Positions 1-64,000 of a stretch of DNA of 64,000 nt are shown here, piece by piece. Numbering within the stretch: position 1 is the first letter of the stretch; each line of letters starts with the position of its first letter. The position numbers and the translations under genes are program-made. The notes below the pieces were generated by a model. That model was not told where the DNA came from. It searched no databases and was given only the letters and a program-made list of their open reading frames with translations. This DNA is from Betaproteobacteria bacterium (GTDB lineage Bacteria > Pseudomonadota > Gammaproteobacteria > Burkholderiales > Thiobacillaceae), in NCBI GenBank assembly GCA_020061585.1, contig JAGUXX010000145.1, positions 21,278 to 85,277 on the forward strand. The letters run 5' to 3'.

Positions 1-86
1 ATCGCCATCAAGAACAAGAATTCGGTGAGCGTGTGCAGTCATCAGAACGTGTTGTGGCAAAGAGGTGGTAGCGTTGTGATTGATAG

Positions 87-1514
87 TCAAGACTTGAATG
101 AATTTAAAATGCTTGTAATTGTTGGCCTCTCGAAAATATAGATAATGATCGAATAGAATACAACTCCGGATAGAATCTTCAAGGCAAAGCCGAGTGCGCT
201 GGACGAGATGATGATGGTCGATGACAAATACACAACAAAACACATCGCCAACGAATAAATTATTGGTTTTGCCACGGTCACAAGATACAATTTAAGGGAT
301 ATCTTTGAGTAATACAAAGATAACGACAAACCAAGCAAGCTGGATATGGTACCGGATATGGCATAGCCTAGGGCTATAGCGGTAATTCCATATGGCAACA
401 ATATGGCAAGCAGGACAAGATAGGCAAGCGTACTGCCAGTTGCCAGCCAAAACACAAGTTTAGCCTTGCCATGAATCAAAAGAATAGGGCCGGATATGCC
501 GCTGACGCTTTGTATAATAAATGTGACGCTCATGATCTGAAGCAAAGTCGCGAGACCACTCCAGTTGGAGCCGAATATTATGTCAACAATATCTCTTGCT
601 ACCAGCATGATGCCGAAATAAAGAGGAAAGGTGAGCAAAGCGGTTTTATTTGTGGCGGCCAAAATAGCCACAGCCAACCGCCCCTTGTCGTCTTGTATCT
701 TTGCAAGCAAGGGAAATAACACACGAGTGACAGTGCTGGTTATCAAATGCATCGGTGCATAAAGAATGGTCTGCGCCATGCCATATAAACCGAGATCTCC
801 GGGACTAAGGGCTTTTCCTATGATTGCCGTGTCCGCCCTATTCCGAGCATACGTAATCAGCCCTGACCCGAGCAGGTACGAACCCATCTTGATGACTTCC
901 GCGGCTGATGAGAGGCGAAATATGAAGGACGGAAGCCACTTTGTTTGGTACAGCATTAGCGCCAAACTGACAATATTTCCGATAATTGGCTGAAAAACCA
1001 ATCCCCATATACCAAAGCCTATGAATACCAGGTAGACGGCACTGATTGCGCCAAACACACTGCCGATCGTCTGGGACAACGCAATTTCTTTGTATGCCAA
1101 ATTGAATTGAAGCAATGCCAATGGAATGGGCGATATAAAAACGATGATCAGACCTACCGACGATACCTCCAAATATTTTGCCATATGCGGCGTGTTGTAG
1201 AATTCCGCCGCGCAAGAGGACAGAAAAAACAAAGCGGAGGCCAGAATAACTCCGATGCCGGCGGCAATCCAGAAACATGTGCTCAAAAGGGTTTTGTCAT
1301 TTTTTTGTGTTTTGACAATACCGGTGGCAATACTTAAATCGCCAAGCGTGTGAGCCAGTCCGATCAGCAGCATGACGAGCGAGAACAAACCTATATCAGC
1401 GGGGGTTAGCTGACTGGCCACATAGAATGTAGTTAGCATTGAAATGACCTGCTTGGCGCCTAGCGCCAAGCCTGTAAAATAAGCACCTTTTATTCCTATT
1501 TTTGCAAGGCTCAT
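87..1514 (-). CDS. Polysaccharide flippase / oligosaccharide transporter (MATE/Wzx-like)
   Basis: 475-aa hydrophobic multi-TM protein starting MSLAKIGIKGAYFTGLALGAKQVISMLTTFYVASQLTPADIGLFSL, typical of the lipopolysaccharide biosynthesis/flippase family; next to glycosyltransferases. Confidence 0.85.
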   Translation of the reverse strand: MSLAKIGIKGAYFTGLALGAKQVISMLTTFYVASQLTPADIGLFSLVMLLIGLAHTLGDLSIATGIVKTQKNDKTLLSTCFWIAAGIGVILASALFFLSSCAAEFYNTPHMAKYLEVSSVGLIIVFISPIPLALLQFNLAYKEIALSQTIGSVFGAISAVYLVFIGFGIWGLVFQPIIGNIVSLALMLYQTKWLPSFIFRLSSAAEVIKMGSYLLGSGLITYARNRADTAIIGKALSPGDLGLYGMAQTILYAPMHLITSTVTRVLFPLLAKIQDDKGRLAVAILAATNKTALLTFPLYFGIMLVARDIVDIIFGSNWSGLATLLQIMSVTFIIQSVSGISGPILLIHGKAKLVFWLATGSTLAYLVLLAILLPYGITAIALGYAISGTISSLLGLSLSLYYSKISLKLYLVTVAKPIIYSLAMCFVVYLSSTIIISSSALGFALKILSGVVFYSIIIYIFERPTITSILNSFKS

Positions 1515-1605
1515 GTCAATTGCTATCGATCCATTTGGAAATAATACTGGAGTAGTGTTACAGTACAGCAGCCATTTGAATCGGTCTGCCGTCAGCCGCC
1601 AGGGT

Positions 1606-2499
1606 CTACGAAACTCGCGTGGAGCGCGGAGAATAAATTATATCGTGATAATCAGGGCAATGTTTCAGCTTTAAAACATCCTTTTCGTAAGCCTCAAGCA
1701 TGAGTTTTTTGTTTTTCATCACAAAATGAATGCAACTGAACTTCCAGTTCACCCAAGCATTGATGCCCCCCGCGTTTCGCAATTCATCGGGAAACATCAT
1801 GAACCAAATCATCCAGATTCTCATGCCAAGTTTTTTTGCCAGTTCGTAGGCGGCCAAATCTTCCACGACGGGGTTTAGTTCGGGGAGCAAGTCGGGCAAC
1901 TTTGTACTTGATAGCGCATGCGAGATCCGATTTATTGCGGACACTCGAAAAAAATAACATCCACCCTGCGTGTATTTGAAGTCTATAAAATGTCCGTCTC
2001 CGATCAAATCGGCATCGCATCTTGAAATAGCTTTAAATATCTTGTCATTAATAAAAAATACGTCCGAATCCACTCTGGCTATAAAATCATCTTCCAGCGC
2101 CTCATCGGCCGTTTGTTTATAGGCTTGCCAGATACTTTCAATCTGTTTGTGCCCCCACCCCATGCTTTTTGGCCAGTCAATTATTTTCGCATCCGGGAAT
2201 ATTTGCCAAATATAGTCTTTTTGCTGCCTAGAAAGAGGCTGTTCTTCATCACTGAATATGCGGATTTTGATCGCGGTGTTTTTTTGTATGCGTTGAATAC
2301 TGTGCAACGAACAGTAGAGATAGTTGAAATATGATTCACAACTAAAAAAGCAAAGATAGAATGTGGGTGACTTCCTTTTGCCTGAAATCGTCAGCAGACC
2401 ACGCTGCATGATCTGGGTTACGAATTTTGGTATTTGCTTGACTGTGATTGGAATTCGCATGTATGACCTGGTGCCTGGATGGCGAGTGGGTGGTGTCAA
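1606..2499 (-). CDS. Glycosyltransferase-like protein (DUF6492-like or similar)
   Basis: 297 aa with ARVDSDVFFINDK (DxD-like) and FYLCFFSCESYFNYLYCSLHSIQR; located in EPS cluster. Start codon uncertain. Confidence 0.55.
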   Translation of the reverse strand: MTPPTRHPGTRSYMRIPITVKQIPKFVTQIMQRGLLTISGKRKSPTFYLCFFSCESYFNYLYCSLHSIQRIQKNTAIKIRIFSDEEQPLSRQQKDYIWQIFPDAKIIDWPKSMGWGHKQIESIWQAYKQTADEALEDDFIARVDSDVFFINDKIFKAISRCDADLIGDGHFIDFKYTQGGCYFFRVSAINRISHALSSTKLPDLLPELNPVVEDLAAYELAKKLGMRIWMIWFMMFPDELRNAGGINAWVNWKFSCIHFVMKNKKLMLEAYEKDVLKLKHCPDYHDIIYSPRSTRVS

Positions 2500-2549
2500 C
2501 TGATCGACTCCGACTGCAAGTGCTTAGCTTGTTCCTTTACTGATTGCAT

Positions 2550-3698
2550 TCAGCTTGTTAGGGTAGCGCACTCCACGGAGTATCCTTGATTAGCCACGTA
2601 CGCTGGCAGAAGCCTCTCAAACGCATGCGCTATCGTTCCATCCGCTTGGCCATGTTCAATGGGAAAAGGCAATGCTTCCACTTCTAAGTCATCTGGGAGA
2701 GTCATTGCTTTTGGATTGAACCAAAACATCGTCCCGGCAAAAAATGGATGATGTGCGGAGCTGGGCAGATTCAGCCAACTACGGACCTGCTTGATGCTTG
2801 CGGAGTTCATGGTATTGTAGAGTTTATGATTTTGATCAATCAGGAAGTCCTTTGGGCCAATCATCCCGATCGCCCCTGATGACCTGAAACGCGAAATTAT
2901 GTTGAAGATCGTATTTTCGTTGCCCACAAGGGCTGTTAGCGTGTCATTCAGCCATTTGTTTCCGCGACTGGAATGCGGGCTCTTTTTAGTGTGAAGTTTG
3001 CATACCGCATCATATTGACCGAGCACGCCGGACTTGATTATTTTTAAAAATGGCTTTATGTCTCGCCCCGAATTGTCTACTGCAAAAACCCGGGTTTCCG
3101 GAAATTCATTGATGATATGTTTAATTGTTGGCGAGCATATAAATGTTGGCGCGCTTATATATAGATGCCATGGTTCTGGTATTTGTTCAAGATGGCTGCG
3201 TATTATTGGCCAGATGTCCGGGTAGTATAGGTGGATATATATCGCTATCTTTGTAGCGCGGCTTCGCGCTTCGCCGGGGTTCAGTTTTGGTATGGTCTCT
3301 TGGTCCAGGCAAGTGTTGGCCGATGAGATGAGCCGTAGAATCTTGTCTGAGGTGTTTAATTCTGGAAATTGTTGCCTTGCGTAGTCCGGGTCTATGGCAG
3401 GGTGCTTGAGTGACATGCCGTCGCCGTCTTGCAGGATCGATATTGGCAACATCCATGGGTAGTTCAATGGTTTTATTATGTCCAGAATGAGCCCAGAATT
3501 TGCGCAGGCTGTTTCTATTTCAACCAGGTTCCTGTAGGATTTTATACCGTACTTGACCAATCTTGCATTGAGTTCGACATTTAGTCGTATTATGGCTATC
3601 GCTTTTTTTAATGGCGACATGCGCCGCGCTCGAATGTACTGAGCACTTAGAGATGCCTGCATTATGGTTAGCGCCAACAAGCCACGTTTAACTGTCAT
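2550..3698 (-). CDS. Rhamnan synthesis protein F (RgpF)-like protein
   Basis: IAIYIHLYYPDIWPIIRSHLEQIPEPWHLYISAP... VFAVDNSGRDIKPFLKII... YDAVCKLHTKKSPH matches the RgpF-type pattern. Confidence 0.75.
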   Translation of the reverse strand: MTVKRGLLALTIMQASLSAQYIRARRMSPLKKAIAIIRLNVELNARLVKYGIKSYRNLVEIETACANSGLILDIIKPLNYPWMLPISILQDGDGMSLKHPAIDPDYARQQFPELNTSDKILRLISSANTCLDQETIPKLNPGEARSRATKIAIYIHLYYPDIWPIIRSHLEQIPEPWHLYISAPTFICSPTIKHIINEFPETRVFAVDNSGRDIKPFLKIIKSGVLGQYDAVCKLHTKKSPHSSRGNKWLNDTLTALVGNENTIFNIISRFRSSGAIGMIGPKDFLIDQNHKLYNTMNSASIKQVRSWLNLPSSAHHPFFAGTMFWFNPKAMTLPDDLEVEALPFPIEHGQADGTIAHAFERLLPAYVANQGYSVECATLTS

Positions 3699-3700
3699 TT

Positions 3701-4600
3701 TTATTTATGTAGATTTTTTATTATCGCATTAGCGGAGCTAATGTATTGTCCCGCCTCAAACCGGTGGGTGCCAAAAAAGTGGATCAGCCGGGCGTTCGAG
3801 ATGTCTTTTCCCTTGCGCCAGAAAGGATAGGTATCGATAGGGAGAATGTAGGCATCGGGATGGTTGGCCACCAGGTAGTTGGAGGTAACCTGCTCGCTTC
3901 CCCATTCACTCCATTTTTCCTTGCCCAGGATGTCCTCCATGGCCACGGAGATGCTGTGTATTTTCTCGTTTGACAGGGTGCCCGGCGCATATCCCGCGAA
4001 ACCAGCGCAGCCGTGTACATACAGGCGCCCGAACCCCGGAGGCAGCTTGTAAATGTTCTGCTCCGACAAGGCCTGGACGTGATCCTGGGTCCAGTTGGCC
4101 GACATGTCACGGATGTCTTCCAGCGACACCACCTTTTCGCCGCCAGGTGTACCCATGGTGAAGGTGATGTTCCGGTTGATGCAGTCCCGTACCTCAACCG
4201 GATCACCCGTGGTGATGGTGTCGGCGTCCAGTTGTATCAAATAGTTCGCGGAGTTCAATGCGGCGATGGTCAGGAACCGTTCCCAGCACCCCCCCTTGGG
4301 GCAGGGTCCGGTATCGACCTGACGGGTGCCGATGAATTCGATATTTTCGAAGTGCGCCCGCAACAGGCTCTGGTCCGCCACAGTCAGGCCGTCGTCCACG
4401 ATGATGAACTTCATGGGGGTGACATAGCGGGCAAAGGATTTTGCCGCCACCAGATACATGGTGACGTCGGGATGATGGAGCTGTGTCAGGACAATCAGCC
4501 GGCTGTTCGGGTCGCAAGGGATCCGGGGGGTATCGCGTATGCTTCGGGCGCTGATGTCGAACCACTTCTTTCGGGCAGCTTTCTTGTAGGAATGAAACAT
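3701..4600 (-). CDS. Glycosyltransferase-like protein
   Basis: 299 aa; LIVLTQLHHPDVTMYLVAAKSFARYVTPMKFIIVDDGLT and NYLIQLDADTITTGDP (DxD motif). Confidence 0.65.
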   Translation of the reverse strand: MFHSYKKAARKKWFDISARSIRDTPRIPCDPNSRLIVLTQLHHPDVTMYLVAAKSFARYVTPMKFIIVDDGLTVADQSLLRAHFENIEFIGTRQVDTGPCPKGGCWERFLTIAALNSANYLIQLDADTITTGDPVEVRDCINRNITFTMGTPGGEKVVSLEDIRDMSANWTQDHVQALSEQNIYKLPPGFGRLYVHGCAGFAGYAPGTLSNEKIHSISVAMEDILGKEKWSEWGSEQVTSNYLVANHPDAYILPIDTYPFWRKGKDISNARLIHFFGTHRFEAGQYISSANAIIKNLHK

Positions 4601-4612
4601 GTCTTCGTCCTT

Positions 4613-5461
4613 TTATTGCGCGCTTCTAGTCCAGCCGGATATATCGAAACCTGTTGCCTCGCTCATTTTCTGGTTGTAAGGCTGGAAGTGGCGGGCAAGT
4701 TCCAGCCGGTCTTCCTGTCTCATGGGGGGAATGCCACGGCTGACCAAAGGTGCCAACCATCGTTTCACGGTGTCAGGCAGCAGCCGTGAGGCCAGTTCCA
4801 TGAGACCCAGCTCGTGCATTTTCTGGCCGATTGGGTTGTATACGAAGCCTACATTTTTTGCCCGGGTCGCCTCCATTTCGGCAGAAGAGGGCAAGCCCAG
4901 GAAATCGAAACAACGCCGTGCCGCTTCACTTGGGGACTTCATGATTTCCTCGAAAGGCAGCAACAGGATAGCTTCCCGAGGAAAGAACGCCCAATACGCC
5001 TCCAGCTGTTGCAGGTAATGACTGGCACTCAGATACTGGGCATCCTCATGAATGGCTTGCATGAAAGGACGCTTCTCCCAGCCGGTGCGGGCATTGTGAT
5101 TGTAGTGTGAGTAGGTGCGTGACACCGGTTCACGCAGTACGTAAATGAATCTGGCGGTCGGGTTGTAGGCGTGGATTTTCTCCGGGATGCCTCGGTATTT
5201 GTCACAGACCCGCTTGAACGGGATGCCCACCTCGACGGGAGCGATGGTGTAGCTGGTGGAGGCATCGATGAGAATCTTCCGCTCCGGTTGGGAAAAGCGG
5301 GCGTGGTACCAATCCGGATCCCGCCCTTCCTTCTCGGTGAAGAAATGCGGCTCCTTGGGCGAAGACAGACAGATATCCGGATGCTGGGAGAGCAGGTCCG
5401 CCAGGGTCGTGGTACCGGCTTTCATGGCGCCGATCATGAAGACATTGCACGTTGATGGCAT
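4613..5461 (-). CDS. Sulfotransferase family protein
   Basis: MIGAMKAGTTTLADLLSQHPDICLSSPKEPHFF (5'-PSB PAPS loop) and YVLREPVSRTYSHYNH (3'-PB). Confidence 0.9.
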   Translation of the reverse strand: MPSTCNVFMIGAMKAGTTTLADLLSQHPDICLSSPKEPHFFTEKEGRDPDWYHARFSQPERKILIDASTSYTIAPVEVGIPFKRVCDKYRGIPEKIHAYNPTARFIYVLREPVSRTYSHYNHNARTGWEKRPFMQAIHEDAQYLSASHYLQQLEAYWAFFPREAILLLPFEEIMKSPSEAARRCFDFLGLPSSAEMEATRAKNVGFVYNPIGQKMHELGLMELASRLLPDTVKRWLAPLVSRGIPPMRQEDRLELARHFQPYNQKMSEATGFDISGWTRSAQ

Positions 5462-5471
5462 GGTTCCGCGC

Positions 5472-6797
5472 CTATGAGTGCTTTGAGTTTACCGGGCCGG
5501 CAAGCCGCTGTTTGGGATGCGCTGAAGCTGCGGGAGCAGGGAGATCGGACTCGTTGATCGCGTTGCTGGGTTCCAGCGCTAGTTTTGAAAGAATGATGCT
5601 CGCCGCAATCAGATTATAGTAATAGTCATAATAGGCCAGCCCAAGAAAGGCTCCGGCCGTGTAGTAACCAATTAGGCTGACTTGCAGCATGGCGGCAAGG
5701 TCGGCCACCCATGTTTTATCGGGCACCTTGCGATAGGTCTTGTTCAGACCGCTGCAAGTACGCCAAGTCAAAAAAGCTAGCAACAGGAACAGGAACAAAC
5801 CTATCCAGCCCTGTTCTCCCAGCATTTCGAAGTAAATGCTGTGGGCATCATTAACATAACTGGGGTCGGGCGAGTATTTCTGATATGTGGCCCGTGTGAA
5901 CATGTTTGCGCCGCCGCCCAGTATGTTGTCGTTGGCGACATTCATGGCGGTTTCCCAGGAAATGAGGCGTGTTTGCGCGGATTCGTCTTCCTCATAATTC
6001 TGAATAGTGTTCATGCGATCCCACCAGGATTGGGGCATGAACAGCATGATCATCATGGCAATGACGCCAACCATCATGGTTGAGCCCAGTTTGTATGGGC
6101 TTTTTATCCAGAAAAAGGCGCCAATGGCAATGATTCCAAGCAGTGCGCCACGAGATTGAGAGCCGAGAACGGCTGCGGCGGTTAACAGCATGGCGATCAC
6201 CAAACCGCGCTTTATCCATTTGTTTTGTGATTGCAGTTGTAGATAACGCATGAGTGGAATGGTCATGAGCATGGCCAGGGCGATCTCATTGTTTCCCGCG
6301 ATGAATGAGCCGCCAGGCCCGTACACCCGGGCGCTTCCACCGGTCATGATGGTGAAAATGCCGCCCTTGACGCCAAAGAAACCAATGGATAGCACCATGA
6401 CCCAAATAAATCCATCCAGTTTTTGTTTGTCGGATATCAAGGCAAGAATCAGGAAGATGAACACCTGAATCTTGAGGAAGCGATCCAGTTCCTTCATGGC
6501 TCCGGTTGGGTTGAATGCAAAGATTGTCGTTACGCATACCCACAACACCAGCAAGAGCAGAACAGTGGTTTGGGGGGACCAGATATTGAGCTTTTTCTGC
6601 TTGCCGAAAATCAGGCCAAGCACCGTGATGCCGGCAACAACCTGGGCCATCGGCAGCGTGTTCAGAACACCCCATGTTAGGCGGTGGGGGTTCATCAGGC
6701 TGATCCATGTCCACAGATAGGTGCCCATATAGGGACGGGACAGGGTCTGAGCGGCCAACCACGCAAATATGGCCAGTACGAGCAGGGCGCGAATCAA
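5472..6797 (-). CDS. O-antigen ligase-like / putative O-glycosylation ligase, exosortase A-associated
   Basis: 441 aa multi-TM; RPYMGTYLWTWISLMNPHRLTWG N-terminus typical of the exosortase A-associated ligase family. Confidence 0.85.
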   Translation of the reverse strand: MIRALLVLAIFAWLAAQTLSRPYMGTYLWTWISLMNPHRLTWGVLNTLPMAQVVAGITVLGLIFGKQKKLNIWSPQTTVLLLLVLWVCVTTIFAFNPTGAMKELDRFLKIQVFIFLILALISDKQKLDGFIWVMVLSIGFFGVKGGIFTIMTGGSARVYGPGGSFIAGNNEIALAMLMTIPLMRYLQLQSQNKWIKRGLVIAMLLTAAAVLGSQSRGALLGIIAIGAFFWIKSPYKLGSTMMVGVIAMMIMLFMPQSWWDRMNTIQNYEEDESAQTRLISWETAMNVANDNILGGGANMFTRATYQKYSPDPSYVNDAHSIYFEMLGEQGWIGLFLFLLLAFLTWRTCSGLNKTYRKVPDKTWVADLAAMLQVSLIGYYTAGAFLGLAYYDYYYNLIAASIILSKLALEPSNAINESDLPAPAASAHPKQRLAGPVNSKHS

Positions 6798-8248
6798 GGG
6801 AGTGATCCTTTAATCTTCGTCACATTGACAGGGTATTGGCTGTTCAATACCGAGGATGACGGTTGCAGGGCGCCACTGTGGGTGACTTTCTGGGCAAGCA
6901 GGATGGTGCTGACAGGATGGGTGTATTGCTGATCAGGCATAGGTAGCCGCAAATTGCGCATGGCATCAGGAGCGTTTATTCGGGCAACTTTCAGGCCTTT
7001 GGCGTTCAAGGTGTAGTTGAAGCGTTGGGGAAGTTCGAATATGTCCCAATCGGCATAGATGTCGTTGCTCGCTTCTAGATTGCTTTCCGGATGCAGCTTG
7101 CCCTGGCCAATGTATAGATTGTTGACGCTGATGACAGTCTGAGTCCCGGGTGCCGCCCTGAGAAATGCGCCGCCGAATGGGTGGCTGTTGACTATGGTGT
7201 TGTTTATCAATCTGAGCGTATTGTTTGGCTCGGTGTAGCCTTCTTCGCCGTAGCGGATGATGGTCGAGTTTTCCGTTTCGCGGCTTTGCTGAATGATGTT
7301 CCCCATGATCAGGGTATTGCCACCGTTGGGCAGGTTGACTTCGTAGCTGGCCCGGCCAAATTCATCGGTGATTCGGTTGTAAAGAACATTGCTGTTTCGG
7401 GCTCGGCTTTTGATCAGATGGCCTGTGTTGGAATGGTGCAGGTAGTTGCCTGTCATATTGAGTGTATCAATGCCGCCGGCATAGATGGCATGGCTTTTGC
7501 CCGATCGTGTGCCGTTGTATGCGAATTCACTGTTTTCTACAGTGACGCTGATGCTGCGTTTGTTACCCGTCATGATGCCGGATTCATTGCCATAAAACAG
7601 ACAATGGCGAACCAGAAGGTTTCCATTTTCAAAGCGGATTCCGGCTCCGTTCTGGTCACCCACCTTGGCGCCGATGAAGTCTATGTTGTCAATTGTGAAA
7701 TCGCCATTCCGAATGACCCAAATCGCTTTTCCACCGGCACTCTTGCCGCTTGCATAGAGTCTGGCGTGGCCTCCAACACCGCGAATCGTCAGCTTTTTCT
7801 GTGTCCAGGTGGCGACATCTCCGTAATAGTTCCCCGCGAGTATCTCGACGATATCGCCGTCCCGGGCCAGTTTTGCCGCATCTGCGATGGTCAAGGCATC
7901 GCCATTCGGGCCTACTCTGATGATGCGCTGCCCGAACGGCGCGAGGGTCGATACGGTGCTGCCCGCCGTGTCGACGATCAGGGGCGGCGGCGGTGGGATG
8001 TTGAACTGCAGGGTTTGGCGTTCCTTGAGGGAGGGCTCATTGAGTTGTGCCCTTACTTCCCAAATGAACGGCAGGGCTACCGCCTGCAACTTGGGGTGCC
8101 CGCGTAGCCGTTCTTCCACATAATCGAATAGCTCCCGGGGGGTGCGGCCCATGATCTGGTAAACCAGAATAAATGCCGCCACGCCGAGGATGGTGGCAAT
8201 AGCCAGTCCCAGAACGGCTTTTTTGAACCAGGTTATTCGTTTCACCAT
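6794..8248 (-). CDS. Right-handed parallel beta-helix repeat protein
   Basis: 484 aa with N-terminal signal anchor and repeats such as GAGIRFENGNLLVRHCLFYGNESGIMTGNKRSISVTVENSEFAYNG. Confidence 0.75.
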   Translation of the reverse strand: MVKRITWFKKAVLGLAIATILGVAAFILVYQIMGRTPRELFDYVEERLRGHPKLQAVALPFIWEVRAQLNEPSLKERQTLQFNIPPPPPLIVDTAGSTVSTLAPFGQRIIRVGPNGDALTIADAAKLARDGDIVEILAGNYYGDVATWTQKKLTIRGVGGHARLYASGKSAGGKAIWVIRNGDFTIDNIDFIGAKVGDQNGAGIRFENGNLLVRHCLFYGNESGIMTGNKRSISVTVENSEFAYNGTRSGKSHAIYAGGIDTLNMTGNYLHHSNTGHLIKSRARNSNVLYNRITDEFGRASYEVNLPNGGNTLIMGNIIQQSRETENSTIIRYGEEGYTEPNNTLRLINNTIVNSHPFGGAFLRAAPGTQTVISVNNLYIGQGKLHPESNLEASNDIYADWDIFELPQRFNYTLNAKGLKVARINAPDAMRNLRLPMPDQQYTHPVSTILLAQKVTHSGALQPSSSVLNSQYPVNVTKIKGSLP

Positions 8249-9480
8249 GACGGGTGTATTTCTTTGAAAACCCGTACGAGCAGGGCAATGCGATTGTCCC
8301 AGGAGTTCTCCTCCGCGTAGGCGCGAATAGCGCCCCGATCCCAGTCATGCGACAGGCCGGCGCGTAGGGCTTCGGCCAGGGCGGGGCCGTCGCCGAAAGG
8401 CACGATGCGGCCCAGTTCGGGTTTGCAGACCACTTCCGGGTTACCGTCCACGTCCGTGGTCACCACCGGCAAGCCGCAGGCCATGGCCTCCAGGAACACA
8501 TTGGCCCAGCCTTCCCGGCGGGTGGCCAGGACGAACAGGTCGGCGGCGGACAAGGGCCATTTAAGGTCATCCGGCTTCATGGAACCAAGGAAGCGCACGT
8601 GGTCTTCCAAGCCCAGGTCGGCCACTTGCCGCCGCAGTTGGGCTTCCATGTTGTCCACCCCGGTGGCACCTCCAACGATGAGATAGCGCAGGCGGGGGTG
8701 CTGCCTGACCAGGTCCGGCAGGACTTCGATGACCCGGTGGAAGCCCTTGCGTTCGATGAGCCATCCCACGGAAACCAGGACCCGGTCGGCCTCGTCCAGA
8801 CCGTAACGCTGGCGGGCTTCGCGCCGGTCCACCGGCTGGAAGCGCTGGCAATCCACCGCGTTGCCGATGGCCAGGGTCTTGGCTTCCGGAATGCCCAGCC
8901 GCACCGCCAGTTGGCGCAGGGAATCGGAAACGCCGATGACTTTCGACGCCTGGTTCAGGCCCGCCACGATGCGCTTCCGGAAGGCGGGGTTTTCGGCGTA
9001 GGTTTTTTCCGAACCCCGCAGGGTAATGGTAAGGGGGACGTTGAACCACCGGGCCAGCAGGCCGGCGGCATGGCCGTCCGGGTAGCCGAAGTGGGCGTCG
9101 ATGTGTTCGAAGCCAAACTCATGCTTCAGCCGGCGCAGGGTGAAATAACTGCCCAGGGCCATGAAAGTGCTGTCCCAGGCCTTGAACAGGCCCGGCAGGC
9201 TGAAAAATCGAGGGGCGTAGACGGTGATGCCCTGCTGGACTTCGACTTTGGGGGCCACGGGCCGGAAGCGGGGGCGGAACCAGCGGATCAGTCCATCAAC
9301 AGGCGACCAGGCCTTGGGGGAGACGACCGCGATGGGCAGGTGCCGCCCGACTCGGAACAGACGTTCCCGGATGAAGACGCCGGCGGTGGGGTCTTTGGGA
9401 AAGGGGAAGAGACTGGAATAGACCAGTATCCGGGGATGCCGTCCTGGGTCTTCTGCTTGTGGAGCGGTCGACGAGGTCAT
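8242..9480 (-). CDS. Glycosyltransferase family 4
   Basis: PRILVYSSLFPFPKDPTAGVFIRERLFRV ... VSVGWLIERKGFHRVIEVLPDLV ... EAMACGLPVVTTDVDGNPEVV. Confidence 0.9.
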   Translation of the reverse strand: MTSSTAPQAEDPGRHPRILVYSSLFPFPKDPTAGVFIRERLFRVGRHLPIAVVSPKAWSPVDGLIRWFRPRFRPVAPKVEVQQGITVYAPRFFSLPGLFKAWDSTFMALGSYFTLRRLKHEFGFEHIDAHFGYPDGHAAGLLARWFNVPLTITLRGSEKTYAENPAFRKRIVAGLNQASKVIGVSDSLRQLAVRLGIPEAKTLAIGNAVDCQRFQPVDRREARQRYGLDEADRVLVSVGWLIERKGFHRVIEVLPDLVRQHPRLRYLIVGGATGVDNMEAQLRRQVADLGLEDHVRFLGSMKPDDLKWPLSAADLFVLATRREGWANVFLEAMACGLPVVTTDVDGNPEVVCKPELGRIVPFGDGPALAEALRAGLSHDWDRGAIRAYAEENSWDNRIALLVRVFKEIHPSW

Positions 9481-9611
9481 GCGGCGGGCTCCCGCATGGT
9501 GTCAAGCCAGACCAGGCAGGCCAGGGGCTTGAGGATGTTCCAGGAGGCGATCTTGTCCCCCTTGTCGGGTGGATAAAGTACCCCCCCTGGCTGCAACAGC
9601 GCATCATCCAT
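9477..9611 (-). CDS. 44-aa ORF resembling the N-terminus of a TIGR03087-type glycosyltransferase
   Basis: Hand translation of the gap: MDDALLQPGGVLYPPDKGDKIASWNILKPLACLVWLDTMREPAA*; overlaps the stop of the upstream GT and the start of the downstream GT. Confidence 0.35.
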   Translation of the reverse strand: MDDALLQPGGVLYPPDKGDKIASWNILKPLACLVWLDTMREPAA

Positions 9612-10767
9612 GGCGCGGAGACGCCAGCAAGCGTTGGAAGTGGTTCACGATGCGTTCGGCATTGCCGCGCCATGTGTAACCCGAGGCCTGGATGGCGTCG
9701 CGAGCCGCTTGGCCCAGGCGCTGGCGCAGGGCCGGGTCGTCGCAAAGCCGGGCCAAGGCCCGCTCCAGGTCGTCTGGGATGTCCGGGTCGAACAGCAGAG
9801 CGTTTTCGCCTTCGCTCAGGATTTCCATGAGATTCGGCACCCGGGGGGCAACGATGGCACGGCCCAGGGCCAGGTATTCGAACAGTTTAAGGGGCGACGC
9901 GTATTCCACCACGGCGGGTTGCAGGGCCACGTCGAAGGCGGCCACGTGGCCGGGTACCAGCTCCCGGGGCACCAGGCCAGTGAAGGTGACCCGGTCCGCC
10001 AGATTCAATTCCCGGGACAGGGCTTCCAGTTCGGCCCGAGCCGGGCCTTCGCCCACCACCAGCAGATGCACGTCTTCCCGGCCCTTGGTGCCCATCCAGC
10101 GGATGATCTTGTCCAGTCCATGCCAGGAACGCACGAATCCCGTGAACCCCAACACAGTGCGATGACTCAGGCCCAATTTTGCCTTGGCGGTAGCCGAGTC
10201 CGGCGGGGCGCCGAAGTGGGCCTCGTTGATGCCGTTGTGGATGACATCCATGCGTTCCCGGGGCACCCCCGCCCGTTCCAGATAGCCTGCCAGCACCTCG
10301 GTTACCGGCAGGCACATGCTGGCCCGCTTCCAGACGTGGGCCTGGGCGCGGCGGGCCAGATTCTTGAAGGCCATGCCATCGTAACGAGCCCGCTCTTCGG
10401 CGATGGGGGCGTTCACTTCCAGCAACAAGGGCAGTTTGTAGCGACGGCTGGCCCAGATGCCGGAAAACAGGTAAAGGTTGTAGCGCTCGTAAATGGCGTC
10501 GGGCTGGAATTCCCGGATGACGGCGGCCAGCTTGCGATAGGCATGGAAGGAATAGGCCATTTCCATCAGTTCATAGACGGCCTTGGGCAGGGCCAGTTTC
10601 AGACGGGACACCCAGCCGCCTTCGTGGCCGAATTCGCTGTCGTCATGGACGCCGGGTGACACCACCCGGACCTCGTGACCCAATTGGCGCAGGGCGAAGA
10701 TAATTTCTTCAACATGGACGTTTTGTCCATCCTTGGAGGCGATGCGATGGTGGTAGAGGATTTTCAT
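9604..10767 (-). CDS. Glycosyltransferase family 4
   Basis: MKILYHHRIASKDGQNVHVEEIIFALRQLGHEV ... GFTGFVRSWHGLDKII ... LKLFEYLALGRAIVAPRVPNLMEIL. Confidence 0.9.
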   Translation of the reverse strand: MKILYHHRIASKDGQNVHVEEIIFALRQLGHEVRVVSPGVHDDSEFGHEGGWVSRLKLALPKAVYELMEMAYSFHAYRKLAAVIREFQPDAIYERYNLYLFSGIWASRRYKLPLLLEVNAPIAEERARYDGMAFKNLARRAQAHVWKRASMCLPVTEVLAGYLERAGVPRERMDVIHNGINEAHFGAPPDSATAKAKLGLSHRTVLGFTGFVRSWHGLDKIIRWMGTKGREDVHLLVVGEGPARAELEALSRELNLADRVTFTGLVPRELVPGHVAAFDVALQPAVVEYASPLKLFEYLALGRAIVAPRVPNLMEILSEGENALLFDPDIPDDLERALARLCDDPALRQRLGQAARDAIQASGYTWRGNAERIVNHFQRLLASPRHG

Positions 10768-10782
10768 TGTTGCGCTTAGGGG

Positions 10783-11808
10783 TCAGCTACCAACGAGAAG
10801 CCGACTCTTTTCCTTGAATAGCATCTGGGCCGCCTTCACCGTCAACGCACACAGCACCGTGACCGCCAGGGTCAGGACAGCGAAAGACATGAAATTGCCC
10901 TCGTGGATGTAAGCGGGGAGCTGGAGTTTTGCGGAGAGTATCTTTTCCGCGGCAAGGAAGTAGCCGTGGAGGAAGTAAACGCCAAAGCTGGCATGAGCCA
11001 GGTAGGTCAGGCGGTTGCCCAGGGGTCGGTCGATGAGGTGAAGCAGGTAGATGAGATATACGCCGGTGGTGATCTTGAACAGGAAGTGCAGGAAGTGAGC
11101 CTCCTTGCCGGACTGGGCGCCCAACAGAACCATGACCAGGCACGCTCCCGCCAGTGCCCAGTTGTAGCGCTTGAGCAGGACCAGCAGATCATTGTGGTAC
11201 TTGCTGCACAGCATGCCGAGCATATACACCGGCAGCATGTACAGCGCCTTGCTAAAGGTGGCGTAGCGGCCATCCAGGCCGGTGTGGATAAGCAGGCCAT
11301 CTCGGCCAATGATGGCGGAGAGCAACAGCAGGGGGGGGAGTAGCCAGAGGTAGGCGAACCGGGATTTGTCGATACGCAGGAACGCCGGCGCCAGCAGATA
11401 GAACAGGCATATCATGGGAATGAACCAATAAGGTGCCAGGTGCTTGCCGGTCAGAAGGAACAAACCGGCCTGGATCAGGGGGCTGTGGTCGTAGAACCCG
11501 GCCCAGACGTTGTCCTGCCGCGCCACCAGAGTGAAGTACAGGAGCGCGGGGATGGACAGCACCAGGTAGGGCAGCACAACGAATTTCGCCTTGCTGAGCA
11601 GGTATTTGGATAACTTGAATCTTCCGGACAGATGCTGGAAGAGGAAACCAGCGATGAACACGAACCAGATACTGGTTTCGTTCAAGGCGAAGTTCAATCC
11701 GTTGAACACCAGCGAGCCTGGCGGCCAATGAAAGTTCTGTAGCGCGTGAGTAGCCACGACACCGATGATGGCGATGGCGCGATAGTTGTGGATGTGGTTG
11801 AGAAACAT
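10783..11808 (-). CDS. Acyltransferase family 3 (O-acetyltransferase-like) membrane protein
   Basis: MFLNHIHNYRAIAIIGVVATHALQNF... multi-TM acyltransferase_3 pattern. Confidence 0.85.
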   Translation of the reverse strand: MFLNHIHNYRAIAIIGVVATHALQNFHWPPGSLVFNGLNFALNETSIWFVFIAGFLFQHLSGRFKLSKYLLSKAKFVVLPYLVLSIPALLYFTLVARQDNVWAGFYDHSPLIQAGLFLLTGKHLAPYWFIPMICLFYLLAPAFLRIDKSRFAYLWLLPPLLLLSAIIGRDGLLIHTGLDGRYATFSKALYMLPVYMLGMLCSKYHNDLLVLLKRYNWALAGACLVMVLLGAQSGKEAHFLHFLFKITTGVYLIYLLHLIDRPLGNRLTYLAHASFGVYFLHGYFLAAEKILSAKLQLPAYIHEGNFMSFAVLTLAVTVLCALTVKAAQMLFKEKSRLLVGS

Positions 11809-11845
11809 GGTTTCGCGTCAGGGCTCGGGGCTCGTGCAGGGCTGG

Positions 11846-13744
11846 TCAGGCCGGCATGGCGTTCTGTTTCAGAAAGGCTTCAAACATCAGCAGACTCCAC
11901 AGGGCAGGGTTGTGGTCCCGGGTGCCGGCGATGTGTTCGTCGGCCATCTTGCGCAGTTCGATCATGTTGAAGATGCCGCTGTCAGCCAGGCGCGGCGAAT
12001 TCACGCAGTCCAGCAACTTCTGCTTGAGCGGCCCCCGAAACCACTCCGCCAGAGGAATGGAGAAGCCCATCTTGCGGCGATACATGATGTCGTGCGGCAG
12101 ATACGGTTCGAGCGATTTCTTCAACATGTACTTGCCCTCGGCGCCCTGGATTTTCAGCGAGGACGGCAGACCGGAGATCCATTCCACCAGTTTGTGGTCG
12201 AGGAACGGCACGCGCACTTCCAGCGCGTGCGCCATGCTGGCGCGATCCACCTTGGTCAGGATGTCACCAACCAGATAGGTTTTCATGTCGAGGTACTGCA
12301 CCTGACCGTAGATGTCGTCGCTGGGGTTATTGCGGTCATGCGCGCGCAGCACTTCGACTGCGTTGTAGCCGTTCAGACGCTTTTTGAAGCCGTCACTGAA
12401 CATGCGATTTCTCAAGCTGTCACTGCACACCGAAACGCCATGAAAGTAGCCGGCGACACTGTCGCGGCCCAGCGCCTCGAAGGTGGTCTTGGCGCGGAAG
12501 ATTTTAGGTGCCCAGTCGGCTTTCGGGTACAAGCGGCCCAGCGCGCCAAACAGTGGCATGCGCAACCCGTCCGGCACCGCGCGGCGCATCTTTTCCTCGA
12601 TGCCGTGCCAGCGGTAGCGTCGGTAGCCGATGAAATTCTCGTCGCCACCGTCGCCGGACAGCGCCACGGTAACGTCCTTGCGCGCCAGTTCGCAGACGCG
12701 ATAGGTCGGCATGGCGGACGAGTCGGCATAGGGCTCGTCGTACAGCCTGGCGAGTTCATCGACCAAGCCGATGTCGTCTGATTCCACGGTGTGGACATGG
12801 TGGTTGGTATGGTAACGGTCAGCCACTTTCTGCGCGTAGTCGGCTTCGTTGTAACGCGGATCACTGAAGGCGATGGCGCAGGTTTTCACCGGTTGCTCGG
12901 TCAACCCGGCCATCATGGCAACCACGGCTGACGAATCGACGCCGCCGGACAGGAAGGCGCCGAGCGGCACTTCCGCAACCATGCGTATATCCACCGCCTC
13001 GCGAAAGCGTGCGATGAATTCAGCGTTGGCGTCCTCAAGACTGATCGGGCTGTGCGCCTGAAACGGCACATCCCAATATTCCTCCGGCTTCGGCAGCGGC
13101 TTGCCGCGGCGGATCAACATGCGGTGACCAGGCGACAGCTTGCGCGCGGTCTTGTAGATGGTGCGCGGTTCCGGCACATAGCCGTAGCCGAAATAATCTT
13201 CCACTGCCTCACTATCGATGTCGCGCCGGAAACCGGGCCAGGCGGTCAGCGTTTTCAGCTCTGAACCGAACACCAGGAAACCGTCATCGGTGACCGCGTA
13301 ATGCAGCGGTTTCACGCCAAGGCGATCGCGCGCCATGAAAAAGACCTGCTGCTTGCGGTCCCACAAGGCAAAGGCGAACATGCCGCGAAAATGCTGCACG
13401 CAATCGACGCCCCATTGTTCCCAGGCATGCACGATGGTTTCGGTATCGGAGCGGGTGCGGAAAGTGTGACCCAGGGCGGTCAGTTCCGGAATCAGGTCGA
13501 CGAAGTTGTAGATCTCGCCATTGAACACCACCCAGACGCTGTCATCCTCGTTCGCCAATGGTTGCTGACCAGCGGCGATGTCGATGATCGACAGCCGGCG
13601 ATGCCCAAGGCCGAGACCGGGCTCCAGATGCAGACCGGCTTCGTCAGGACCGCGATGCCACTGGATGTCGTTGATGCGTTGCAGAACCTCCCGGTCGATG
13701 GGTCGTTGCTCGCGCAGGTCAAAAATGCCGGTTATGCCGCACAT
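11846..13744 (-). CDS. Asparagine synthase-like XrtA/PEP-CTERM system amidotransferase
   Basis: MCGITGIFDLREQRPIDREVLQRINDIQWHRGPDEAG (class II GATase) and GAFLSGGVDSSAVVAMMA (PP-loop). Confidence 0.92.
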   Translation of the reverse strand: MCGITGIFDLREQRPIDREVLQRINDIQWHRGPDEAGLHLEPGLGLGHRRLSIIDIAAGQQPLANEDDSVWVVFNGEIYNFVDLIPELTALGHTFRTRSDTETIVHAWEQWGVDCVQHFRGMFAFALWDRKQQVFFMARDRLGVKPLHYAVTDDGFLVFGSELKTLTAWPGFRRDIDSEAVEDYFGYGYVPEPRTIYKTARKLSPGHRMLIRRGKPLPKPEEYWDVPFQAHSPISLEDANAEFIARFREAVDIRMVAEVPLGAFLSGGVDSSAVVAMMAGLTEQPVKTCAIAFSDPRYNEADYAQKVADRYHTNHHVHTVESDDIGLVDELARLYDEPYADSSAMPTYRVCELARKDVTVALSGDGGDENFIGYRRYRWHGIEEKMRRAVPDGLRMPLFGALGRLYPKADWAPKIFRAKTTFEALGRDSVAGYFHGVSVCSDSLRNRMFSDGFKKRLNGYNAVEVLRAHDRNNPSDDIYGQVQYLDMKTYLVGDILTKVDRASMAHALEVRVPFLDHKLVEWISGLPSSLKIQGAEGKYMLKKSLEPYLPHDIMYRRKMGFSIPLAEWFRGPLKQKLLDCVNSPRLADSGIFNMIELRKMADEHIAGTRDHNPALWSLLMFEAFLKQNAMPA

Positions 13745-14874
13745 GTCAGATTCTCATAGATGGCCTGGTAAGCCGCAGCCGCCTTGTGCCAGGAAAACTC
13801 GTTTTCGATTCGCGCCCTTGCCGCGGCCCCCTCACGCTCGCGGCGCGCGGGGTCACGGGCATAGTCCGCCAAGATACGGGTAAGTGTATCGGCATCTCCG
13901 GGCGTCAACATGAGGCCTGAAATGCCTTCTTTGATCAATTCCGGCGTACCGCCCACCCGAGTGGCGATGATCGGCAAGCCGCTGGCCATGGCCTCAAGGA
14001 TGGTGTTCGAGATGCCTTCTCCCAATGATGGCAGCACAAAGATATCGAACGCCCGCAGCCAGTCGGCGGTATCGCTGCGGTCACCGGCGAAAAGCACCTG
14101 CGCGGCCATGCCGGCGGCATCGACCTGAGCCTGACATTCGGCGCGGGTAGGGCCGTCGCCGACAATGACCAGTCGCAACCCGGCGCGGTCGTCGGACTGA
14201 CGGCAAAGCTGAATGAAGGCGCGCACCAGGGTCGGATAGTCCTTGACCTTGACCATGCGACCGACGCTGCCGATGACGCAGGTTGCTCCGGCAAAAAATT
14301 CAGGCCGGCCAAGGTCCGGGCGGGCGCCACGGCGCGGGTGGAATCTATCCTGATCGACGCCGTTGTAGATCTGGTTCAGCCGGTCATCGGCTACATGCAC
14401 GGTATCATGCAGCCAACCGGCCAGATCCTTGCTGACCGCGATGTACTGGTGCACCACCCGCCGCGCGGCGCGGCGCATCAGGTTGTATTTCCAGTTGGTT
14501 CCGTCGATGTCGTACATGTCGCGGCCATGTTCGCCGTGCACGCGACCCTTGACCCCCCAGGCAGCGCCAACGAACTGGGCTTCCAGCGCGTTCAGGTTGC
14601 GGGTGTGCAGGATGTCCGGCCGTAGTTGCCTGAATAACCTGTACAGCTTGGGCATCCAGCTGTAATCATGCCCCTCGCGCTTGCCCAGATCGAAGAATTC
14701 GACCTGCTGCTCGGTAATGCGGTGACGGAATTCCGCATAGCCGCATTGGCAGATCACCACATGGCGAAAGCGCTCCGGCGGCATATGGTTGAACAGATTC
14801 ACCATGCCGTTTTCCATGCCACCGGTACCAAAGTGATAGACGACATGGGCAACAAGCGGACGCTGATCGGTCAC
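13732..14874 (-). CDS. TIGR03088-type PEP-CTERM/XrtA system glycosyltransferase
   Basis: PLVAHVVYHFGTGGMENGMVNLFNHMP... HTRNLNALEAQFVGAAWGVKGRVHGEHGRD; operon context. Confidence 0.88.
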   Translation of the reverse strand: MTDQRPLVAHVVYHFGTGGMENGMVNLFNHMPPERFRHVVICQCGYAEFRHRITEQQVEFFDLGKREGHDYSWMPKLYRLFRQLRPDILHTRNLNALEAQFVGAAWGVKGRVHGEHGRDMYDIDGTNWKYNLMRRAARRVVHQYIAVSKDLAGWLHDTVHVADDRLNQIYNGVDQDRFHPRRGARPDLGRPEFFAGATCVIGSVGRMVKVKDYPTLVRAFIQLCRQSDDRAGLRLVIVGDGPTRAECQAQVDAAGMAAQVLFAGDRSDTADWLRAFDIFVLPSLGEGISNTILEAMASGLPIIATRVGGTPELIKEGISGLMLTPGDADTLTRILADYARDPARREREGAAARARIENEFSWHKAAAAYQAIYENLTCAA

Positions 14875-15025
14875 GGCGCGCTGCTGCCCGAATCAGGCAT
14901 CCGATAAATGGACTGCGGCGGTCCATTTGCGGCCGACGATTCCAATGTCCGACAGGCGCCTGGTGTGGCGTTGCTCAGAGTGAACGGTGAGACGCCAGCC
15001 CGGCACCAATAGCGTGATGCCATGT

Positions 15026-16246
15026 TCATGCTCTGATTTCCCCGTTCAACCATGCATCAACCGTTTTCAGGCTGGACGCCCAACTGTAATCCGTCACCAC
15101 CCGATGCCGCGCGGCCCGACCGCAGTCAAACCCGCGCAATACCCGATCGATGGCTGCCGCGAAATTCACCGAACCGTCGGCACGCAGGATTTCCTCGTCA
15201 ACTTTGGCGGCTATTCCTTCCAGCGCCTGCGGACTCGATACGACGGTTTTTGCCATCGCCATCGCTTCCAGCACCTTGTTCTGGATACCCCGCGCAATAC
15301 GCAACGGGGCGACCACCGCCGCGGCGTGAGCAAGATAGGGACGGACATCCTCGACCCTTCCGGTGACGCTTACCGCTTCTGATTCAAGCGCGCGCACTTC
15401 GGCGCCGGGGCGGCCCCCAACGATGCAGAACAGCACATCGGGATACGCGCGGCGAACTTCCGGCATGACTTCCCGAGCAAACCAGACGACCGCGTCGATA
15501 TTCGGCCAGTAGTCCATCGCCCCGGTGAATGCCAACACCCGCCGACCTTCCGGATAGGGGTTGGGATAGACCGCATCGGGAGTGAAATAGTCGGCATCCA
15601 CCCCATTGTTGAAATACCCGATCTTGGCGGCGGATTCCGGCGCCAGTTCGCGAAAGTCGGCCGCTTCGGCATCGGAGACGAACAAGCCGCCGTCGAAACC
15701 GGCGGCCACCTTGCGCTCCCACTCCAGCATCCGGCGGCCTTCGCGACGATACAGCCAGGACATCGGCCAAGCCTTGGTCTCGGCATACTGTAGCCATTTG
15801 TCGGAATCGATATCGACGAAATCCATGATTCTCGGAATATCGCGCACTTGCATGACAAACTGCGCCATGGCCGAGGAATACACCACCACCGCGTCCATGC
15901 CGTCAGCCAATTTCGCCGCGACCCACGCGGACAATTCGGCGTCGCGGTAATACGGCAGAGTCAAGGCTTCTCCGGTGAATAGGCCAACCAGTGAACGGTA
16001 TTTGCGTGACGCGGGCTGAATCGCCCGCAATTTCACGTCGGCACACAAATCCTGCAACACCTGGATATGTCGCCAATCGTCGGGATCATCGACAAACGCG
16101 CCCAAATGCACTTGCCAATCTTCAGCCAGATGGCGCAGCAAATGCCAGGAGCGTATCTTGTCTCCCTTATCCGGGGGATAAGGGATGCGATGCGAAAGGA
16201 AAAGCAGGTTACGCATCGATTTTTCGCAAACCGAACCAGGCATCAA
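15026..16246 (-). CDS. TIGR03087-type PEP-CTERM/XrtA system glycosyltransferase
   Basis: MRNLLFLSHRIPYPPDKGDKIRSWHLLRHLAEDWQVHLGAFVDDPDD. Confidence 0.9.
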   Translation of the reverse strand: MMPGSVCEKSMRNLLFLSHRIPYPPDKGDKIRSWHLLRHLAEDWQVHLGAFVDDPDDWRHIQVLQDLCADVKLRAIQPASRKYRSLVGLFTGEALTLPYYRDAELSAWVAAKLADGMDAVVVYSSAMAQFVMQVRDIPRIMDFVDIDSDKWLQYAETKAWPMSWLYRREGRRMLEWERKVAAGFDGGLFVSDAEAADFRELAPESAAKIGYFNNGVDADYFTPDAVYPNPYPEGRRVLAFTGAMDYWPNIDAVVWFAREVMPEVRRAYPDVLFCIVGGRPGAEVRALESEAVSVTGRVEDVRPYLAHAAAVVAPLRIARGIQNKVLEAMAMAKTVVSSPQALEGIAAKVDEEILRADGSVNFAAAIDRVLRGFDCGRAARHRVVTDYSWASSLKTVDAWLNGEIRA

Positions 16247-17277
16247 CCCAGATTTCGGACGATGAACGGCCCGATAAAATTAGCCACGGGTAACGGCAAA
16301 TGCTGCCAAGCCTTGATGAACAACTGGTATTTTGGGTTGTTGGGATTGTTCTCCGGTAGCCGCTCAGCCTTCACCAACTGGTAACGGTAGTGCAGCAGCT
16401 TCGGTTCGAATCCCCAGTTGCGCTTGAAGTCGTAAGGTCCGGTGCCGACCTTGCTGCGACCATAGTCGAAGATGCGTACACCACGTTCGCAGGCGCGCCG
16501 CATCAATTCCCAGTACTTGAAATCGTTGGCGGCCAACGCCCGCGCGGCCAAGGCATCGCCGGCATAGTAAGGCAGCACTTCATCGCGGAAGTAAAAACTC
16601 ATCACGCCGCTGACCACCTGAGCGTCGGGACCGCGCACCAGCATCACCTCGCAGTCGGCGCCGAATACCTCGCGCAGCAACGCAAAATAGCGTTTCGGCA
16701 TGGCCGGCGTGCCATGGCGTCGCACATTGTCGGCATACACGGCAAAAAACCCGTCCACGCCGGACTCCAGATCAATACTCAGCCCGTTCTTGATGCCCTT
16801 GCGCACCATGGCGCGCTGTTTGCGGGGAATCGCCGCCATGTTCTTTTCCACGTCGGGATCGATTTCCTTGCGGAAGGTCACATACAGCTCGCTGCCTGGC
16901 CAATCGGCGTGCGCCGGCACATCGCGATCACGGTACTCCAAATGGCCGACGCCCAACTCGCGCGCCAACGATTGCGCGCGCTGGTCCAGAACTTCGCGCG
17001 CCTGGGAAGTTGCCGCGGCGATGCCGCCATATACGCAAAACGGACTGGAGATCAGCGCATGGCCGAACAATCGACTCTTGATTTCAGCCAGCGGCAGCAC
17101 GCCCTCGATCACGCCATCCCGCTCGGCCAGCAGAAAATGCGTGCGATGACCGTAAGCCTCCCGAATCACCCTGCGCCAACCATAGCGATGGAAAAAAGTC
17201 GCTTCCGGCAACGTCAGCACGAAAGCATCCCAGGCGCCGGCATCGACCTCATCGGCAAGACGGACAATCAAGTTCAT
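16243..17277 (-). CDS. FemAB-family XrtA/PEP-CTERM system-associated protein
   Basis: FFHRYGWRRVIREAYGHRTHFLLAERDG... GVRIFDYGRSKVGTGPYDFKRNWGFEP; operon context. Confidence 0.9.
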   Translation of the reverse strand: MNLIVRLADEVDAGAWDAFVLTLPEATFFHRYGWRRVIREAYGHRTHFLLAERDGVIEGVLPLAEIKSRLFGHALISSPFCVYGGIAAATSQAREVLDQRAQSLARELGVGHLEYRDRDVPAHADWPGSELYVTFRKEIDPDVEKNMAAIPRKQRAMVRKGIKNGLSIDLESGVDGFFAVYADNVRRHGTPAMPKRYFALLREVFGADCEVMLVRGPDAQVVSGVMSFYFRDEVLPYYAGDALAARALAANDFKYWELMRRACERGVRIFDYGRSKVGTGPYDFKRNWGFEPKLLHYRYQLVKAERLPENNPNNPKYQLFIKAWQHLPLPVANFIGPFIVRNLG

Positions 17278-18155
17278 GTGTTGGTCGAAGACTTCAGTTC
17301 AGCGGCATAGACGCGGTCCGCGCGCCCCCATGCGAAATCCTGGCAGAGACGCTCAAGCTTCATCTCCATCCGGCCTAGATTGACATAATGGCGAAACCGG
17401 CTTTTCAACGGCGCCCCCGCTACGCGCGGTTGTCGCGGATCGATCTCCCAGGGATGAAAATAGAACATCGCCGGACGCTGGTCGTCGTGATTGACGCGCT
17501 TGATCAGCCAGTTGGAAGCCACGTAGGGCAGCAAGCGGAAAAACCCGCCGCCCGCCGCTGGAAAATTGCGACCGCGCCACTTGACGGTGGTCGGCGGCAT
17601 CTCCAGCAACGCGGCGCATTGCGCTGGACGATAGGGGAAACGTGGCGCGTCGGGCATGCCGTAGTGATCATGCGCGATGGGATAAATGCTGGAACTGTAA
17701 CGATGCCCGGTTTCGGCAAGCACATCGAGCGCCCACAGATTGCCGCCGGCGATCGAAAAACTCGGCGCCCGATAACCGATTACGACATTGCCGCCTATGT
17801 CCTCCAGCAGCGCCTTGGCCCGTGTCACATCGTCGCGGAACTCCGCCACCGTCATCGCGCTGGCGCGTTGATGACCATAACCATGACTGGCCAGTTCATG
17901 TCCTGCATCGACGATGTCGCGCACCATGCGTGGGTAGCGTTCGGCGATCCAGCCCAGGGTAAAGAATGTCGCCTTGATGTCGTGCCGCGCGAACAAGGCC
18001 AGGATGCGCTCGATGTTGCCCTCGACCCGACACGGCCAGCGCTCCCAGTCGGCGCGCGCGATGGTGTGCTCGAAAGCGCCGACCTGGAAGTAATCTTCCA
18101 CATCGACACTCATGACATTGGTGATTTGCGGCTGGCGTGCGGGCATGGCGTTCAT
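17274..18155 (-). CDS. XrtA system polysaccharide deacetylase (DUF3473 C-terminus)
   Basis: NVMSVDVEDYFQVGAFE ... ATFFTLGWIAERYPRMVRDIVDAGHELASHGYGHQR ... FYFHPWEIDPRQPRV. Confidence 0.93.
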   Translation of the reverse strand: MNAMPARQPQITNVMSVDVEDYFQVGAFEHTIARADWERWPCRVEGNIERILALFARHDIKATFFTLGWIAERYPRMVRDIVDAGHELASHGYGHQRASAMTVAEFRDDVTRAKALLEDIGGNVVIGYRAPSFSIAGGNLWALDVLAETGHRYSSSIYPIAHDHYGMPDAPRFPYRPAQCAALLEMPPTTVKWRGRNFPAAGGGFFRLLPYVASNWLIKRVNHDDQRPAMFYFHPWEIDPRQPRVAGAPLKSRFRHYVNLGRMEMKLERLCQDFAWGRADRVYAAELKSSTNT

Positions 18156-18213
18156 CGACCTCGGACGCGCTCATCTTGCGCGCGGCAAGACAGCGCGACC
18201 GCGCGGTCGCGGT

Positions 18214-19236
18214 TCATTCGTTTTCTTTCCCCGCCGTGACCGTATAAAGCACTTTGCGCACCAGCGGAATCAAGCGGTTGATCGAACGTTCCATGGACGC
18301 CAGTCGAACTTCAACATCCTCCGACAAGGCCATGGCGGAGGGCGCGGGTTGCGGCGCGTAGCCCTGCCCGACTTGTCCGAGCGTCGCGGGGGGCTGGCTC
18401 TGATGCGCGCGCGGTTCCTGATGATGCACTTCCTGACGCAGATCGCTGATGACTTCCTGCACCGCGGCGGAATCGAGCACATTGCGTTCTTCAAGATAGC
18501 CGAACAGCATCAGGCGGTCGCACAAGGTGTTGATGCGCCGCGGCACACCGGCGGAAAACTGATGAATGATGTCGAACGCGTCTTCGCTGAAAGTCGGATT
18601 GCCCTGCCAGCCGGCGGTGTTCAATCGATGCACGATGTACTGGATGGTTTCGGAGCGATCCAATGGACCGAGGTGATAGGAAGCGATTACCCGTTGCCGC
18701 AGTTGCAGCATCTCCGGACTTTGTATCGTGTCACGAAATTCGGGCTGCCCCAGCAGAAAGCTTTGCAGCAGCGATTTGTCGTTCTCGTGAAAGTTCGACA
18801 ACATGCGCAGTTCTTCCACCGCGCGCGGATCAAGGTTCTGCGCCTCGTCAACGATCAACAGCGGCCGCCGGTTCTGTCTGACCGCCAGCCGCAGATAATC
18901 TTCCAGACTCTTCAGCAGCGCCGATTTGGTCATCCCCTCGGCCTGCAAACCAAATGCCGCCGCCACACTGCGCAGCGTGTCATCGGCATCGAGTTGGGTG
19001 CTGACCAGTTGGCCGATCAGATAACTGCCGTTTTCCAGTTTTTTCAGCAGACTCTTGACCAGCAAGGTCTTGCCGGCGCCAACATCGCCGGTAATGACAA
19101 TGAAGCCCTCGCCCAACGACAAGCCATATTCGAGATAGGCGAAAGCGCGTTTATGACCCTTGCTGGCGAAGAAAAAACGTGGATCGGGATTAAGTTGAAA
19201 CGGTTTGTCGCGGAGTTGGTAATAACTTTCGTACAT
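18214..19236 (-). CDS. XrtA-associated ATPase (ExeA-like AAA)
   Basis: MYESYYQLRDKPFQLNPDPRFFF ... ITGDVGAGKTLLVKSLL (Walker A) ... LLIVDEAQNLD (Walker B). Confidence 0.93.
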   Translation of the reverse strand: MYESYYQLRDKPFQLNPDPRFFFASKGHKRAFAYLEYGLSLGEGFIVITGDVGAGKTLLVKSLLKKLENGSYLIGQLVSTQLDADDTLRSVAAAFGLQAEGMTKSALLKSLEDYLRLAVRQNRRPLLIVDEAQNLDPRAVEELRMLSNFHENDKSLLQSFLLGQPEFRDTIQSPEMLQLRQRVIASYHLGPLDRSETIQYIVHRLNTAGWQGNPTFSEDAFDIIHQFSAGVPRRINTLCDRLMLFGYLEERNVLDSAAVQEVISDLRQEVHHQEPRAHQSQPPATLGQVGQGYAPQPAPSAMALSEDVEVRLASMERSINRLIPLVRKVLYTVTAGKENE

Positions 19237-19238
19237 GG

Positions 19239-20750
19239 TCAGAAGCTCATGTTAAGACGCGCCGATATACTGTTTTCATCATAGGCGCCAGTAGTGGAGC
19301 CGGAAGTTCGTTCGACCCGTCGCAATTCCACGACCCCGGTTGCCTGACGTGACAGTTGATAACTCAACAGCCAGGACAAGCTCAAATCGTCACTTTCCTC
19401 CGCCACGGCGTTTTCCGAATGCGTGGCGTTGAACAGCAGGCTGGAACTGGTTCGCGGTCCGACGCGCAATGTCCAACTGCCGACCAAACCGTAAGTGCTG
19501 TCGGAACCGTTGGTTGCCAGCAACTCGCGACGGCTCTTGTTCAGGCTCAGGCTGAACACGCTTTTGCCGGTTTTGTAAGTCGTGATGCCGGACCAGGATC
19601 GATTCAGGTTGAAACCGTCGACCAACTGCGGGTAAGACAATACCGCCGCCAGGATAATCGGGGTCGGCGTCAAGCCGCCACATGCGGCGCTGTCAGGCAC
19701 CGCGCCAGCGGTGACAATAAACGGCGGGGTGTTGCCGCCGCAATTATAGATATCAACAGCACTGGTAGCGGTAAGCAGGGCGTAAGCGTCGGTGATCTCC
19801 TCGCTATAGCGCAACGCCCAGCTCGACTTGCGCGTGCGGTGCGTCAGATTCAGGCCATAGGAGTCGCCGTTGTAGCGCTTGCCGGCGGTCGCGTTCAAAC
19901 TGGTTCTCAAGGTCGGCGCCCAATTGACGCCGACATTCCAGTAAATTCCGTCGGCTTGATCAAACCCGGTTGTCGTGCCGTTGTTGCTGTCCTTGCCCAA
20001 GGTCAGATTGAAACGCGTCTTCGGACTATAAATGTAGCCCAGCGTACCACTCAAGCTGGCGTTTCGATCGCCGTTGGCATTGGCATCCGAACCGGCAACC
20101 CGATACGCCAGAGCCCAGGGTATCTGATTGAAGGCACTGCCGCTGGACAGGCTCAAGGCAAGACTGTTGGCCGTGGTCGAGGACAAGGCTGCGCTGTCAG
20201 AGTCGCTATAGGTCAACTGCCAGCGCGCATCGAGATTGGCCTGATTGCCGAAGCGGCTCTTCCAGGCTGGCGCGATGCTGAACGTCCGTGTTTCGGCGCT
20301 GTTGCCGGTGACATTGAAATTGCCAGTCCCAACCGCCCCGGTGGAATTGATATTCTGCTGGCCGATACGGGCATCGGCGTTGATCACCAGTCGCCGGTCG
20401 AGCCAATCTGAACCAAGCCGGGCCGTCAGCTGATTGTTATGAGTATTGGCGTCACGGTCGTGGCTGTAGAGCAGCGCCTGCAAGCCATAATCGACAGACA
20501 AGCGGGTTCTTGTACCTTTGCTGCTCAAGGAAAACCCTGGACGAATCTCGGACAGAAACGAGGACTGCGGATTCGTGGCGGAGAGTGAGACGTTATCCGA
20601 AAAGCGTTCCATCAACGACAACGTCGGCTTGAAATCAAAATCCACCGCCGACGCGGAAGCCGGCGTCAGCAACGCCAGCGATAAGCTGGCAAACGATATG
20701 CCGGCAAACGAAATGCCGCGCCGACCGGAATTATTGCGGTTGCTTGCCAT
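19239..20750 (-). CDS. TIGR03016-type PEP-CTERM system-associated outer-membrane beta-barrel protein
   Basis: From MASNRNNSGRRG with signal peptide; FDFKPTLSLMERFSDNVSLSATNPQSSFLSEIRPGFSL... ends in aromatic F (ISARLNMSF). The supplied ORF start (20999) reads into the kinase gene; start at 20750 chosen by hand. Confidence 0.85.
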   Translation of the reverse strand: MASNRNNSGRRGISFAGISFASLSLALLTPASASAVDFDFKPTLSLMERFSDNVSLSATNPQSSFLSEIRPGFSLSSKGTRTRLSVDYGLQALLYSHDRDANTHNNQLTARLGSDWLDRRLVINADARIGQQNINSTGAVGTGNFNVTGNSAETRTFSIAPAWKSRFGNQANLDARWQLTYSDSDSAALSSTTANSLALSLSSGSAFNQIPWALAYRVAGSDANANGDRNASLSGTLGYIYSPKTRFNLTLGKDSNNGTTTGFDQADGIYWNVGVNWAPTLRTSLNATAGKRYNGDSYGLNLTHRTRKSSWALRYSEEITDAYALLTATSAVDIYNCGGNTPPFIVTAGAVPDSAACGGLTPTPIILAAVLSYPQLVDGFNLNRSWSGITTYKTGKSVFSLSLNKSRRELLATNGSDSTYGLVGSWTLRVGPRTSSSLLFNATHSENAVAEESDDLSLSWLLSYQLSRQATGVVELRRVERTSGSTTGAYDENSISARLNMSF

Positions 20751-21726
20751 ACTCGCCATAACCGCCATAGCCATATCCGTAGCCGTAGTAATCGCCACCG
20801 ACCGTCCGCGATGGCGCCTTGTTGAGCACGACACCGACAAATTCGCAATTCTCGAGATGCGCCAGCGCATCCTTGACCGCTTCCTGCGGGGTTGTTTCGG
20901 CTTCAACCACAAACACCACCTGACCCATATAGCTTGCCAGCACCGAAGCCTCGCTGGTGGCCAGCAATGGCGGGCTGTCGAAAATGATGATGCGATCATG
21001 GTAACGCGTGGAAATATCCTCCATGAACGCCTTCATCGCATTGCTTGCCAGCAATTCGGTGGCGTGCGCGAAGCCTCTGCCCGAAGGCAGCACCGTCAGC
21101 TTGGCTATATCGGTCTTGATCAAAACATCGGCCAATTGGACGTTCGGATCCCTCAGCACATCCAGCAACCCCCGGTCCGCCTCCAGGCCAAGGTAGCGAA
21201 TCACCGAAGATTTGGCGACGTCGGCATCCACCAGCAATACCGTGCTCTCAAGCTCGGTGGCCATGCTGATCGCCAGATTGATGGCGGTAAACGACTTGCC
21301 CTCGCCTGGCACCGAACTGGTCACCATAATCAGATTGCCGTTCGGAATCGGGGCGTTATTGCCGTGGCCGAACGCGTTCATCAACAAGGGACGCTTGATC
21401 AGTCGATATTCCTCGGCAATCTTGCTCCGGCCGGCATCAGGCGTCAGCGCGCCGGCAAGCTTCAATCGCGCCAGATTGACCGAACCATGCTGGCTACCGA
21501 TGATCGTGGCTGGCCCATCGTCATCACGATAAAACGCCGGCTCTTGTGGCGGCGGACTGACGCTGGCCGGCGCCCGATTGAAAGAAGCCTCGGCTTTCTT
21601 GATGGCGGCCTCGATCAGCCTGCCATCTTCAGTGTCGGCGGGCGGACGAGTAGCGGACTTGATGGCCGAAGCTTCAGGTTGTTGCGGATTGCCCAGTTTG
21701 CCGGCTGCGCGTTCGATTATGCTCAT
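20731..21726 (-). CDS. XrtA-associated tyrosine autokinase (BY-kinase)
   Basis: VTSSVPGEGKSFTAINLAISMA (Walker A), LLVDADVAKSS, IIFDSPPLL, C-terminal Tyr cluster GGDYYGYGYGYGGYGEYGKQPQ. Confidence 0.95.
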   Translation of the reverse strand: MSIIERAAGKLGNPQQPEASAIKSATRPPADTEDGRLIEAAIKKAEASFNRAPASVSPPPQEPAFYRDDDGPATIIGSQHGSVNLARLKLAGALTPDAGRSKIAEEYRLIKRPLLMNAFGHGNNAPIPNGNLIMVTSSVPGEGKSFTAINLAISMATELESTVLLVDADVAKSSVIRYLGLEADRGLLDVLRDPNVQLADVLIKTDIAKLTVLPSGRGFAHATELLASNAMKAFMEDISTRYHDRIIIFDSPPLLATSEASVLASYMGQVVFVVEAETTPQEAVKDALAHLENCEFVGVVLNKAPSRTVGGDYYGYGYGYGGYGEYGKQPQ

Positions 21727-21739
21727 ATCGCCTCCTGGG

Positions 21740-23278
21740 CTATGCTGCGGGTGAAAGAACCAGGTAATAAATCATCTGCCCCAGCAACCCCAGCAGGAGT
21801 CCAAGTCCAACCACAGCGAACAGCAGATTGGAACGTTGCCGCTTTCGCCGCGCATCGTCGGTCTGGATCATGGTTACCATGCCCAGCAGCGGGAAAGGCG
21901 TCAAATCCCGCAACTGGCGCCGGTTGTCGATGCTTGGTCGCATCTGCCCCAGCAGAAAAGCGATTCCCATGCCAAAACCAACACCGGCCAACGGCACCGC
22001 GGCGACCAGCAACGGCCGATTCGGCCAGGCCGGCTTGCTCGGTACGCGCGGCGGATCGATGACCTTGAACTCGACCACATCGGTCTTGCTTTCCACCTCG
22101 CCGGACAGAGCGGCTGTTTCGCGCCGCCCCAGCATATTGGCGTAATTCGAGCGAAACACATCATAGTCGCGCATCAACTGGGTGTATTCGCCTTCAATCT
22201 GCGGAATTCGATCCACGGATTGCATGATTTCGTTCCGCTTGGCCTGCATTTGCGCCACGCGCGCGCGCAGCGACGCCATATTGGCATCCGCCTCGGCAAT
22301 CGCGATCGACAACTGTTGATACACCGGATTCTGCGCCTTGATCGCACCTTGCGGCTGCGCCTTCAAAGCCTCTTCCTCCTGTTTTTTCTGCGACTCCAAA
22401 CGCTCGATGAGCTGTTTGGTACGCGCGATCTCTGGATGCAAATCGGTGTAGCGTAGCCGCAGATTATCCATCTGCGCCTGTAGCGCCGAAATGCGGCCAT
22501 CCAGCGCCGTACCCGCCGCGCCACCAGGCATCGGCATGCTCAGCACCTCTTCCTGATCATCCAACTGCTGCTGCAACTGCTGCTTGCGATTGCTGTACTC
22601 CTCCAGTTCGAGCTTGGCCTGCTCGAGGGACTGATTCATCTCACTCAGCTTGGCGTAGAAATCGCCGCCCTGCCCGGGTAACGTGCCGATATTGCGGCGC
22701 TTGAACTCCTCCAACTGCCGCTCCTTCTCCAGCAACTTGGCTTCGTACGCCTTGAGTTGATCATCGATGAATTTCTGGGTATTGGAGATATCCTTGCGCG
22801 CGCCCCCCAGGCTGCTTTCGGTGAAGATGGTCAACAGCGCCTGAACCACCCGCTTGGCGGTATCGCCACTGGCGTTCTGATAGGTGATCGTGTACAGGTT
22901 TTCACGCTCGGTACCCCGCAACTGGATGGCCTTCGCCAACTCGCTGTAGAGCAACTCCTGTTGACGTGGCGTTTTCGCCCGCAAGTCCAGATCCGTCATG
23001 CGCGCCACTTTTTCCAGATTGGGGCGGCTGGCCAGCGTGCGGGTCATCATCGCCACTTGCTGTGAAGTATTGGGTTGCACGGCGAGACCCGCCAGCAACG
23101 GTCGCAACAACGACTGCGTATCGACGAAGACACGCGCTTGCGCCTCGTATCGATTTTCCAGGAGGTATACCCAAACCCAACCCGCCGAGGAAACCAGCCA
23201 GGCGATGACCATCACCAGCCATCGCCTGCGCCAGATCGACCTGAGATAACTGAATATCTGGTCAAATACTTCATTCAT
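21740..23278 (-). CDS. XrtA system polysaccharide chain-length determinant protein (Wzz/GNVR domain)
   Basis: N-terminal Wzz domain, coiled coil, C-terminal PSKPAWPNRPLLVAAVPLAGVGFGMG TM. Confidence 0.92.
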   Translation of the reverse strand: MNEVFDQIFSYLRSIWRRRWLVMVIAWLVSSAGWVWVYLLENRYEAQARVFVDTQSLLRPLLAGLAVQPNTSQQVAMMTRTLASRPNLEKVARMTDLDLRAKTPRQQELLYSELAKAIQLRGTERENLYTITYQNASGDTAKRVVQALLTIFTESSLGGARKDISNTQKFIDDQLKAYEAKLLEKERQLEEFKRRNIGTLPGQGGDFYAKLSEMNQSLEQAKLELEEYSNRKQQLQQQLDDQEEVLSMPMPGGAAGTALDGRISALQAQMDNLRLRYTDLHPEIARTKQLIERLESQKKQEEEALKAQPQGAIKAQNPVYQQLSIAIAEADANMASLRARVAQMQAKRNEIMQSVDRIPQIEGEYTQLMRDYDVFRSNYANMLGRRETAALSGEVESKTDVVEFKVIDPPRVPSKPAWPNRPLLVAAVPLAGVGFGMGIAFLLGQMRPSIDNRRQLRDLTPFPLLGMVTMIQTDDARRKRQRSNLLFAVVGLGLLLGLLGQMIYYLVLSPAA

Positions 23279-23319
23279 GCAAACAGACTCCCGGCAGGAT
23301 TAATTCGAGTTCTCAAGCA

Positions 23320-23928
23320 TCAAAACCAGCTTTCCGGAATGACCAGCACATCACCAGGCCGCATATCCACATTGGCGGAGACGTCGCCGCCTTTCAGCAG
23401 GTCTTCCAGACGCACGGTGAATTGCTGCGGCTTGCCATCGACCACGCGCAAGATACTGGCGCGATTGCCGGAGGCGAAATCAGTCAAGCCGCCGACCGAT
23501 ATCATCACGTCCACCAGCGACATCTGCTCGCGATAGTTCAGCGCCTGCGGTTTGGCGGCCTGACCGATCACCCGGATCTGCTGGCTGTAAGGTCCGACCC
23601 CGCCGGCCACGATCACGGTCACCACCGGATCCTGAATATAACGGGCGAGTATCTTCTCGATCTCGCGCGCCAACTGAGTCGGGGTTTTGCCGCTGGCGGG
23701 CAGATCCTCGACCAGATTCATGGTCATCATGCCGTCCGGGCGGATCGGGAAGGAACCCGAAATATCCGAATTCCCCCAGACGAAGACATTCACCGAGTCT
23801 CCCGGACCCAGCAAGTAATACCAATCCGAGTTATCGGCGGCCTTGGCCGGCGCGGGAGGAAAAACCGGTCCACTGGCACAGGCGGACAACAGACCTGCAA
23901 GAATGACAGGCATCACATAGCGTTTCAT
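23320..23928 (-). CDS. XrtA/PEP-CTERM system exopolysaccharide export protein (Wza-like)
   Basis: MKRYVMPVILAGLLSACAS lipobox; YYLLGPGDSVNVFVWGNSDISGSFPIRPDGMMTMNLVEDLPASGKT. Confidence 0.93.
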   Translation of the reverse strand: MKRYVMPVILAGLLSACASGPVFPPAPAKAADNSDWYYLLGPGDSVNVFVWGNSDISGSFPIRPDGMMTMNLVEDLPASGKTPTQLAREIEKILARYIQDPVVTVIVAGGVGPYSQQIRVIGQAAKPQALNYREQMSLVDVMISVGGLTDFASGNRASILRVVDGKPQQFTVRLEDLLKGGDVSANVDMRPGDVLVIPESWF

Positions 23929-24041
23929 TCGGAAACCCCCAGCACTGGTAGTGATAAAAACGCGGCGAATTATGCCACAGGGCGTGTACGGCGATTTCTC
24001 GGAAAACTTGAGTAAATTTGCCTACCGCGAACAACAAGCCT

Positions 24042-24299
24042 TCAACTCAGCCAACGCACCAGATAGAACAGACGGAATCCCTCGGAAGAGCGCGACGGGC
24101 CGGAAGCGACCGCGGCGAAATAGCCCAGTTCCGGTCTGGCCGCCGCCAAAGCCGCCGCCTCGGAGGCGTGCTGGGTGACGCAATTTTCCGGAAATCGCTT
24201 GCGATTGCCCCGTTTGGGCGCATAGATCACCACATGACCGGTCATCACCACCGGCGACTCGGAATCGGAAATCAGGCTGGCAATGGCTTCGGCCATCAA
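24042..24299 (-). CDS. Conserved hypothetical protein
   Basis: 85 aa; coding-like codon usage; 4-bp overlap with the upstream ORF at 24296. Confidence 0.5.
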   Translation of the reverse strand: MMAEAIASLISDSESPVVMTGHVVIYAPKRGNRKRFPENCVTQHASEAAALAAARPELGYFAAVASGPSRSSEGFRLFYLVRWLS

Positions 24300-24580
24300 T
24301 TCAATTTCTTGCCCGGCGGCACGAACTGCAAGGTTTTCGCCGTCGGCTCCTCATCCGAATAGCGAGGACGCTCGTTGCGATCCAGGCCGATGGCTTCCGC
24401 CAGTTCCGCTTCCCGCGCGGAAATCAACCCGAGACACATGCGAATGTTCTCCACCGTATCCGGCGAGAACGGACTGGGCATACCGTCTCTGGGCGCCGCA
24501 TCACGCACGATGGAGGTCAGGGTTTTGCGCATCGCGCGCATGATCTGCTGCTCTTTGGAAAGTTCGAGGTCCGAATTCAC
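24296..24580 (-). CDS. Conserved hypothetical protein
   Basis: 94 aa, MNSDLELSKEQQIMRAMRKTLTSIVRDAAPRDG...; overlapping stop/start with the 24042 ORF suggests an operon. Confidence 0.5.
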   Translation of the reverse strand: MNSDLELSKEQQIMRAMRKTLTSIVRDAAPRDGMPSPFSPDTVENIRMCLGLISAREAELAEAIGLDRNERPRYSDEEPTAKTLQFVPPGKKLN

Positions 24581-24755
24581 GCTTTGATTCCCGCAGGTTG
24601 ACGACGATCTGGATTGTGGTCATGCCGACCGATCAGGGTCAACCGTATATCCAGCATGGGCAAGTCGGCGGCTACGCCAACTTGCCCGCGTTGCACGATG
24701 CTCAAGTAATATGTCGGCTAGTCGATAAAAGCCATCAAGGGTTCGGAAATACATC

Positions 24756-25472
24756 ATGTCATCTTTAGGCCATCTTCTGCTGCTAGGCTGCCTCGGGCTT
24801 ACCGGATGCGCCGTGAATGGCGATCCGCGCGATCCCATTGAGCCGGTAAACCGCGCCATCCACAGCTTCAACGAAGGATTCGACCGCGCAATCCTGATAC
24901 CCGCCGCCAAGGGCTATCAGGCCATCACGCCCAAGTTCGCGCAGTCCGGCCTGCGCAATTTCTTTTCCAACCTTGATGACGTCACGGTACTCGCCAACGA
25001 CATCCTGCAACTCAAACTGGAACAGAGCGTGCGAGATATACTGCGCCTGAGCTTCAATACCACCTTCGGCATGTTCGGTTTTCTGGACATCGCCTCGGAG
25101 ATGGGCCTGCACAAGAACAATGAGGATTTCGGCCAGACCTTGGGGCGCTGGGGCGCGGGAACCGGCCCCTACCTGGTATTGCCGTTCTTCGGGCCGAGCA
25201 ATCTGCGCGACGCGCTAGGCACCGCCGTCGACAGCAGGCACACCGATCTGGTACGCAACCATGATGACGTCGCGACCCGCAACCCGGTACTGGCGCTACG
25301 CCTGATCGGTCGCCGCGCCGAACTGCTGGAAGGCAAGCGCGCAATGGACGCCGCCGCGCTCGACCAATACGAATTCACCCGCGACTTCTTCCTGGAACGC
25401 CGCCAAGGCCTGGTTTACGACGGCAACCCGCCGCTCGAAGAAGAAGAAGAAGAAGAAGAAGAAGAAGAATAA
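24756..25472 (+). CDS. mlaA: MlaA/VacJ family lipoprotein
   Basis: Lipobox LLLLGCLGLTGC; NGDPRDPIEPVNRAIHSFNEGFD ... GRWGAGTGPYLVLPFFGPSNLRDALG. Confidence 0.95.
   Translation: MSSLGHLLLLGCLGLTGCAVNGDPRDPIEPVNRAIHSFNEGFDRAILIPAAKGYQAITPKFAQSGLRNFFSNLDDVTVLANDILQLKLEQSVRDILRLSFNTTFGMFGFLDIASEMGLHKNNEDFGQTLGRWGAGTGPYLVLPFFGPSNLRDALGTAVDSRHTDLVRNHDDVATRNPVLALRLIGRRAELLEGKRAMDAAALDQYEFTRDFFLERRQGLVYDGNPPLEEEEEEEEEEE
25437..25469 (+). repeat. (GAA)11 trinucleotide tract at the 3' end of mlaA
   Basis: Direct read: ctc(gaa)x11 taa; encodes 11 consecutive Glu immediately before the stop. Confidence 0.98.
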
Positions 25473-25478
25473 TCCTGG

Positions 25479-26036
25479 ATGAACAAGGCCTTCGTAAGAG
25501 AAGACGCCGCCGAGGATGATGAAGAAGAACCCGGACTTCCCGCGTTACCTGTCGGCAGCAAGAATTACATGACCCCGGCCGGTCATGCCCGCATGCAAAA
25601 GGAACTCTCGCATCTGGTGCGCGGCGAGCGGCCCGCCGTGGTCAGCATCGTGTCGTGGGCGGCCGGCAATGGCGATCGTTCCGAGAATGGCGACTATATC
25701 TACGGCAAGAAGCGCCTGCGCGAAATCGATCGCCGCATCCGCTTCCTGACCAAACGTCTGGAGAATGCGCTGGTCGTTGACCCGCTGGACCAGCCCAACA
25801 CCGACACGGTGTATTTCGGCGCCACCGTCAGCGTGCTCGACGAAGCCGGCGCCGAAGCGCGCTACAGCATCGTCGGCCTGGATGAAACCGACCCGGCGCG
25901 CGGCCGCATATCCTGGATTTCCCCGCTGGCCCGCGCGCTGCTCAAGGCACGCATCGGCGACAGCGTCCGATTTCCGGCCCCAGGCGGCATGCGCGAACTG
26001 GAAATCATCGACATCGAGTACAAAACCCTGGATTGA
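25479..26036 (+). CDS. greB: Transcription elongation factor GreB
   Basis: YMTPAGHARMQKELSHLVRGERP... NGDRSENGDYIYGKKRLREIDRRIRFLTKRLE. Confidence 0.92.
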   Translation: MNKAFVREDAAEDDEEEPGLPALPVGSKNYMTPAGHARMQKELSHLVRGERPAVVSIVSWAAGNGDRSENGDYIYGKKRLREIDRRIRFLTKRLENALVVDPLDQPNTDTVYFGATVSVLDEAGAEARYSIVGLDETDPARGRISWISPLARALLKARIGDSVRFPAPGGMRELEIIDIEYKTLD

Positions 26037-26070
26037 TGCAAACTCCGCACTGTCAATTGAATACGAGGTC

Positions 26071-26709
26071 ATGCCCATGAACGCCATCCGTATCCTGCTC
26101 ATCGATGACCACCCGTTGTTGCGCTTGGGCGTGCGGCGGTCCCTGGAAAGCGAGACCGGTTTCAGCGTCACCGGGGAATGCGCCGATCTGGCCAGCGTGC
26201 GCATCTGGTTGAACGAGGGCGGCAAAGCCGATGTGGCGATCCTCGACCGCAGCCTGCCGGATGGTGATGGTCTGGAAATCGCCCCGCTGCTGAAGGCCGC
26301 CGGCATGAAGGTCATCGTGCTGACCATCGAAGACGACGACGAGGAAATCCGCGCCGCCGTCGATGCCGGCGTTGATGGCTACCTGTTGAAGTCCTCCGAT
26401 TCCGACCAGATATCGCATGCCATCGGCATGGTTCTCCAGGATGCCGGCGCATTTCCGCCGGCGGTCGTGCAAAGGCTGACCCGCACCAGCGGCGAAGACC
26501 CGTTGGCCAAACTGTCGGTACGCGAACTGGAAATCGCCGAGTACGTCGCCCAGGGCTTCAGCAACAAGGTCATCGGCGGCAAACTGAACCTGTCCGACAA
26601 CACCGTGCGCAACCATCTGGCCAACATCATGCAGAAGCTCAATTTTCACAATCGCGTGCAGGTCGCCACACTGGTGTTGCAGCATCTGAAGAAGAGCAAA
26701 CGCTTCTGA
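26071..26709 (+). CDS. NarL/LuxR-type response regulator
   Basis: Receiver [21 protein letters not shown] plus [50 protein letters not shown] at 26071 inside the longer ORF. Confidence 0.92.
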
Positions 26710-26717
26710 ACTGGGCC

Positions 26718-27008
26718 ATGTCGGGGTGTCGCCCGAACTGCGGCGCCTGCTGCATCGCGCCGTCGATTTCCAGCCCGATTCCCGGCATGCCGCGGGGCAA
26801 GCCGGCCGGCGTGCGTTGTGTGCAACTCGACGCGGAAGCACGCTGCCGGATCTTCGGCCGCCCGGAACGTCCGGCTTGTTGCGCCGGTTTGCAAGCCAGT
26901 CCGGACATGTGCGGCAGCGACGCCGCACAGGCGCTGGCCTGGCTGAATGCCCTGGAAACCGCCACCCAACCCGACGCCCACCCGAAAACACGCGACACCC
27001 GGCTATAA
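26718..27008 (+). CDS. YkgJ-family cysteine cluster protein
   Basis: 96 aa; [31 protein letters not shown] ... [13 protein letters not shown] cysteine pattern. Confidence 0.8.
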
Positions 27009-27009
27009 T
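27004..27009 (+). promoter_or_regulatory. Candidate -10 element (TATAAT) of the ahcY transcript
   Basis: Exact TATAAT about 9 bp upstream of the first conserved riboswitch nucleotide; no convincing -35 seen. Confidence 0.6.
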
Positions 27010-27017
27010 CGCCAGCC

Positions 27018-27081
27018 TCCGAGGAGCGCTGCAAGGACGACCGCATTGGTCGTCCTTAGGCTCGGTTCAAAACTGCGCTCA
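27018..27081 (+). promoter_or_regulatory. S-adenosylhomocysteine (SAH) riboswitch
   Basis: ccgaggagcgctgcaa-ggacgaccgcattggtcgtcc-ttaggctcggttcaaaactgcgctc matches the SAH riboswitch core (CCGAGGAGCGCUGC...AGGCUCGG...GCGCUC), directly upstream of ahcY. Confidence 0.93.
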
Positions 27082-27162
27082 TCTGTTCAACCCGTGCCGG
27101 GCACGGAGCAGATGAGTGCCTGCGCACCTCCGCCCGCCCGGCCGCAGATAAGGAGCACACCT

Positions 27163-28566
27163 GTGGCTACACCGTTTACTGACTACATCGTTGCCGACAT
27201 GGCGCTGGCCGACTGGGGCCGCAAGGAAATCCGCATCGCGGAAACCGAAATGCCCGGCCTGATGGCGATCCGCGAGGAATATGCCGCCAGCCAGCCGCTA
27301 AAGGGCGCGCGCATCACCGGCAGTCTGCACATGACCATCCAGACCGCCGTGCTGATCGAAACCCTGACCGCATTGGGCGCCGAAGTGCGCTGGGCGTCGT
27401 GCAACATCTTCTCCACCCAGGATCACGCCGCCGCCGCCATCGCCGCCGTCAACGTGCCGGTATTCGCGGTCAAGGGCGAATCACTGACCGATTACTGGGA
27501 TTACACGCATCGCATCTTCGAATGGACCGATGGCGGTTACTCGAACATGATCCTCGACGACGGCGGCGATGCGACGCTGCTGCTGCATCTGGGCGCCCGC
27601 GCCGAGCAGGACATCAGCGTCATCGCCAAGCCCAACGGCGAGGAAGAAACCGTGCTGTTCGCGGCGATCAAGGCCAAGCTGGCGACCGATCCGACCTGGT
27701 ATTCCACCCGTCTGGCGCAAATCAAGGGCGTTACCGAGGAAACCACCACCGGCGTGCATCGCCTGTATCAGATGCATGAACGCGGCGACCTCAAGTTCCC
27801 GGCGATCAACGTCAACGACTCGGTGACCAAATCCAAGTTCGACAACCTGTATGGCTGCCGCGAGTCGCTGGTCGACGGCATCAAGCGCGCCACCGACGTG
27901 ATGGTCGCCGGCAAGGTCGCGCTGGTGTGCGGCTACGGCGATGTGGGCAAAGGCTCCTGCCAAGCCCTGCGCGCGCTGTCCGCCCAGGTCTGGGTTACCG
28001 AAGTCGACCCGATCTGCGCGCTGCAAGCCGCGATGGAAGGCTATCGCGTGGTGACCATGGACTACGCCGCCGACAAGGCCGATATCTTCGTCACCGCCAC
28101 CGGCAACTACCACGTGATCAACCACGACCACATGGCGAAGATGAAAGACCAGGCCATCGTCTGCAACATCGGCCACTTCGACAACGAAATCGACGTCGCC
28201 TCGGTTGAAGGTTACGAGTGGGAAGAGATCAAGCCGCAGGTCGATCACATCATCTTCCCCGACGGCCATCGCATCATCCTGCTCGCCAAGGGCCGTCTGG
28301 TGAACCTCGGCTGCGCCACCGGCCACCCGTCCTACGTGATGTCGTCCAGCTTCGCCAACCAGACCATCGCCCAGATCGAACTGTTCACGCGTACCGCCGA
28401 TTACCCGGTGGGCGTCTACACGCTGCCCAAGCACTTGGACGAGAAGGTCGCGCGTCTGCAATTGCGCAAGCTCAACGCGCAACTGACCGAACTGACCGAC
28501 CAGCAGGCCGCCTACATCGGCGTGCCGAAGACCGGTCCGTACAAGGCTGAGCATTACCGCTACTGA
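27163..28566 (+). CDS. ahcY: Adenosylhomocysteinase
   Basis: [40 protein letters not shown]... [25 protein letters not shown] start with AAGGAG upstream. Confidence 0.97.
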
Positions 28567-28611
28567 TCGTCAGGTTTGACGACATCGGCGCTGCTGCAAA
28601 CGGCGCCCACA

Positions 28612-28638
28612 GGCCGCTATCTCGATAGCGGCCTTTTT
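28612..28638 (+). terminator. Rho-independent terminator after ahcY
   Basis: ggccgctatc-tc-gatagcggcc followed by ttttt; 10-bp perfect stem. Confidence 0.9.
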
Positions 28639-28710
28639 CTTTGCCGCACCAAGTCAACGAATCGCTCGGATAAACTCACTCCTTGTTCATGACGTACTGC
28701 CAGAGACCGC

Positions 28711-29403
28711 GTGCCCGCCTCCATTCTGCTGGTTGAAGACGACCGACCCATCGCCGAAAACGTCATCCTCGCCCTGGCGCGGGAGAATCTGGATTGCCGC
28801 CACGTCGCGCTGGCGGCCGAAGGTTTGGCGCTGCTGCGCGGCGGCGGCTTCGATCTGGCGATCCTCGATGTCGGCCTGCCGGACGGCAACGGCTTCGATC
28901 TGTGTCGCACGCTGCGCGGTTTTTCCGATGTGCCGGTGATCTTCCTGACCGCCCGTTCCGACGAGATCGACCGCGTGGTCGGTCTGGAGATCGGCGCCGA
29001 CGATTACGTGCTGAAACCATTCAGTCCGCGCGAACTGGCGGCGCGGGTGAAAACCATCCTGCGTCGGGTTGGCGGCAGAAATGGCAACGCTGGCGAGCCA
29101 GCCGTCTCACCGCACTTTATCGAAGTGGATGCCGAGCGCGCGCGCATCACCTGCCGGGGCCAGCCGCTCGATCTGAGCCGCAGCGAATATCTGATCTTGA
29201 AAACCCTCGCCGCGCGGCCGGAGAAAGTGTTCAGCCGCGCCGCACTGATGGACGCGGCCGGTCTGGCCGAAGCCAGTCTGGAACGCTCGGTCGACACCCA
29301 CATCAAGAGCCTGCGCGCCAAGCTGGCGGCCCGCGCGCCCGATGTCGATCCGATCCAGACCCATCGCGGCTTGGGCTACAGCCTGACGCGCATCACAACT
29401 TGA
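28711..29403 (+). CDS. creB: OmpR-family response regulator (CreB-like)
   Basis: GTG start; ILLVEDDRPIAENVILALARE ... FLTARSDEIDRVVGLEIGADDYVLKPFSPRELAARV ... winged helix; followed by CreC- and CreD-like genes. Confidence 0.85.
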   Translation: MPASILLVEDDRPIAENVILALARENLDCRHVALAAEGLALLRGGGFDLAILDVGLPDGNGFDLCRTLRGFSDVPVIFLTARSDEIDRVVGLEIGADDYVLKPFSPRELAARVKTILRRVGGRNGNAGEPAVSPHFIEVDAERARITCRGQPLDLSRSEYLILKTLAARPEKVFSRAALMDAAGLAEASLERSVDTHIKSLRAKLAARAPDVDPIQTHRGLGYSLTRITT

Positions 29404-30827
29404 ACTTCTTCGTCCGCTTCTTCGTCGGTTACGTGCTGGTCGCCGCCGTCGCGGTGCTGCTGGCGATGAAGCTGTTCAGCGACCAGTTCGTCCCGGGCGT
29501 GCGTCAGTCGGTCGAGGAAACCCTGGTGCAGACCGCCAACCTGCTCGCCGAAATGGCGCAACCGGTCCAGAGCAAGACCGGCGCCGCCAATATCGAGGCG
29601 GTGTTTCGCGGCTATGAGAAGCGCCGCTTCGAGGCGCGCATCTATGGCGTGCTGAAAAGCGAACCGGACTTGCGCGTCTACGTCACCGACCAGACCGGCC
29701 GCGTGGTGTTCGACAGCCGGGGCCGCGATGTGGGACAGGATTTTTCGCAATGGCTGGATGTCAGCCGCACGCTCAAGGGCGAATACGGCGCCCGCACCAC
29801 GCGGGAGAACGAATACGACAGTTCCAGCAGCGTCATGTACGTCGCCGCGCCGATCCTGCAAAACGGCCGCATCGTCGGCGTGTTGTCGGTGGGCAAACCG
29901 TCGCGCTCGTTCCAGAGCTTCATCGACCTGGCCCGCGCCAAAGCCTGGCAATCCGCCTGGTGGCTGTTCGCGCTGGCGCTGCTGCTGGCGCTGGCCTTCT
30001 CGTTCTGGATGACCCGCGATCTGCGCCGCCTGGTGCATTACGCCAACGAAGTGGCCGAGGGCAAACGCGAACGCATCCCCATCGAGGGCCGCAGCGAATT
30101 GCGCCGACTGGCGCAGGCGCTGGAACACCTGCGCGCCGAGCTGGATGGCAAGGCGCATGTGGAAAAGGTGTCGCAACTCCTGGCGCATGAACTGAAAAGC
30201 CCGATCGCCGCCGTTTCCGGCGCCGTGGAATTGCTCGCCGACGAGACCGATCCAGATCGGCGCGCGCGTCTGCAAGCCAACATCGCCGGCGAGACCGAGC
30301 GCCTGCAACGCATCGTCGAAGGTGTGCTCAACCTGGCCCGCGCCGAGAATCGCGGTCGCCTGGACGAGGTGGAAGACATCGCGCTGGCCGAGTTGATCCG
30401 CGACGTGCTGGCTACCCGCGCCGAACGCATCGCCGCCAAGCGCATCGACATCGATGCCGAACTGCAGCCCGCGCGGGTGGCCGGCAACCGCTTCCTGCTG
30501 CGCCAGGCGGTGGCCAATCTGCTCGACAACGCCATCGACTTCAGCCCGGCCGGCGGGCGTCTGAGGATACAACTGGATAGGCAACAGAACCGCGCGCGGC
30601 TGTGCATCCGCGACCAGGGGCCAGGCATTCCCGACTACGCCCTGCCGCGCCTGTTCGAACGCTTCTACTCGACGCCGCGTCCCGACAGCGGCGAGCGCGG
30701 CAGTGGCCTGGGATTGAATCTGGTACAGGAAGTGGCGCGCCTGCATCACGGCGGCATCGAATTGCGCAACCATGCCGATGGCGGCGCAGAAGCCTGTCTG
30801 ACTTTGCCAACGCCAATCCACACCTGA
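29400..30827 (+). CDS. creC: Two-component sensor histidine kinase (CreC-like)
   Basis: LNFFVRFFVGYVLVAAVAVLLAMKLF... LLAHELKSPIAAVSGAVELL (H box), NLLDNAIDFSPAGG (N box), GSGLGLNLV (G box); TTG start overlapping the creB stop. Confidence 0.87.
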   Translation: MNFFVRFFVGYVLVAAVAVLLAMKLFSDQFVPGVRQSVEETLVQTANLLAEMAQPVQSKTGAANIEAVFRGYEKRRFEARIYGVLKSEPDLRVYVTDQTGRVVFDSRGRDVGQDFSQWLDVSRTLKGEYGARTTRENEYDSSSSVMYVAAPILQNGRIVGVLSVGKPSRSFQSFIDLARAKAWQSAWWLFALALLLALAFSFWMTRDLRRLVHYANEVAEGKRERIPIEGRSELRRLAQALEHLRAELDGKAHVEKVSQLLAHELKSPIAAVSGAVELLADETDPDRRARLQANIAGETERLQRIVEGVLNLARAENRGRLDEVEDIALAELIRDVLATRAERIAAKRIDIDAELQPARVAGNRFLLRQAVANLLDNAIDFSPAGGRLRIQLDRQQNRARLCIRDQGPGIPDYALPRLFERFYSTPRPDSGERGSGLGLNLVQEVARLHHGGIELRNHADGGAEACLTLPTPIHT

Positions 30828-30898
30828 TCCACACGCAGTCCACACCAATCCGCCACGGCGGCGCGTCAGGCTCTCCCCACCGCAACCGGGAGTCCGCC

Positions 30899-32218
30899 AT
30901 GAACAAACCGCTCAACATCAAACTCGTCGCCCTCGCCCTGCTCGCCCTGATCCTGGCCTTCGCGGTCAAACAGATCGAATGGAAGGTGCTGGAACGCCAG
31001 GCCACCCGCGACGGCGCGGTGCGCGCCATCGCCGATCAATACGCCCGCGAGCAACAACTCGCCGGCCCGCTGCTGTGGGTGAAATGCAGCGAACCGCGCA
31101 GCCTGATCGAGACCGATGACAAGGGCGCGACCCGCCAACGCAACGTCATCCAGAACTGTTCCCGCGCCATCCGCCCCAGCCTGCTCAGCGGTCAGGGCAA
31201 TCTGGATGTCGCGGAACGCTATCGCGGCATCTACAAGGCGCGGGTCTACCTCGCCGGACTCAAGCTGCATGCCGAACTGCCGGTGTTCCAGGCCAAGCCC
31301 GGCCAACGCATCGAGGAAGCGCAGCTGATCTTCGGCGTCAGCGATCCACGCGGCCTGAAACGCATCAAACTGACTCGCGCCGACGGCCAAACGCTGAACG
31401 CCAAGCCCGGCGTGCCCGGTGGGCCGTTCGAACAAGGTTTCCACGTCCCGCTCGACCCGACTCAACTGGCACAAGGCCTGGAACTGAACGTCGAACTGGA
31501 AATCGCCGGCAGCGGTCGTCTGGACTGGGCGCCGCTGGCGGAAAACAACGACTTCAGCCTGCGTTCGGCGTGGCCGCATCCCAGCTTTGCCGGCCTGTTC
31601 CTGCCTGAAACTCGCGAGATCACAGCGGCCGGGTTCAGCGCCCGCTGGCGGGTCAACGACTTCGCCACCGGCGGCGACCGGATGCTGGCCGGCAAGAACA
31701 ACGGCTGGCTTAACACCAGCCTGGGCGTCTCGCTGATCGACCCGGTTGATGCCTACACCCAGACCGACCGCGCGGTGCGCTACGGCTTCCTGTTCGTGCT
31801 GCTGACCCTGGGCGGCTTCTTCCTGTTCGAACTGCTCAAGGCCAAACCGGTGCACCCACTGCAATATCTGCTGATCGGCTTCGCCGTGGTGCTGTTCTTC
31901 CTGTTATTGCTGGCGCTGTCCGAACACACCGGCTTCGCCCTCGCCTACCTCATCGCCGCTGGCGCCTGCGTGCTGATGATCGGCGGCTACGGCCGCAGCC
32001 TGCTCGGCAGTTGGCCAGGTGCCGCCAGCCTCGGCGCCGGTTACAGCCTGCTCTATTTCGGCCTGTATCAGTTGCTCGCCTCGGAAGACTACGCGCTGCT
32101 GATGGGCGCCTGGCTGATCTTCGGCCTGCTGGGGCTCACCATGTACCTGACGCGCCGGCTGGATTGGGGCCGGGTGGGGCAGGCACAGCCCAAGCCGGCG
32201 ATGGATCAGGGCGAATAA
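30899..32218 (+). CDS. creD: CreD-family inner membrane protein
   Basis: KLVALALLALILAFAVKQIEWKVLERQATRDGA... YGFLFVLLTLGGFFLFELLKAKPVHPLQYLLIGFAVVLFFLLLLALSEHTGFALAYLIAAGA is CreD-typical. Confidence 0.92.
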   Translation: MNKPLNIKLVALALLALILAFAVKQIEWKVLERQATRDGAVRAIADQYAREQQLAGPLLWVKCSEPRSLIETDDKGATRQRNVIQNCSRAIRPSLLSGQGNLDVAERYRGIYKARVYLAGLKLHAELPVFQAKPGQRIEEAQLIFGVSDPRGLKRIKLTRADGQTLNAKPGVPGGPFEQGFHVPLDPTQLAQGLELNVELEIAGSGRLDWAPLAENNDFSLRSAWPHPSFAGLFLPETREITAAGFSARWRVNDFATGGDRMLAGKNNGWLNTSLGVSLIDPVDAYTQTDRAVRYGFLFVLLTLGGFFLFELLKAKPVHPLQYLLIGFAVVLFFLLLLALSEHTGFALAYLIAAGACVLMIGGYGRSLLGSWPGAASLGAGYSLLYFGLYQLLASEDYALLMGAWLIFGLLGLTMYLTRRLDWGRVGQAQPKPAMDQGE

Positions 32219-32220
32219 TC

Positions 32221-32745
32221 ATGTTCATCGCCCATCTGCCCGCCGGTTACCTCACCGCTCGCCAGGTGGCCCGCCGTCTCGGCGTGTCGGCAACCCCCGA
32301 CCTGATTCTGGCCGGCATGGCCGGCGGCATCTTCCCGGATATCGACCTGCTTTACGCCATCCTGATCGATCACTGGAGCGTGCATCACCACCGCTACTGG
32401 ACCCATCTGCCGCTGGTCTGGCTGGCGATCTCGGCCGCCGCGGTGCTGCTGTTCAGGACGTCCGACGCGGCACGGCAACCGTTGACCGTATTCTTGCTGG
32501 CCGTCTGGGGTCACCTGTTGCTGGACAGCATCGCCGGCGACATCTGGTGGCTCTGGCCCTGGCTCGACTCCCCGTTCTCACTGGTCGTCATCCCTGCCAT
32601 CCACTCGCCCTGGTGGCTCAATTTCCTGCTGCACTGGACTTTTGCTCTGGAACTCGGGTTTGCCTTGGTGGCGGTCTGGCTGGCATGGAAGCCACGACAT
32701 GTTCGAAGCGGCAAACTTGCACAGCGCAGCATGCCGCGGGCATGA
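32221..32745 (+). CDS. YdjM-like membrane-bound metal-dependent hydrolase
   Basis: MFIAHLPAGYLTARQVARR... GIFPDIDLLYAILIDHWSVHHHRYWTH... WGHLLLDSIAGDIWWLWP. Confidence 0.8.
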   Translation: MFIAHLPAGYLTARQVARRLGVSATPDLILAGMAGGIFPDIDLLYAILIDHWSVHHHRYWTHLPLVWLAISAAAVLLFRTSDAARQPLTVFLLAVWGHLLLDSIAGDIWWLWPWLDSPFSLVVIPAIHSPWWLNFLLHWTFALELGFALVAVWLAWKPRHVRSGKLAQRSMPRA

Positions 32746-32807
32746 TTGCGCCACCTTGCGATCCAAGCTGAGGCTCGGGTCAATTCAACGAACTAACAGG
32801 GACGGTT

Positions 32808-35468
32808 ATGCGTCGAGGGTTTGCGGCTGTTGCCTTGATTCTGGGTCTGGCAGTGGCTTATTGGTTTGTTCAGCCTGGCAAGGAAGACGCTGCGTCGATC
32901 AAGGTAGATGCGCCCACCCCGATCAATCACGCATTGCTCGAAGCCGCGCGCGGCATGTTGGCGGCGCACCGGCAGATCATCGTGCTGCTGGCGGAGGAGA
33001 AGACCTTGTCGGCGTCGGAGCGGGCGGCGGCGCAGCAAGTGGGGCATGCCCTGTTCCATGAAAATCTGGCGCGTCTGGACCGCGCGGAAAGCGATCTGAC
33101 ACAACTTCTGGCGCGCCCGGGTGCGGCCCGCTTTTCGGAGCTGGAAGCGGTGCTGGCGTTCATCGAATCCGAACCCGGCCTGTACGACGCCGACCGGCTG
33201 GCGTTCCGCGAATTCCTGAATGACCTGCAGCGCGAGATCAGCCGCGACGGCAGTCTGCCCGCCGTGAAGTTGCACAAGCGGGTCGGCGAAGACCTGGAGG
33301 CGCTGGCCGAAATCGAGCGTCTGTACGACCGCGAGATTCGGGAAATCTTCAGCCGTTTCGATACCCGCGCCATCGTCCTCAAACGCGAGAAATGGTCGGA
33401 CTATGTCGCACATCTGAAGACGTTGTATCGCCGCGAGCAGATCCTGCGCGACCACGGCATCGTCCTGTCCGCCGCCTCGTCAGCCGCCCCGACGACACAA
33501 AGCAAGGACGCCAAGAATGACGTCCTGTTCGGCCGCGACCTGCCGCCCAAGACGCTGGTGCTGACCTTCGACGACGGCCCGCATCAACGCCATACCGGCG
33601 AGATCGCCGCCATCCTCGGCCAGTACGGCGTACCCGCCATCTTCTTCGAGGTCGGCCGCAATCTCGGCAGCCTCGACTCCGAGGGCCACATCAAACCCTC
33701 GCCGCGCGTTGCCGCCGCCCGCGCCCTGCTGGCGGACGGCCACCTGCTCGCCAATCACAGCCTGACCCACGCCAAATTGTCGGCCCAGGACGGCGACACC
33801 GTGCGCAAGGAAATCCTCACCACCGACAGCCTGCTCAAGGCGGTCGACCCCCAGCGCTCCAACCTGTTCCGCTTTCCCTACGGCGCCGGCAGCCCGGACG
33901 GTCTGAACACCCTGACGCAGGCCAGCTTGCGCTCGATGATGTGGAACATCGACTCGCTGGACTGGGCCGACCCCATCCCCAATTCCATCGCCGACCGGGT
34001 GTTGCGCGAAGTGGACGCGCAGGGCCGCGGCATCGTGCTGTTCCACGACATCCACGAACGCACGGTCAAGGCGCTGCCTCTGGTGCTGGGACGCTTGATG
34101 GCCGAGGGCTACCAGTTCGCCACCTGGGACGGGAGCGGTTACAAGCTCGCCAAGATCGCCACGCAGCCGACGCCGCCGCCGGTGGTCAATGCCGGTTATG
34201 GCCAATCCTGGGCCATCACCATCGGCATCGACGAATACAGCCACTGGCCCCGGCTGCAACACGCCGCCAAGGACGCCGAAACCATCGCCCAGACGCTGGT
34301 GGACAAGTTCGGCTTCAGCCCGGAGCGGGTGATCAGCCTGAACAACGGCGAGGCCACCCGCAACGGCATCCTGGCGGCGTTCCACGAGCGGCTGCAACAC
34401 AACCTGAAACCCGACGACCGGGTGTTCGTCTTTTTCGCCGGCCACGGCGCCACCCGGCACCTGAGTTCCGGCCGCGACCTGGGTTACATCGTGCCGGTGG
34501 ATTCCGACCCGGAGAAATTCGCCAGCGACGCCATACCGATGACCGAAATCCAGAACATCGCGGAAAGCCTGCCGGCGCGTCATGTGCTGTTCGTGATGGA
34601 CGCCTGTTACAGCGGCCTCGGCCTGACCCGGGGCGCCAGCGGTTTCCTGCACCAGAACGCGCGCCGCCAGGGCCGCCAGATGCTCACCGCCGGCGGCGCC
34701 GACCAGCTGGTGGCCGACGGCGGGCCGAATGGTCACTCCATCTTCACCTGGACCCTGCTGCAAGCGCTGGCCGGCCGCGCCGACCTGAACGGCGACAGCC
34801 TGATCACCGCCACCGAACTGGCCGCCTACATCGCCCCCAGCGTCGCCGGCGTCTCGCGCCAGACACCGGCCTTCGGCAGCCTGCCCGGATCGGAAGGCGG
34901 CGATTTCGTGTTCGAAGTGCGACCCGAAAACGAATTCCTCAGCGCCCAGAGCAGCCAGCTTTCCAGCGAAGCCATCGCCCTCAACAGCCGGCTCGACACC
35001 CTCCAGCCCCAAGCCACCGCCGCCGCCGCCAAACCCGCGCCAGTGGTGGTCACCGACCTGCAAGGCGAAGCGCAAAAAATCCAGTTGCCGAAAGCGGTGC
35101 CGCCCTCGCAACGCCAACTGGCGCAACGCGCCAACGACCGAGGCCTCCAGCTGTACAAGGAAAAACGCTATGCCGAAGCGGAAGCGGCGTTCACTGAAGC
35201 GCTGCGGCAGCGGCCGGATTTCGCGCTGGCCGCCAACAACCTCGGCTTCATCTACTTCCGCCAGCAAAAATATCCGGAAGCCGCGCGCTGGTTCGAGAAC
35301 ACCCTGAGCATGGACCGCTCCCGCGCCATCGCCTATCTGAACCTGGGCGACGCCTGGCTGAAAGCCGGCGAACCCGCCAAAGCCAAAACCGCGTTCCAGA
35401 CTTACCTGGAAATTGCCGCGAATGGGGCGGGGGCGGGGCATGCACGGCAGATGCTGGGGGAGTTGTAG
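32808..35468 (+). CDS. Signal-anchored polysaccharide deacetylase - caspase-like (C14) - TPR fusion
   Basis: N-terminal TM; NodB motifs TFDDGPHQ and NHSLTH; caspase motifs FAGHGA (His) and MDACYSG (Cys); C-terminal TPR NDRGLQLYKEKRYAEAEAAFTEALRQRPDFALAANNLGFIYFRQQKYPEA. Confidence 0.9.
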   Translation: MRRGFAAVALILGLAVAYWFVQPGKEDAASIKVDAPTPINHALLEAARGMLAAHRQIIVLLAEEKTLSASERAAAQQVGHALFHENLARLDRAESDLTQLLARPGAARFSELEAVLAFIESEPGLYDADRLAFREFLNDLQREISRDGSLPAVKLHKRVGEDLEALAEIERLYDREIREIFSRFDTRAIVLKREKWSDYVAHLKTLYRREQILRDHGIVLSAASSAAPTTQSKDAKNDVLFGRDLPPKTLVLTFDDGPHQRHTGEIAAILGQYGVPAIFFEVGRNLGSLDSEGHIKPSPRVAAARALLADGHLLANHSLTHAKLSAQDGDTVRKEILTTDSLLKAVDPQRSNLFRFPYGAGSPDGLNTLTQASLRSMMWNIDSLDWADPIPNSIADRVLREVDAQGRGIVLFHDIHERTVKALPLVLGRLMAEGYQFATWDGSGYKLAKIATQPTPPPVVNAGYGQSWAITIGIDEYSHWPRLQHAAKDAETIAQTLVDKFGFSPERVISLNNGEATRNGILAAFHERLQHNLKPDDRVFVFFAGHGATRHLSSGRDLGYIVPVDSDPEKFASDAIPMTEIQNIAESLPARHVLFVMDACYSGLGLTRGASGFLHQNARRQGRQMLTAGGADQLVADGGPNGHSIFTWTLLQALAGRADLNGDSLITATELAAYIAPSVAGVSRQTPAFGSLPGSEGGDFVFEVRPENEFLSAQSSQLSSEAIALNSRLDTLQPQATAAAAKPAPVVVTDLQGEAQKIQLPKAVPPSQRQLAQRANDRGLQLYKEKRYAEAEAAFTEALRQRPDFALAANNLGFIYFRQQKYPEAARWFENTLSMDRSRAIAYLNLGDAWLKAGEPAKAKTAFQTYLEIAANGAGAGHARQMLGEL

Positions 35469-35507
35469 GCTGAAACCGGTGCCTATCAGCGGATTTCGCG
35501 CCTGAAA

Positions 35508-35529
35508 CGTAGGGTGCGCCGTGCGCACC
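35508..35529 (+). repeat. Dispersed repeat cgtagggtgcgccgtgcgcacc (single arm)
   Basis: Same 22-mer occurs as a perfect inverted pair at 46041-46099. Confidence 0.9.
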
Positions 35530-35620
35530 GTTTAACGCTGAATAGTGCGCAAGGCGCAGCCAAAAACTTGCACCCAGTGCTTGGAATAGGGGTTTTCCGC
35601 AAAATCAAAGGAGGTTCCGT

Positions 35621-36082
35621 ATGTCGCGCATCTCACTTTCAGTAAATGGCTCATCACCTTGGGAACGTTTGTTGGGTCATGCCCCGAACATCCTCGAACG
35701 ATGGACGGAACTCGAAAACGCCTTCTTTTCGAGCAATACCTTCACACCAGAATTACTCGAACAGGTACGCCGTGCTTTGGCTTTTGGAAATGGCTGCGAA
35801 TACTGCATGGCAAAAGCCGGTCGGCCTGACGAAGTCCAACCTGACCCGAGAACCTCTCTCGCAGTCGGATTTGCTCAGCTTTTCGTTCGAAACCACCAGG
35901 ACATAGATGACAGCGCCTTCAATGTGCTCAAGGCGGATTTTTCCGAAAAAGAAATTTCCGAATTGATTGCGTTCATGTCATTCATCTGCGCCTCGCAAAT
36001 GTTTGGCGCTTCGCTCGGTCTGAAACCCCGTGATACCTATGCGAACTACAGTCCTGTTCGGGTCAGCCCTCTATGTGGATAA
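35621..36082 (+). CDS. Carboxymuconolactone decarboxylase / AhpD-like protein
   Basis: LLEQVRRALAFGNGCEYCMAKAG (CxxC AhpD-like motif). Confidence 0.75.
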   Translation: MSRISLSVNGSSPWERLLGHAPNILERWTELENAFFSSNTFTPELLEQVRRALAFGNGCEYCMAKAGRPDEVQPDPRTSLAVGFAQLFVRNHQDIDDSAFNVLKADFSEKEISELIAFMSFICASQMFGASLGLKPRDTYANYSPVRVSPLCG

Positions 36083-36282
36083 GGGATCGCCAGCCCCTGG
36101 CCAGCCTGGGCATCAACGACAGCTTCAGCCCGATGATGGACATGGAATCAGACCATCTGGGGACTAAGGTAATGATGCTGTTCAGGGACGCGTGTCAGGC
36201 TGCTATTTCCTGCCATACCTAGCAACATCTAACAATGTCTAACTGTTTTTAGATAGACTTTGTTAGAACTGACGAGAGCCCT

Positions 36283-37470
36283 ATGGACCCGATCAAAAAT
36301 CCTTTTTCTCCCGGCGCGGGTGCGCCACCGCCCGAGTTGGTCGGGCGTGACCCGTTGCTCGAACAAGCGCGCATCCTCCTCGGGCGCGTAAAACAGAAGC
36401 GCCCGGAAAAGAGCCTGCTGCTGACAGGTCTGCGCGGCGTCGGCAAGACCGTGCTGTTGAATGACATCGAACGGATGGCGAAGGGCGCTGGCTATCAGAC
36501 GATCTTGCTCGAAGCGCACGAGGAAAAGCCGCTGGGCGAGCTCATCTATCCGGCGCTGCGCGGGCTGCTTTACGAGCTGGACCGGGTGGCCGGTGCGGGT
36601 GACAAGGTCAAGCGTGGGCTGGCAGTGCTGCGCAGCTTTATCGGCAGCATCAAGCTGACGGTGGGCGATCTGGCGCTGGGCCTGGACATTGAGCCGGCCA
36701 AGGGCACCGCCGATAGCGGCGATCTGGAAATCGACCTGCCGAATCTGTTCGTGGCCATTGCCGAAGCGGCGGAAGAGCGACAGTCAGCCGTCGCCATCCT
36801 GATGGATGAAATCCAGTACCTGAGCCAGAAGGAACTGGGCGCCATCATCATGGCCATGCACAAGATGCAGCAGAAGCAGTTGCCGCTGGTGCTGCTCGCC
36901 GCCGGTTTGCCGGTACTTCCCGGCATGGCGGGGGAATCGAAGTCGTATGCCGAACGGCTGTTCAATTTTCCGGATATCGGGGCGCTGTCGGAAGCGGACG
37001 CAGCCAAGGCATTACGCGATCCCGCCCGCGATGCCGGCGTCGAATTTCAGGAAGACGCACTGCAAGAGGTGTTCCGCCTGACGCATGGCTACCCCTACTT
37101 CATCCAGGAATGGGGTTACCAAGCGTGGAATATCGCGGCGGCGAGCCCGATTACCTTGCAGACCGTGCGGACTGCGACGCCAGAGGTGATTCGACGGCTC
37201 GATAAAAACTTTTTCCGGGTGCGCTTTGATCGCCTGACACCGGGGGAGAAGAACTTTCTGCGCGCGATGGCTTATCTTGGCCCCGACCACCAGCGCACCG
37301 GCGACATCGCCACCGCCTTGGGCATGTCGGTCAAGGGGATCGGCCCAGTCCGTTCCAAGCTCATCAAGAAGGGAATGATTTACAGCCCCGCGCACGGCGA
37401 CATGGCGTTCACGGTGCCGCTGTTCGATGAATTCATGATTCGCGCAATCCCTGAATTTGCCCCGGCCTGA
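36283..37470 (+). CDS. AAA ATPase (Orc1/Cdc6-like P-loop with winged-helix C-terminus)
   Basis: ELVGRDPLLEQARILL ... LLTGLRGVGKTVLLNDIERMA (Walker A) ... AVAILMDEIQYLSQKELG (Walker B). Confidence 0.87.
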   Translation: MDPIKNPFSPGAGAPPPELVGRDPLLEQARILLGRVKQKRPEKSLLLTGLRGVGKTVLLNDIERMAKGAGYQTILLEAHEEKPLGELIYPALRGLLYELDRVAGAGDKVKRGLAVLRSFIGSIKLTVGDLALGLDIEPAKGTADSGDLEIDLPNLFVAIAEAAEERQSAVAILMDEIQYLSQKELGAIIMAMHKMQQKQLPLVLLAAGLPVLPGMAGESKSYAERLFNFPDIGALSEADAAKALRDPARDAGVEFQEDALQEVFRLTHGYPYFIQEWGYQAWNIAAASPITLQTVRTATPEVIRRLDKNFFRVRFDRLTPGEKNFLRAMAYLGPDHQRTGDIATALGMSVKGIGPVRSKLIKKGMIYSPAHGDMAFTVPLFDEFMIRAIPEFAPA

Positions 37471-37604
37471 AACGGTGTCTCCCCACGCTCAAGCGTGAAT
37501 CCGGGCGCTACGCTAAAGTTCACCCTGGCTTGAGCTTGTAGAACACGGCGGCCAGAATGGTAAAAGCCGTGGTTTTTTACCTGTTGCCCTGATTCGCAGA
37601 AAGG

Positions 37605-37901
37605 ATGTCCATGCGTCCGTCCGTTGCTCTCGACATGAAGCGAAATGCAGTACGTGAAGCCGCCAGCCGCTTCCACACGGCGAACCCGCGCGTGTTCGGT
37701 TCGGCCCTGCATGGCACCGACCGTGACGGAAGCGACCTCGACCTGCTGGTTGATGCCTTGCCAGGGGCAACGTTGTTCGACCTGGGTGGTTTGCAGTACG
37801 AGTTGGAAACGCTGCTCGGCGCCCAGGTCGATTTGCTGACCCCGACAGACCTGCCCCCGAAATTTCGTTCCAAGGTGCTTGCGGAAGCGCAGCCGGTATG
37901 A
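37605..37901 (+). CDS. MntA-like nucleotidyltransferase antitoxin
   Basis: RVFGSALHGTDRDGSDLDLLVDALPGATLFDL (GSx10DxD nucleotidyltransferase motif). Confidence 0.85.
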   Translation: MSMRPSVALDMKRNAVREAASRFHTANPRVFGSALHGTDRDGSDLDLLVDALPGATLFDLGGLQYELETLLGAQVDLLTPTDLPPKFRSKVLAEAQPV

Positions 37902-37933
37902 AGGTGAATCGACTTTCCGATTAACTCGAACAC

Positions 37934-38266
37934 ATGCAACTGGCTGCGACGGATGCGTGCAGCTTCGTGGACGGCTTGACCAAGGACGAGTTCATTGCGG
38001 ACAAACGCACCCAACAAGCGGTCATCATGAGCATCATCATCCTTGGCGAAGCGGCCACCAAGGCGATGGACAGCTACGCAAACTTCGCGCAGGCGCATCC
38101 CGAAGTGCCTTGGCGCAGCATGCAAGGCATGCGCAACCGTATTGCCCACGGCTACTTCGACATCAACCTCGATATCGTGTGGGACACCGTACAAATGGCG
38201 CTGCCGGGTTTGCTGAAGCAACTGCCCGCAGTATGTCAGGCAGCAAAAATCGAAGATTCGCCATGA
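37934..38266 (+). CDS. HepT-like HEPN ribonuclease toxin (N-terminus interrupted by TAA)
   Basis: MRNRIAHGYFDINLDIVWDTV (RX4H HEPN motif). Natural ATG appears to be at 37898 (ATGA overlap with mntA), followed by in-frame TAA at 37922. Confidence 0.75.
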   Translation: MQLAATDACSFVDGLTKDEFIADKRTQQAVIMSIIILGEAATKAMDSYANFAQAHPEVPWRSMQGMRNRIAHGYFDINLDIVWDTVQMALPGLLKQLPAVCQAAKIEDSP

Positions 38267-38313
38267 CAGTGGATGAGCTTGGCAGTGCAAACCGTGGTCT
38301 GTCCCCTGTTGTT

Positions 38314-38337
38314 CTGCTGTTGTTACTGCTGTTGTTA
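38314..38337 (+). repeat. Two tandem copies of ctgctgttgtta
   Basis: Direct read of a 12-bp direct repeat in the intergenic region. Confidence 0.85.
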
Positions 38338-38403
38338 CTGATCGGGTCAACCAACACCTGCCCCCCCAGAAACCCCTGCAACAAAAATGAACTGAAATTC
38401 CTC

Positions 38404-38423
38404 AAAACTTGATAAAACTTGAT
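38404..38423 (+). promoter_or_regulatory. Tandem decamer aaaacttgat x2 upstream of the XRE-ImmA gene (candidate operator)
   Basis: Direct read; abuts a TTGATT-16 bp-TATAAT promoter-like pair (TATAAT at 38441-38446). Confidence 0.5.
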
Positions 38424-38453
38424 TGCACGCCTTTTCCAAATATAATTTCGTGC

Positions 38454-39578
38454 ATGGAAAAAGCCCTGAATTTCAACGCAATCCAGAGCGCATTGACCGC
38501 TCAAGGGATGAACCAGAAACAGTTGGCGGAAGCAGTCGGCACATCATCCCAATCGGTGACCAACTGGCTCAAGGGGAAGGACTTTCCCCGCCCGGCCGCA
38601 CTTCTCAAACTAGCCACCACGCTTAGCCTGACGTTTGAACAACTCGTTCAGGTCAACGATCCAGGGCGGCCTGTAGTCGCATATCGCAAGAAGGCGAATG
38701 CCAAAACAACCGCCGTGCATTTTGCCAAGGCGGAAAGCATCGGCATGCTGCTCAAACCGCTGGTCGCCTACCTGCCTGAAATTCAAGCGTTGCGCACGTT
38801 GATAACGTCCCCATCAACCGATTACGACAAGCTTCAGATCGTCGTATCGCAAACCCGAAATCGGCTGGGCATCGGACAACAAGCGGTGCTGGGGTACGAA
38901 AACCTCATCGGCGAATTCAAGGATTGCGGCGCTGTTCTGGTTCCCGTGCTTTGGGGTGCCAAGGGCAATCATGAAAACGCCCTGCATATCCGACTGCCGC
39001 AAGAAGATGTCACCTTCATCTTCCTCAATCTCGATACCCGGCTGGAAGACTTCAAATTCTGGATGGCCCATGAATTGGCCCATGTGCTTACCCCGGACCT
39101 GTCCGGCAGCAACGCAGGTGAGGATTTTGCCGACGCCTTCGCCGGCGCGCTGCTGTACCCGAAAGCGTGCGCCGAGTCCGCCTATCGGGAGGCCGTCCGG
39201 CATACGAAACCCGAGAGCGCGATCAAGGTGCTGATAGGCCAAGCCGATGCGCACATGATCTCGTTGAACACCGTCTATCAACAGGTCCGGCATTACGCCG
39301 CGTCGTCCGGCATTACGCCGCTTCCCATCCAGGAAACAGCCATACACGCAGTGCGCAACAGCCTGCGCGGGGCATTGGTCAGCGAAGCCCTGTTCGACCC
39401 GATGCCACCCTCGCCACAACGCTATATCGCCGCCTGCGAAAACACCTTCCAGACCGACTTCTTCCATGCGATAAAACGCATGATCGTCGCAAACGGCACC
39501 GGCGCAGCCTATATCCAACAAGTGCTGGATACCTCTTTGCAGGATGCCGTTGCTTTCCACGAGGCGTTGCGCCATTGA
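38454..39578 (+). CDS. XRE-family HTH + ImmA/IrrE metallopeptidase (COG2856)
   Basis: HTH MNQKQLAEAVGTSSQSVTNWLKGKDFPRPAALLKLA; HExxH motif WMAHELAHVL. Confidence 0.88.
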   Translation: MEKALNFNAIQSALTAQGMNQKQLAEAVGTSSQSVTNWLKGKDFPRPAALLKLATTLSLTFEQLVQVNDPGRPVVAYRKKANAKTTAVHFAKAESIGMLLKPLVAYLPEIQALRTLITSPSTDYDKLQIVVSQTRNRLGIGQQAVLGYENLIGEFKDCGAVLVPVLWGAKGNHENALHIRLPQEDVTFIFLNLDTRLEDFKFWMAHELAHVLTPDLSGSNAGEDFADAFAGALLYPKACAESAYREAVRHTKPESAIKVLIGQADAHMISLNTVYQQVRHYAASSGITPLPIQETAIHAVRNSLRGALVSEALFDPMPPSPQRYIAACENTFQTDFFHAIKRMIVANGTGAAYIQQVLDTSLQDAVAFHEALRH

Positions 39579-40165
39579 CTCTGGCGCTGCTTGATACCAA
39601 CGCCTATCTGCGACTGGCCAAGCGCATCCGCCCTCTGTTGGGGATTCCTTTCGGTCAGAAGCAATACGTTCTAACCATCCTCAAGCAGACCGAGGATGAG
39701 GTCAGAAAAAGTCCTCGCCTCGAATTCAACTATCCCTGGTTTTCCGACGCCGACCTGGCATCAGAACGCCTATCCAAGCAAGTCCGGTTGAGTGTGGAAG
39801 AAAGGCAACGCATCGAAGCGGCTACCAGCGTTCTGCGTGCCCATGTACTGGCCAACGTTCACGACTACACCAGTCAGGGCCGCTCACCGCCATCGCCAAC
39901 CGATTGCTTTTTGCTGGCGTTTGGCATGGTTCGTCCCGCTATCGTAGTAACCGATGACCTTGGTATGCACAAACTTGCCGAAGAATTCGAAATCGACATC
40001 TGGCACGGTCACGAACTCCTGAAAAAGATGCTCGGAGCAAAAGCCATCGACAACATCCTCATCCGGGAAATCTATACCGCGCTGGAAAACAACGACGACT
40101 TGCCGCGTACCTGGCGTGAAGCCAAACATACTGCATTCAAGAAGTTGTTCGGGCCGGCGCCATAG
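39575..40165 (+). CDS. PIN-domain-like protein (putative ribonuclease toxin)
   Basis: TTG start overlapping the previous stop; TLALLDTNAYLRLAK, SPTDCFLLAFG, AIVVTDDLGMHKLAEEF acidic motifs of PIN domains. Confidence 0.7.
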   Translation: MTLALLDTNAYLRLAKRIRPLLGIPFGQKQYVLTILKQTEDEVRKSPRLEFNYPWFSDADLASERLSKQVRLSVEERQRIEAATSVLRAHVLANVHDYTSQGRSPPSPTDCFLLAFGMVRPAIVVTDDLGMHKLAEEFEIDIWHGHELLKKMLGAKAIDNILIREIYTALENNDDLPRTWREAKHTAFKKLFGPAP

Positions 40166-40211
40166 GAAAGCGCCAAACACCTCGCGCGATGTCTAAGAAA
40201 GTGCTGATTTA

Positions 40212-40275
40212 TTCGTCATCCCTGCGAAGGTGGGAATCCAGGTTATTGATTCAACGGGGTTCCCGCCTTCGCGAG
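40212..40275. repeat. Dispersed inverted repeat (gcgaaggtgggaa ... ttcccgccttcgc)
   Basis: cgtcatccctgcgaaggtgggaatccaggttattgattcaacggggttcccgccttcgcgag; 13-bp arms with one mismatch. Confidence 0.75.
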
Positions 40276-40280
40276 ACCTA

Positions 40281-40378
40281 TGGACAGGATCAACAATCTC
40301 TTTTCTCCCGGCGCAGATAACCGATCACCAAGTTGGGCTGGCGCGACCCGTTGCTTGAACCAGCGCACATCGCCAATG
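40281..40378 (+). pseudogene. Degenerate partial duplicate of the 5' end of the AAA ATPase gene at 36283
   Basis: atggacaggatcaacaatctcttttctcccggcgcagat...ccaagttgggctggcgcgacccgttgcttgaaccagcgcacatc aligns with atggacccgatcaaaaatcctttttctcccggcgcgggt...ccgagttggtcgggcgtgacccgttgctcgaacaagcgcgcatc. Confidence 0.85.
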
Positions 40379-40562
40379 GCTTCTCCGATAAATTGACCAA
40401 AGCCACCGGCGGAATGGAAAGCCGTAAAACCTTAGCTTACTGGCAGTGCGTAAATTTGCCGGAATCTGCCCCGAATGCTGCAATGTACGGCATGACCCCA
40501 ATGCAACGATGGTGTAACTTCCGTCCCTACCGGCAGAAGCCATTACAAACAACAAATTAGAC

Positions 40563-41531
40563 ATGAGCAACCCGGTCACCTACCTCGATCCATCCCAGCT
40601 TCCCAAGAATCTGTGGGACCCCGACACAGGCCTACTTCATATTCCAGAAAGCCTCGCCAGATGCTACGAAGCTCTGATCGACCGTCACGGCTTGCGTGAA
40701 CTTGCTAGCTCCAGAACGCGTGATGACTCGCCCATAGGGGGCATCGATCAAGTCAGCACGGATAAGCATTTCGCGCAGCAGTTCGACAACTCGGTCGCAC
40801 GCGCCCAACTCTCTTTGACCAATGTGACGGGTGAAGTCGATGCGGCGTCGGATGCACTCGTGTGTGCGTTGAGTGCTGGCGCAATCTGCCTGACGGACGC
40901 CCCCTGCGGAGCCGGTGCTGCATCGTTGGCCTTCCTCAGCACCATCGCGGAATTGCGCAAGCAGGATGTGCTTCCTCGTTTGCCGCTGGAGGTAAGGCTA
41001 CTTGGGGCGGAGATTTCACCCTTTGCCCGTGATTACGCGAGGCAACTTCTGGAGGACATGCGCCCTTTTCTGGAGACCCAGGCGATCTTCCTGAGTGAAC
41101 AACTCCTAGAGTGGGACGCAACCGACCGGCTCAGTAATACCGATCTGATCCAGGCAATGGTTCGCGGCTGCCCAGAACTCAACAACCGGCTTCTTGTCAT
41201 CGCGAACTTCAGCGGCTTCCTATCCCAGCGAGGAAAACAGAAAGACGTCGAGCCACAGTTGGAGGAGCTGTTCAGACATACGTCTGGGCCGGGAAACGTC
41301 GCCATTTGGATAGAGCCCCAAATGAACAAGGTGAATTCTGACGGTGGGATATTTCACTGGTTGGCCCAGTTAACCCCCCTGAAGTGGCGCAGGTTTGCTC
41401 AACTGGCAACGGGTGGAGAAGCTAGCCCACCTTTTATGACTTCAAGCGTGAAGTTCGAATCACAGCTCGCGTTGGGGCGGCCACACCCGATCCGGCTGGC
41501 GGTTATGCGACTTGATTTGGAGCGCTCCTGA
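40563..41531 (+). CDS. Class I SAM-methyltransferase-like (Rossmann) protein, RT-associated
   Basis: ICLTDAPCGAGAASLAFLSTIAE (motif I-like), VRLLGAEISPFARDYA (acidic beta2-like), LLVIANFSGFL; stop overlaps the RT start (TGATG). Confidence 0.55.
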   Translation: MSNPVTYLDPSQLPKNLWDPDTGLLHIPESLARCYEALIDRHGLRELASSRTRDDSPIGGIDQVSTDKHFAQQFDNSVARAQLSLTNVTGEVDAASDALVCALSAGAICLTDAPCGAGAASLAFLSTIAELRKQDVLPRLPLEVRLLGAEISPFARDYARQLLEDMRPFLETQAIFLSEQLLEWDATDRLSNTDLIQAMVRGCPELNNRLLVIANFSGFLSQRGKQKDVEPQLEELFRHTSGPGNVAIWIEPQMNKVNSDGGIFHWLAQLTPLKWRRFAQLATGGEASPPFMTSSVKFESQLALGRPHPIRLAVMRLDLERS

Positions 41532-43276
41532 TGCCACGTCAACGTGCCGGCGTCCTGGCGGTCCGAGCCGTAAACCAATACCGTCGCCGGGATGTACTTT
41601 CCTACCTGGCCCTGCGTTATTACCTGAACAACGAAGCCGCGCGCACGGATCGCTGGGCGAACGAAGTCGCTACAGACCTGGTGTTGAAGCGTTCAGATCA
41701 GCCATATTTCCGGGCGTACCACTTCAAGGATGGAAACCACCGGATGGGAGTGGAACATCGCCCGATGTTTCTTCCTTGTGCGAATGAAGCCTTGGCCGAG
41801 GCAGCGCTCCTTGCCGAATGTGCCCGCCACCCAATAGTGTTTGGTAATCCTGATTTCGTATTCAGCTACCAACTGGCGACCGGGGAAGATCGCTCGGGGA
41901 TTTTTGGTCATTACTCTGCCGGCCTTCGCAATCGCCATGATGCTATAGCCCAGGCATGCGATGACTGTCCTGAAGGAACTGTCCGCTACCTCGACCTGAA
42001 GAAATTCTATCCATCTGTTCACCCCGATCTGGCATTGAAAGCATGGCGCAAGGCCGCTGACCAGGCAGAAATCGCGCCTCGGTGGAGGGAGTTGGGGGAC
42101 AAGTTCATTGGCGACCATGCCAAAGCAACGGATGGCCAGAAGCCCAGCATACTGACCGGCCCGATGTTCAGCCATCTGATCGGCAACCTGGTACTCCGCG
42201 ATATCGACGCTCAGCTTGCTGGCCTCAATGGCGTTAAATATTTCCGTTATGTCGATGACATCACGCTGGTAGGACGTGACGAGCAGATCAGGGCTGCGGT
42301 CAAGACAATACGGTCGATCCTTGGGGAGCTTGGCCTCAAGGCGCACGACGACGACTCGCCCAAGAGTTTGATCGTACCCTGCTCGGAATGGGTTCAAGGC
42401 AGGCATGACTTTCAAGATCGTCGTCGGCCGGTATCGTGGAAAACACTAATCGGTGACCTCAAGAGGCACCTACTTGCCCATCCTGATGCGCGAGATTCGC
42501 TTCATGATGCCTTTGTCGGTGAAGGCATGCGCATCCCTGTTCGAGACTACTCCGAGGCTATTTTCGAGCGAGGCTACCTGCAAAAAATTCAAGAATGGTC
42601 GCGGTTCCGCTGGTTCTGGCGAAACAAGCGGAAGGTCTCTACTGATTCCCTGATTGATCAGGCACGACAACTGCGAATCCAGTTTGAATCTGAATTTAAG
42701 GAACTCGTGGGGGAATACCAATCTGCCAACACTTATGGCAAGAAACGGCTCACCCCAAAGATCAGGTATCGCTCTGGGCGTCTTACCTACTTGGCTACGG
42801 ACGACGCATTGTTCGATCTGGCGAAAATTGCTGACTCTGTTCCCGAGCTCCATCTACAGTCGATGGTCATGGCTGCGACGGCAACAAGGAAGTTAGACGG
42901 GCTCCTGGAACTTGGAACCAATGCCGCTCAGGCGGTTGCTCAACCGCTCAGGGCTGCCGGCAAAACTGCTCATATTTCACTGCAAAGTCTTTCCGATGCA
43001 CAGATGCAAGCCCTGGCGGTTTTTCAATTGAACGGTGTGGCTGTCCAGCGTCCACCCACTCTTGATGACCAGCGATCCGAAATGCTCGTTTTTTCCGAGC
43101 AAGGAGGTACGCCGAAATTGATGAGGTCTCCAGACAAGTTCATTAGAGAAATTGCCTGCTTGCATGGCCTGAGTAAGCTGCCGCGGCATCCCTCAATCCT
43201 AGAAAGTGTGTTTGATGAGGATGAAGAGCTAGCAGTGGACGCTGTGGAACAGTTGCAAGAATCCATTTCGCTGTGA
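41531..43276 (+). CDS. Reverse transcriptase (RNA-directed DNA polymerase), non-intron, candidate defence RT
   Basis: RT motif A VRYLDLKKFYPSVHPDLALKAW; motif B ILTGPMFSHLIGNLVLRDIDAQL; motif C YFRYVDDITLVG (YVDD); no maturase or HNH motif noticed. Confidence 0.9.
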   Translation: MPRQRAGVLAVRAVNQYRRRDVLSYLALRYYLNNEAARTDRWANEVATDLVLKRSDQPYFRAYHFKDGNHRMGVEHRPMFLPCANEALAEAALLAECARHPIVFGNPDFVFSYQLATGEDRSGIFGHYSAGLRNRHDAIAQACDDCPEGTVRYLDLKKFYPSVHPDLALKAWRKAADQAEIAPRWRELGDKFIGDHAKATDGQKPSILTGPMFSHLIGNLVLRDIDAQLAGLNGVKYFRYVDDITLVGRDEQIRAAVKTIRSILGELGLKAHDDDSPKSLIVPCSEWVQGRHDFQDRRRPVSWKTLIGDLKRHLLAHPDARDSLHDAFVGEGMRIPVRDYSEAIFERGYLQKIQEWSRFRWFWRNKRKVSTDSLIDQARQLRIQFESEFKELVGEYQSANTYGKKRLTPKIRYRSGRLTYLATDDALFDLAKIADSVPELHLQSMVMAATATRKLDGLLELGTNAAQAVAQPLRAAGKTAHISLQSLSDAQMQALAVFQLNGVAVQRPPTLDDQRSEMLVFSEQGGTPKLMRSPDKFIREIACLHGLSKLPRHPSILESVFDEDEELAVDAVEQLQESISL

Positions 43277-43703
43277 GAAATCTGTACCGGCCAATACGGA
43301 AGGGCCACCGAACCAAAAGCGTCAAAGAGCTGAGTCTATTTCCTCCCCCACCCGCATAACCCCTACCCCACCCTTGGCCACCCTAATCCCCACCCTCGGC
43401 TCCGCCCGCTTCGATGCACGCGGCGAGTTGTGTCTGGCCGAACGCCTGAAGAATTACCTCGAAGACAATGCCTGGGTGTGGCACAACATTCCGGTTCGGG
43501 CCTTTCGGCCGGCATCCGGATTTCGTGGCTTTGCATCCACAGCAGGGCATTGTGGTGCTGGAGGTGAAGGACTGGCGGCTGGATACGATCGTCCATGTGA
43601 ACCGCATGCAGGTCGAGTTGTTGACTGATAGCGGCAATGTGTCGACCGACAACCCTTTCGAGCAGGTGCGCAGCTACATGTTCAGCGTGGTGGATACGTT
43701 GAA

Positions 43704-43994
43704 CCTAGATCCCTCTGTTGACCGCTCCTCAGCCCTTGAGATGTCTCATGCATACATGCGTTAGCGTCTCCGATTACGCTCACCAATTGGCTGAGCCCGC
43801 TACGCGTCCGATTGCGGGTCTGGCGGGCCGCCTGGCCGCGTTGTACTCGCAAGGAGTACGCCGGATTCGTAAGCCGCCAAAGGCGGCAACGACTCCGCTG
43901 CTCGTCGTTGCAGGGAGCGACCATGCGCCTCTTCGCGCCTTGCCAGACAACCCGCCAGACCCACACTCGAACGCGTCCAACAGAGGAATCTAGG
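43704..43994. mobile_element. MITE-like non-autonomous element (~291 bp)
   Basis: Terminal inverted repeats aacctagatccctctgttg (43702-43720) / caacagaggaatctaggtt (43978-43996), 18/19 match; subterminal inverted arms 43802-43840 and 43934-43976; interrupts the NERD-helicase frame. Confidence 0.8.
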
Positions 43995-44831
43995 TTTAAG
44001 CGCGATCCGTTGCTGGTGAACGAAGGGGGAAGCTTCAAGGGCAAGCCGGTCTTTTCTTTCGGGTATGGAGTGGTGTTCAGCAACATCATGCGCAAGCAGT
44101 TTGACCAGACCGATTTGCATGAGGTGTTTCCGTCGTCGCGCTGCATCTTCCGCGATGAGATGGCGGAGAAGGTTGACCCTGATGCGTTTCGCGAGCAGGT
44201 CTGGCGCATGGTGTCGCCGCGCATCGGGCCGGCGTTGTCGCTGCCGCAGATCGACCGAGTGCGTGCGCGGTTGTTTCCGGAGATTCGCGTCGCCCAGATG
44301 GCCTTGCCGTTTGACGAGCCGACGGCCAATGCCTCGCCCGCCGATGACCGCATGCTGGCGGTGCTGGATATGCAGCAGGAGTTGCTGGCGCGCAGCATGG
44401 GAGAAGGTCACCGCATCGTGCGGGGCGTGGCGGGTTCCGGCAAGACACTGATTCTGGCGTTTCGCGCCTAGCAGATCGCGCGCGCGGCGACCCGGCCGGT
44501 GCTGCTGTTGAGTTTTGCGAACGGCATCTCGGGTCGGCTGGAAAATGCGATGCAGGACCGGGGCGTGGTGGACAAGGTAATCACTTCGACCTTCCATGCC
44601 TGGTGTTTCAGGATGCTACACGAGTACGGCCTGCCCGCGCCCAATCGCAAGGACTTCGACGATGCCGGCGCGTGGTATGCCGCCAACGTGTTTATTCCGG
44701 TGAAATCCGCCACTTGTTCCGATGGAAAGCCTGCCAGGCATTCCAGTTGCCAGCTGCTCCTTGGATTTTCATCTTGTCGGGACATTATCCGGACGTTACC
44801 ATGAGGCTAATGTCAAGAACTGGGGGTTGCC

Positions 44832-45110
44832 ATGAGCACCTTGAACCTCTCGAAAACGGAACGGATTGATGTGCGCACCAGCAGTGCCGTGAAGCAACTA
44901 CTGCAGGAGGCTGCTGCTGCCTGTCACAAGAACGTTAGTGAGTTTCTTCTGGACGTGGGTGTGACAGCCGCCAACCAAGCGTTAGCAGACCGTCGCCACT
45001 TCACTCTCAACGATGAACAGTGGCAAGCGTTTAAGGACGCACTGGATCGACCCGTCAACACCAAGCCGCGTCTGAAGAAACTGATCAGTGAGCCCGGAGT
45101 GCTGGGTTGA
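44832..45110 (+). CDS. DUF1778 (TacA-like RHH) antitoxin
   Basis: LSKTERIDVRTSSAVKQLLQEAAAACHKNVSEFLLDVGVTAANQALADRRHFTLNDEQWQAFKDALDRP. Confidence 0.92.
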   Translation: MSTLNLSKTERIDVRTSSAVKQLLQEAAAACHKNVSEFLLDVGVTAANQALADRRHFTLNDEQWQAFKDALDRPVNTKPRLKKLISEPGVLG

Positions 45111-45613
45111 GTGCTGGGTATGAACCTGTCCGCAAACTTACGGCACAGGACCTGCTCGATGGGTTCGACTGTGGCCAGCCGGCACTGAACCAATTCTTGC
45201 AGCGCTACGCTCTGGTCAATCAGAAAGCCAACAGCGCGCAAACTTACGTCTGCTGCCAAGCAGGCGAAGTTGTGGGCTTCTACAGCCTCGCGGTCGGCAG
45301 CGTCGATCCGGAGAGTGCGCCTCCAAGGGTTATGAAGGGCTTGGCCCACCATCCGGTACCCATGATGATTTTGGCCAGACTCGCCGTCGATCAGAGGCAT
45401 CAAGGTAGGGGCCTCGGGAAAGCACTACTCAAGGACGCCCTGCTGCGTACTGCTCAGGCCGCCGACATTGCCGGTATCCGCTGCCTGCTGGTACATGCCA
45501 AGGATGATGCGGCTCGCCAGTGGTACGAAGCCTGGGAGTTCGAGCCAAGTCCGACCGACCCCTATCACCTTTTCCTGATGCTTAAGGATCTCAAAGCAAT
45601 ACTGGCCGGATAA
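45107..45613 (+). CDS. GNAT-family (TacT-like) acetyltransferase toxin
   Basis: FDCGQPALNQFLQRYALVNQKANSAQTYVCC... ILARLAVDQRHQGRGLGKALLKDAL; TTG start overlapping the antitoxin stop. Confidence 0.92.
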   Translation: MSAGYEPVRKLTAQDLLDGFDCGQPALNQFLQRYALVNQKANSAQTYVCCQAGEVVGFYSLAVGSVDPESAPPRVMKGLAHHPVPMMILARLAVDQRHQGRGLGKALLKDALLRTAQAADIAGIRCLLVHAKDDAARQWYEAWEFEPSPTDPYHLFLMLKDLKAILAG

Positions 45614-46040
45614 ACGTGGCGGGGTTGAGATGGAACGGCTGGCGCCATTCGATTGGCATCAGTGGCGTCAAGCGGACCATGACGCGCTACGTTTTCTCTC
45701 CATGCACAGCGCCAAAGGTCTGGAGTTCCCCTGCGTGGCAATAGGCGGGTTGGGTGAGTTGAAGAAGGCCGAAGCGATCGAAGACGACGTGCGCCTGACC
45801 TACGTCGCCATCACGCGCGCAACGCGCGAGGCGTTTATCACTTACTCGAACATGTCCGAGCTGGTGGGGCGGCTGGTGGCTGCGCTTGCAGGCCAAGTAC
45901 GACACCGAACGGACGCGGGAGTCCATGGCCGAAGTACTGGCGGCGATCAAGCCGCTCAAAATTCTGGAGCAGGTGTGAGGGTGGAACGTAGACAGGCTCC
46001 TATTGATCCGGCCCAATTAAACCGAGAATGCTCGCCGAGG

Positions 46041-46099
46041 CGTAGGGTGCGCCGTGCGCACCACCATCCAGCCAATCGGTGCGCACGGCGCACCCTACG
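46041..46099. repeat. Perfect inverted pair of the dispersed 22-mer cgtagggtgcgccgtgcgcacc
   Basis: Arms 46041-46062 and 46078-46099 are exact reverse complements; single copy also at 35508-35529. Confidence 0.95.
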
Positions 46100-46282
46100 G
46101 TTTCGCGGATAATTCTGGCCGAATCAATAGTCACATTTGGTCTAGCAAGATTCACACAATCAGCAACAATACTGAAAAATCAGTTGGACGCGCCTGTTGG
46201 TGCGACCGGATGAGTGCCTGGCGTGAAGCGATGACGCAACAGCCCATGGCCCGCGAAGCGAAGCAGGGAAAAGGTAGCCCGC

Positions 46283-47206
46283 ATGTCAGAGAACAACGGC
46301 GATGCCGTGCCAACGAATGAATTCGACGACGCCGACACGGCGATCGATTTCTCCATTCCGTTCGTCCCCGAATCTCTGACACAGCTTTACTACACGCCCG
46401 CACTGGCGCGACTGAGCGCCGCCCAGCGTTTGCGCTACAACCAACTCTACGCCGCGCATATCAACGAACAGTTCATGTTCTTCGAACACGACATAGGCAA
46501 CGCCATTTCGCGCGCCTTGCTGGCGTCCGGTGCGCTGAAGCAGCAAGGGCTGCGAGATCGACTGCGGGGGATGGTCGATGATGAAGAGCGGCACCAGGGC
46601 ATGTTCGAGTCGATCAACCGACGCGCCTTTCCCGAACTTTATGCACATTGCCGACATGTCTTCATTCGTCCTTCGGCCATCGCGCGCCACTTGCTCAATG
46701 CCTGCGTCCAGCGCCCGAAATCCATGACCTTCGTGATCTGGCTCGCCTTCTTTCTCGAAGAGGCGTCGGCGGAGTTCTCGAAAGCCGTCATCAAGTTCGC
46801 CAGGGAAGGCGCGGCCATCGAAGCGAACTTCCTGACCGTGCATGTTCGCCATCTGCGCGACGAGGTTCATCACGTCAAGCTTTATCCGGAGATCGTCCGT
46901 GCGGTGCTGTCCGACAGTTCCGCGCTGGCCCGCAAGATCAACGGCGCGTTGCTGGCGCGGCTGATGCGCGAGTTCCTCGCGCCGAAACGCTCCGGCATCG
47001 CCGTCATTGACCGGTTGGTGCACGAGTTCCCCGACTTGAAGGCAATCCATGACGATTTGCGCCGCGATGTCCGCTCGCTTGCCGGTTCGCCGGCGTTCTA
47101 TGACGCCTTCTTCGCCGCCGCCAAGCTGCCGTCCTTGCACAACATGTTCGACGAGTACCCCGAGTTCGCCTGGTCGGCGGCCGGGGCTGCCGCAAGGCAT
47201 CGGTGA
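46283..47206 (+). CDS. AurF-like diiron oxygenase / ferritin-like protein
   Basis: NEQFMFFEHDIGNAI, GMVDDEERHQGMF, FLEEASAEF, HLRDEVHHVKLYPEIV: E, ExxH, E, ExxH-type ligands as in AurF-family N-oxygenases. Confidence 0.75.
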   Translation: MSENNGDAVPTNEFDDADTAIDFSIPFVPESLTQLYYTPALARLSAAQRLRYNQLYAAHINEQFMFFEHDIGNAISRALLASGALKQQGLRDRLRGMVDDEERHQGMFESINRRAFPELYAHCRHVFIRPSAIARHLLNACVQRPKSMTFVIWLAFFLEEASAEFSKAVIKFAREGAAIEANFLTVHVRHLRDEVHHVKLYPEIVRAVLSDSSALARKINGALLARLMREFLAPKRSGIAVIDRLVHEFPDLKAIHDDLRRDVRSLAGSPAFYDAFFAAAKLPSLHNMFDEYPEFAWSAAGAAARHR

Positions 47207-47212
47207 TTGGCG

Positions 47213-47995
47213 ATGAGCGCCGCCGCAGCCATCGAAACCCGTCGGGATCGGCACGATCCGGCAAAGCCGGCTTACCGGTCGCAAGTTGTCCCCACCCGCG
47301 AACTCGGGGAAGGACGCATTGCCGAGATGTCGACGCTCTACCTCGAGAACTATGCGGGCAGCAATGGCGCCTTGTTCCGCGCCGACCTGATGGATAAGGA
47401 CCATGCCCTGCTGGTATTCAGCGGCGATGCGCTGGTCGGCTTCACGACGATCAAGCACTACGAAGTCGAGTGGCAAGGGAAAGACACGGGCATCGTCTTT
47501 TCCGGCGACACCATCGTCGACCCGCGTCATTGGGGGCAACGCGAGCTGGCCTTCGCCTGGCTGGAGTTCGTCGGCGGCATCAAGGCGGCTGCGCCCGAAC
47601 GGCCTCTGTACTGGTTTCTGCTGGTCAAGGGACACCGCACCTATCGCTACCTGCCGGTCTTCGCCCGCCAGTTCCACCCTTGCTGGCAGGCGCAGGAGAC
47701 CGAAGCCAGGCGACTGAAGCCGCTGGCGGATTTCCTTGCCACCGCGCGCTTCGGGGCCGACTACAAGCCACAAGCCGGCGTCGTCGAGTTCGCCGAATCG
47801 CGCGGCCATTTGCGACCGGCGATCGCCTGCCCGGACAGCGACGAACTCGAACGCCAGGATGTCCGCTTCTTCCTCGCCCGCAATCCCGGCTACCTGCAAG
47901 GAAACGAGCTGGTCTGCGTCTGCGAGCTGGCGGTCGACAACCTGAAACCCTTGGCCGCGCGATTCTTCCAGCGCGCCGGTGGGGCACGGCGATGA
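47213..47995 (+). CDS. GNAT-like acyltransferase
   Basis: LYLENYAGSNGALFRADLMDKDHALLVFSGDALVGFTTIKHYEVEWQGKDTGIVFSGDTIVDPRHWGQRELAFAWLEFV. Confidence 0.55.
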   Translation: MSAAAAIETRRDRHDPAKPAYRSQVVPTRELGEGRIAEMSTLYLENYAGSNGALFRADLMDKDHALLVFSGDALVGFTTIKHYEVEWQGKDTGIVFSGDTIVDPRHWGQRELAFAWLEFVGGIKAAAPERPLYWFLLVKGHRTYRYLPVFARQFHPCWQAQETEARRLKPLADFLATARFGADYKPQAGVVEFAESRGHLRPAIACPDSDELERQDVRFFLARNPGYLQGNELVCVCELAVDNLKPLAARFFQRAGGARR

Positions 47996-49353
47996 CCGAG
48001 ATAGCGGTCGCTCCCGCGTCGGCACGACAAACTGACTGGCTCGCCGAATTGCTGGCGGCCAACGCGTCGACCGCGTACCTCCGTCAGCAAGGCAGCCCGC
48101 TCACGCTCGACGCCTTTCGCGCACAAGTCCCGTTCTGCGATTACGACAGTCTGACGCCCTGGTTGCGGCGCATCAGTGACGGCGAAAGCGACGTCCTGTT
48201 TCGCGGCCGGCCCTGCGCCTATGAGAGAACCGGCGGCAGTGCCGGCGGCAGCAAACTCATCCCCTATTCCGCCGCCGGCATCGCCGATTTCCGTCGCGCC
48301 GTGTCGCCCTGGCTGGCGGCAACCCTGGAACGGCACGCCATCACCGGCACGGTCTACTTTTCGATCAGCCCGGTCGCGCGTGCCGCCGAACGGATCGGCG
48401 AGGTTCCGGTCGGGCTGCCCGATGCGGCCTATCTCGACGAGGCAACCTGCCAAGTGTTGATGACACGCAGCGCCGTGCCGTTTTCCGTCGCCGAACTTAG
48501 CGATGTCGCCACCTGGCGCCAGCAGACGCTGCATCACCTCGCCAGCGCTTCGACGCTTGAGCTGATCTCGGTCTGGAGCCCGACCTTCCTGCTTACGCTG
48601 CTGGAAGGCCACGCGGAAATCGCCGCCGCCTGGCCCCGTTTGAAGGTGATCAGCTGTTGGGCCGACGGTTCGTCTCGACCCTACGCCGCCGAGCTCGCCG
48701 CCCGTTTTCCCGGCGTCGCCATCGAGCCAAAGGGGTTGATCTCGACCGAAGCCGTGGTGACCGTGCCGAACCAGGGGGGCGAAGCGGAACTCATTGCCAA
48801 CGGTTTCTTCGAGTTCCTGCGTGACGACCAGGCCTTCCTCGCCCACGAGCTTGAACCCGGTGGCGAGTACGAGGTCGTGGTGACGACGGCCAGCGGCCTC
48901 TACCGCTATCGCAGCGGCGACGCCGTATGCTGTCGCGGCTACGCCGCATCGGGCCGGCCGATACTCGGTTTCGTCGGTCGCTCCGGTCTGCACTGCGATC
49001 TGGTTGGCGAAAAACTGAGCGAGTCCTTCGTCTCGGCTGCGCTGGCCTTTCTGCCAGGCTTTTCGCTGCTGATTCCCGACGCGCGGCGGCGCGCTTATGT
49101 TCTGGTCCGTGAGCACGATACCGCGCCCGAGGATCTTGCCCGGCTGGAGGCGGCCTTGTGCCGCAACCCCCAATACGCCTACGCCAGAACACTCGGCCAG
49201 TTGTCGCCGCTGACCATGCTGCGAGTCCCCCGCGCCTGGGCGACCTACGAAACAACCCTGTTGACACGCGGCGCCAGGCTCGGCGACATCAAGCTGACCG
49301 CGCTGCGTCCCGAGTCATTCTGGCTAGACATTTTCGAACGGGAGTGCCCATGA
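47992..49353 (+). CDS. GH3-family (auxin-responsive GH3-like) adenylating ligase
   Basis: PFCDYDSLTPWLRRISDGESDVLFRGRPCAYERTGGSAGGSKLIPYSAAG; LKVISCWADGSS; GLYRYRSGDAVCCRGY; ILGFVGRSGLHCDLVGEKLSESFV: GH3 motif series. Confidence 0.82.
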   Translation: MTEIAVAPASARQTDWLAELLAANASTAYLRQQGSPLTLDAFRAQVPFCDYDSLTPWLRRISDGESDVLFRGRPCAYERTGGSAGGSKLIPYSAAGIADFRRAVSPWLAATLERHAITGTVYFSISPVARAAERIGEVPVGLPDAAYLDEATCQVLMTRSAVPFSVAELSDVATWRQQTLHHLASASTLELISVWSPTFLLTLLEGHAEIAAAWPRLKVISCWADGSSRPYAAELAARFPGVAIEPKGLISTEAVVTVPNQGGEAELIANGFFEFLRDDQAFLAHELEPGGEYEVVVTTASGLYRYRSGDAVCCRGYAASGRPILGFVGRSGLHCDLVGEKLSESFVSAALAFLPGFSLLIPDARRRAYVLVREHDTAPEDLARLEAALCRNPQYAYARTLGQLSPLTMLRVPRAWATYETTLLTRGARLGDIKLTALRPESFWLDIFERECP

Positions 49354-50738
49354 AAATCGCCCTGATATCGCCGAAAGGCCCCTTGTACCGCCACCGTGGC
49401 GGCATCTTCAAGAAGTCGCTGCGCTACCAGCCGCTGACCTTGACCACGCTGGCCGCTCTGGTGCCGCCGGAGCTCGATGCCGAGATCGCGCTCTACGACG
49501 AGGGCATCATCGAATTGCCGGACGAGATCGACGCCGACCTGATCGGCCTGACCGTGATCACCGGCACGGCGCCGCGCGCCTACGAACTCGCGGCGCAGTT
49601 CCGCGCCCGCGGCAAAACCGTGGTGCTCGGCGGCCCGCACGTCACGCTGCTGCCGGACGAAGCGGCCCAGCATGCCGATTCGATCTGTGTCGGGTATGCA
49701 GAGGATAGCTGGCCGCAGCTGCTGCGCGACTTCGCCGCCGGCAGCCTGAAACCGGCCTATTTCCAGAGCCCGGACTTCTCGCTCGACCGGCCGGATATGC
49801 CTTTCGCCAAACGCGAGCTGTTCGATACACGCAACTTCCTGACCCAGGCGGTGTTCGAGGCGACGCGTTCCTGCGCCCACGATTGCGAGTTCTGCGTCGC
49901 GCCCGCCGCCTGGGGGCGCAAGCAATACCAGAAGCCCATCGATTGGGTGATCCGCGACATCCAGCAGTTCGGCCAGAAAAAAATCCTGTTCGTCGATCTC
50001 AACCTGATCTCCGACAAGGACTACGCCCGCGAGTTGTTCACCCGGCTGATCCCCCTCAAGATCGAGTGGTTTGGCCTGTCCACGGTGCTGATCGCGCACG
50101 ACCGGGAATTCATGGAACTGGCCGCCCGCAGTGGCTGCAAGGGACTGCTGCTTGGCCTGGAGACGGTAACCCCCGACAACCTGCGAGATGCCCGCAAACG
50201 GTTCAATGCCTCGGTCGATTTCCGCTCGGTGATCAATGACCTGCATCGCCTGGGCATCGCCATTCAAGGCTGTTTCGTGTTCGGACTCGATCACGATACG
50301 CCGGAAGTTTTCGACACCACGATGGCGTTCGCCATCGACGCCGGCATCGACCTGCCGCGCTACGCCGTGCTGACGCCGTTTCCGGGCACGCCCTTGTTCA
50401 CCCGACTGGAGCGCGAAGGCCGGATATTGACCCGCGACTGGTCGCTTTACGACGCACAGCATGTGGTGTTCCAGCCGCGCAACATGTCGGCACGGGAACT
50501 CTCCGAGGGCCACGAACGGGCCTGGAAACAGACCTACCGCTGGTCGGCGATCGGGCGTCGGCTGTGGCGGGCGGGCAACCTGCGGCCGCTCGCGCTGACG
50601 GCCAATACCGGGTATCGCTTCTATGCCCACAATCTGCACCGCTTCTACAATTGCGATTGGCCGATCGACCTCCTCGATCGGCCCCGGGCCGGGCCTGCCG
50701 CCGTCGCCGCCGACACCGCCAGAATCGTATGCGGCTGA
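49350..50738 (+). CDS. B12-binding domain radical SAM protein
   Basis: N-terminal cobalamin-like domain (VVLGGPHVTLLPDEAAQHADSICVGYAED); CAHDCEFC (CxxxCxxC). Confidence 0.9.
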   Translation: MKIALISPKGPLYRHRGGIFKKSLRYQPLTLTTLAALVPPELDAEIALYDEGIIELPDEIDADLIGLTVITGTAPRAYELAAQFRARGKTVVLGGPHVTLLPDEAAQHADSICVGYAEDSWPQLLRDFAAGSLKPAYFQSPDFSLDRPDMPFAKRELFDTRNFLTQAVFEATRSCAHDCEFCVAPAAWGRKQYQKPIDWVIRDIQQFGQKKILFVDLNLISDKDYARELFTRLIPLKIEWFGLSTVLIAHDREFMELAARSGCKGLLLGLETVTPDNLRDARKRFNASVDFRSVINDLHRLGIAIQGCFVFGLDHDTPEVFDTTMAFAIDAGIDLPRYAVLTPFPGTPLFTRLEREGRILTRDWSLYDAQHVVFQPRNMSARELSEGHERAWKQTYRWSAIGRRLWRAGNLRPLALTANTGYRFYAHNLHRFYNCDWPIDLLDRPRAGPAAVAADTARIVCG

Positions 50739-52075
50739 CCCTGATCCAGCCGGCCATCGGCCACCGTGCCGGTGAGCGCTATATCCGCTCCTGGCAGATG
50801 GAACCCCTGCCGATTGCCACGCTGGCCGGCCTGACGCCAAACAGCGTCGAACTGGCCTTCTTCGATGACCGCATGGAGGCCATCGACTACGACCGTCCCT
50901 GCGACGCCGTCGCCATGCCGGTCGAAACCTACACGGCTCGGCGCGCCTACCAGATCGCCAGCGAATACCGCCGGCGTGGTGTGCCGGTGATTGTCGGCGG
51001 CTTCCACCCCAGCGCCCTGCCCGATGAGGCACAGCGCTACGCCGACACGGTCGTCGTCGGCGAAGCCGAAGGCATCTGGCCCGAAGTGCTCGACGACCTG
51101 GCCCACCGCACCCTGCGCCCGCGCTATGTCGCGGCGCGCGGCGATCTCGCGGCGATACGCGTCGATCGCTCCCTGTTCGCCCAGCGTCGTTACCTGCCGA
51201 TCGGCCTGATCGAGACCGGCCGTGGCTGCCGTTTCCCCTGCGAGTTCTGCTCGATCCAGTCGTTCTTCGGCCGCAGCCACCGCAATCGGCCCATCGCCGA
51301 CGTCATCGCTGAACTGCGCGGCTTGAAACACGAGAAGCGCCTGTTCTTCTTCGTTGACGACAATTTCGCCGGCGATCTCCAGGCCGGCAAGGAACTCCTG
51401 CCGGAACTCGCCCGCCTGAACATCCGCTGGATCACCCAGCTCAGCATCAATGCCGCGCACGACGAAGCGTTCCTGTCGCTGCTGGCGAAAAGCGGCTGCA
51501 AGGGCGTGCTGATCGGCTTCGAATCGCTGGATGCCGACAATCTGCGGCAGATGAACAAGCGCTTCAACCTGATGAAAGGCGGCTATCACGTCGCCCTCGC
51601 CAATCTGCGCAGACACGGCATCGCCGTCTACGGCACCTTCGTGTTCGGCTACGACAACGACGTCGAATCTTCCTTCGACGCCGCCGTCGATATGGCCATT
51701 TCGGAAGGCATGTACATCGCGGCGTTCAATCACATGACCCCGTTTCCGGGTACGCCGCTGTACCGCCGCCTGCAAGAGGAAGGACGTTTGCGCTACGCAG
51801 CCTGGTGGCTGGACCCCGCCTACCGTTACAACGAGGTGCCGTTCCGGCCGCAACGCCTGACGCCCGAGCAGGTCACCGGCGGCTGTCTCGCCGCCCGCCG
51901 CCGCTTCTACAGTTGGCCGAGCATCCTGCAGCGGGCGCTGGGCAACCGTAGCGATCTGTTCATGCTGCGCAATTACCTGCCGATCAACCTGATGCACCGC
52001 CAGGACGTGTCGCGGCGCAACGGTTATCCCCTGGGCGACGAGAGCGGGTCAGGCCGGATGGTTGAATCGGCATGA
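50729..52075 (+). CDS. B12-binding domain radical SAM protein
   Basis: VIVGGFHPSALPDEAQRYADTVVVGEAE; GRGCRFPCEFCSIQSFFG (CxxxCxxC); ATG at 50729 in the larger ORF. Confidence 0.9.
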   Translation: MRLTLIQPAIGHRAGERYIRSWQMEPLPIATLAGLTPNSVELAFFDDRMEAIDYDRPCDAVAMPVETYTARRAYQIASEYRRRGVPVIVGGFHPSALPDEAQRYADTVVVGEAEGIWPEVLDDLAHRTLRPRYVAARGDLAAIRVDRSLFAQRRYLPIGLIETGRGCRFPCEFCSIQSFFGRSHRNRPIADVIAELRGLKHEKRLFFFVDDNFAGDLQAGKELLPELARLNIRWITQLSINAAHDEAFLSLLAKSGCKGVLIGFESLDADNLRQMNKRFNLMKGGYHVALANLRRHGIAVYGTFVFGYDNDVESSFDAAVDMAISEGMYIAAFNHMTPFPGTPLYRRLQEEGRLRYAAWWLDPAYRYNEVPFRPQRLTPEQVTGGCLAARRRFYSWPSILQRALGNRSDLFMLRNYLPINLMHRQDVSRRNGYPLGDESGSGRMVESA

Positions 52076-53118
52076 TCCGCTTCGCCGCCGCGACTCCGGG
52101 TGACGATGCCGAACTGCGCGCGCTGCTGCGTGACCACAGCATGGCATCCTGGGTCACCATGGCGGTCGAGCGCGAACCCGCGTTCTTCTCGGGCATGGAC
52201 CGCTTCGGTCGCGACCATGCGGTGATCGCGCGCGACGCGAGTCGTGCCGTCGGCATGTACGTGCGTTCCGAGCATCCGGTCCATCTCAACGGCCAACCGG
52301 CGCGGATCGGCTACCTCGGCGGGCTGCGCATCGATGCCGGCTATCGGCGGCGGGTACGGGCGCTGCGCGATGGTTTTGCGGCGGCTTTCGCGGCCGATGA
52401 AGCCGCCGCCATCGGCTTCTACTACACCTGCATCGCGTCCGAAAACCGGGCAGCGCGACGCCTGCTTGAAGCGCAGCTGGACGGGTTGCCGAGCTACGTC
52501 GAGGCGGGCGAGGTGGTGGCGCTGGCGATGCCGCGCGTTCGGGGAAAGCGGTTGGGCCACTGGCAGCCGATGCGCCAGGATGAATGCGACGCGGTTTGCG
52601 CCCTGCACAACACCGTCGCCGCGTCGCGCCAGTTCTCGCCGGTGCTGGACCCGAAGACCCTGGCCGCGACCGGCGCCGATTTCTTCGTCTGCCGCGACGG
52701 GTCAGGGCAGCCCGTGGCATGCATGGCACTGTGGAACCAGAATGCCTACAAGCAAGTCGTCGCCCGCGCCTACCGCCAACCGCTTGCCGCCTTGCGACCG
52801 CTGTACAACCTGGTTGCCGCGGCGCGTCGACGCGTCACCCTGCCGCGCCCCGGCAATGCGGTTGACCAGACCTATCTGGCGTTTCTGGCCGCCGACGCGA
52901 AGCGCGCCCCCCGGCTGCCGGAACTCGTTGCCGACGCGCTCTCGCTGTGCAGTACGGCCGTGCTGACCCTGGGCATTTCCAGCCGCGATCCGGGGCTGCA
53001 AGAGCTCGCCACCCGCTTCCGCCCAGCGTCATACGCGATGACGGTCTACACCGTCGCCTACGGCGAGCCACCCGACCTCGACGGACGACCGGTGCAGCCG
53101 GAAGTCGCCGTGCTGTGA
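52072..53118 (+). CDS. GNAT-family N-acetyltransferase
   Basis: MIRFAAATPGDDAELRALLRDHSM ... ARIGYLGGLRIDAGYRRRVRALRDGFAAAFAADEAAAIGFYYTCIASENRAARRLLEA. Confidence 0.75.
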   Translation: MIRFAAATPGDDAELRALLRDHSMASWVTMAVEREPAFFSGMDRFGRDHAVIARDASRAVGMYVRSEHPVHLNGQPARIGYLGGLRIDAGYRRRVRALRDGFAAAFAADEAAAIGFYYTCIASENRAARRLLEAQLDGLPSYVEAGEVVALAMPRVRGKRLGHWQPMRQDECDAVCALHNTVAASRQFSPVLDPKTLAATGADFFVCRDGSGQPVACMALWNQNAYKQVVARAYRQPLAALRPLYNLVAAARRRVTLPRPGNAVDQTYLAFLAADAKRAPRLPELVADALSLCSTAVLTLGISSRDPGLQELATRFRPASYAMTVYTVAYGEPPDLDGRPVQPEVAVL

Positions 53119-53975
53119 TGAGGCAAACGTCTTCACGGCGCATCCTGCGCCATCGCGCGGACTGGCGAACCCTGGCATTGGTCGGCCTGGCCTGCGCCGC
53201 GTTGATCCTGCCTCCTGTCCTTGGCCCCGATGCGATACCGGCCGGCCCGTGGATCGCCGTCTCGGCCATGCTGTGCTTCATCGCCAACATCGCCAATCAC
53301 AACCACATGCACCAAGCGACGTTTCAGCGCCGTGTTTTGAATCAGGCATTCAACCTCGTGCTCACCCTCTGCCGTGGGCATACGGCGAGCGGCATCATCG
53401 TGCCCCACCACCTCAACCACCACGTCGAATCCTGCGGCGCACGCGACTGGATACGACCACAACTCGCCGGTCGGGGAATCGGCTGGCTGCGCCTGGTGCG
53501 CTTCATCGTCGCCGCCAGCGTCAACATGCTCATCGAGCGGCGACATCCCGCCGCGCCGCGTCTGGCCCCACGCGCCGAGCTTAGCCGCCGTCACGAACAA
53601 CGGGTGCTCGCGGCATTCATCCTGCTCGGGCTGCTTGCGGACTGGCAGGTTTTTATGCTGTTCAACGTCCTACCCTGGGCGCTCGGGCTGGCGCTGCTGG
53701 TCGGCGTCAACCTGCTGCAGCACGATGCCTGCGAGCCGGGCCTGGTGGTTGGCGGCTCGCGCGATTTCGTCGGACGAGTCGGCAACTGGCTGTGCCTCAA
53801 CAACGGCTATCACACCGCCCACCACCTGTCGCCCGCGACCCACTGGAGCAAGTTGCCCGACCTGCACGCAACCCTCGCCGAGCGGATTCGGGCGCAACGG
53901 CTGGAATACCCGTCCGTTCTGGCGTTTCTCTGGCGCTTCGGCTGGTCGAGAACGCCTTCGGCCCGGAGCGTCTGA
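53118..53975 (+). CDS. Fatty acid desaturase-like membrane di-iron protein
   Basis: His clusters NHNHMHQATF, HHLNHHVES, NNGYHTAHHLSP with TM segments. Confidence 0.82.
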   Translation: MRQTSSRRILRHRADWRTLALVGLACAALILPPVLGPDAIPAGPWIAVSAMLCFIANIANHNHMHQATFQRRVLNQAFNLVLTLCRGHTASGIIVPHHLNHHVESCGARDWIRPQLAGRGIGWLRLVRFIVAASVNMLIERRHPAAPRLAPRAELSRRHEQRVLAAFILLGLLADWQVFMLFNVLPWALGLALLVGVNLLQHDACEPGLVVGGSRDFVGRVGNWLCLNNGYHTAHHLSPATHWSKLPDLHATLAERIRAQRLEYPSVLAFLWRFGWSRTPSARSV

Positions 53976-54920
53976 GTGGTCCAGTATTACCTCTGCCCAC
54001 CGGTCGACGAGGTCCGTCTCGCGCGGGAAGTCGCGCCGCTGGTCCGCAGTTTCAACGGCGCCGTTCCAAGTGTGGAACGCCTGATCGAACTGACTCGCGA
54101 GCACGGACTCGACACCTCGACAATGGCGCTTTACGAAGCATTGCGGACGGCGCCGGCCAACGCCGAGTTCATCGCCCGCATCGAGGCCGAGCCGGTCGTT
54201 ACTGAACCCGCAACGTCCCCGGCCAAGATACTGGCGGTCCCCGCGCTCTTCTACCAGCACTACCCGGAAACCGGCGGCGATGTGGCGCTGTCCATCGGTA
54301 TCGCCAGAGCCTGCGGCTTCGAAGTCGAAACCATCCCGATCCAGAGCCTTGGAACCATCACCGAGAACGCCCGCATCATTCGCGACTACCTTGAACGCGA
54401 ACCCGCCGAGCGGGTCTGGCTGCTCACGGCGAGCAAGGGTGGCGCCGACTTCCGGGTCTACCTGGAGCACTATGCCGACGCCGCGGCGATCAAACGGATC
54501 GCCGGCTGGATCAACATCTGCGGCCTGATCGAAGGCTGCGACATCGCCGACTTCGATATCGCCACGCCGGCGCGGCGGCTGAAGTTCCAGGCAATCTGCC
54601 GCGCCTTCGGCACCCGCTTCGACCTGCTGCGCGAACTGTCCACGGCTCACGCATACTGGCGCGAACCATTGCGTCTGCCGCCGCACCTGCGGGTGTTCAA
54701 CCTGGCGGCGATTCCCTTGCCCAGCCACATCCAGAAATCCTTGATCAACCGCTATCAGGCGATCAGCGACCTGGGCCCGAACGACGGCATGGTCGCCTGT
54801 CGGCGTACCGTCATCGACGCCGGCCTGACGCTCCCCTTCCTCGGCTACGACCATTTTTTTCGCGGGCCGCAGATCGCGCCGGTGCTGTATCGCTTCTTTT
54901 CTTACCTCAGGCGGCAATAG
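53976..54920 (+). CDS. Putative alpha/beta-hydrolase-like protein of unknown function
   Basis: ILAVPALFYQHYPETGGDVALSIGIARACGFEVETIPIQS ... VWLLTASKGGADFRVYL (nucleophile-elbow-like). Confidence 0.45.
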   Translation: MVQYYLCPPVDEVRLAREVAPLVRSFNGAVPSVERLIELTREHGLDTSTMALYEALRTAPANAEFIARIEAEPVVTEPATSPAKILAVPALFYQHYPETGGDVALSIGIARACGFEVETIPIQSLGTITENARIIRDYLEREPAERVWLLTASKGGADFRVYLEHYADAAAIKRIAGWINICGLIEGCDIADFDIATPARRLKFQAICRAFGTRFDLLRELSTAHAYWREPLRLPPHLRVFNLAAIPLPSHIQKSLINRYQAISDLGPNDGMVACRRTVIDAGLTLPFLGYDHFFRGPQIAPVLYRFFSYLRRQ

Positions 54921-54923
54921 CGT

Positions 54924-55484
54924 ATGGATCGACGTACGGCAGCGCTTACATGCGCGTTTGTCCTGGTTGCGCCGGCACAGGCTGGAGACGAGCGCGCAAT
55001 CCGCGAAGTCTTCGCCAGCGTCGAACGCGCGGTCCAACAACGCGACACCAAGACCTTGATCGATAGTGCGACCGACAACCATCTGATGATCTCCAAGAAC
55101 GGCGAAACGGTCGTCGGCAAGCCGGCGCTGGCCGCCTACCTGGACAAGATGATCGGCTACGCAGCTTCGATCAAGTCGCTGCAATCGACCGTCGCGATGT
55201 CTCCGGATATCCGATTTCACGGCGACACCGCCATCGCGCATGGTCGATCCAGGGACCATTACGCCTTTGCCGACGGCCTCGAACTGGACCTGACCACTTA
55301 CTGGACGGCCACCCTGGCGCGCGAGGACGAGCGTTGGCGGATCGCCGCCGTGCACTACTCGTTCAATCTGTTTGACAACGGAATGCTCGACGCGGCGCGG
55401 CAGGGCGCCCTGGTCGCCGCGGCGGGCGGGGCGTTGGCCGGCTGCATCGCCGGATTGTTGTTTTTCCGCCGTCGGCATATATAG
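54924..55484 (+). CDS. SnoaL/NTF2-like protein with signal peptide and C-terminal TM
   Basis: IREVFASVERAVQQRDTKTLIDSATDNHLMISKNGETVVGKPALAAYLDKMIG ... C-terminal GALAGCIAGLLFFRRRHI. Confidence 0.7.
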   Translation: MDRRTAALTCAFVLVAPAQAGDERAIREVFASVERAVQQRDTKTLIDSATDNHLMISKNGETVVGKPALAAYLDKMIGYAASIKSLQSTVAMSPDIRFHGDTAIAHGRSRDHYAFADGLELDLTTYWTATLAREDERWRIAAVHYSFNLFDNGMLDAARQGALVAAAGGALAGCIAGLLFFRRRHI

Positions 55485-55554
55485 TCATCCCGGATTTGAC
55501 CTGTCCCGTGCACAGTTTCAACCGCGGATACCAACACTCAGGAGACGAAACACC

Positions 55555-56166
55555 ATGCGAAATTTACTGCGTTGCAGCCTCATTGCCTTGTTGTTCCTGA
55601 CCCATGCAGTCGCCTGGGCGGCCACCGCGCCGCCCCTCGATCCGGCTGGCGGTCGGGTCGAGGACCGGCAAGCCCTGCGGGTTCTGCTCGAACGCATCGA
55701 ACAGGCCACCGCGGCGCTCGATATCGATGCGGCCACGGCGCTGATGCACCCCGACGTCATCGTCACCTGGCAGAACGCCGAGGTATCGAAAGGCCTTGAA
55801 CAGGTTCGCGCCTACCACGATCGCATGATCAAAGGCGCCAGTCCGATCGTCAAAAACTATAGCGTCAAGGCGAACCTGGGCGGCCCGGCGGTGTTTTATG
55901 GCGACAGCGCCGTCGCCTGGGGTACGACTGTGGAGCGCTTCGCGTTATCTGACGGCCTCAAGTTCACGCTCCATGCCAACTGGAGCACGACGATGGTCAA
56001 GCAGGACGGTGAGTGGAAGATCGCCGCGCTGCACTTCTCGACCAACCTGTTCGACAACCCGCTGCTGAATAACGCCGAGCGCCTGGTCTGGATTGCCGGA
56101 CTGGTCGGCCTGCTGGCCGGGTTTCTGGCCGCCTGGCTGCTGTCGAGGTTGCGCAAAGCCAGGTAA
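55555..56166 (+). CDS. SnoaL/NTF2-like protein with signal peptide and C-terminal TM (paralogue of the preceding gene)
   Basis: RVLLERIEQATAALDIDAATALMHPDVIVTWQNAEVSKGLEQVRAYHDRMIKG ... LVGLLAGFLAAWLLSRLRKAR. Confidence 0.75.
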   Translation: MRNLLRCSLIALLFLTHAVAWAATAPPLDPAGGRVEDRQALRVLLERIEQATAALDIDAATALMHPDVIVTWQNAEVSKGLEQVRAYHDRMIKGASPIVKNYSVKANLGGPAVFYGDSAVAWGTTVERFALSDGLKFTLHANWSTTMVKQDGEWKIAALHFSTNLFDNPLLNNAERLVWIAGLVGLLAGFLAAWLLSRLRKAR

Positions 56167-57096
56167 GTGGTCGCGAACTCAGCGGAACAGCAGGTGATAC
56201 GCAACCGCTTCAACATTGCGCTGATCGCGATCGTCTATGCGATCGCGCTGGCGTTGCTCTGGTTGGGGTCGCGGGTCGACCTCTGGCTGGCGCTGCCCAT
56301 CGGCATCGTCTTTTCCTTTGTCCTGTTGACCAACTACGCGTTGATCCATGAGGCGGCGCACGACAATCTGAACTCGGACCCGACCTGGAATCGCTGGCTC
56401 GGGGTTCTCGTCGGCTTTCTGTTTCCGGTGCCGTTTTCGATGATCAAGGTCACCCACACGGTTCATCACTGCTGCAATCGGACGGATCACGAGATGTTTG
56501 ATCTGTACTACCCGGGCGACAGCCTGTTCATCAAACTCGGGCAGTGGTATGGCCTGCTCAGCGGCCTGTTCTGGCCCTGGATTCCGATCGGCGCGCTGGT
56601 CCTGGCGACTTTCCCGAAACTGCTGCGCATGGGGCCTTACCGGCGGGCGCGGACCACGGCCGTACTGTTCGACGATTTCGCCGAACATGGGGTCGGGCGT
56701 GTGCGCGTCGAGGTCATACTGACCCTGGCGTTCTGGGCCGGGCTGTTCGTGCTGCTCGATCTGTCCTGGCAGCCGGTGCTGATCATGTACGCCTGCTTTG
56801 CCTTCAACTGGTCGACGCGGCAGTACATCACCCACGCCTTCACCGAGCGGCATGTCATCAACGGCGCATTGAACCTGCGCGTCGGTCCGGTCATGTCGTG
56901 GATATTGCTCAAGGGCAACTGGGATCTGGTCCATCACCAGAAGCCCTGGCTGCCATGGAGCGAACTCGAACGCCACGGCAACGGCGCCTATTCCCCGGTC
57001 AGCATCTGGCGGCAATACCTGCGCATGTGGCGCGGGCCGGTGCCGGCGACCGCCCCTTCGCCGCAGCGCCTCAAGGCCGAACCAAGTCCCGATTGA
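56167..57096 (+). CDS. Fatty acid desaturase family protein
   Basis: NYALIHEAAHDNL, KVTHTVHHCCNR, NWDLVHHQKPWLPW His boxes; GTG start directly after the previous stop. Confidence 0.85.
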   Translation: MVANSAEQQVIRNRFNIALIAIVYAIALALLWLGSRVDLWLALPIGIVFSFVLLTNYALIHEAAHDNLNSDPTWNRWLGVLVGFLFPVPFSMIKVTHTVHHCCNRTDHEMFDLYYPGDSLFIKLGQWYGLLSGLFWPWIPIGALVLATFPKLLRMGPYRRARTTAVLFDDFAEHGVGRVRVEVILTLAFWAGLFVLLDLSWQPVLIMYACFAFNWSTRQYITHAFTERHVINGALNLRVGPVMSWILLKGNWDLVHHQKPWLPWSELERHGNGAYSPVSIWRQYLRMWRGPVPATAPSPQRLKAEPSPD

Positions 57097-57718
57097 GTTG
57101 CCGCCAGCGCGTGTCGACCACACACGCGGCCCAGGCCAGCGCGATACCGCCGGCGATATCGGCCAGATGGTGCTGGTGCACGAGCAGTACCGAAGCGCAA
57201 ATGGCCACGTACCAGACGCCGCCGAGCTGGCGAAGGTGCGTTGCCGCGACGCGGCCCGAAAGTGCGCGGAAGATCAGGGTGCTGTAGGCGATGTGCAGCG
57301 ACGGGACGGAATTGAACGGGCCATCGAGTTCCCACAATACGGAAAACAGCGCGTGGAACGCGCCCTCCGGTGGAATCCGTGGGAAGCCGCTGCGCACCGG
57401 AAAAACGATGAACAGCAGGCCGGCCGCCAGCGTTGCCAGCGCGATACGCCGACCGAGGGCGCGCAAGCCCTCGATGTTGCAGGCGAACAGCGGCAGCCAG
57501 AACAGCAGCGCGATCGAAAAGTAGATCAGGATCGCCCAAGGAACCAACGGAATCGCCAGTTCCCAGGCGAAATGCAGGCTCACATCCCGACCCGAGTTGG
57601 CCGCGATCCAGTTGGCGCCGCCATAGACGACGGTGAAGAGCAGCGTCAGCAGGACATACCGTCGCAGGAAGACGGCCCATCGCGCGCGGTTCGGCCACGT
57701 CCATGTCACCGACGCCAC
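57071..57718 (-). CDS. PAP2-superfamily membrane phosphatase / phosphotransferase
   Basis: LDGPFNSVPSLHIAYSTLIFRAL and LLVHQHHLADIAGGIALA PAP2 motifs; multi-TM. Confidence 0.8.
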   Translation of the reverse strand: MASVTWTWPNRARWAVFLRRYVLLTLLFTVVYGGANWIAANSGRDVSLHFAWELAIPLVPWAILIYFSIALLFWLPLFACNIEGLRALGRRIALATLAAGLLFIVFPVRSGFPRIPPEGAFHALFSVLWELDGPFNSVPSLHIAYSTLIFRALSGRVAATHLRQLGGVWYVAICASVLLVHQHHLADIAGGIALAWAACVVDTRWRQLNRDLVRP

Positions 57719-59409
57719 CCTGCGGGCTCGTTTCCGTAGCCGCCAGCATGGCTCGCCTCCCGACGCGCCATGTCATCGGCCAGCCGCCGGTCGATCCAGC
57801 CATGCAGAAGATCGAAACCCCGCGTCAAGAGTCGATGCTGGTTCACCGTCGCGCTCTGGAAATCGAGCAGGTCGTCGCGTTGCGACGGGGAATAGCGGAG
57901 CAAGCCGGAGTAGAAGGTCGCCGCGTTCAGCGCCACGCGGTTCTCGATCAGTTGGCGATTGAGTCGGCGCACATGGCGCCCGACATCGGCCGAGGACATG
58001 CTGGCATGCCGCCAGTAGGGGGCAACCGTGCGCGGGTTGGAATCGACGTGCAGTCCGAACCGCGCCCGGTTGGCCGCATTGAGCACGGGCACCCCGGCGA
58101 CGCGGGTGCTGAAGATCGCCAGGAAGTAGAAATCCGGCGGATGGTCGCGCAGGAAGCGGTAGGTGGTGGCGAGACTCGCTTCGCTCTCGCCGGGAAAGCC
58201 GACCACCAGCGAAACCACGCTGGTCAACCCGACCGCCCGGCAATTGTCGAGCGCCTTGGCGTTGTCCTCGACACTGCACTGCTTGTTCATGTTCAACAGT
58301 ATCCGCGGGTCGCCGGACTCGATGCCGATCTGCACCTGATACGCGCCGGCCTCCCGCATCATCGCCGCAACATCGTGATCGGCGAGGTCGCTGGCGCGTG
58401 CATAGCAGATCCATTTGATGTCGATGTTTCGGCGCACGAGTTCGTCGCAGAGCGCCGACAGGCGCCGGCGCGGAATGGTGAACAAGGAATCGAGGCAGGA
58501 GATGAATTCGACACCGAGTTCGTCTCGATAGCGCTGCCAGTCATCGGCAATTTTCCGGGCACTCTTGTAGCGAAATTTCTCGTCGTCGAAGAGGTAGGGG
58601 TAGTTACAGAAATTGCAGCGGTAGGGACAGCCGCGCACGCTTTCGTAATGCACGAGCGGGAAGCGGCGACCGTGATCGCGCGAGGCCCCGAGCCAATCCG
58701 GCGTTGCCAGACTGTCGAGCGAACGGGTCGCCGGCACGCCGCTGCGCAGGATCGTCGAATGCCGGCGCCGCTCGATGCTGGCCGGTGGTGCTGCGGAAAA
58801 CGTCTGGAACCCGGCGCGGAGGTAGGACGCAAGCATCGGCACGAGAATCTCGCCATAGCCGACGGCAAGAACGTCGACGCCGGGGATGCCGTCGCCCTCC
58901 TCCGCAAGGATGGACGCCAGCGCGCCGCCGAGGACGATCCGGTTGTGCGGACGAATGATCCGCCGCAGGACCGGCTCCACCTCGCCCAGATCGCGTAACA
59001 GAGTCGCCGACAGGAAGACCAGCGCACAGGCCGCGAGCTTGGCGCGCATCGCACGGTCATCGCGAAACACCTCGTCGACTGTGGCGATTGCGTAAGGAAG
59101 CCCTTCCGCCCGCAGCAATGTCGTCAACACCACTTCGGTCAGTTCCGGAACATCCATGTTTTCGGTGCGCGAAAAATACGCCCTGACCCCGGCCGCCAGG
59201 CGTCGGCCGGCGACCAGACGATGCCAGCCGCTCAGCACGATGGACTCGCCGATGATCGCCTTGCTTTTCAGGTCCAGCCAGGCCGATTCCGATGCACGCC
59301 ACTGCGCCGCCTGCTTGCGCAGCGCACGCCAGGGCGACGACTCCTTTTCGTTGAGCAGTCCGCCGGTAATGACCAGAACGGCTGGCGGCTGGCCCTGCAA
59401 ACCAATCAT
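57706..59409 (-). CDS. B12-binding domain radical SAM protein
   Basis: GYGEILVPMLASYLRAG; SVRGCPYRCNFCNYPYLFDDEKFRYKSARKIADDWQRYRDELG (CxxxCxxC). Confidence 0.9.
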   Translation of the reverse strand: MIGLQGQPPAVLVITGGLLNEKESSPWRALRKQAAQWRASESAWLDLKSKAIIGESIVLSGWHRLVAGRRLAAGVRAYFSRTENMDVPELTEVVLTTLLRAEGLPYAIATVDEVFRDDRAMRAKLAACALVFLSATLLRDLGEVEPVLRRIIRPHNRIVLGGALASILAEEGDGIPGVDVLAVGYGEILVPMLASYLRAGFQTFSAAPPASIERRRHSTILRSGVPATRSLDSLATPDWLGASRDHGRRFPLVHYESVRGCPYRCNFCNYPYLFDDEKFRYKSARKIADDWQRYRDELGVEFISCLDSLFTIPRRRLSALCDELVRRNIDIKWICYARASDLADHDVAAMMREAGAYQVQIGIESGDPRILLNMNKQCSVEDNAKALDNCRAVGLTSVVSLVVGFPGESEASLATTYRFLRDHPPDFYFLAIFSTRVAGVPVLNAANRARFGLHVDSNPRTVAPYWRHASMSSADVGRHVRRLNRQLIENRVALNAATFYSGLLRYSPSQRDDLLDFQSATVNQHRLLTRGFDLLHGWIDRRLADDMARREASHAGGYGNEPAGWRR

Positions 59410-60692
59410 CGATCGACCCGCCGCAGCATTGGGCCGCCCGAAGGGACGATGATCACGAGTTTTCGCACCGGCCGGATCTTCGCCGGCTCGACCAGTTCGA
59501 AGCGGCCATGTCGCAGCAGGCAGGCAAGCAACAGCACCATCTGACGCAGGGCCATGGGCATGCCGGCGCAGACCCGATCGCCCAGCCCGAAGGGAAAGTA
59601 GGCGTGGCGATAGCGGGATGAATTGGCCAAAAACCGGTCGGCCACGAACGCATTCGGGCGGTCGAAAACCTGCGGATTGCGATGCGCCAGATACATGCAG
59701 GGCAACACCCGGGTGTCGCGGAGCACCGCATGGCTACCGACCTGCGTGGCCGCGACCGCATGGCGGGTCAGATGCACGACGACCGGACAGAGCCGCATGG
59801 ATTCTTCGATTGCCGAACGCAGAAAGGGCAACGCCTCGGGCGGCGCGGATTCCCCGGCCGTGGAGACTTCGGCCCGCGCCCGTTCGCTCGCCGATCCGTC
59901 GGCGAGCAGGTGGGTCAGCGCCCAGGCCAGGCTCGCCGCCGTCGTGTCATGACCGAAGAGCAGGAAGGTCACGGTTTCCGAAACGATTTCGTCATCGCTG
60001 AGGGGTGCGCCATGTTCTGGCATCGCATGCGCAATCCGCGAAAACACGGATCCGTCCGGGGCTCGGCGTACCTCGCGTAACTGTCTCCGGATGAAGTCGT
60101 GCACCTGCGAGCGATTGATGAGGAAACGACCCCAAGGCGAGATGCGCCCGAGATCGACATGCAGGATCTTCAGGAACAACACCGCCGCCTGGCTGAAGGA
60201 CGACTTCCAGGCCTCGATCAACTGGAACGCCTCGTTATGGCGCTGCTCCGGCAGGTCGCCGAAGATCAGTTCGATGATGGCATGCAGCGTGATGCGGCTC
60301 AGGAACTCGCCGGCATTGAAGACCTCGTGCATGCCGATTTGCGGAATCAGCGCATCGGCCCATTTGCGGTTGACCCGGTCGATCGTCTCCGCATTGCCGG
60401 AAAAGAAGTGCGGCAACAGCACGCTGCGATGGACGCGATGCCGTTCGCCTTCCAGCGCGATCAGGCTGTGCTCGCCCACGACCGGTCGCAGCGCCTCCGT
60501 ACCCCGCCCGCCGATGAGATCCGGATTCCGCGAAATCTCGCCAATCAATACGGGATCACCGGTGACCAGGCATGAGCCCATCACCGGCAAGCGGGTCGTA
60601 AACGTCGTGTATCCCGAGGCGAGCGCGCCATCGAGAACGCCATATGGCGATCGCATCCACTGCAAAGGGCTAATGGTGAGGCGCGGAATCAT
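59406..60692 (-). CDS. Cytochrome P450
   Basis: I-helix VTFLLFGHDTTAASLAWAL; ExxR EESMRLCPV; heme loop YFPFGLGDRVCAGMPMAL. Confidence 0.95.
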   Translation of the reverse strand: MIPRLTISPLQWMRSPYGVLDGALASGYTTFTTRLPVMGSCLVTGDPVLIGEISRNPDLIGGRGTEALRPVVGEHSLIALEGERHRVHRSVLLPHFFSGNAETIDRVNRKWADALIPQIGMHEVFNAGEFLSRITLHAIIELIFGDLPEQRHNEAFQLIEAWKSSFSQAAVLFLKILHVDLGRISPWGRFLINRSQVHDFIRRQLREVRRAPDGSVFSRIAHAMPEHGAPLSDDEIVSETVTFLLFGHDTTAASLAWALTHLLADGSASERARAEVSTAGESAPPEALPFLRSAIEESMRLCPVVVHLTRHAVAATQVGSHAVLRDTRVLPCMYLAHRNPQVFDRPNAFVADRFLANSSRYRHAYFPFGLGDRVCAGMPMALRQMVLLLACLLRHGRFELVEPAKIRPVRKLVIIVPSGGPMLRRVDR

Positions 60693-60904
60693 GTGGCGAT
60701 TGTGCAGGTGGCCGTGCGCTAATGGAATGCATCAACGGCGAACCGACTTCGACCAAAGCCAGCCCCGACCGTCCTCGTTCAGGGGACTGGCGCGGGCTAC
60801 TTGATGGGGCCGGCGCTGAAGGACCGCGGGCAAAACACGCTACAAGTCGTCTTCAAGGGCAGTCAGATGGTTTGAAGGTCGACTTTTGGACACGCGAGCA
60901 TCGC

Positions 60905-61258
60905 TTACGATTCATCCTGGTCGTTCGGAACGGCTAAACGGGGCTTATGCTCACCCAATTTACCAAGGGCGCTGTCGAGCGAGCGCTTCATTTTCTGGGC
61001 GGCGCCGTCGATGGCCTGGTGCAACGTGTTGGCCTGTTCGGTAACCGCGACCGGCTGGCGACCGGCCATGCGCGCTTCCATCAGGCAGCGCTTGTCTTTT
61101 TCGCCAGCCTTCTGGCCGTTGACATCGCTGAGGTGAATTTCCACCCGGGTGATGTCGTTGCTGAAGCGGCCGAGCACCCGCTGCACCACCTCCTCGGCAT
61201 GGCGGGCGAAGGCTTCGCGGCCGTCTACGCTTTCATCGGTATTGAACTGTATTTGCAT
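60905..61258 (-). CDS. HPF/RaiA-family ribosome-associated protein
   Basis: MQIQFNTDESVDGREAFARHAEEVVQRVLGRFSNDITRVEIHLSDVNGQKAGEKDKRCLMEARMAGRQPVAV. Confidence 0.85.
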   Translation of the reverse strand: MQIQFNTDESVDGREAFARHAEEVVQRVLGRFSNDITRVEIHLSDVNGQKAGEKDKRCLMEARMAGRQPVAVTEQANTLHQAIDGAAQKMKRSLDSALGKLGEHKPRLAVPNDQDES

Positions 61259-61362
61259 GGGATGTTTCCTGAAAATGATTGTGGGAAGGGGGCGTGCCAG
61301 CCGTATTCAAGGCGCTGGCACGGGTTCGACGCAGCGCCTTAGTCCGGCGCGGGCTGGCTCAA

Positions 61363-62112
61363 TCAGCCCTGGCGGCTCTCGGCTATCTGCGCGCAATACT
61401 GCTGCATGTGTTCCGGCACGCCGGGCGGGCAGACGCCGCATTCGCGGTTTCCGGGCACGGCGTAGTCGATGAACTTGGGGTAGGCAAGCTTGAGGCCTCT
61501 CATCAGCGCGACGAAATCCTCCAGCGTGCGCTCGCCGCCGAGCCGGGGATTGCGCGCCTTTTCCTGGCCGATGCTGCTGATGCGACGCTGCTCATAATCG
61601 TGCCCTGGGTAGACCAGGGTGTCGTCTTCGTAAGCGAACAGCTTGCCGCGTACCGAGTGATAGAGCGCGGCCGGGTCGCCGCTCTGGAAATCGGTGCGAC
61701 CGCAAGCTTCGATCAACAGCGCGTCGCCGGTGTAGAGCCGACCAGCGTGCGCATAGGCGAAGTGGTTGTCGGTATGGCCAGGGGTGTGGATCGGCGCCAG
61801 TTCGACCGAGCCCATTTTGAATGGCACGCCGTCGTCAATACCAACGTCGGTGCAGGGTAGCGCATCCAGTGCGGGGCCGGCGATCCTGCTACCGGCGATT
61901 TCCTTGAGTTTCTTCGCCGACGTGATGTGGTCGGCGTGGATGTGTGTTTCGACCGTGTACGCGAGTCTGATGCCGAGCTTGTTGACCTCGGCAAGATCGC
62001 GCTCCCAGGTGGGCAGCACCGGGTCGATCAGCAACGCCTGGCCGGTTTCCTCGCAGCCGAGGAGATAGGTGTAGGTGCTGGAAACGGGTTCGAACAGTTG
62101 CTTGAAAAGCAT
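61363..62112 (-). CDS. MBL-fold persulfide dioxygenase-like (ETHE1/Blh type)
   Basis: FEPVSSTYTYLLGCEETGQALLIDPV ... ETHIHADHITSAKKLKE ... GHTDNHFAYAHAGRLYTGDALLIEACGRTDFQSGDP. Confidence 0.92.
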   Translation of the reverse strand: MLFKQLFEPVSSTYTYLLGCEETGQALLIDPVLPTWERDLAEVNKLGIRLAYTVETHIHADHITSAKKLKEIAGSRIAGPALDALPCTDVGIDDGVPFKMGSVELAPIHTPGHTDNHFAYAHAGRLYTGDALLIEACGRTDFQSGDPAALYHSVRGKLFAYEDDTLVYPGHDYEQRRISSIGQEKARNPRLGGERTLEDFVALMRGLKLAYPKFIDYAVPGNRECGVCPPGVPEHMQQYCAQIAESRQG

Positions 62113-62531
62113 GGGTGCTCCAGATCGTTAACTCTGTAGTCCGGCAAGCACCTCGTCCAGAAGTTCCACCTATCGCTTCTCCAGTACACCGTAATAGTCA
62201 GCTATCCGCGCGATGTGGCGCGAGCCACCGGTGAGATGGCCGAAGCCAACGACTGCAACGGGTCGCACTGCTGACGTAACCGCCAGCGCCAGACAACCTG
62301 GAAAACTGCTCCCGGAAGCGTATTGAATACGGGCGGCAACCGCCCTTCTCCGCTATTGTCCCGCCCTGTCGGCTGGAGTTAAATCAGACCCTTCCAGCGA
62401 TAGGGAATAAGTTTGCCGCCGGTGCCATTGCGGGGGGTAAATTAGGAGAGGACGGGCATGCCGGGGATCGAAAAGTTGTCGTACGCCAAACGGACCGGGC
62501 TGACCGTGTCGCAGCGGGCCGGTTGCCGCGC

Positions 62532-64000
62532 ATGAGCCGGGCAGGCGGCGGCGAACCGCGTTTCCATCGGCCCAGTTTCGCCAACAGCCTGATCATCCGC
62601 ATCGCCCTGCTGATCACGCTGGCGCTGGCGTTGTTCGCGGCGGGCAGTTATCGCTTCATCGTGCGGCCGACCATCGATCGCCTGGCCGATGCGCAGATGA
62701 ACATGGTCTCGCAGCAACTGGAGGCGCGCGTCGGCCGTTTGCTGCAAACCGTGGAAACCACCTTGCGCAGTTCTCGCGGCTGGGGCGTCAATGGCGATCT
62801 GACGCACGATCAACTCGAACAGTACAACAGCTTCTTCTTCCCCATCATCGCCAACCATGGCGAAATCACCTCGGTCAATTTCGCCCATGAGTCCGGCCGC
62901 GAAATCCTGTTGTTGCTCAACCCGGATGGCACCTGGGTCAACCGGGTGAGCAACCCGGCGGTCTGGGGCAAACGCACCGAGTGGTATTTCTGGGACACGC
63001 AACGCCGGCTGGTTCGCCATGAGACGCGAATGCTGGATTACGACTCGCGCAAGCGTCCCTGGCACCAGGGCGCGATGGCGCTGAACAACGACAACGATAT
63101 TTTCTGGACCGCGCCGTACATCTTCTTCACCACCAAAGATCCCGGCATCACCGCCGCGATGCGCTGGACCGGCAAGGATGGCAGCCGTTACGTGATCGGC
63201 CACGATGTGCGCCTGCTCGATCTTTCCGACTTCACCGCCGCCCTGCGGGTCGGTCATGCCGGCCGCGCCGCGCTGTTCCAGGCCGACGGCAAGCTGCTGG
63301 CGCTGCCCTATGACCCACGCTTCCAGGGCGCCGACGCGATCAAGTCGGCGGTGCTGAAATCCCCGGCCGAGCTGGGCCTCGACGCCATCGCGGCGGGCTA
63401 TGCAAGCTGGCGGCCGCCGCAAACGCAAGGGCAACCCGCGATCGGCAGCTACCCGGTGGCGGGCGAGCGCTGGTTCAGCTTGCTCCGCCCGCTGCGCGCC
63501 GGCGAGCAGCAGTTTCAGCTCGGCGTGTTCGCGCCGGAGCAGGAATTCATGCCCACCACGCGCGCCGATCTGCTGTTTCTCGCCGCCATCGCGGTGTTCG
63601 CCTTGCTGGTCGGCGTGCTGGTGGCGGTACGGGTGGCGCGCCAGTTCGGCCGGCCGCTGGCGGAACTGGCGCGGGCCAGCGCCCGCATCGGCGATCTGCA
63701 ACTCGATCAGCCGATCCGCTTGCAGGCGCGCTGGCGGGAAGTCCGCGAACTGGCGCGCGCGCAGGAGACGATGCGCTTGCGTCTGGCCGAGGCGCGGCGC
63801 GAACTGGAAACCGTCAATCAGGAACTGGAAGACACGGTGGAGGCCCGCACCCGCGAGCTGAAGCACAGCAACCGGGCGCTGCAAGAGCGTGAAGGCTTCT
63901 TCCGCGCCATCTTCGAGAACGCCGTCATCGGCATCTCCAGCCTGTCGCCCGACCTGGTCCGGCAGCGGGTCAACCGCGCCTTCATTGATTTTTCAGGCTA
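62532..64000 (+). CDS. Membrane sensor protein (periplasmic sensing domain - HAMP-like - coiled coil - PAS), truncated by window end
   Basis: Hand translation of the open + frame: MSRAGGGEPRFHRPSFANSLIIRIALLITLALALFAAGSYRFIVRPTIDRLADAQMNMVSQQLEARV ... FLAAIAVFALLVGVLVAVRVARQFGRPLAELARASARIGDL ... REGFFRAIFENAVIGISSLSPDLV. Missing from the ORF track because no stop lies in the window. Confidence 0.85.
   Translation, partial: MSRAGGGEPRFHRPSFANSLIIRIALLITLALALFAAGSYRFIVRPTIDRLADAQMNMVSQQLEARVGRLLQTVETTLRSSRGWGVNGDLTHDQLEQYNSFFFPIIANHGEITSVNFAHESGREILLLLNPDGTWVNRVSNPAVWGKRTEWYFWDTQRRLVRHETRMLDYDSRKRPWHQGAMALNNDNDIFWTAPYIFFTTKDPGITAAMRWTGKDGSRYVIGHDVRLLDLSDFTAALRVGHAGRAALFQADGKLLALPYDPRFQGADAIKSAVLKSPAELGLDAIAAGYASWRPPQTQGQPAIGSYPVAGERWFSLLRPLRAGEQQFQLGVFAPEQEFMPTTRADLLFLAAIAVFALLVGVLVAVRVARQFGRPLAELARASARIGDLQLDQPIRLQARWREVRELARAQETMRLRLAEARRELETVNQELEDTVEARTRELKHSNRALQEREGFFRAIFENAVIGISSLSPDLVRQRVNRAFIDFSG

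Follow-up and report, generated by a model that had tools for sequence, protein, structure and literature searches.

The methyltransferase (MTase)-fold protein and the reverse transcriptase (RT) of group UG36 encoded side by side in a Thiobacillaceae contig very probably make up an anti-phage defence system, and we hold it highly likely that the two genes form one functional unit. The RT group has already been catalogued; the partner and the mode of action are not described in the literature we searched. Within the window, the 64,000 nucleotides of DNA analysed here, the partner gene occupies 40563..41531 (+ strand, 322 aa) and the RT gene 41531..43276 (+ strand, 581 aa). Both are intact ORFs with ATG starts, in agreement with a preliminary description of the region, and they meet in a TGATG overlap (41529..41533, + strand) where the partner stop codon and the RT ATG share one base, an arrangement for translational coupling.

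The PADLOC profile RT_UG36 (PDLC03775) matches the window RT over its full length, residues 7–578, with E=1.2e-183, and the next group follows at 8.5e-14. This profile places the RT in a UG/Abi (DRT) group that is already catalogued, and no difference from that group was noted. The preliminary description had proposed a candidate DRT-type enzyme, which is borne out, and had called it unclassified, which is not the case because the full-length match is to a group already present in PADLOC-DB 2023. UG35 and UG36 were reportedly defined by Mestre et al. in 2022. RT_UG36 was also the top-ranked profile for the RTs of five other loci (L009, L013, L015, L016 and L017), and membership extends to RT relatives at ~20% identity. 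That E-value, together with the conservation and invariant residues of both proteins, places the observation far beyond chance. The earlier inability to match the RT to a known DRT type stands in one respect only: the RT can be matched, to UG36, but no numbered DRT type for UG36 was found in the literature searched, nor any functional study or mention of UG36 or UG35 as an RT. The RT thus belongs to a family, an outcome that had been named as one that would speak against the original reading, but not to one for which that literature gave us a characterisation.

All RT motifs quoted earlier (YLDLKKFYPSV, GPMFSHLIGNLVLRDID and YVDD) were confirmed in the translation, and D155 and the YVDD box (Y240–D243) are invariant in 12/12 aligned loci. 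The palm, with YVDD, spans residues ~125–290. The C-terminal extension of ~300 aa, previously without a recognised domain, is indeed present and is now confidently predicted by AlphaFold as a mainly helical domain at ~300–560 (pLDDT of the RT model, 85.3). Pfam returned RVT_1 only, below threshold; the NCBIfam matches (Drt3a, intron and retron) were likewise all sub-threshold. Two other identities were rejected, UG36 being by far the best profile against either: group II intron, given the lack of a maturase/HNH domain in Pfam (as the preliminary description had also noted), and retron, given that no msr-msd-like RNA was found, even though retrons likewise combine an RT with an accessory protein.

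DRTs have been divided into class 1, which make untemplated DNA, class 2, which copy an ncRNA, and class 3, which are linked to enzymatic effectors (PMC13174585). The leanings of the window RT conflict on this point. Beyond UG36, the best profiles for its palm are UG17 (DRT10) and Drt3a, both class 2 groups with ncRNA templates (PMC12632851, PMC13174585), whereas the fold search points to Abi, DRT6 and DRT4, the matches being Abi-P2, AbiK, DRT2, DRT6, DRT4 and AbiA. The RT fold aligns over its full length to AbiK, Abi-P2, DRT4 and DRT6, its top fold matches, which share the arrangement of an RT with a helical domain C-terminal to it, but the TM-scores of these alignments are only 0.3–0.43 and identities ~10–15%. 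The predicted helical C-terminus is a candidate for the alpha-repeat domain of class 1 (AbiK-like) DRTs. These RTs differ further in being reported as RT-only systems, without a MTase-fold partner; for AbiK, Abi-P2 and DRT4, template-independent synthesis has been reported. Four RT residues, Y25, S112, Y113 and Y420, are invariant in the 12 aligned loci and might, speculatively, serve in priming.

The partner has a well-supported SAM-methyltransferase fold on the evidence of its AlphaFold model (pLDDT 90.5), in which a helical N-terminal part precedes a seven-stranded Rossmann domain, and of PDB fold matches. Class I SAM MTases (MnmM, OvsM, MrsA, BCDIN3D and Dot1, probability 1.00) make up most of the top matches, and plant SCL3 and SHR-SCR structures are also among them. 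The glycine motif quoted earlier, TDAPCGAGAASLAFL, is present in the translation, and we mapped motif I (DAPCGAG, 112–118), an acidic E150, W184-D185, NFSGF (215–219) and WIEP (249–252). Of these, G116 and G118 of motif I are invariant, position 150 is E or D in 12/12 loci, and D185 is kept in 11/12; H69, R80, R132 and E251 are further invariant polar residues. Binding of SAM by the partner is accordingly likely, as far as a model can tell. TM-scores against known MTases are low (0.3–0.4), and the structure therefore does not reveal the substrate; among the weak fold matches are RNA-modifying MTases (MnmM, BCDIN3D) and viral cap MTases. Since NFSGF takes the place of NPPY at motif IV, the partner does not look like a typical N6A/N4C DNA MTase, and a type II DNA MTase identity was rejected on the same ground and for want of a PADLOC MTase_II match. 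No credible Pfam family emerged across 13 members, a PDB sequence search with the partner profile gave no match, and no separate PADLOC model matched the MTase-fold partner.

The preliminary description would have been weakened by homologous RTs lacking the MTase-like gene or by a partner without a SAM fold. Instead, besides the predicted fold, the partner lies directly upstream of the UG36 RT in 14/14 loci with upstream DNA, a count that includes three near-identical phage copies and leaves out L010, whose contig is cut off upstream. These loci come from four bacterial phyla and from P2-like phages: UG36 relatives were found in Acidithiobacillus, Methylococcaceae, Acidobacteria/Terriglobia, Telluribacter, Paraburkholderia, Sulfurovum and Arcobacter genomes, on one Aliarcobacter plasmid and on four viral contigs. 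Junctions between the two genes abut or overlap in relatives too, and across the 12 aligned loci the two proteins remain conserved at identities as low as ~20%. Pairwise distances of partner and RT correlate at r=0.97 in a mirror-tree comparison (66 pairs from 12 loci, the pairs not being independent).

Searches with the partner alone led back to the pair. Among 72,556 plasmid records there was one match, the same record found by the RT; in IMG/VR, scanned with two single proteins, there were three viral contigs, each with the partner beside an RT; and 399 genomes of the window's phylum gave two strong matches, both pairs (the window's own copy and one from Paraburkholderia that is the same as L015). 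Two borderline matches in the same genomes, at E ~0.005, look like chance, one being a PrmC-like MTase. No stand-alone partner copy was found in the plasmids, IMG/VR or the 399 genomes. Partner and RT are inherited together, as a single coupled unit. The pair is rare, at 1/387 genomes of the class and 1/72,556 plasmids, and has no integrase or other mobility gene as a regular companion.

A second PADLOC profile, RT_UG35 (PDLC03774; 938 positions), appears to combine both parts. Its N-terminal part matches 6/6 partner proteins tested (E=1e-9 to 2e-11; 3.9e-10 for the window partner), while its later part matches UG RTs, the similarity to the window-type RT being weak (E ~4e-8). The partner match is unlikely to be a generic one, because neither negative control behaved likewise: a generic PrmC-like MTase (L129) had no RT_UG35 match at E<=0.001, and an HsdM (L130) had none among its best 25 matches. 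This suggests, at the level of profiles, that UG35 is a natural one-chain fusion of a MTase-fold part and an RT. The order would be the same as in the window, where the two are separate genes. No real UG35 fusion was found in the 399 genomes, which held only RT-domain matches and UG36-type partners, or among the fetched loci. A profile that combines both parts suggests in turn that partner and RT may act as one complex.

The surroundings of the pair in the window agree with the defence/toxin-antitoxin island described earlier. Reading along the + strand, a MntA/HepT-type (type VII) toxin-antitoxin pair (37605–38266; below NCBIfam cut-offs, above those of Pfam) is followed by a gene for an RmrA-like HTH/IrrE protein (38409–39578; PADLOC RmrA E=1.2e-14, HTH_3, weak Peptidase_M78) and a gene for a 198-aa protein (39569–40165; DUF4411 only, at E=0.11), then the MTase-RT pair and a TacA/GNAT pair. 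The genes at 38409–40165 are possibly a RmrAT-like phage-resistance pair; we treat them as context, outside the system. The 397-bp intergenic region directly upstream of the partner gene (40166..40562, + strand) is not conserved relative to other loci in BLASTN of the flanks, and a promoter scan found no sigma-70-like match in it. Downstream are the remains of a NERD-nuclease/UvrD-like helicase gene with a broken frame (43374–46112, + strand; NERD E=7e-6, UvrD_C E=7e-10), apparently interrupted by the TacA1/GNAT toxin-antitoxin pair (44832–45613). Farther upstream, at 32808–35468 (+ strand), an 886-aa protein joins polysaccharide deacetylase, caspase (Peptidase_C14) and TPR parts in an odd fusion. 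An Rfam scan of the window gave no match near the MTase-RT pair; its sole match was a SAH riboswitch at 27017–27087 (+ strand, 50.3 bits).

Other copies have similar company. On plasmid pAFAEC (L130) the pair directly follows LmuA-LmuB (Lamassu), with a type I RM system adjoining; the LmuA-LmuB-MTase-UG36 RT genes run head to tail over 6235–11716 of that locus, and the last base of LmuB overlaps the MTase start. At L009 the pair is preceded by an Eco57I-type methylase and a DUF2326 protein. In four P2-like metagenomic viral contigs (L046–L049) the MTase-UG36 pair is the sole hotspot cargo, beside a cos-like sequence, between a gpA-like gene and a gpQ-like portal gene (the L047 contig starts after gpA); the gpA/gpQ names are our reading of the translations and of the shared cos region. 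Rousset et al. described this cos-proximal gpA-gpQ site as an antiviral hotspot of P2-like phages (PMC9122126). It is the carriage of the pair by some P2-like phages in a known anti-phage hotspot that makes a defensive role so probable.

As to mechanism, the best explanation overall, and still a tentative one, is a two-protein abortive-infection DRT in which DNA made by the RT gates a SAM-dependent enzyme. Partner and RT would act as one complex, as the UG35 profile suggests. The RT would need no dedicated RNA template for its DNA synthesis, which would probably start from a protein primer, as in AbiK/DRT4 and DRT1/DRT5, and the RT and its product would control the partner. On infection the partner would serve as the effector, using SAM to methylate a nucleic acid or a protein, and would bring growth to a halt, as is proposed for the nitrilase of DRT1. 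For the partner's role as a gated effector we put the case at slightly short of even. The fuller version, which would be a DRT mechanism not described so far, is rather doubtful: an RT free of an RNA template whose DNA product switches the MTase on or off, so that methylation, and not cleavage or sequestration, arrests infected cells or alters the nucleic acids or proteins of the phage. DRT1, a class 3 system, performs template-free, protein-primed synthesis that activates its nitrilase and needs no ncRNA (PMC13275509). Its logic fits best because UG36, by its anatomy, likewise pairs an RT with an enzyme and shows no RNA gene, although DRT1 has a nitrilase instead of a MTase, is a single chain and has an RT that is not closely related.

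The partner could alternatively be an accessory within a defence pair, methylating the DNA made by the RT, the RT protein or an RNA as a mark or for stabilisation, with the DNA as the effector. Random ssDNA is itself the reported toxic product of DRT4 (PMC13314766), and the conserved SAM motifs, NFSGF in place of NPPY and the weak resemblance to RNA-modifying and cap MTases would all suit such an enzyme. The UG35-type combination, however, fits regulation in cis equally well as modification, and we regard the accessory role as unlikely. Somewhat less likely again is that the partner is a sensor or scaffold that responds to SAM/SAH or to a phage enzyme and then permits the RT to act. The partner may, on its model, be a non-enzymatic SAM binder, since, apart from the SAM fold, no catalytic signature can be recognised in it, and its lack of a credible Pfam match and low TM-scores against active MTases point the same way. 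Yet its SAM-contact positions are kept at ~20% identity, and the four invariant polar residues suggest an active site.

An ncRNA-templated, class 2-type UG36, with a template that overlaps the coding sequence or is borrowed from host or phage, we hold to be about as improbable as the sensor. It would accord with the palm profiles, and DRT10 (UG17; RT, SLATT and ncRNA) resembles the window system in having the best non-UG36 palm profile and an obligate partner gene; that partner is SLATT and not a MTase, and DRT10 needs an ncRNA for which we see no room here. In the phage contig L049, the P2-like backbone ends sharply at 4946–4948 when aligned to P2-like reference phages that carry other cargo and lack the pair (thirteen of thirteen) and resumes inside gpQ. 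The partner gene begins at 5033; the RT gene finishes at 7719, closely followed by the end of the gpQ ORF at 7723. The cargo's non-coding DNA thus amounts to 86 bp upstream and 3 bp downstream, which leaves no room for a DRT2/9/10-style ncRNA gene. Nor do the two genes show signs of a concealed RNA: between divergent phage copies, synonymous differences affect ~52% of codons, uniformly along both genes and without suppression. The upstream neighbour runs up to or into the start of the partner gene in L016, L017 and L130, and BLASTN showed no conservation of the flanks between divergent loci, a negative result for an ncRNA. No ncRNA gene adjoining the RT, the mark of class 2 DRTs, was found, and the system probably operates without a dedicated one. 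The weakest alternative, a domesticated or selfish RT cassette carried as passive cargo of mobile elements, would suit the patchy, rare distribution but is very improbable given the recurrent defence-island setting, the P2 hotspot location, a family rich in defence systems and the lack of a consistent mobility gene.

At ~2.7 kb, the phage-borne copies amount to a compact unit open to direct cloning and testing, and since it leaves no room for an ncRNA, a single experiment could decide the question of the template. DRTs have repeatedly turned out to work in unexpected ways: de novo genes, poly-dA, telomerase-like repeats and nitrilase gating. UG36, with an obligate MTase-fold partner, would add to them an enzyme class that the literature searched does not report as partnering a DRT.

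Follow-up and report, generated by a model that had tools for sequence, protein, structure and literature searches.

Fourteen enzyme genes between positions 46283 and 60692 of the window (the whole 64,000-nucleotide stretch of DNA analysed here) form a coherent unit, and may, at about even confidence, constitute a horizontally moving cluster, free of polyketide synthase (PKS) and nonribosomal peptide synthetase (NRPS) genes, for an oxidised acyl-amide lipid of the N-acyl amino acid or N-acyl amine type at the membrane. The conserved core of this cluster is a GNAT pair and a GH3 ligase (GNATa-GH3-GNATb), which recurs across several phyla. The enzyme families themselves are known; their combination appears to be undescribed.

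Organization and gene content of the locus

Eleven genes on the + strand (46283–57096) have overlapping or abutting ends and face a − strand trio, PAP2-radical SAM-P450, that ends at 60692 and in which rSAM3 and P450 overlap by 4 bp. The ORFs match the first-pass annotation in the eleven same-strand genes, the overlapping or abutting starts it named, and the convergent trio with its 4-bp overlap. The families it listed are also present, with AurF, GH3, the two fatty acid desaturases, and P450 recognized by Pfam, though GNATa, GNATb, ABH, SnoaL1, and SnoaL2 were overlooked. Its description of a biosynthetic cluster lacking PKS and NRPS agrees with the Pfam search, in which none of the fourteen genes carries a domain of either kind. 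No transporter or regulator gene occurs among the fourteen, and no resistance gene or exporter in the cluster; several membrane segments are predicted among the encoded proteins.

The first gene (46283–47206, +) encodes an AurF-family diiron oxygenase, likely an N-oxygenase, which scores 37.4 bits against the Pfam AurF gathering cut-off of 29.6. In an alignment of homologues, residues E68, D100-E101xxH104, E159/E160, and H190xxD193-E194xxH197 correspond to the AurF site (PMC12101540), with the 3-His/4-Glu ligand set and the DExxH and HxxDExxH motifs kept. Ahead of ExxH, the window protein and the Accumulibacter copy (L016) have Asp, and the other homologues have Glu. The 3-His/4-carboxylate site of AurF is largely unique to N-oxygenases, and CylC halogenases carry QExxH (PMC12101540); the window protein, with D100-E101xxH104, does not match the CylC dimetal halogenase motif. 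Because the AurF ligand set is kept and the halogenase glutamine motif is absent, N-oxygenation is the best guess, and we favor a putative N-oxygenase. The diiron site thus supports the earlier assignment as far as an N-oxygenase-like enzyme, and oxidation of an amine is predicted from sequence. AurF was found in 5 of the loci collected, as compared with 83 for GNATa, and is an optional tailoring gene outside the conserved core.

GNATa (47213–47995, +) is a predicted GNAT-fold acyltransferase with a C-terminal extension; it has no Pfam match, and a PDB sequence search identified no relevant relative, but its AlphaFold2 model (pLDDT 92) returned GNAT acetyltransferases as the best Foldseek matches. 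GNATb (52072–53118, +) appears to be a double GNAT-like acyltransferase, as a homologue matches Acetyltransf_1 and a profile comparison recovers its Pseudomonas/Burkholderia counterpart (E 6.5e-21).

The GH3-type acid-amido synthetase (47992–49353, +) scores 89.7 bits in Pfam GH3, contains both the N-terminal and central domains, and matches plant GH3 structures. Two of its three nucleotide motifs are kept, motif II (KGLxxTE, with its Glu) and motif III (GLYRYRSGD); motif I is altered (TGGSAGGSK) and one residue shorter. The earlier assignment as a GH3 ligase agrees with the domains and with motifs II and III. OlsH, a bacterial GH3 that makes N-acyl ornithine together with OlsI, an alpha/beta-hydrolase O-acyltransferase, requires the motif I serine S115 for activity (PMC12493201). 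Gly81 occupies this position in the window protein, and Gly is likewise present there in most of the radical SAM-type and UnbV-type members shown (defined below). The score against the lyso-ornithine lipid synthetase model (NCBIfam NF052613) is 37.9 bits, far from the equivalog cut-off of 620. Judged by these features, the window protein may work as a GH3 ligase but is not an OlsH.

The first-pass annotation counted three B12/radical SAM proteins. This is secure for rSAM1 (49350–50738, +) and rSAM2 (50729–52075, +), in which both radical SAM and B12 domains exceed the Pfam cut-offs; at least 90% of 35 sequences share the rSAM1 CxxxCxxC cysteines (C175/C179/C182), and C167/C171/C174 are conserved in rSAM2. 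It is less so for rSAM3 (57706–59409, −), where the radical SAM domain scores 74 bits and the cysteines C261/C265/C268 are conserved, but the B12 domain reaches only 22.5 bits against a cut-off of 32.1. rSAM3 adjoins PAP2 and P450 in relatives; P450 (59406–60692, −; Pfam 180 bits) is its neighbor in four other genomes (L106, L107, L108, and L109). The PAP2-type membrane phosphatase/phosphotransferase (57071–57718, −) has its catalytic residues conserved in PSLH and HxxxD (H142, H183, D187) but falls below the Pfam cut-off (22.1 vs. 27.2) and also below that of PAP2_3.

Both membrane fatty acid desaturases, Des1 (53118–53975, +) and Des2 (56167–57096, +), match Pfam and retain conserved histidine boxes in alignments; Des1 is optional. 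In Pseudomonas members, PAP2 and fatty acid desaturase domains are fused in one protein (L066, 8334–9845). ABH (53976–54920, +), a predicted lipase-fold alpha/beta-hydrolase or acyltransferase, belongs to no Pfam family. Its Ser153 is invariant, all homologues reaching that far have PNDG with its Asp and DHF/DHY with its His, and its AlphaFold2 model (pLDDT 88) matches bacterial lipases in Foldseek. Homology to the Burkholderia/Pseudomonas hydrolase is not claimed despite an SKGG elbow in both, as profile comparison gave a probability of 2%. The remaining two genes encode SnoaL/DUF4440 domain proteins recognized by Pfam: SnoaL1 (54924–55484, +) with a C-terminal membrane anchor (hydrophobic segment 161–182), and SnoaL2 (55552–56166, +) with an N-terminal signal-like segment and a C-terminal anchor (segments 5–24 and 177–200).

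A UvrD-type helicase C-terminal domain fragment (45630–46112, +) lies directly upstream of the cluster, suggesting that its left boundary has been rearranged. Farther upstream, a TacA-like antitoxin gene overlaps a GNAT gene (44832–45613, +), likely a TacAT-type toxin–antitoxin pair. A reverse transcriptase of a candidate antiphage DRT family (41531–43276, +; PADLOC RT_UG36, 610 bits) is abutted upstream by a gene with no Pfam match (40563–41531), and genes for an AAA_16 ATPase and for an HTH plus M78 peptidase protein (36283–39578) are located near the lower-GC stretch that holds it; ATPase, peptidase, and reverse transcriptase possibly form one defence island. For the cluster itself, PADLOC returned only weak generic radical SAM matches, and a defence-system reading was rejected.

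Distribution and mosaic structure

When one genome per species was scanned using an alignment of GNATa, the gene that defines the cluster family, at least 524 relatives were identified. The 80 best of these were retrieved and, being the most similar, are a biased set. Among these best 80 of at least 524, GNATa occurs in Pseudomonadota, Campylobacterota, Synergistota, Thermodesulfobacteriota, and Cyanobacteriota, as well as in Acidobacteriota and Planctomycetota in the form of metagenome bins that are possibly misassigned. Within the 53 well-flanked loci of this set, GH3 is near GNATa in 47 and GNATb in 41. The similarity bias is absent from an evenly drawn sample of 399 Pseudomonadota genomes, the window genome included; here GNATa was found in 5 of the 398 other genomes, with GH3 adjoining in all five, and rSAM1 at E < 1e-100 in the window genome and two others. 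The proposal that these genes form a unit, which the first-pass annotation would have abandoned had they not traveled together, is borne out by both samples.

Of 23 genomes in the window's genus, the window's own alone has Des2, and the cluster is for this reason an accessory and probably transferred element. The nearest copy among the relatives compared is in Candidatus Accumulibacter vicinus UBA5574 (L016), with proteins 77–92% identical and a shared gene order that lacks Des1. The PAP2-rSAM3-P450 trio and a shared back half are present in Massilia glaciei and the gammaproteobacterium HyVt-540. A plasmid search with GH3 recovered a version of the cluster on an IncF plasmid of Citrobacter portucalensis, with rSAM1 72% identical and the order GNATa-GH3-rSAM-rSAM-GNATb-rSAM-rSAM-PAP2-SnoaL facing rSAM-desaturase. 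This plasmid locus (L014, NZ_CP134684.1, 14223–26318) contains five radical SAM genes, and its host came from a gull. Searches of viral contigs with rSAM1 found no relatives, and the Citrobacter cluster DNA had no match when searched against E. coli genomes.

Three layouts recur. The radical SAM type is arranged as GNATa-GH3-rSAM1-rSAM2-GNATb, often with two more radical SAM genes, a desaturase, SnoaL, and PAP2; the UnbV type as Rieske-f30-GNATa-GH3-GNATb-[NQR2/RnfD, FG-GAP, UnbV fusion]-Des1-ABH-SnoaL-Des2, facing PAP2-rSAM3-P450; and the Pseudomonas/Burkholderia type as a PAP2-desaturase fusion, GNATa-GNATb, hydrolase, PF10118 protein, desaturase, GH3, and Rieske. In UnbV-type relatives the fusion of NQR2/RnfD, FG-GAP, and UnbV_ASPIC domains (L109, 5315–8071; L107, 5674–8376; L012, 12073–14778) is found without rSAM1-rSAM2.

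The front of the window cluster (GNATa, GH3, rSAM1, rSAM2, GNATb) most closely resembles radical SAM-type clusters, and its back (Des2, ABH, PAP2, rSAM3, P450) most closely resembles UnbV-type clusters. Gene trees place GNATa with betaproteobacterial radical SAM-type clusters and Des2 with the UnbV type (99/99). Constraining Des2 with the radical SAM type was rejected (p-AU 0.0012), as was constraining GH3 and GNATb with the UnbV type (p-AU 0.0005 and 0.007, respectively), p-values somewhat weakened by the naming of the groups after synteny and a first tree had been viewed. These trees and AU tests support the window cluster being a mosaic of a radical SAM-type front and a UnbV-type back. Module exchange looks general, as other mixtures also occur, one of them joining Rieske and ABH to a front of the radical SAM type.

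Proposed product and alternative readings

A constant acyl-transferring and amide-forming core combined with an oxidative variable part, desaturases, PAP2, anchored SnoaL proteins, and a lipase-fold protein is most economically read as making an oxidised acyl-amide lipid; a membrane product also fits the lack of transporter and regulator genes and the several predicted membrane segments. Against this reading stand the altered motif I of GH3, its low score in the OlsH model, and the sub-threshold Pfam score of PAP2. In the putative pathway, Des1 and Des2 would modify a fatty acyl chain, GNATa would transfer an acyl group to an amine, and GH3 would adenylate a carboxylate with ATP and join a second amine to give an amide. 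GNATb would add a further acyl or acetyl group and ABH would trim or O-acylate; rSAM1 and rSAM2 would methylate or oxidise unactivated carbons independently of oxygen, and AurF would N-oxygenate a free amine. Completion of the molecule at the membrane would fall to PAP2, rSAM3, P450, and the two anchored SnoaL proteins. For the polyene-like metabolite raised earlier, no evidence was found.

That the fourteen genes are unrelated small operons lying side by side by chance is very improbable. The two convergent units and the optional status of Des1 and AurF would be compatible with such an arrangement, but it is already contradicted by synteny: the order is shared with Accumulibacter vicinus, the back half and trio with Massilia glaciei and HyVt-540, and the core is syntenic in many genomes. 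Recurrence of gene order in unrelated genomes argues for more than chance. A more serious alternative, to which we assign a clear minority of the probability, is a diffusible small bioactive molecule, an antibiotic or signal, whose fatty parts would act either as a tail or as a transient carrier. Antibiotic pathways commonly include N-oxygenases and B12 radical SAM enzymes, and the presence here of such enzymes, the patchy accessory distribution (as in Des2 within the genus), the plasmid carriage, and the mosaic tailoring genes are all consistent with a molecule of this kind; the cluster nonetheless has no exporter, resistance, or regulator gene, and several of its enzymes are membrane-bound.

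Distinctly unlikely is a modified membrane phospholipid, in which an N-acyl amide (ceramide-like) lipid would receive its head group from PAP2 acting as a phosphotransferase. The PAP2 of a relative does exceed the PAP2_3 cut-off (29.8 vs. 27) and gives a weak PAP2_C match, and OlsH/OlsI offer a precedent for amino lipids, yet the window PAP2 is below the cut-off for both models and no sphingoid-type synthase is present.

We also propose, tentatively and with less than even confidence, that the GNATa-GH3-GNATb core defines a large new PKS/NRPS-free family making a new class of acyl-amide lipids, in which the oxygen-independent B12 radical SAM pair and the Rieske plus NQR2/RnfD-UnbV module would be interchangeable. 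If so, this would be a widespread cluster family unlikely to be flagged by genome mining for assembly-line enzymes, with a tractable three-gene core, and would permit a direct test of whether the radical SAM pair and the UnbV-type electron-transfer protein replace each other.

Comparison with known systems

Searches of open-licence PMC papers found none describing a matching gene set, though a described member could exist; the statement of the first-pass annotation that it recognized no described cluster holds within the papers searched. The OlsH/OlsI ornithine lipid pathway of planctomycetes (PMC12493201) gives a GH3 and alpha/beta-hydrolase pair a lipid precedent: it is likewise bacterial, combines a GH3-type amide ligase with an alpha/beta-hydrolase-superfamily protein (ABH being likened to OlsI at the superfamily level only), and yields an amino lipid. 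However, the published pathway lacks the two GNATs, radical SAM enzymes, desaturases, AurF, P450, and PAP2, and the window GH3 differs in scoring far below the cut-off of the OlsH model and in its altered motif I.

Among ferritin-like diiron enzymes, the window protein resembles the AurF/N-oxygenase subfamily in its 3-His/4-Glu ligands, DExxH, and HxxDExxH, but differs in a context without PKS and in that a PDB sequence search with it returned no relevant match. CylC-type halogenase clusters of cyanobacteria (PMC8406957) similarly combine an AurF-like diiron enzyme and desaturases without a carrier protein, and their Rieske proteins also occur in the window's relatives; they differ in that D100 replaces the halogenase glutamine in the window AurF and a Rieske gene is missing from the window cluster.

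Ladderane-associated (TIGR04072) and hopanoid (HpnJ, HpnR) proteins are alike in B12-radical SAM architecture and lipid context. As candidate identities they were rejected, the best TIGR04072 score being 100 bits against an equivalog cut-off of 360 and those for HpnJ and HpnR falling far below their equivalog cut-offs.

Enediyne clusters, an identity likewise rejected here for want of the required genes, conserve UnbV-type proteins whose role is poorly understood. The UnbV-type relatives of the window are comparable to them in having one NQR2/RnfD, FG-GAP, UnbV_ASPIC protein. The window cluster, in contrast, has no PKS domain in Pfam, and so lacks the PKS of an enediyne gene cluster, and carries rSAM1-rSAM2 instead.
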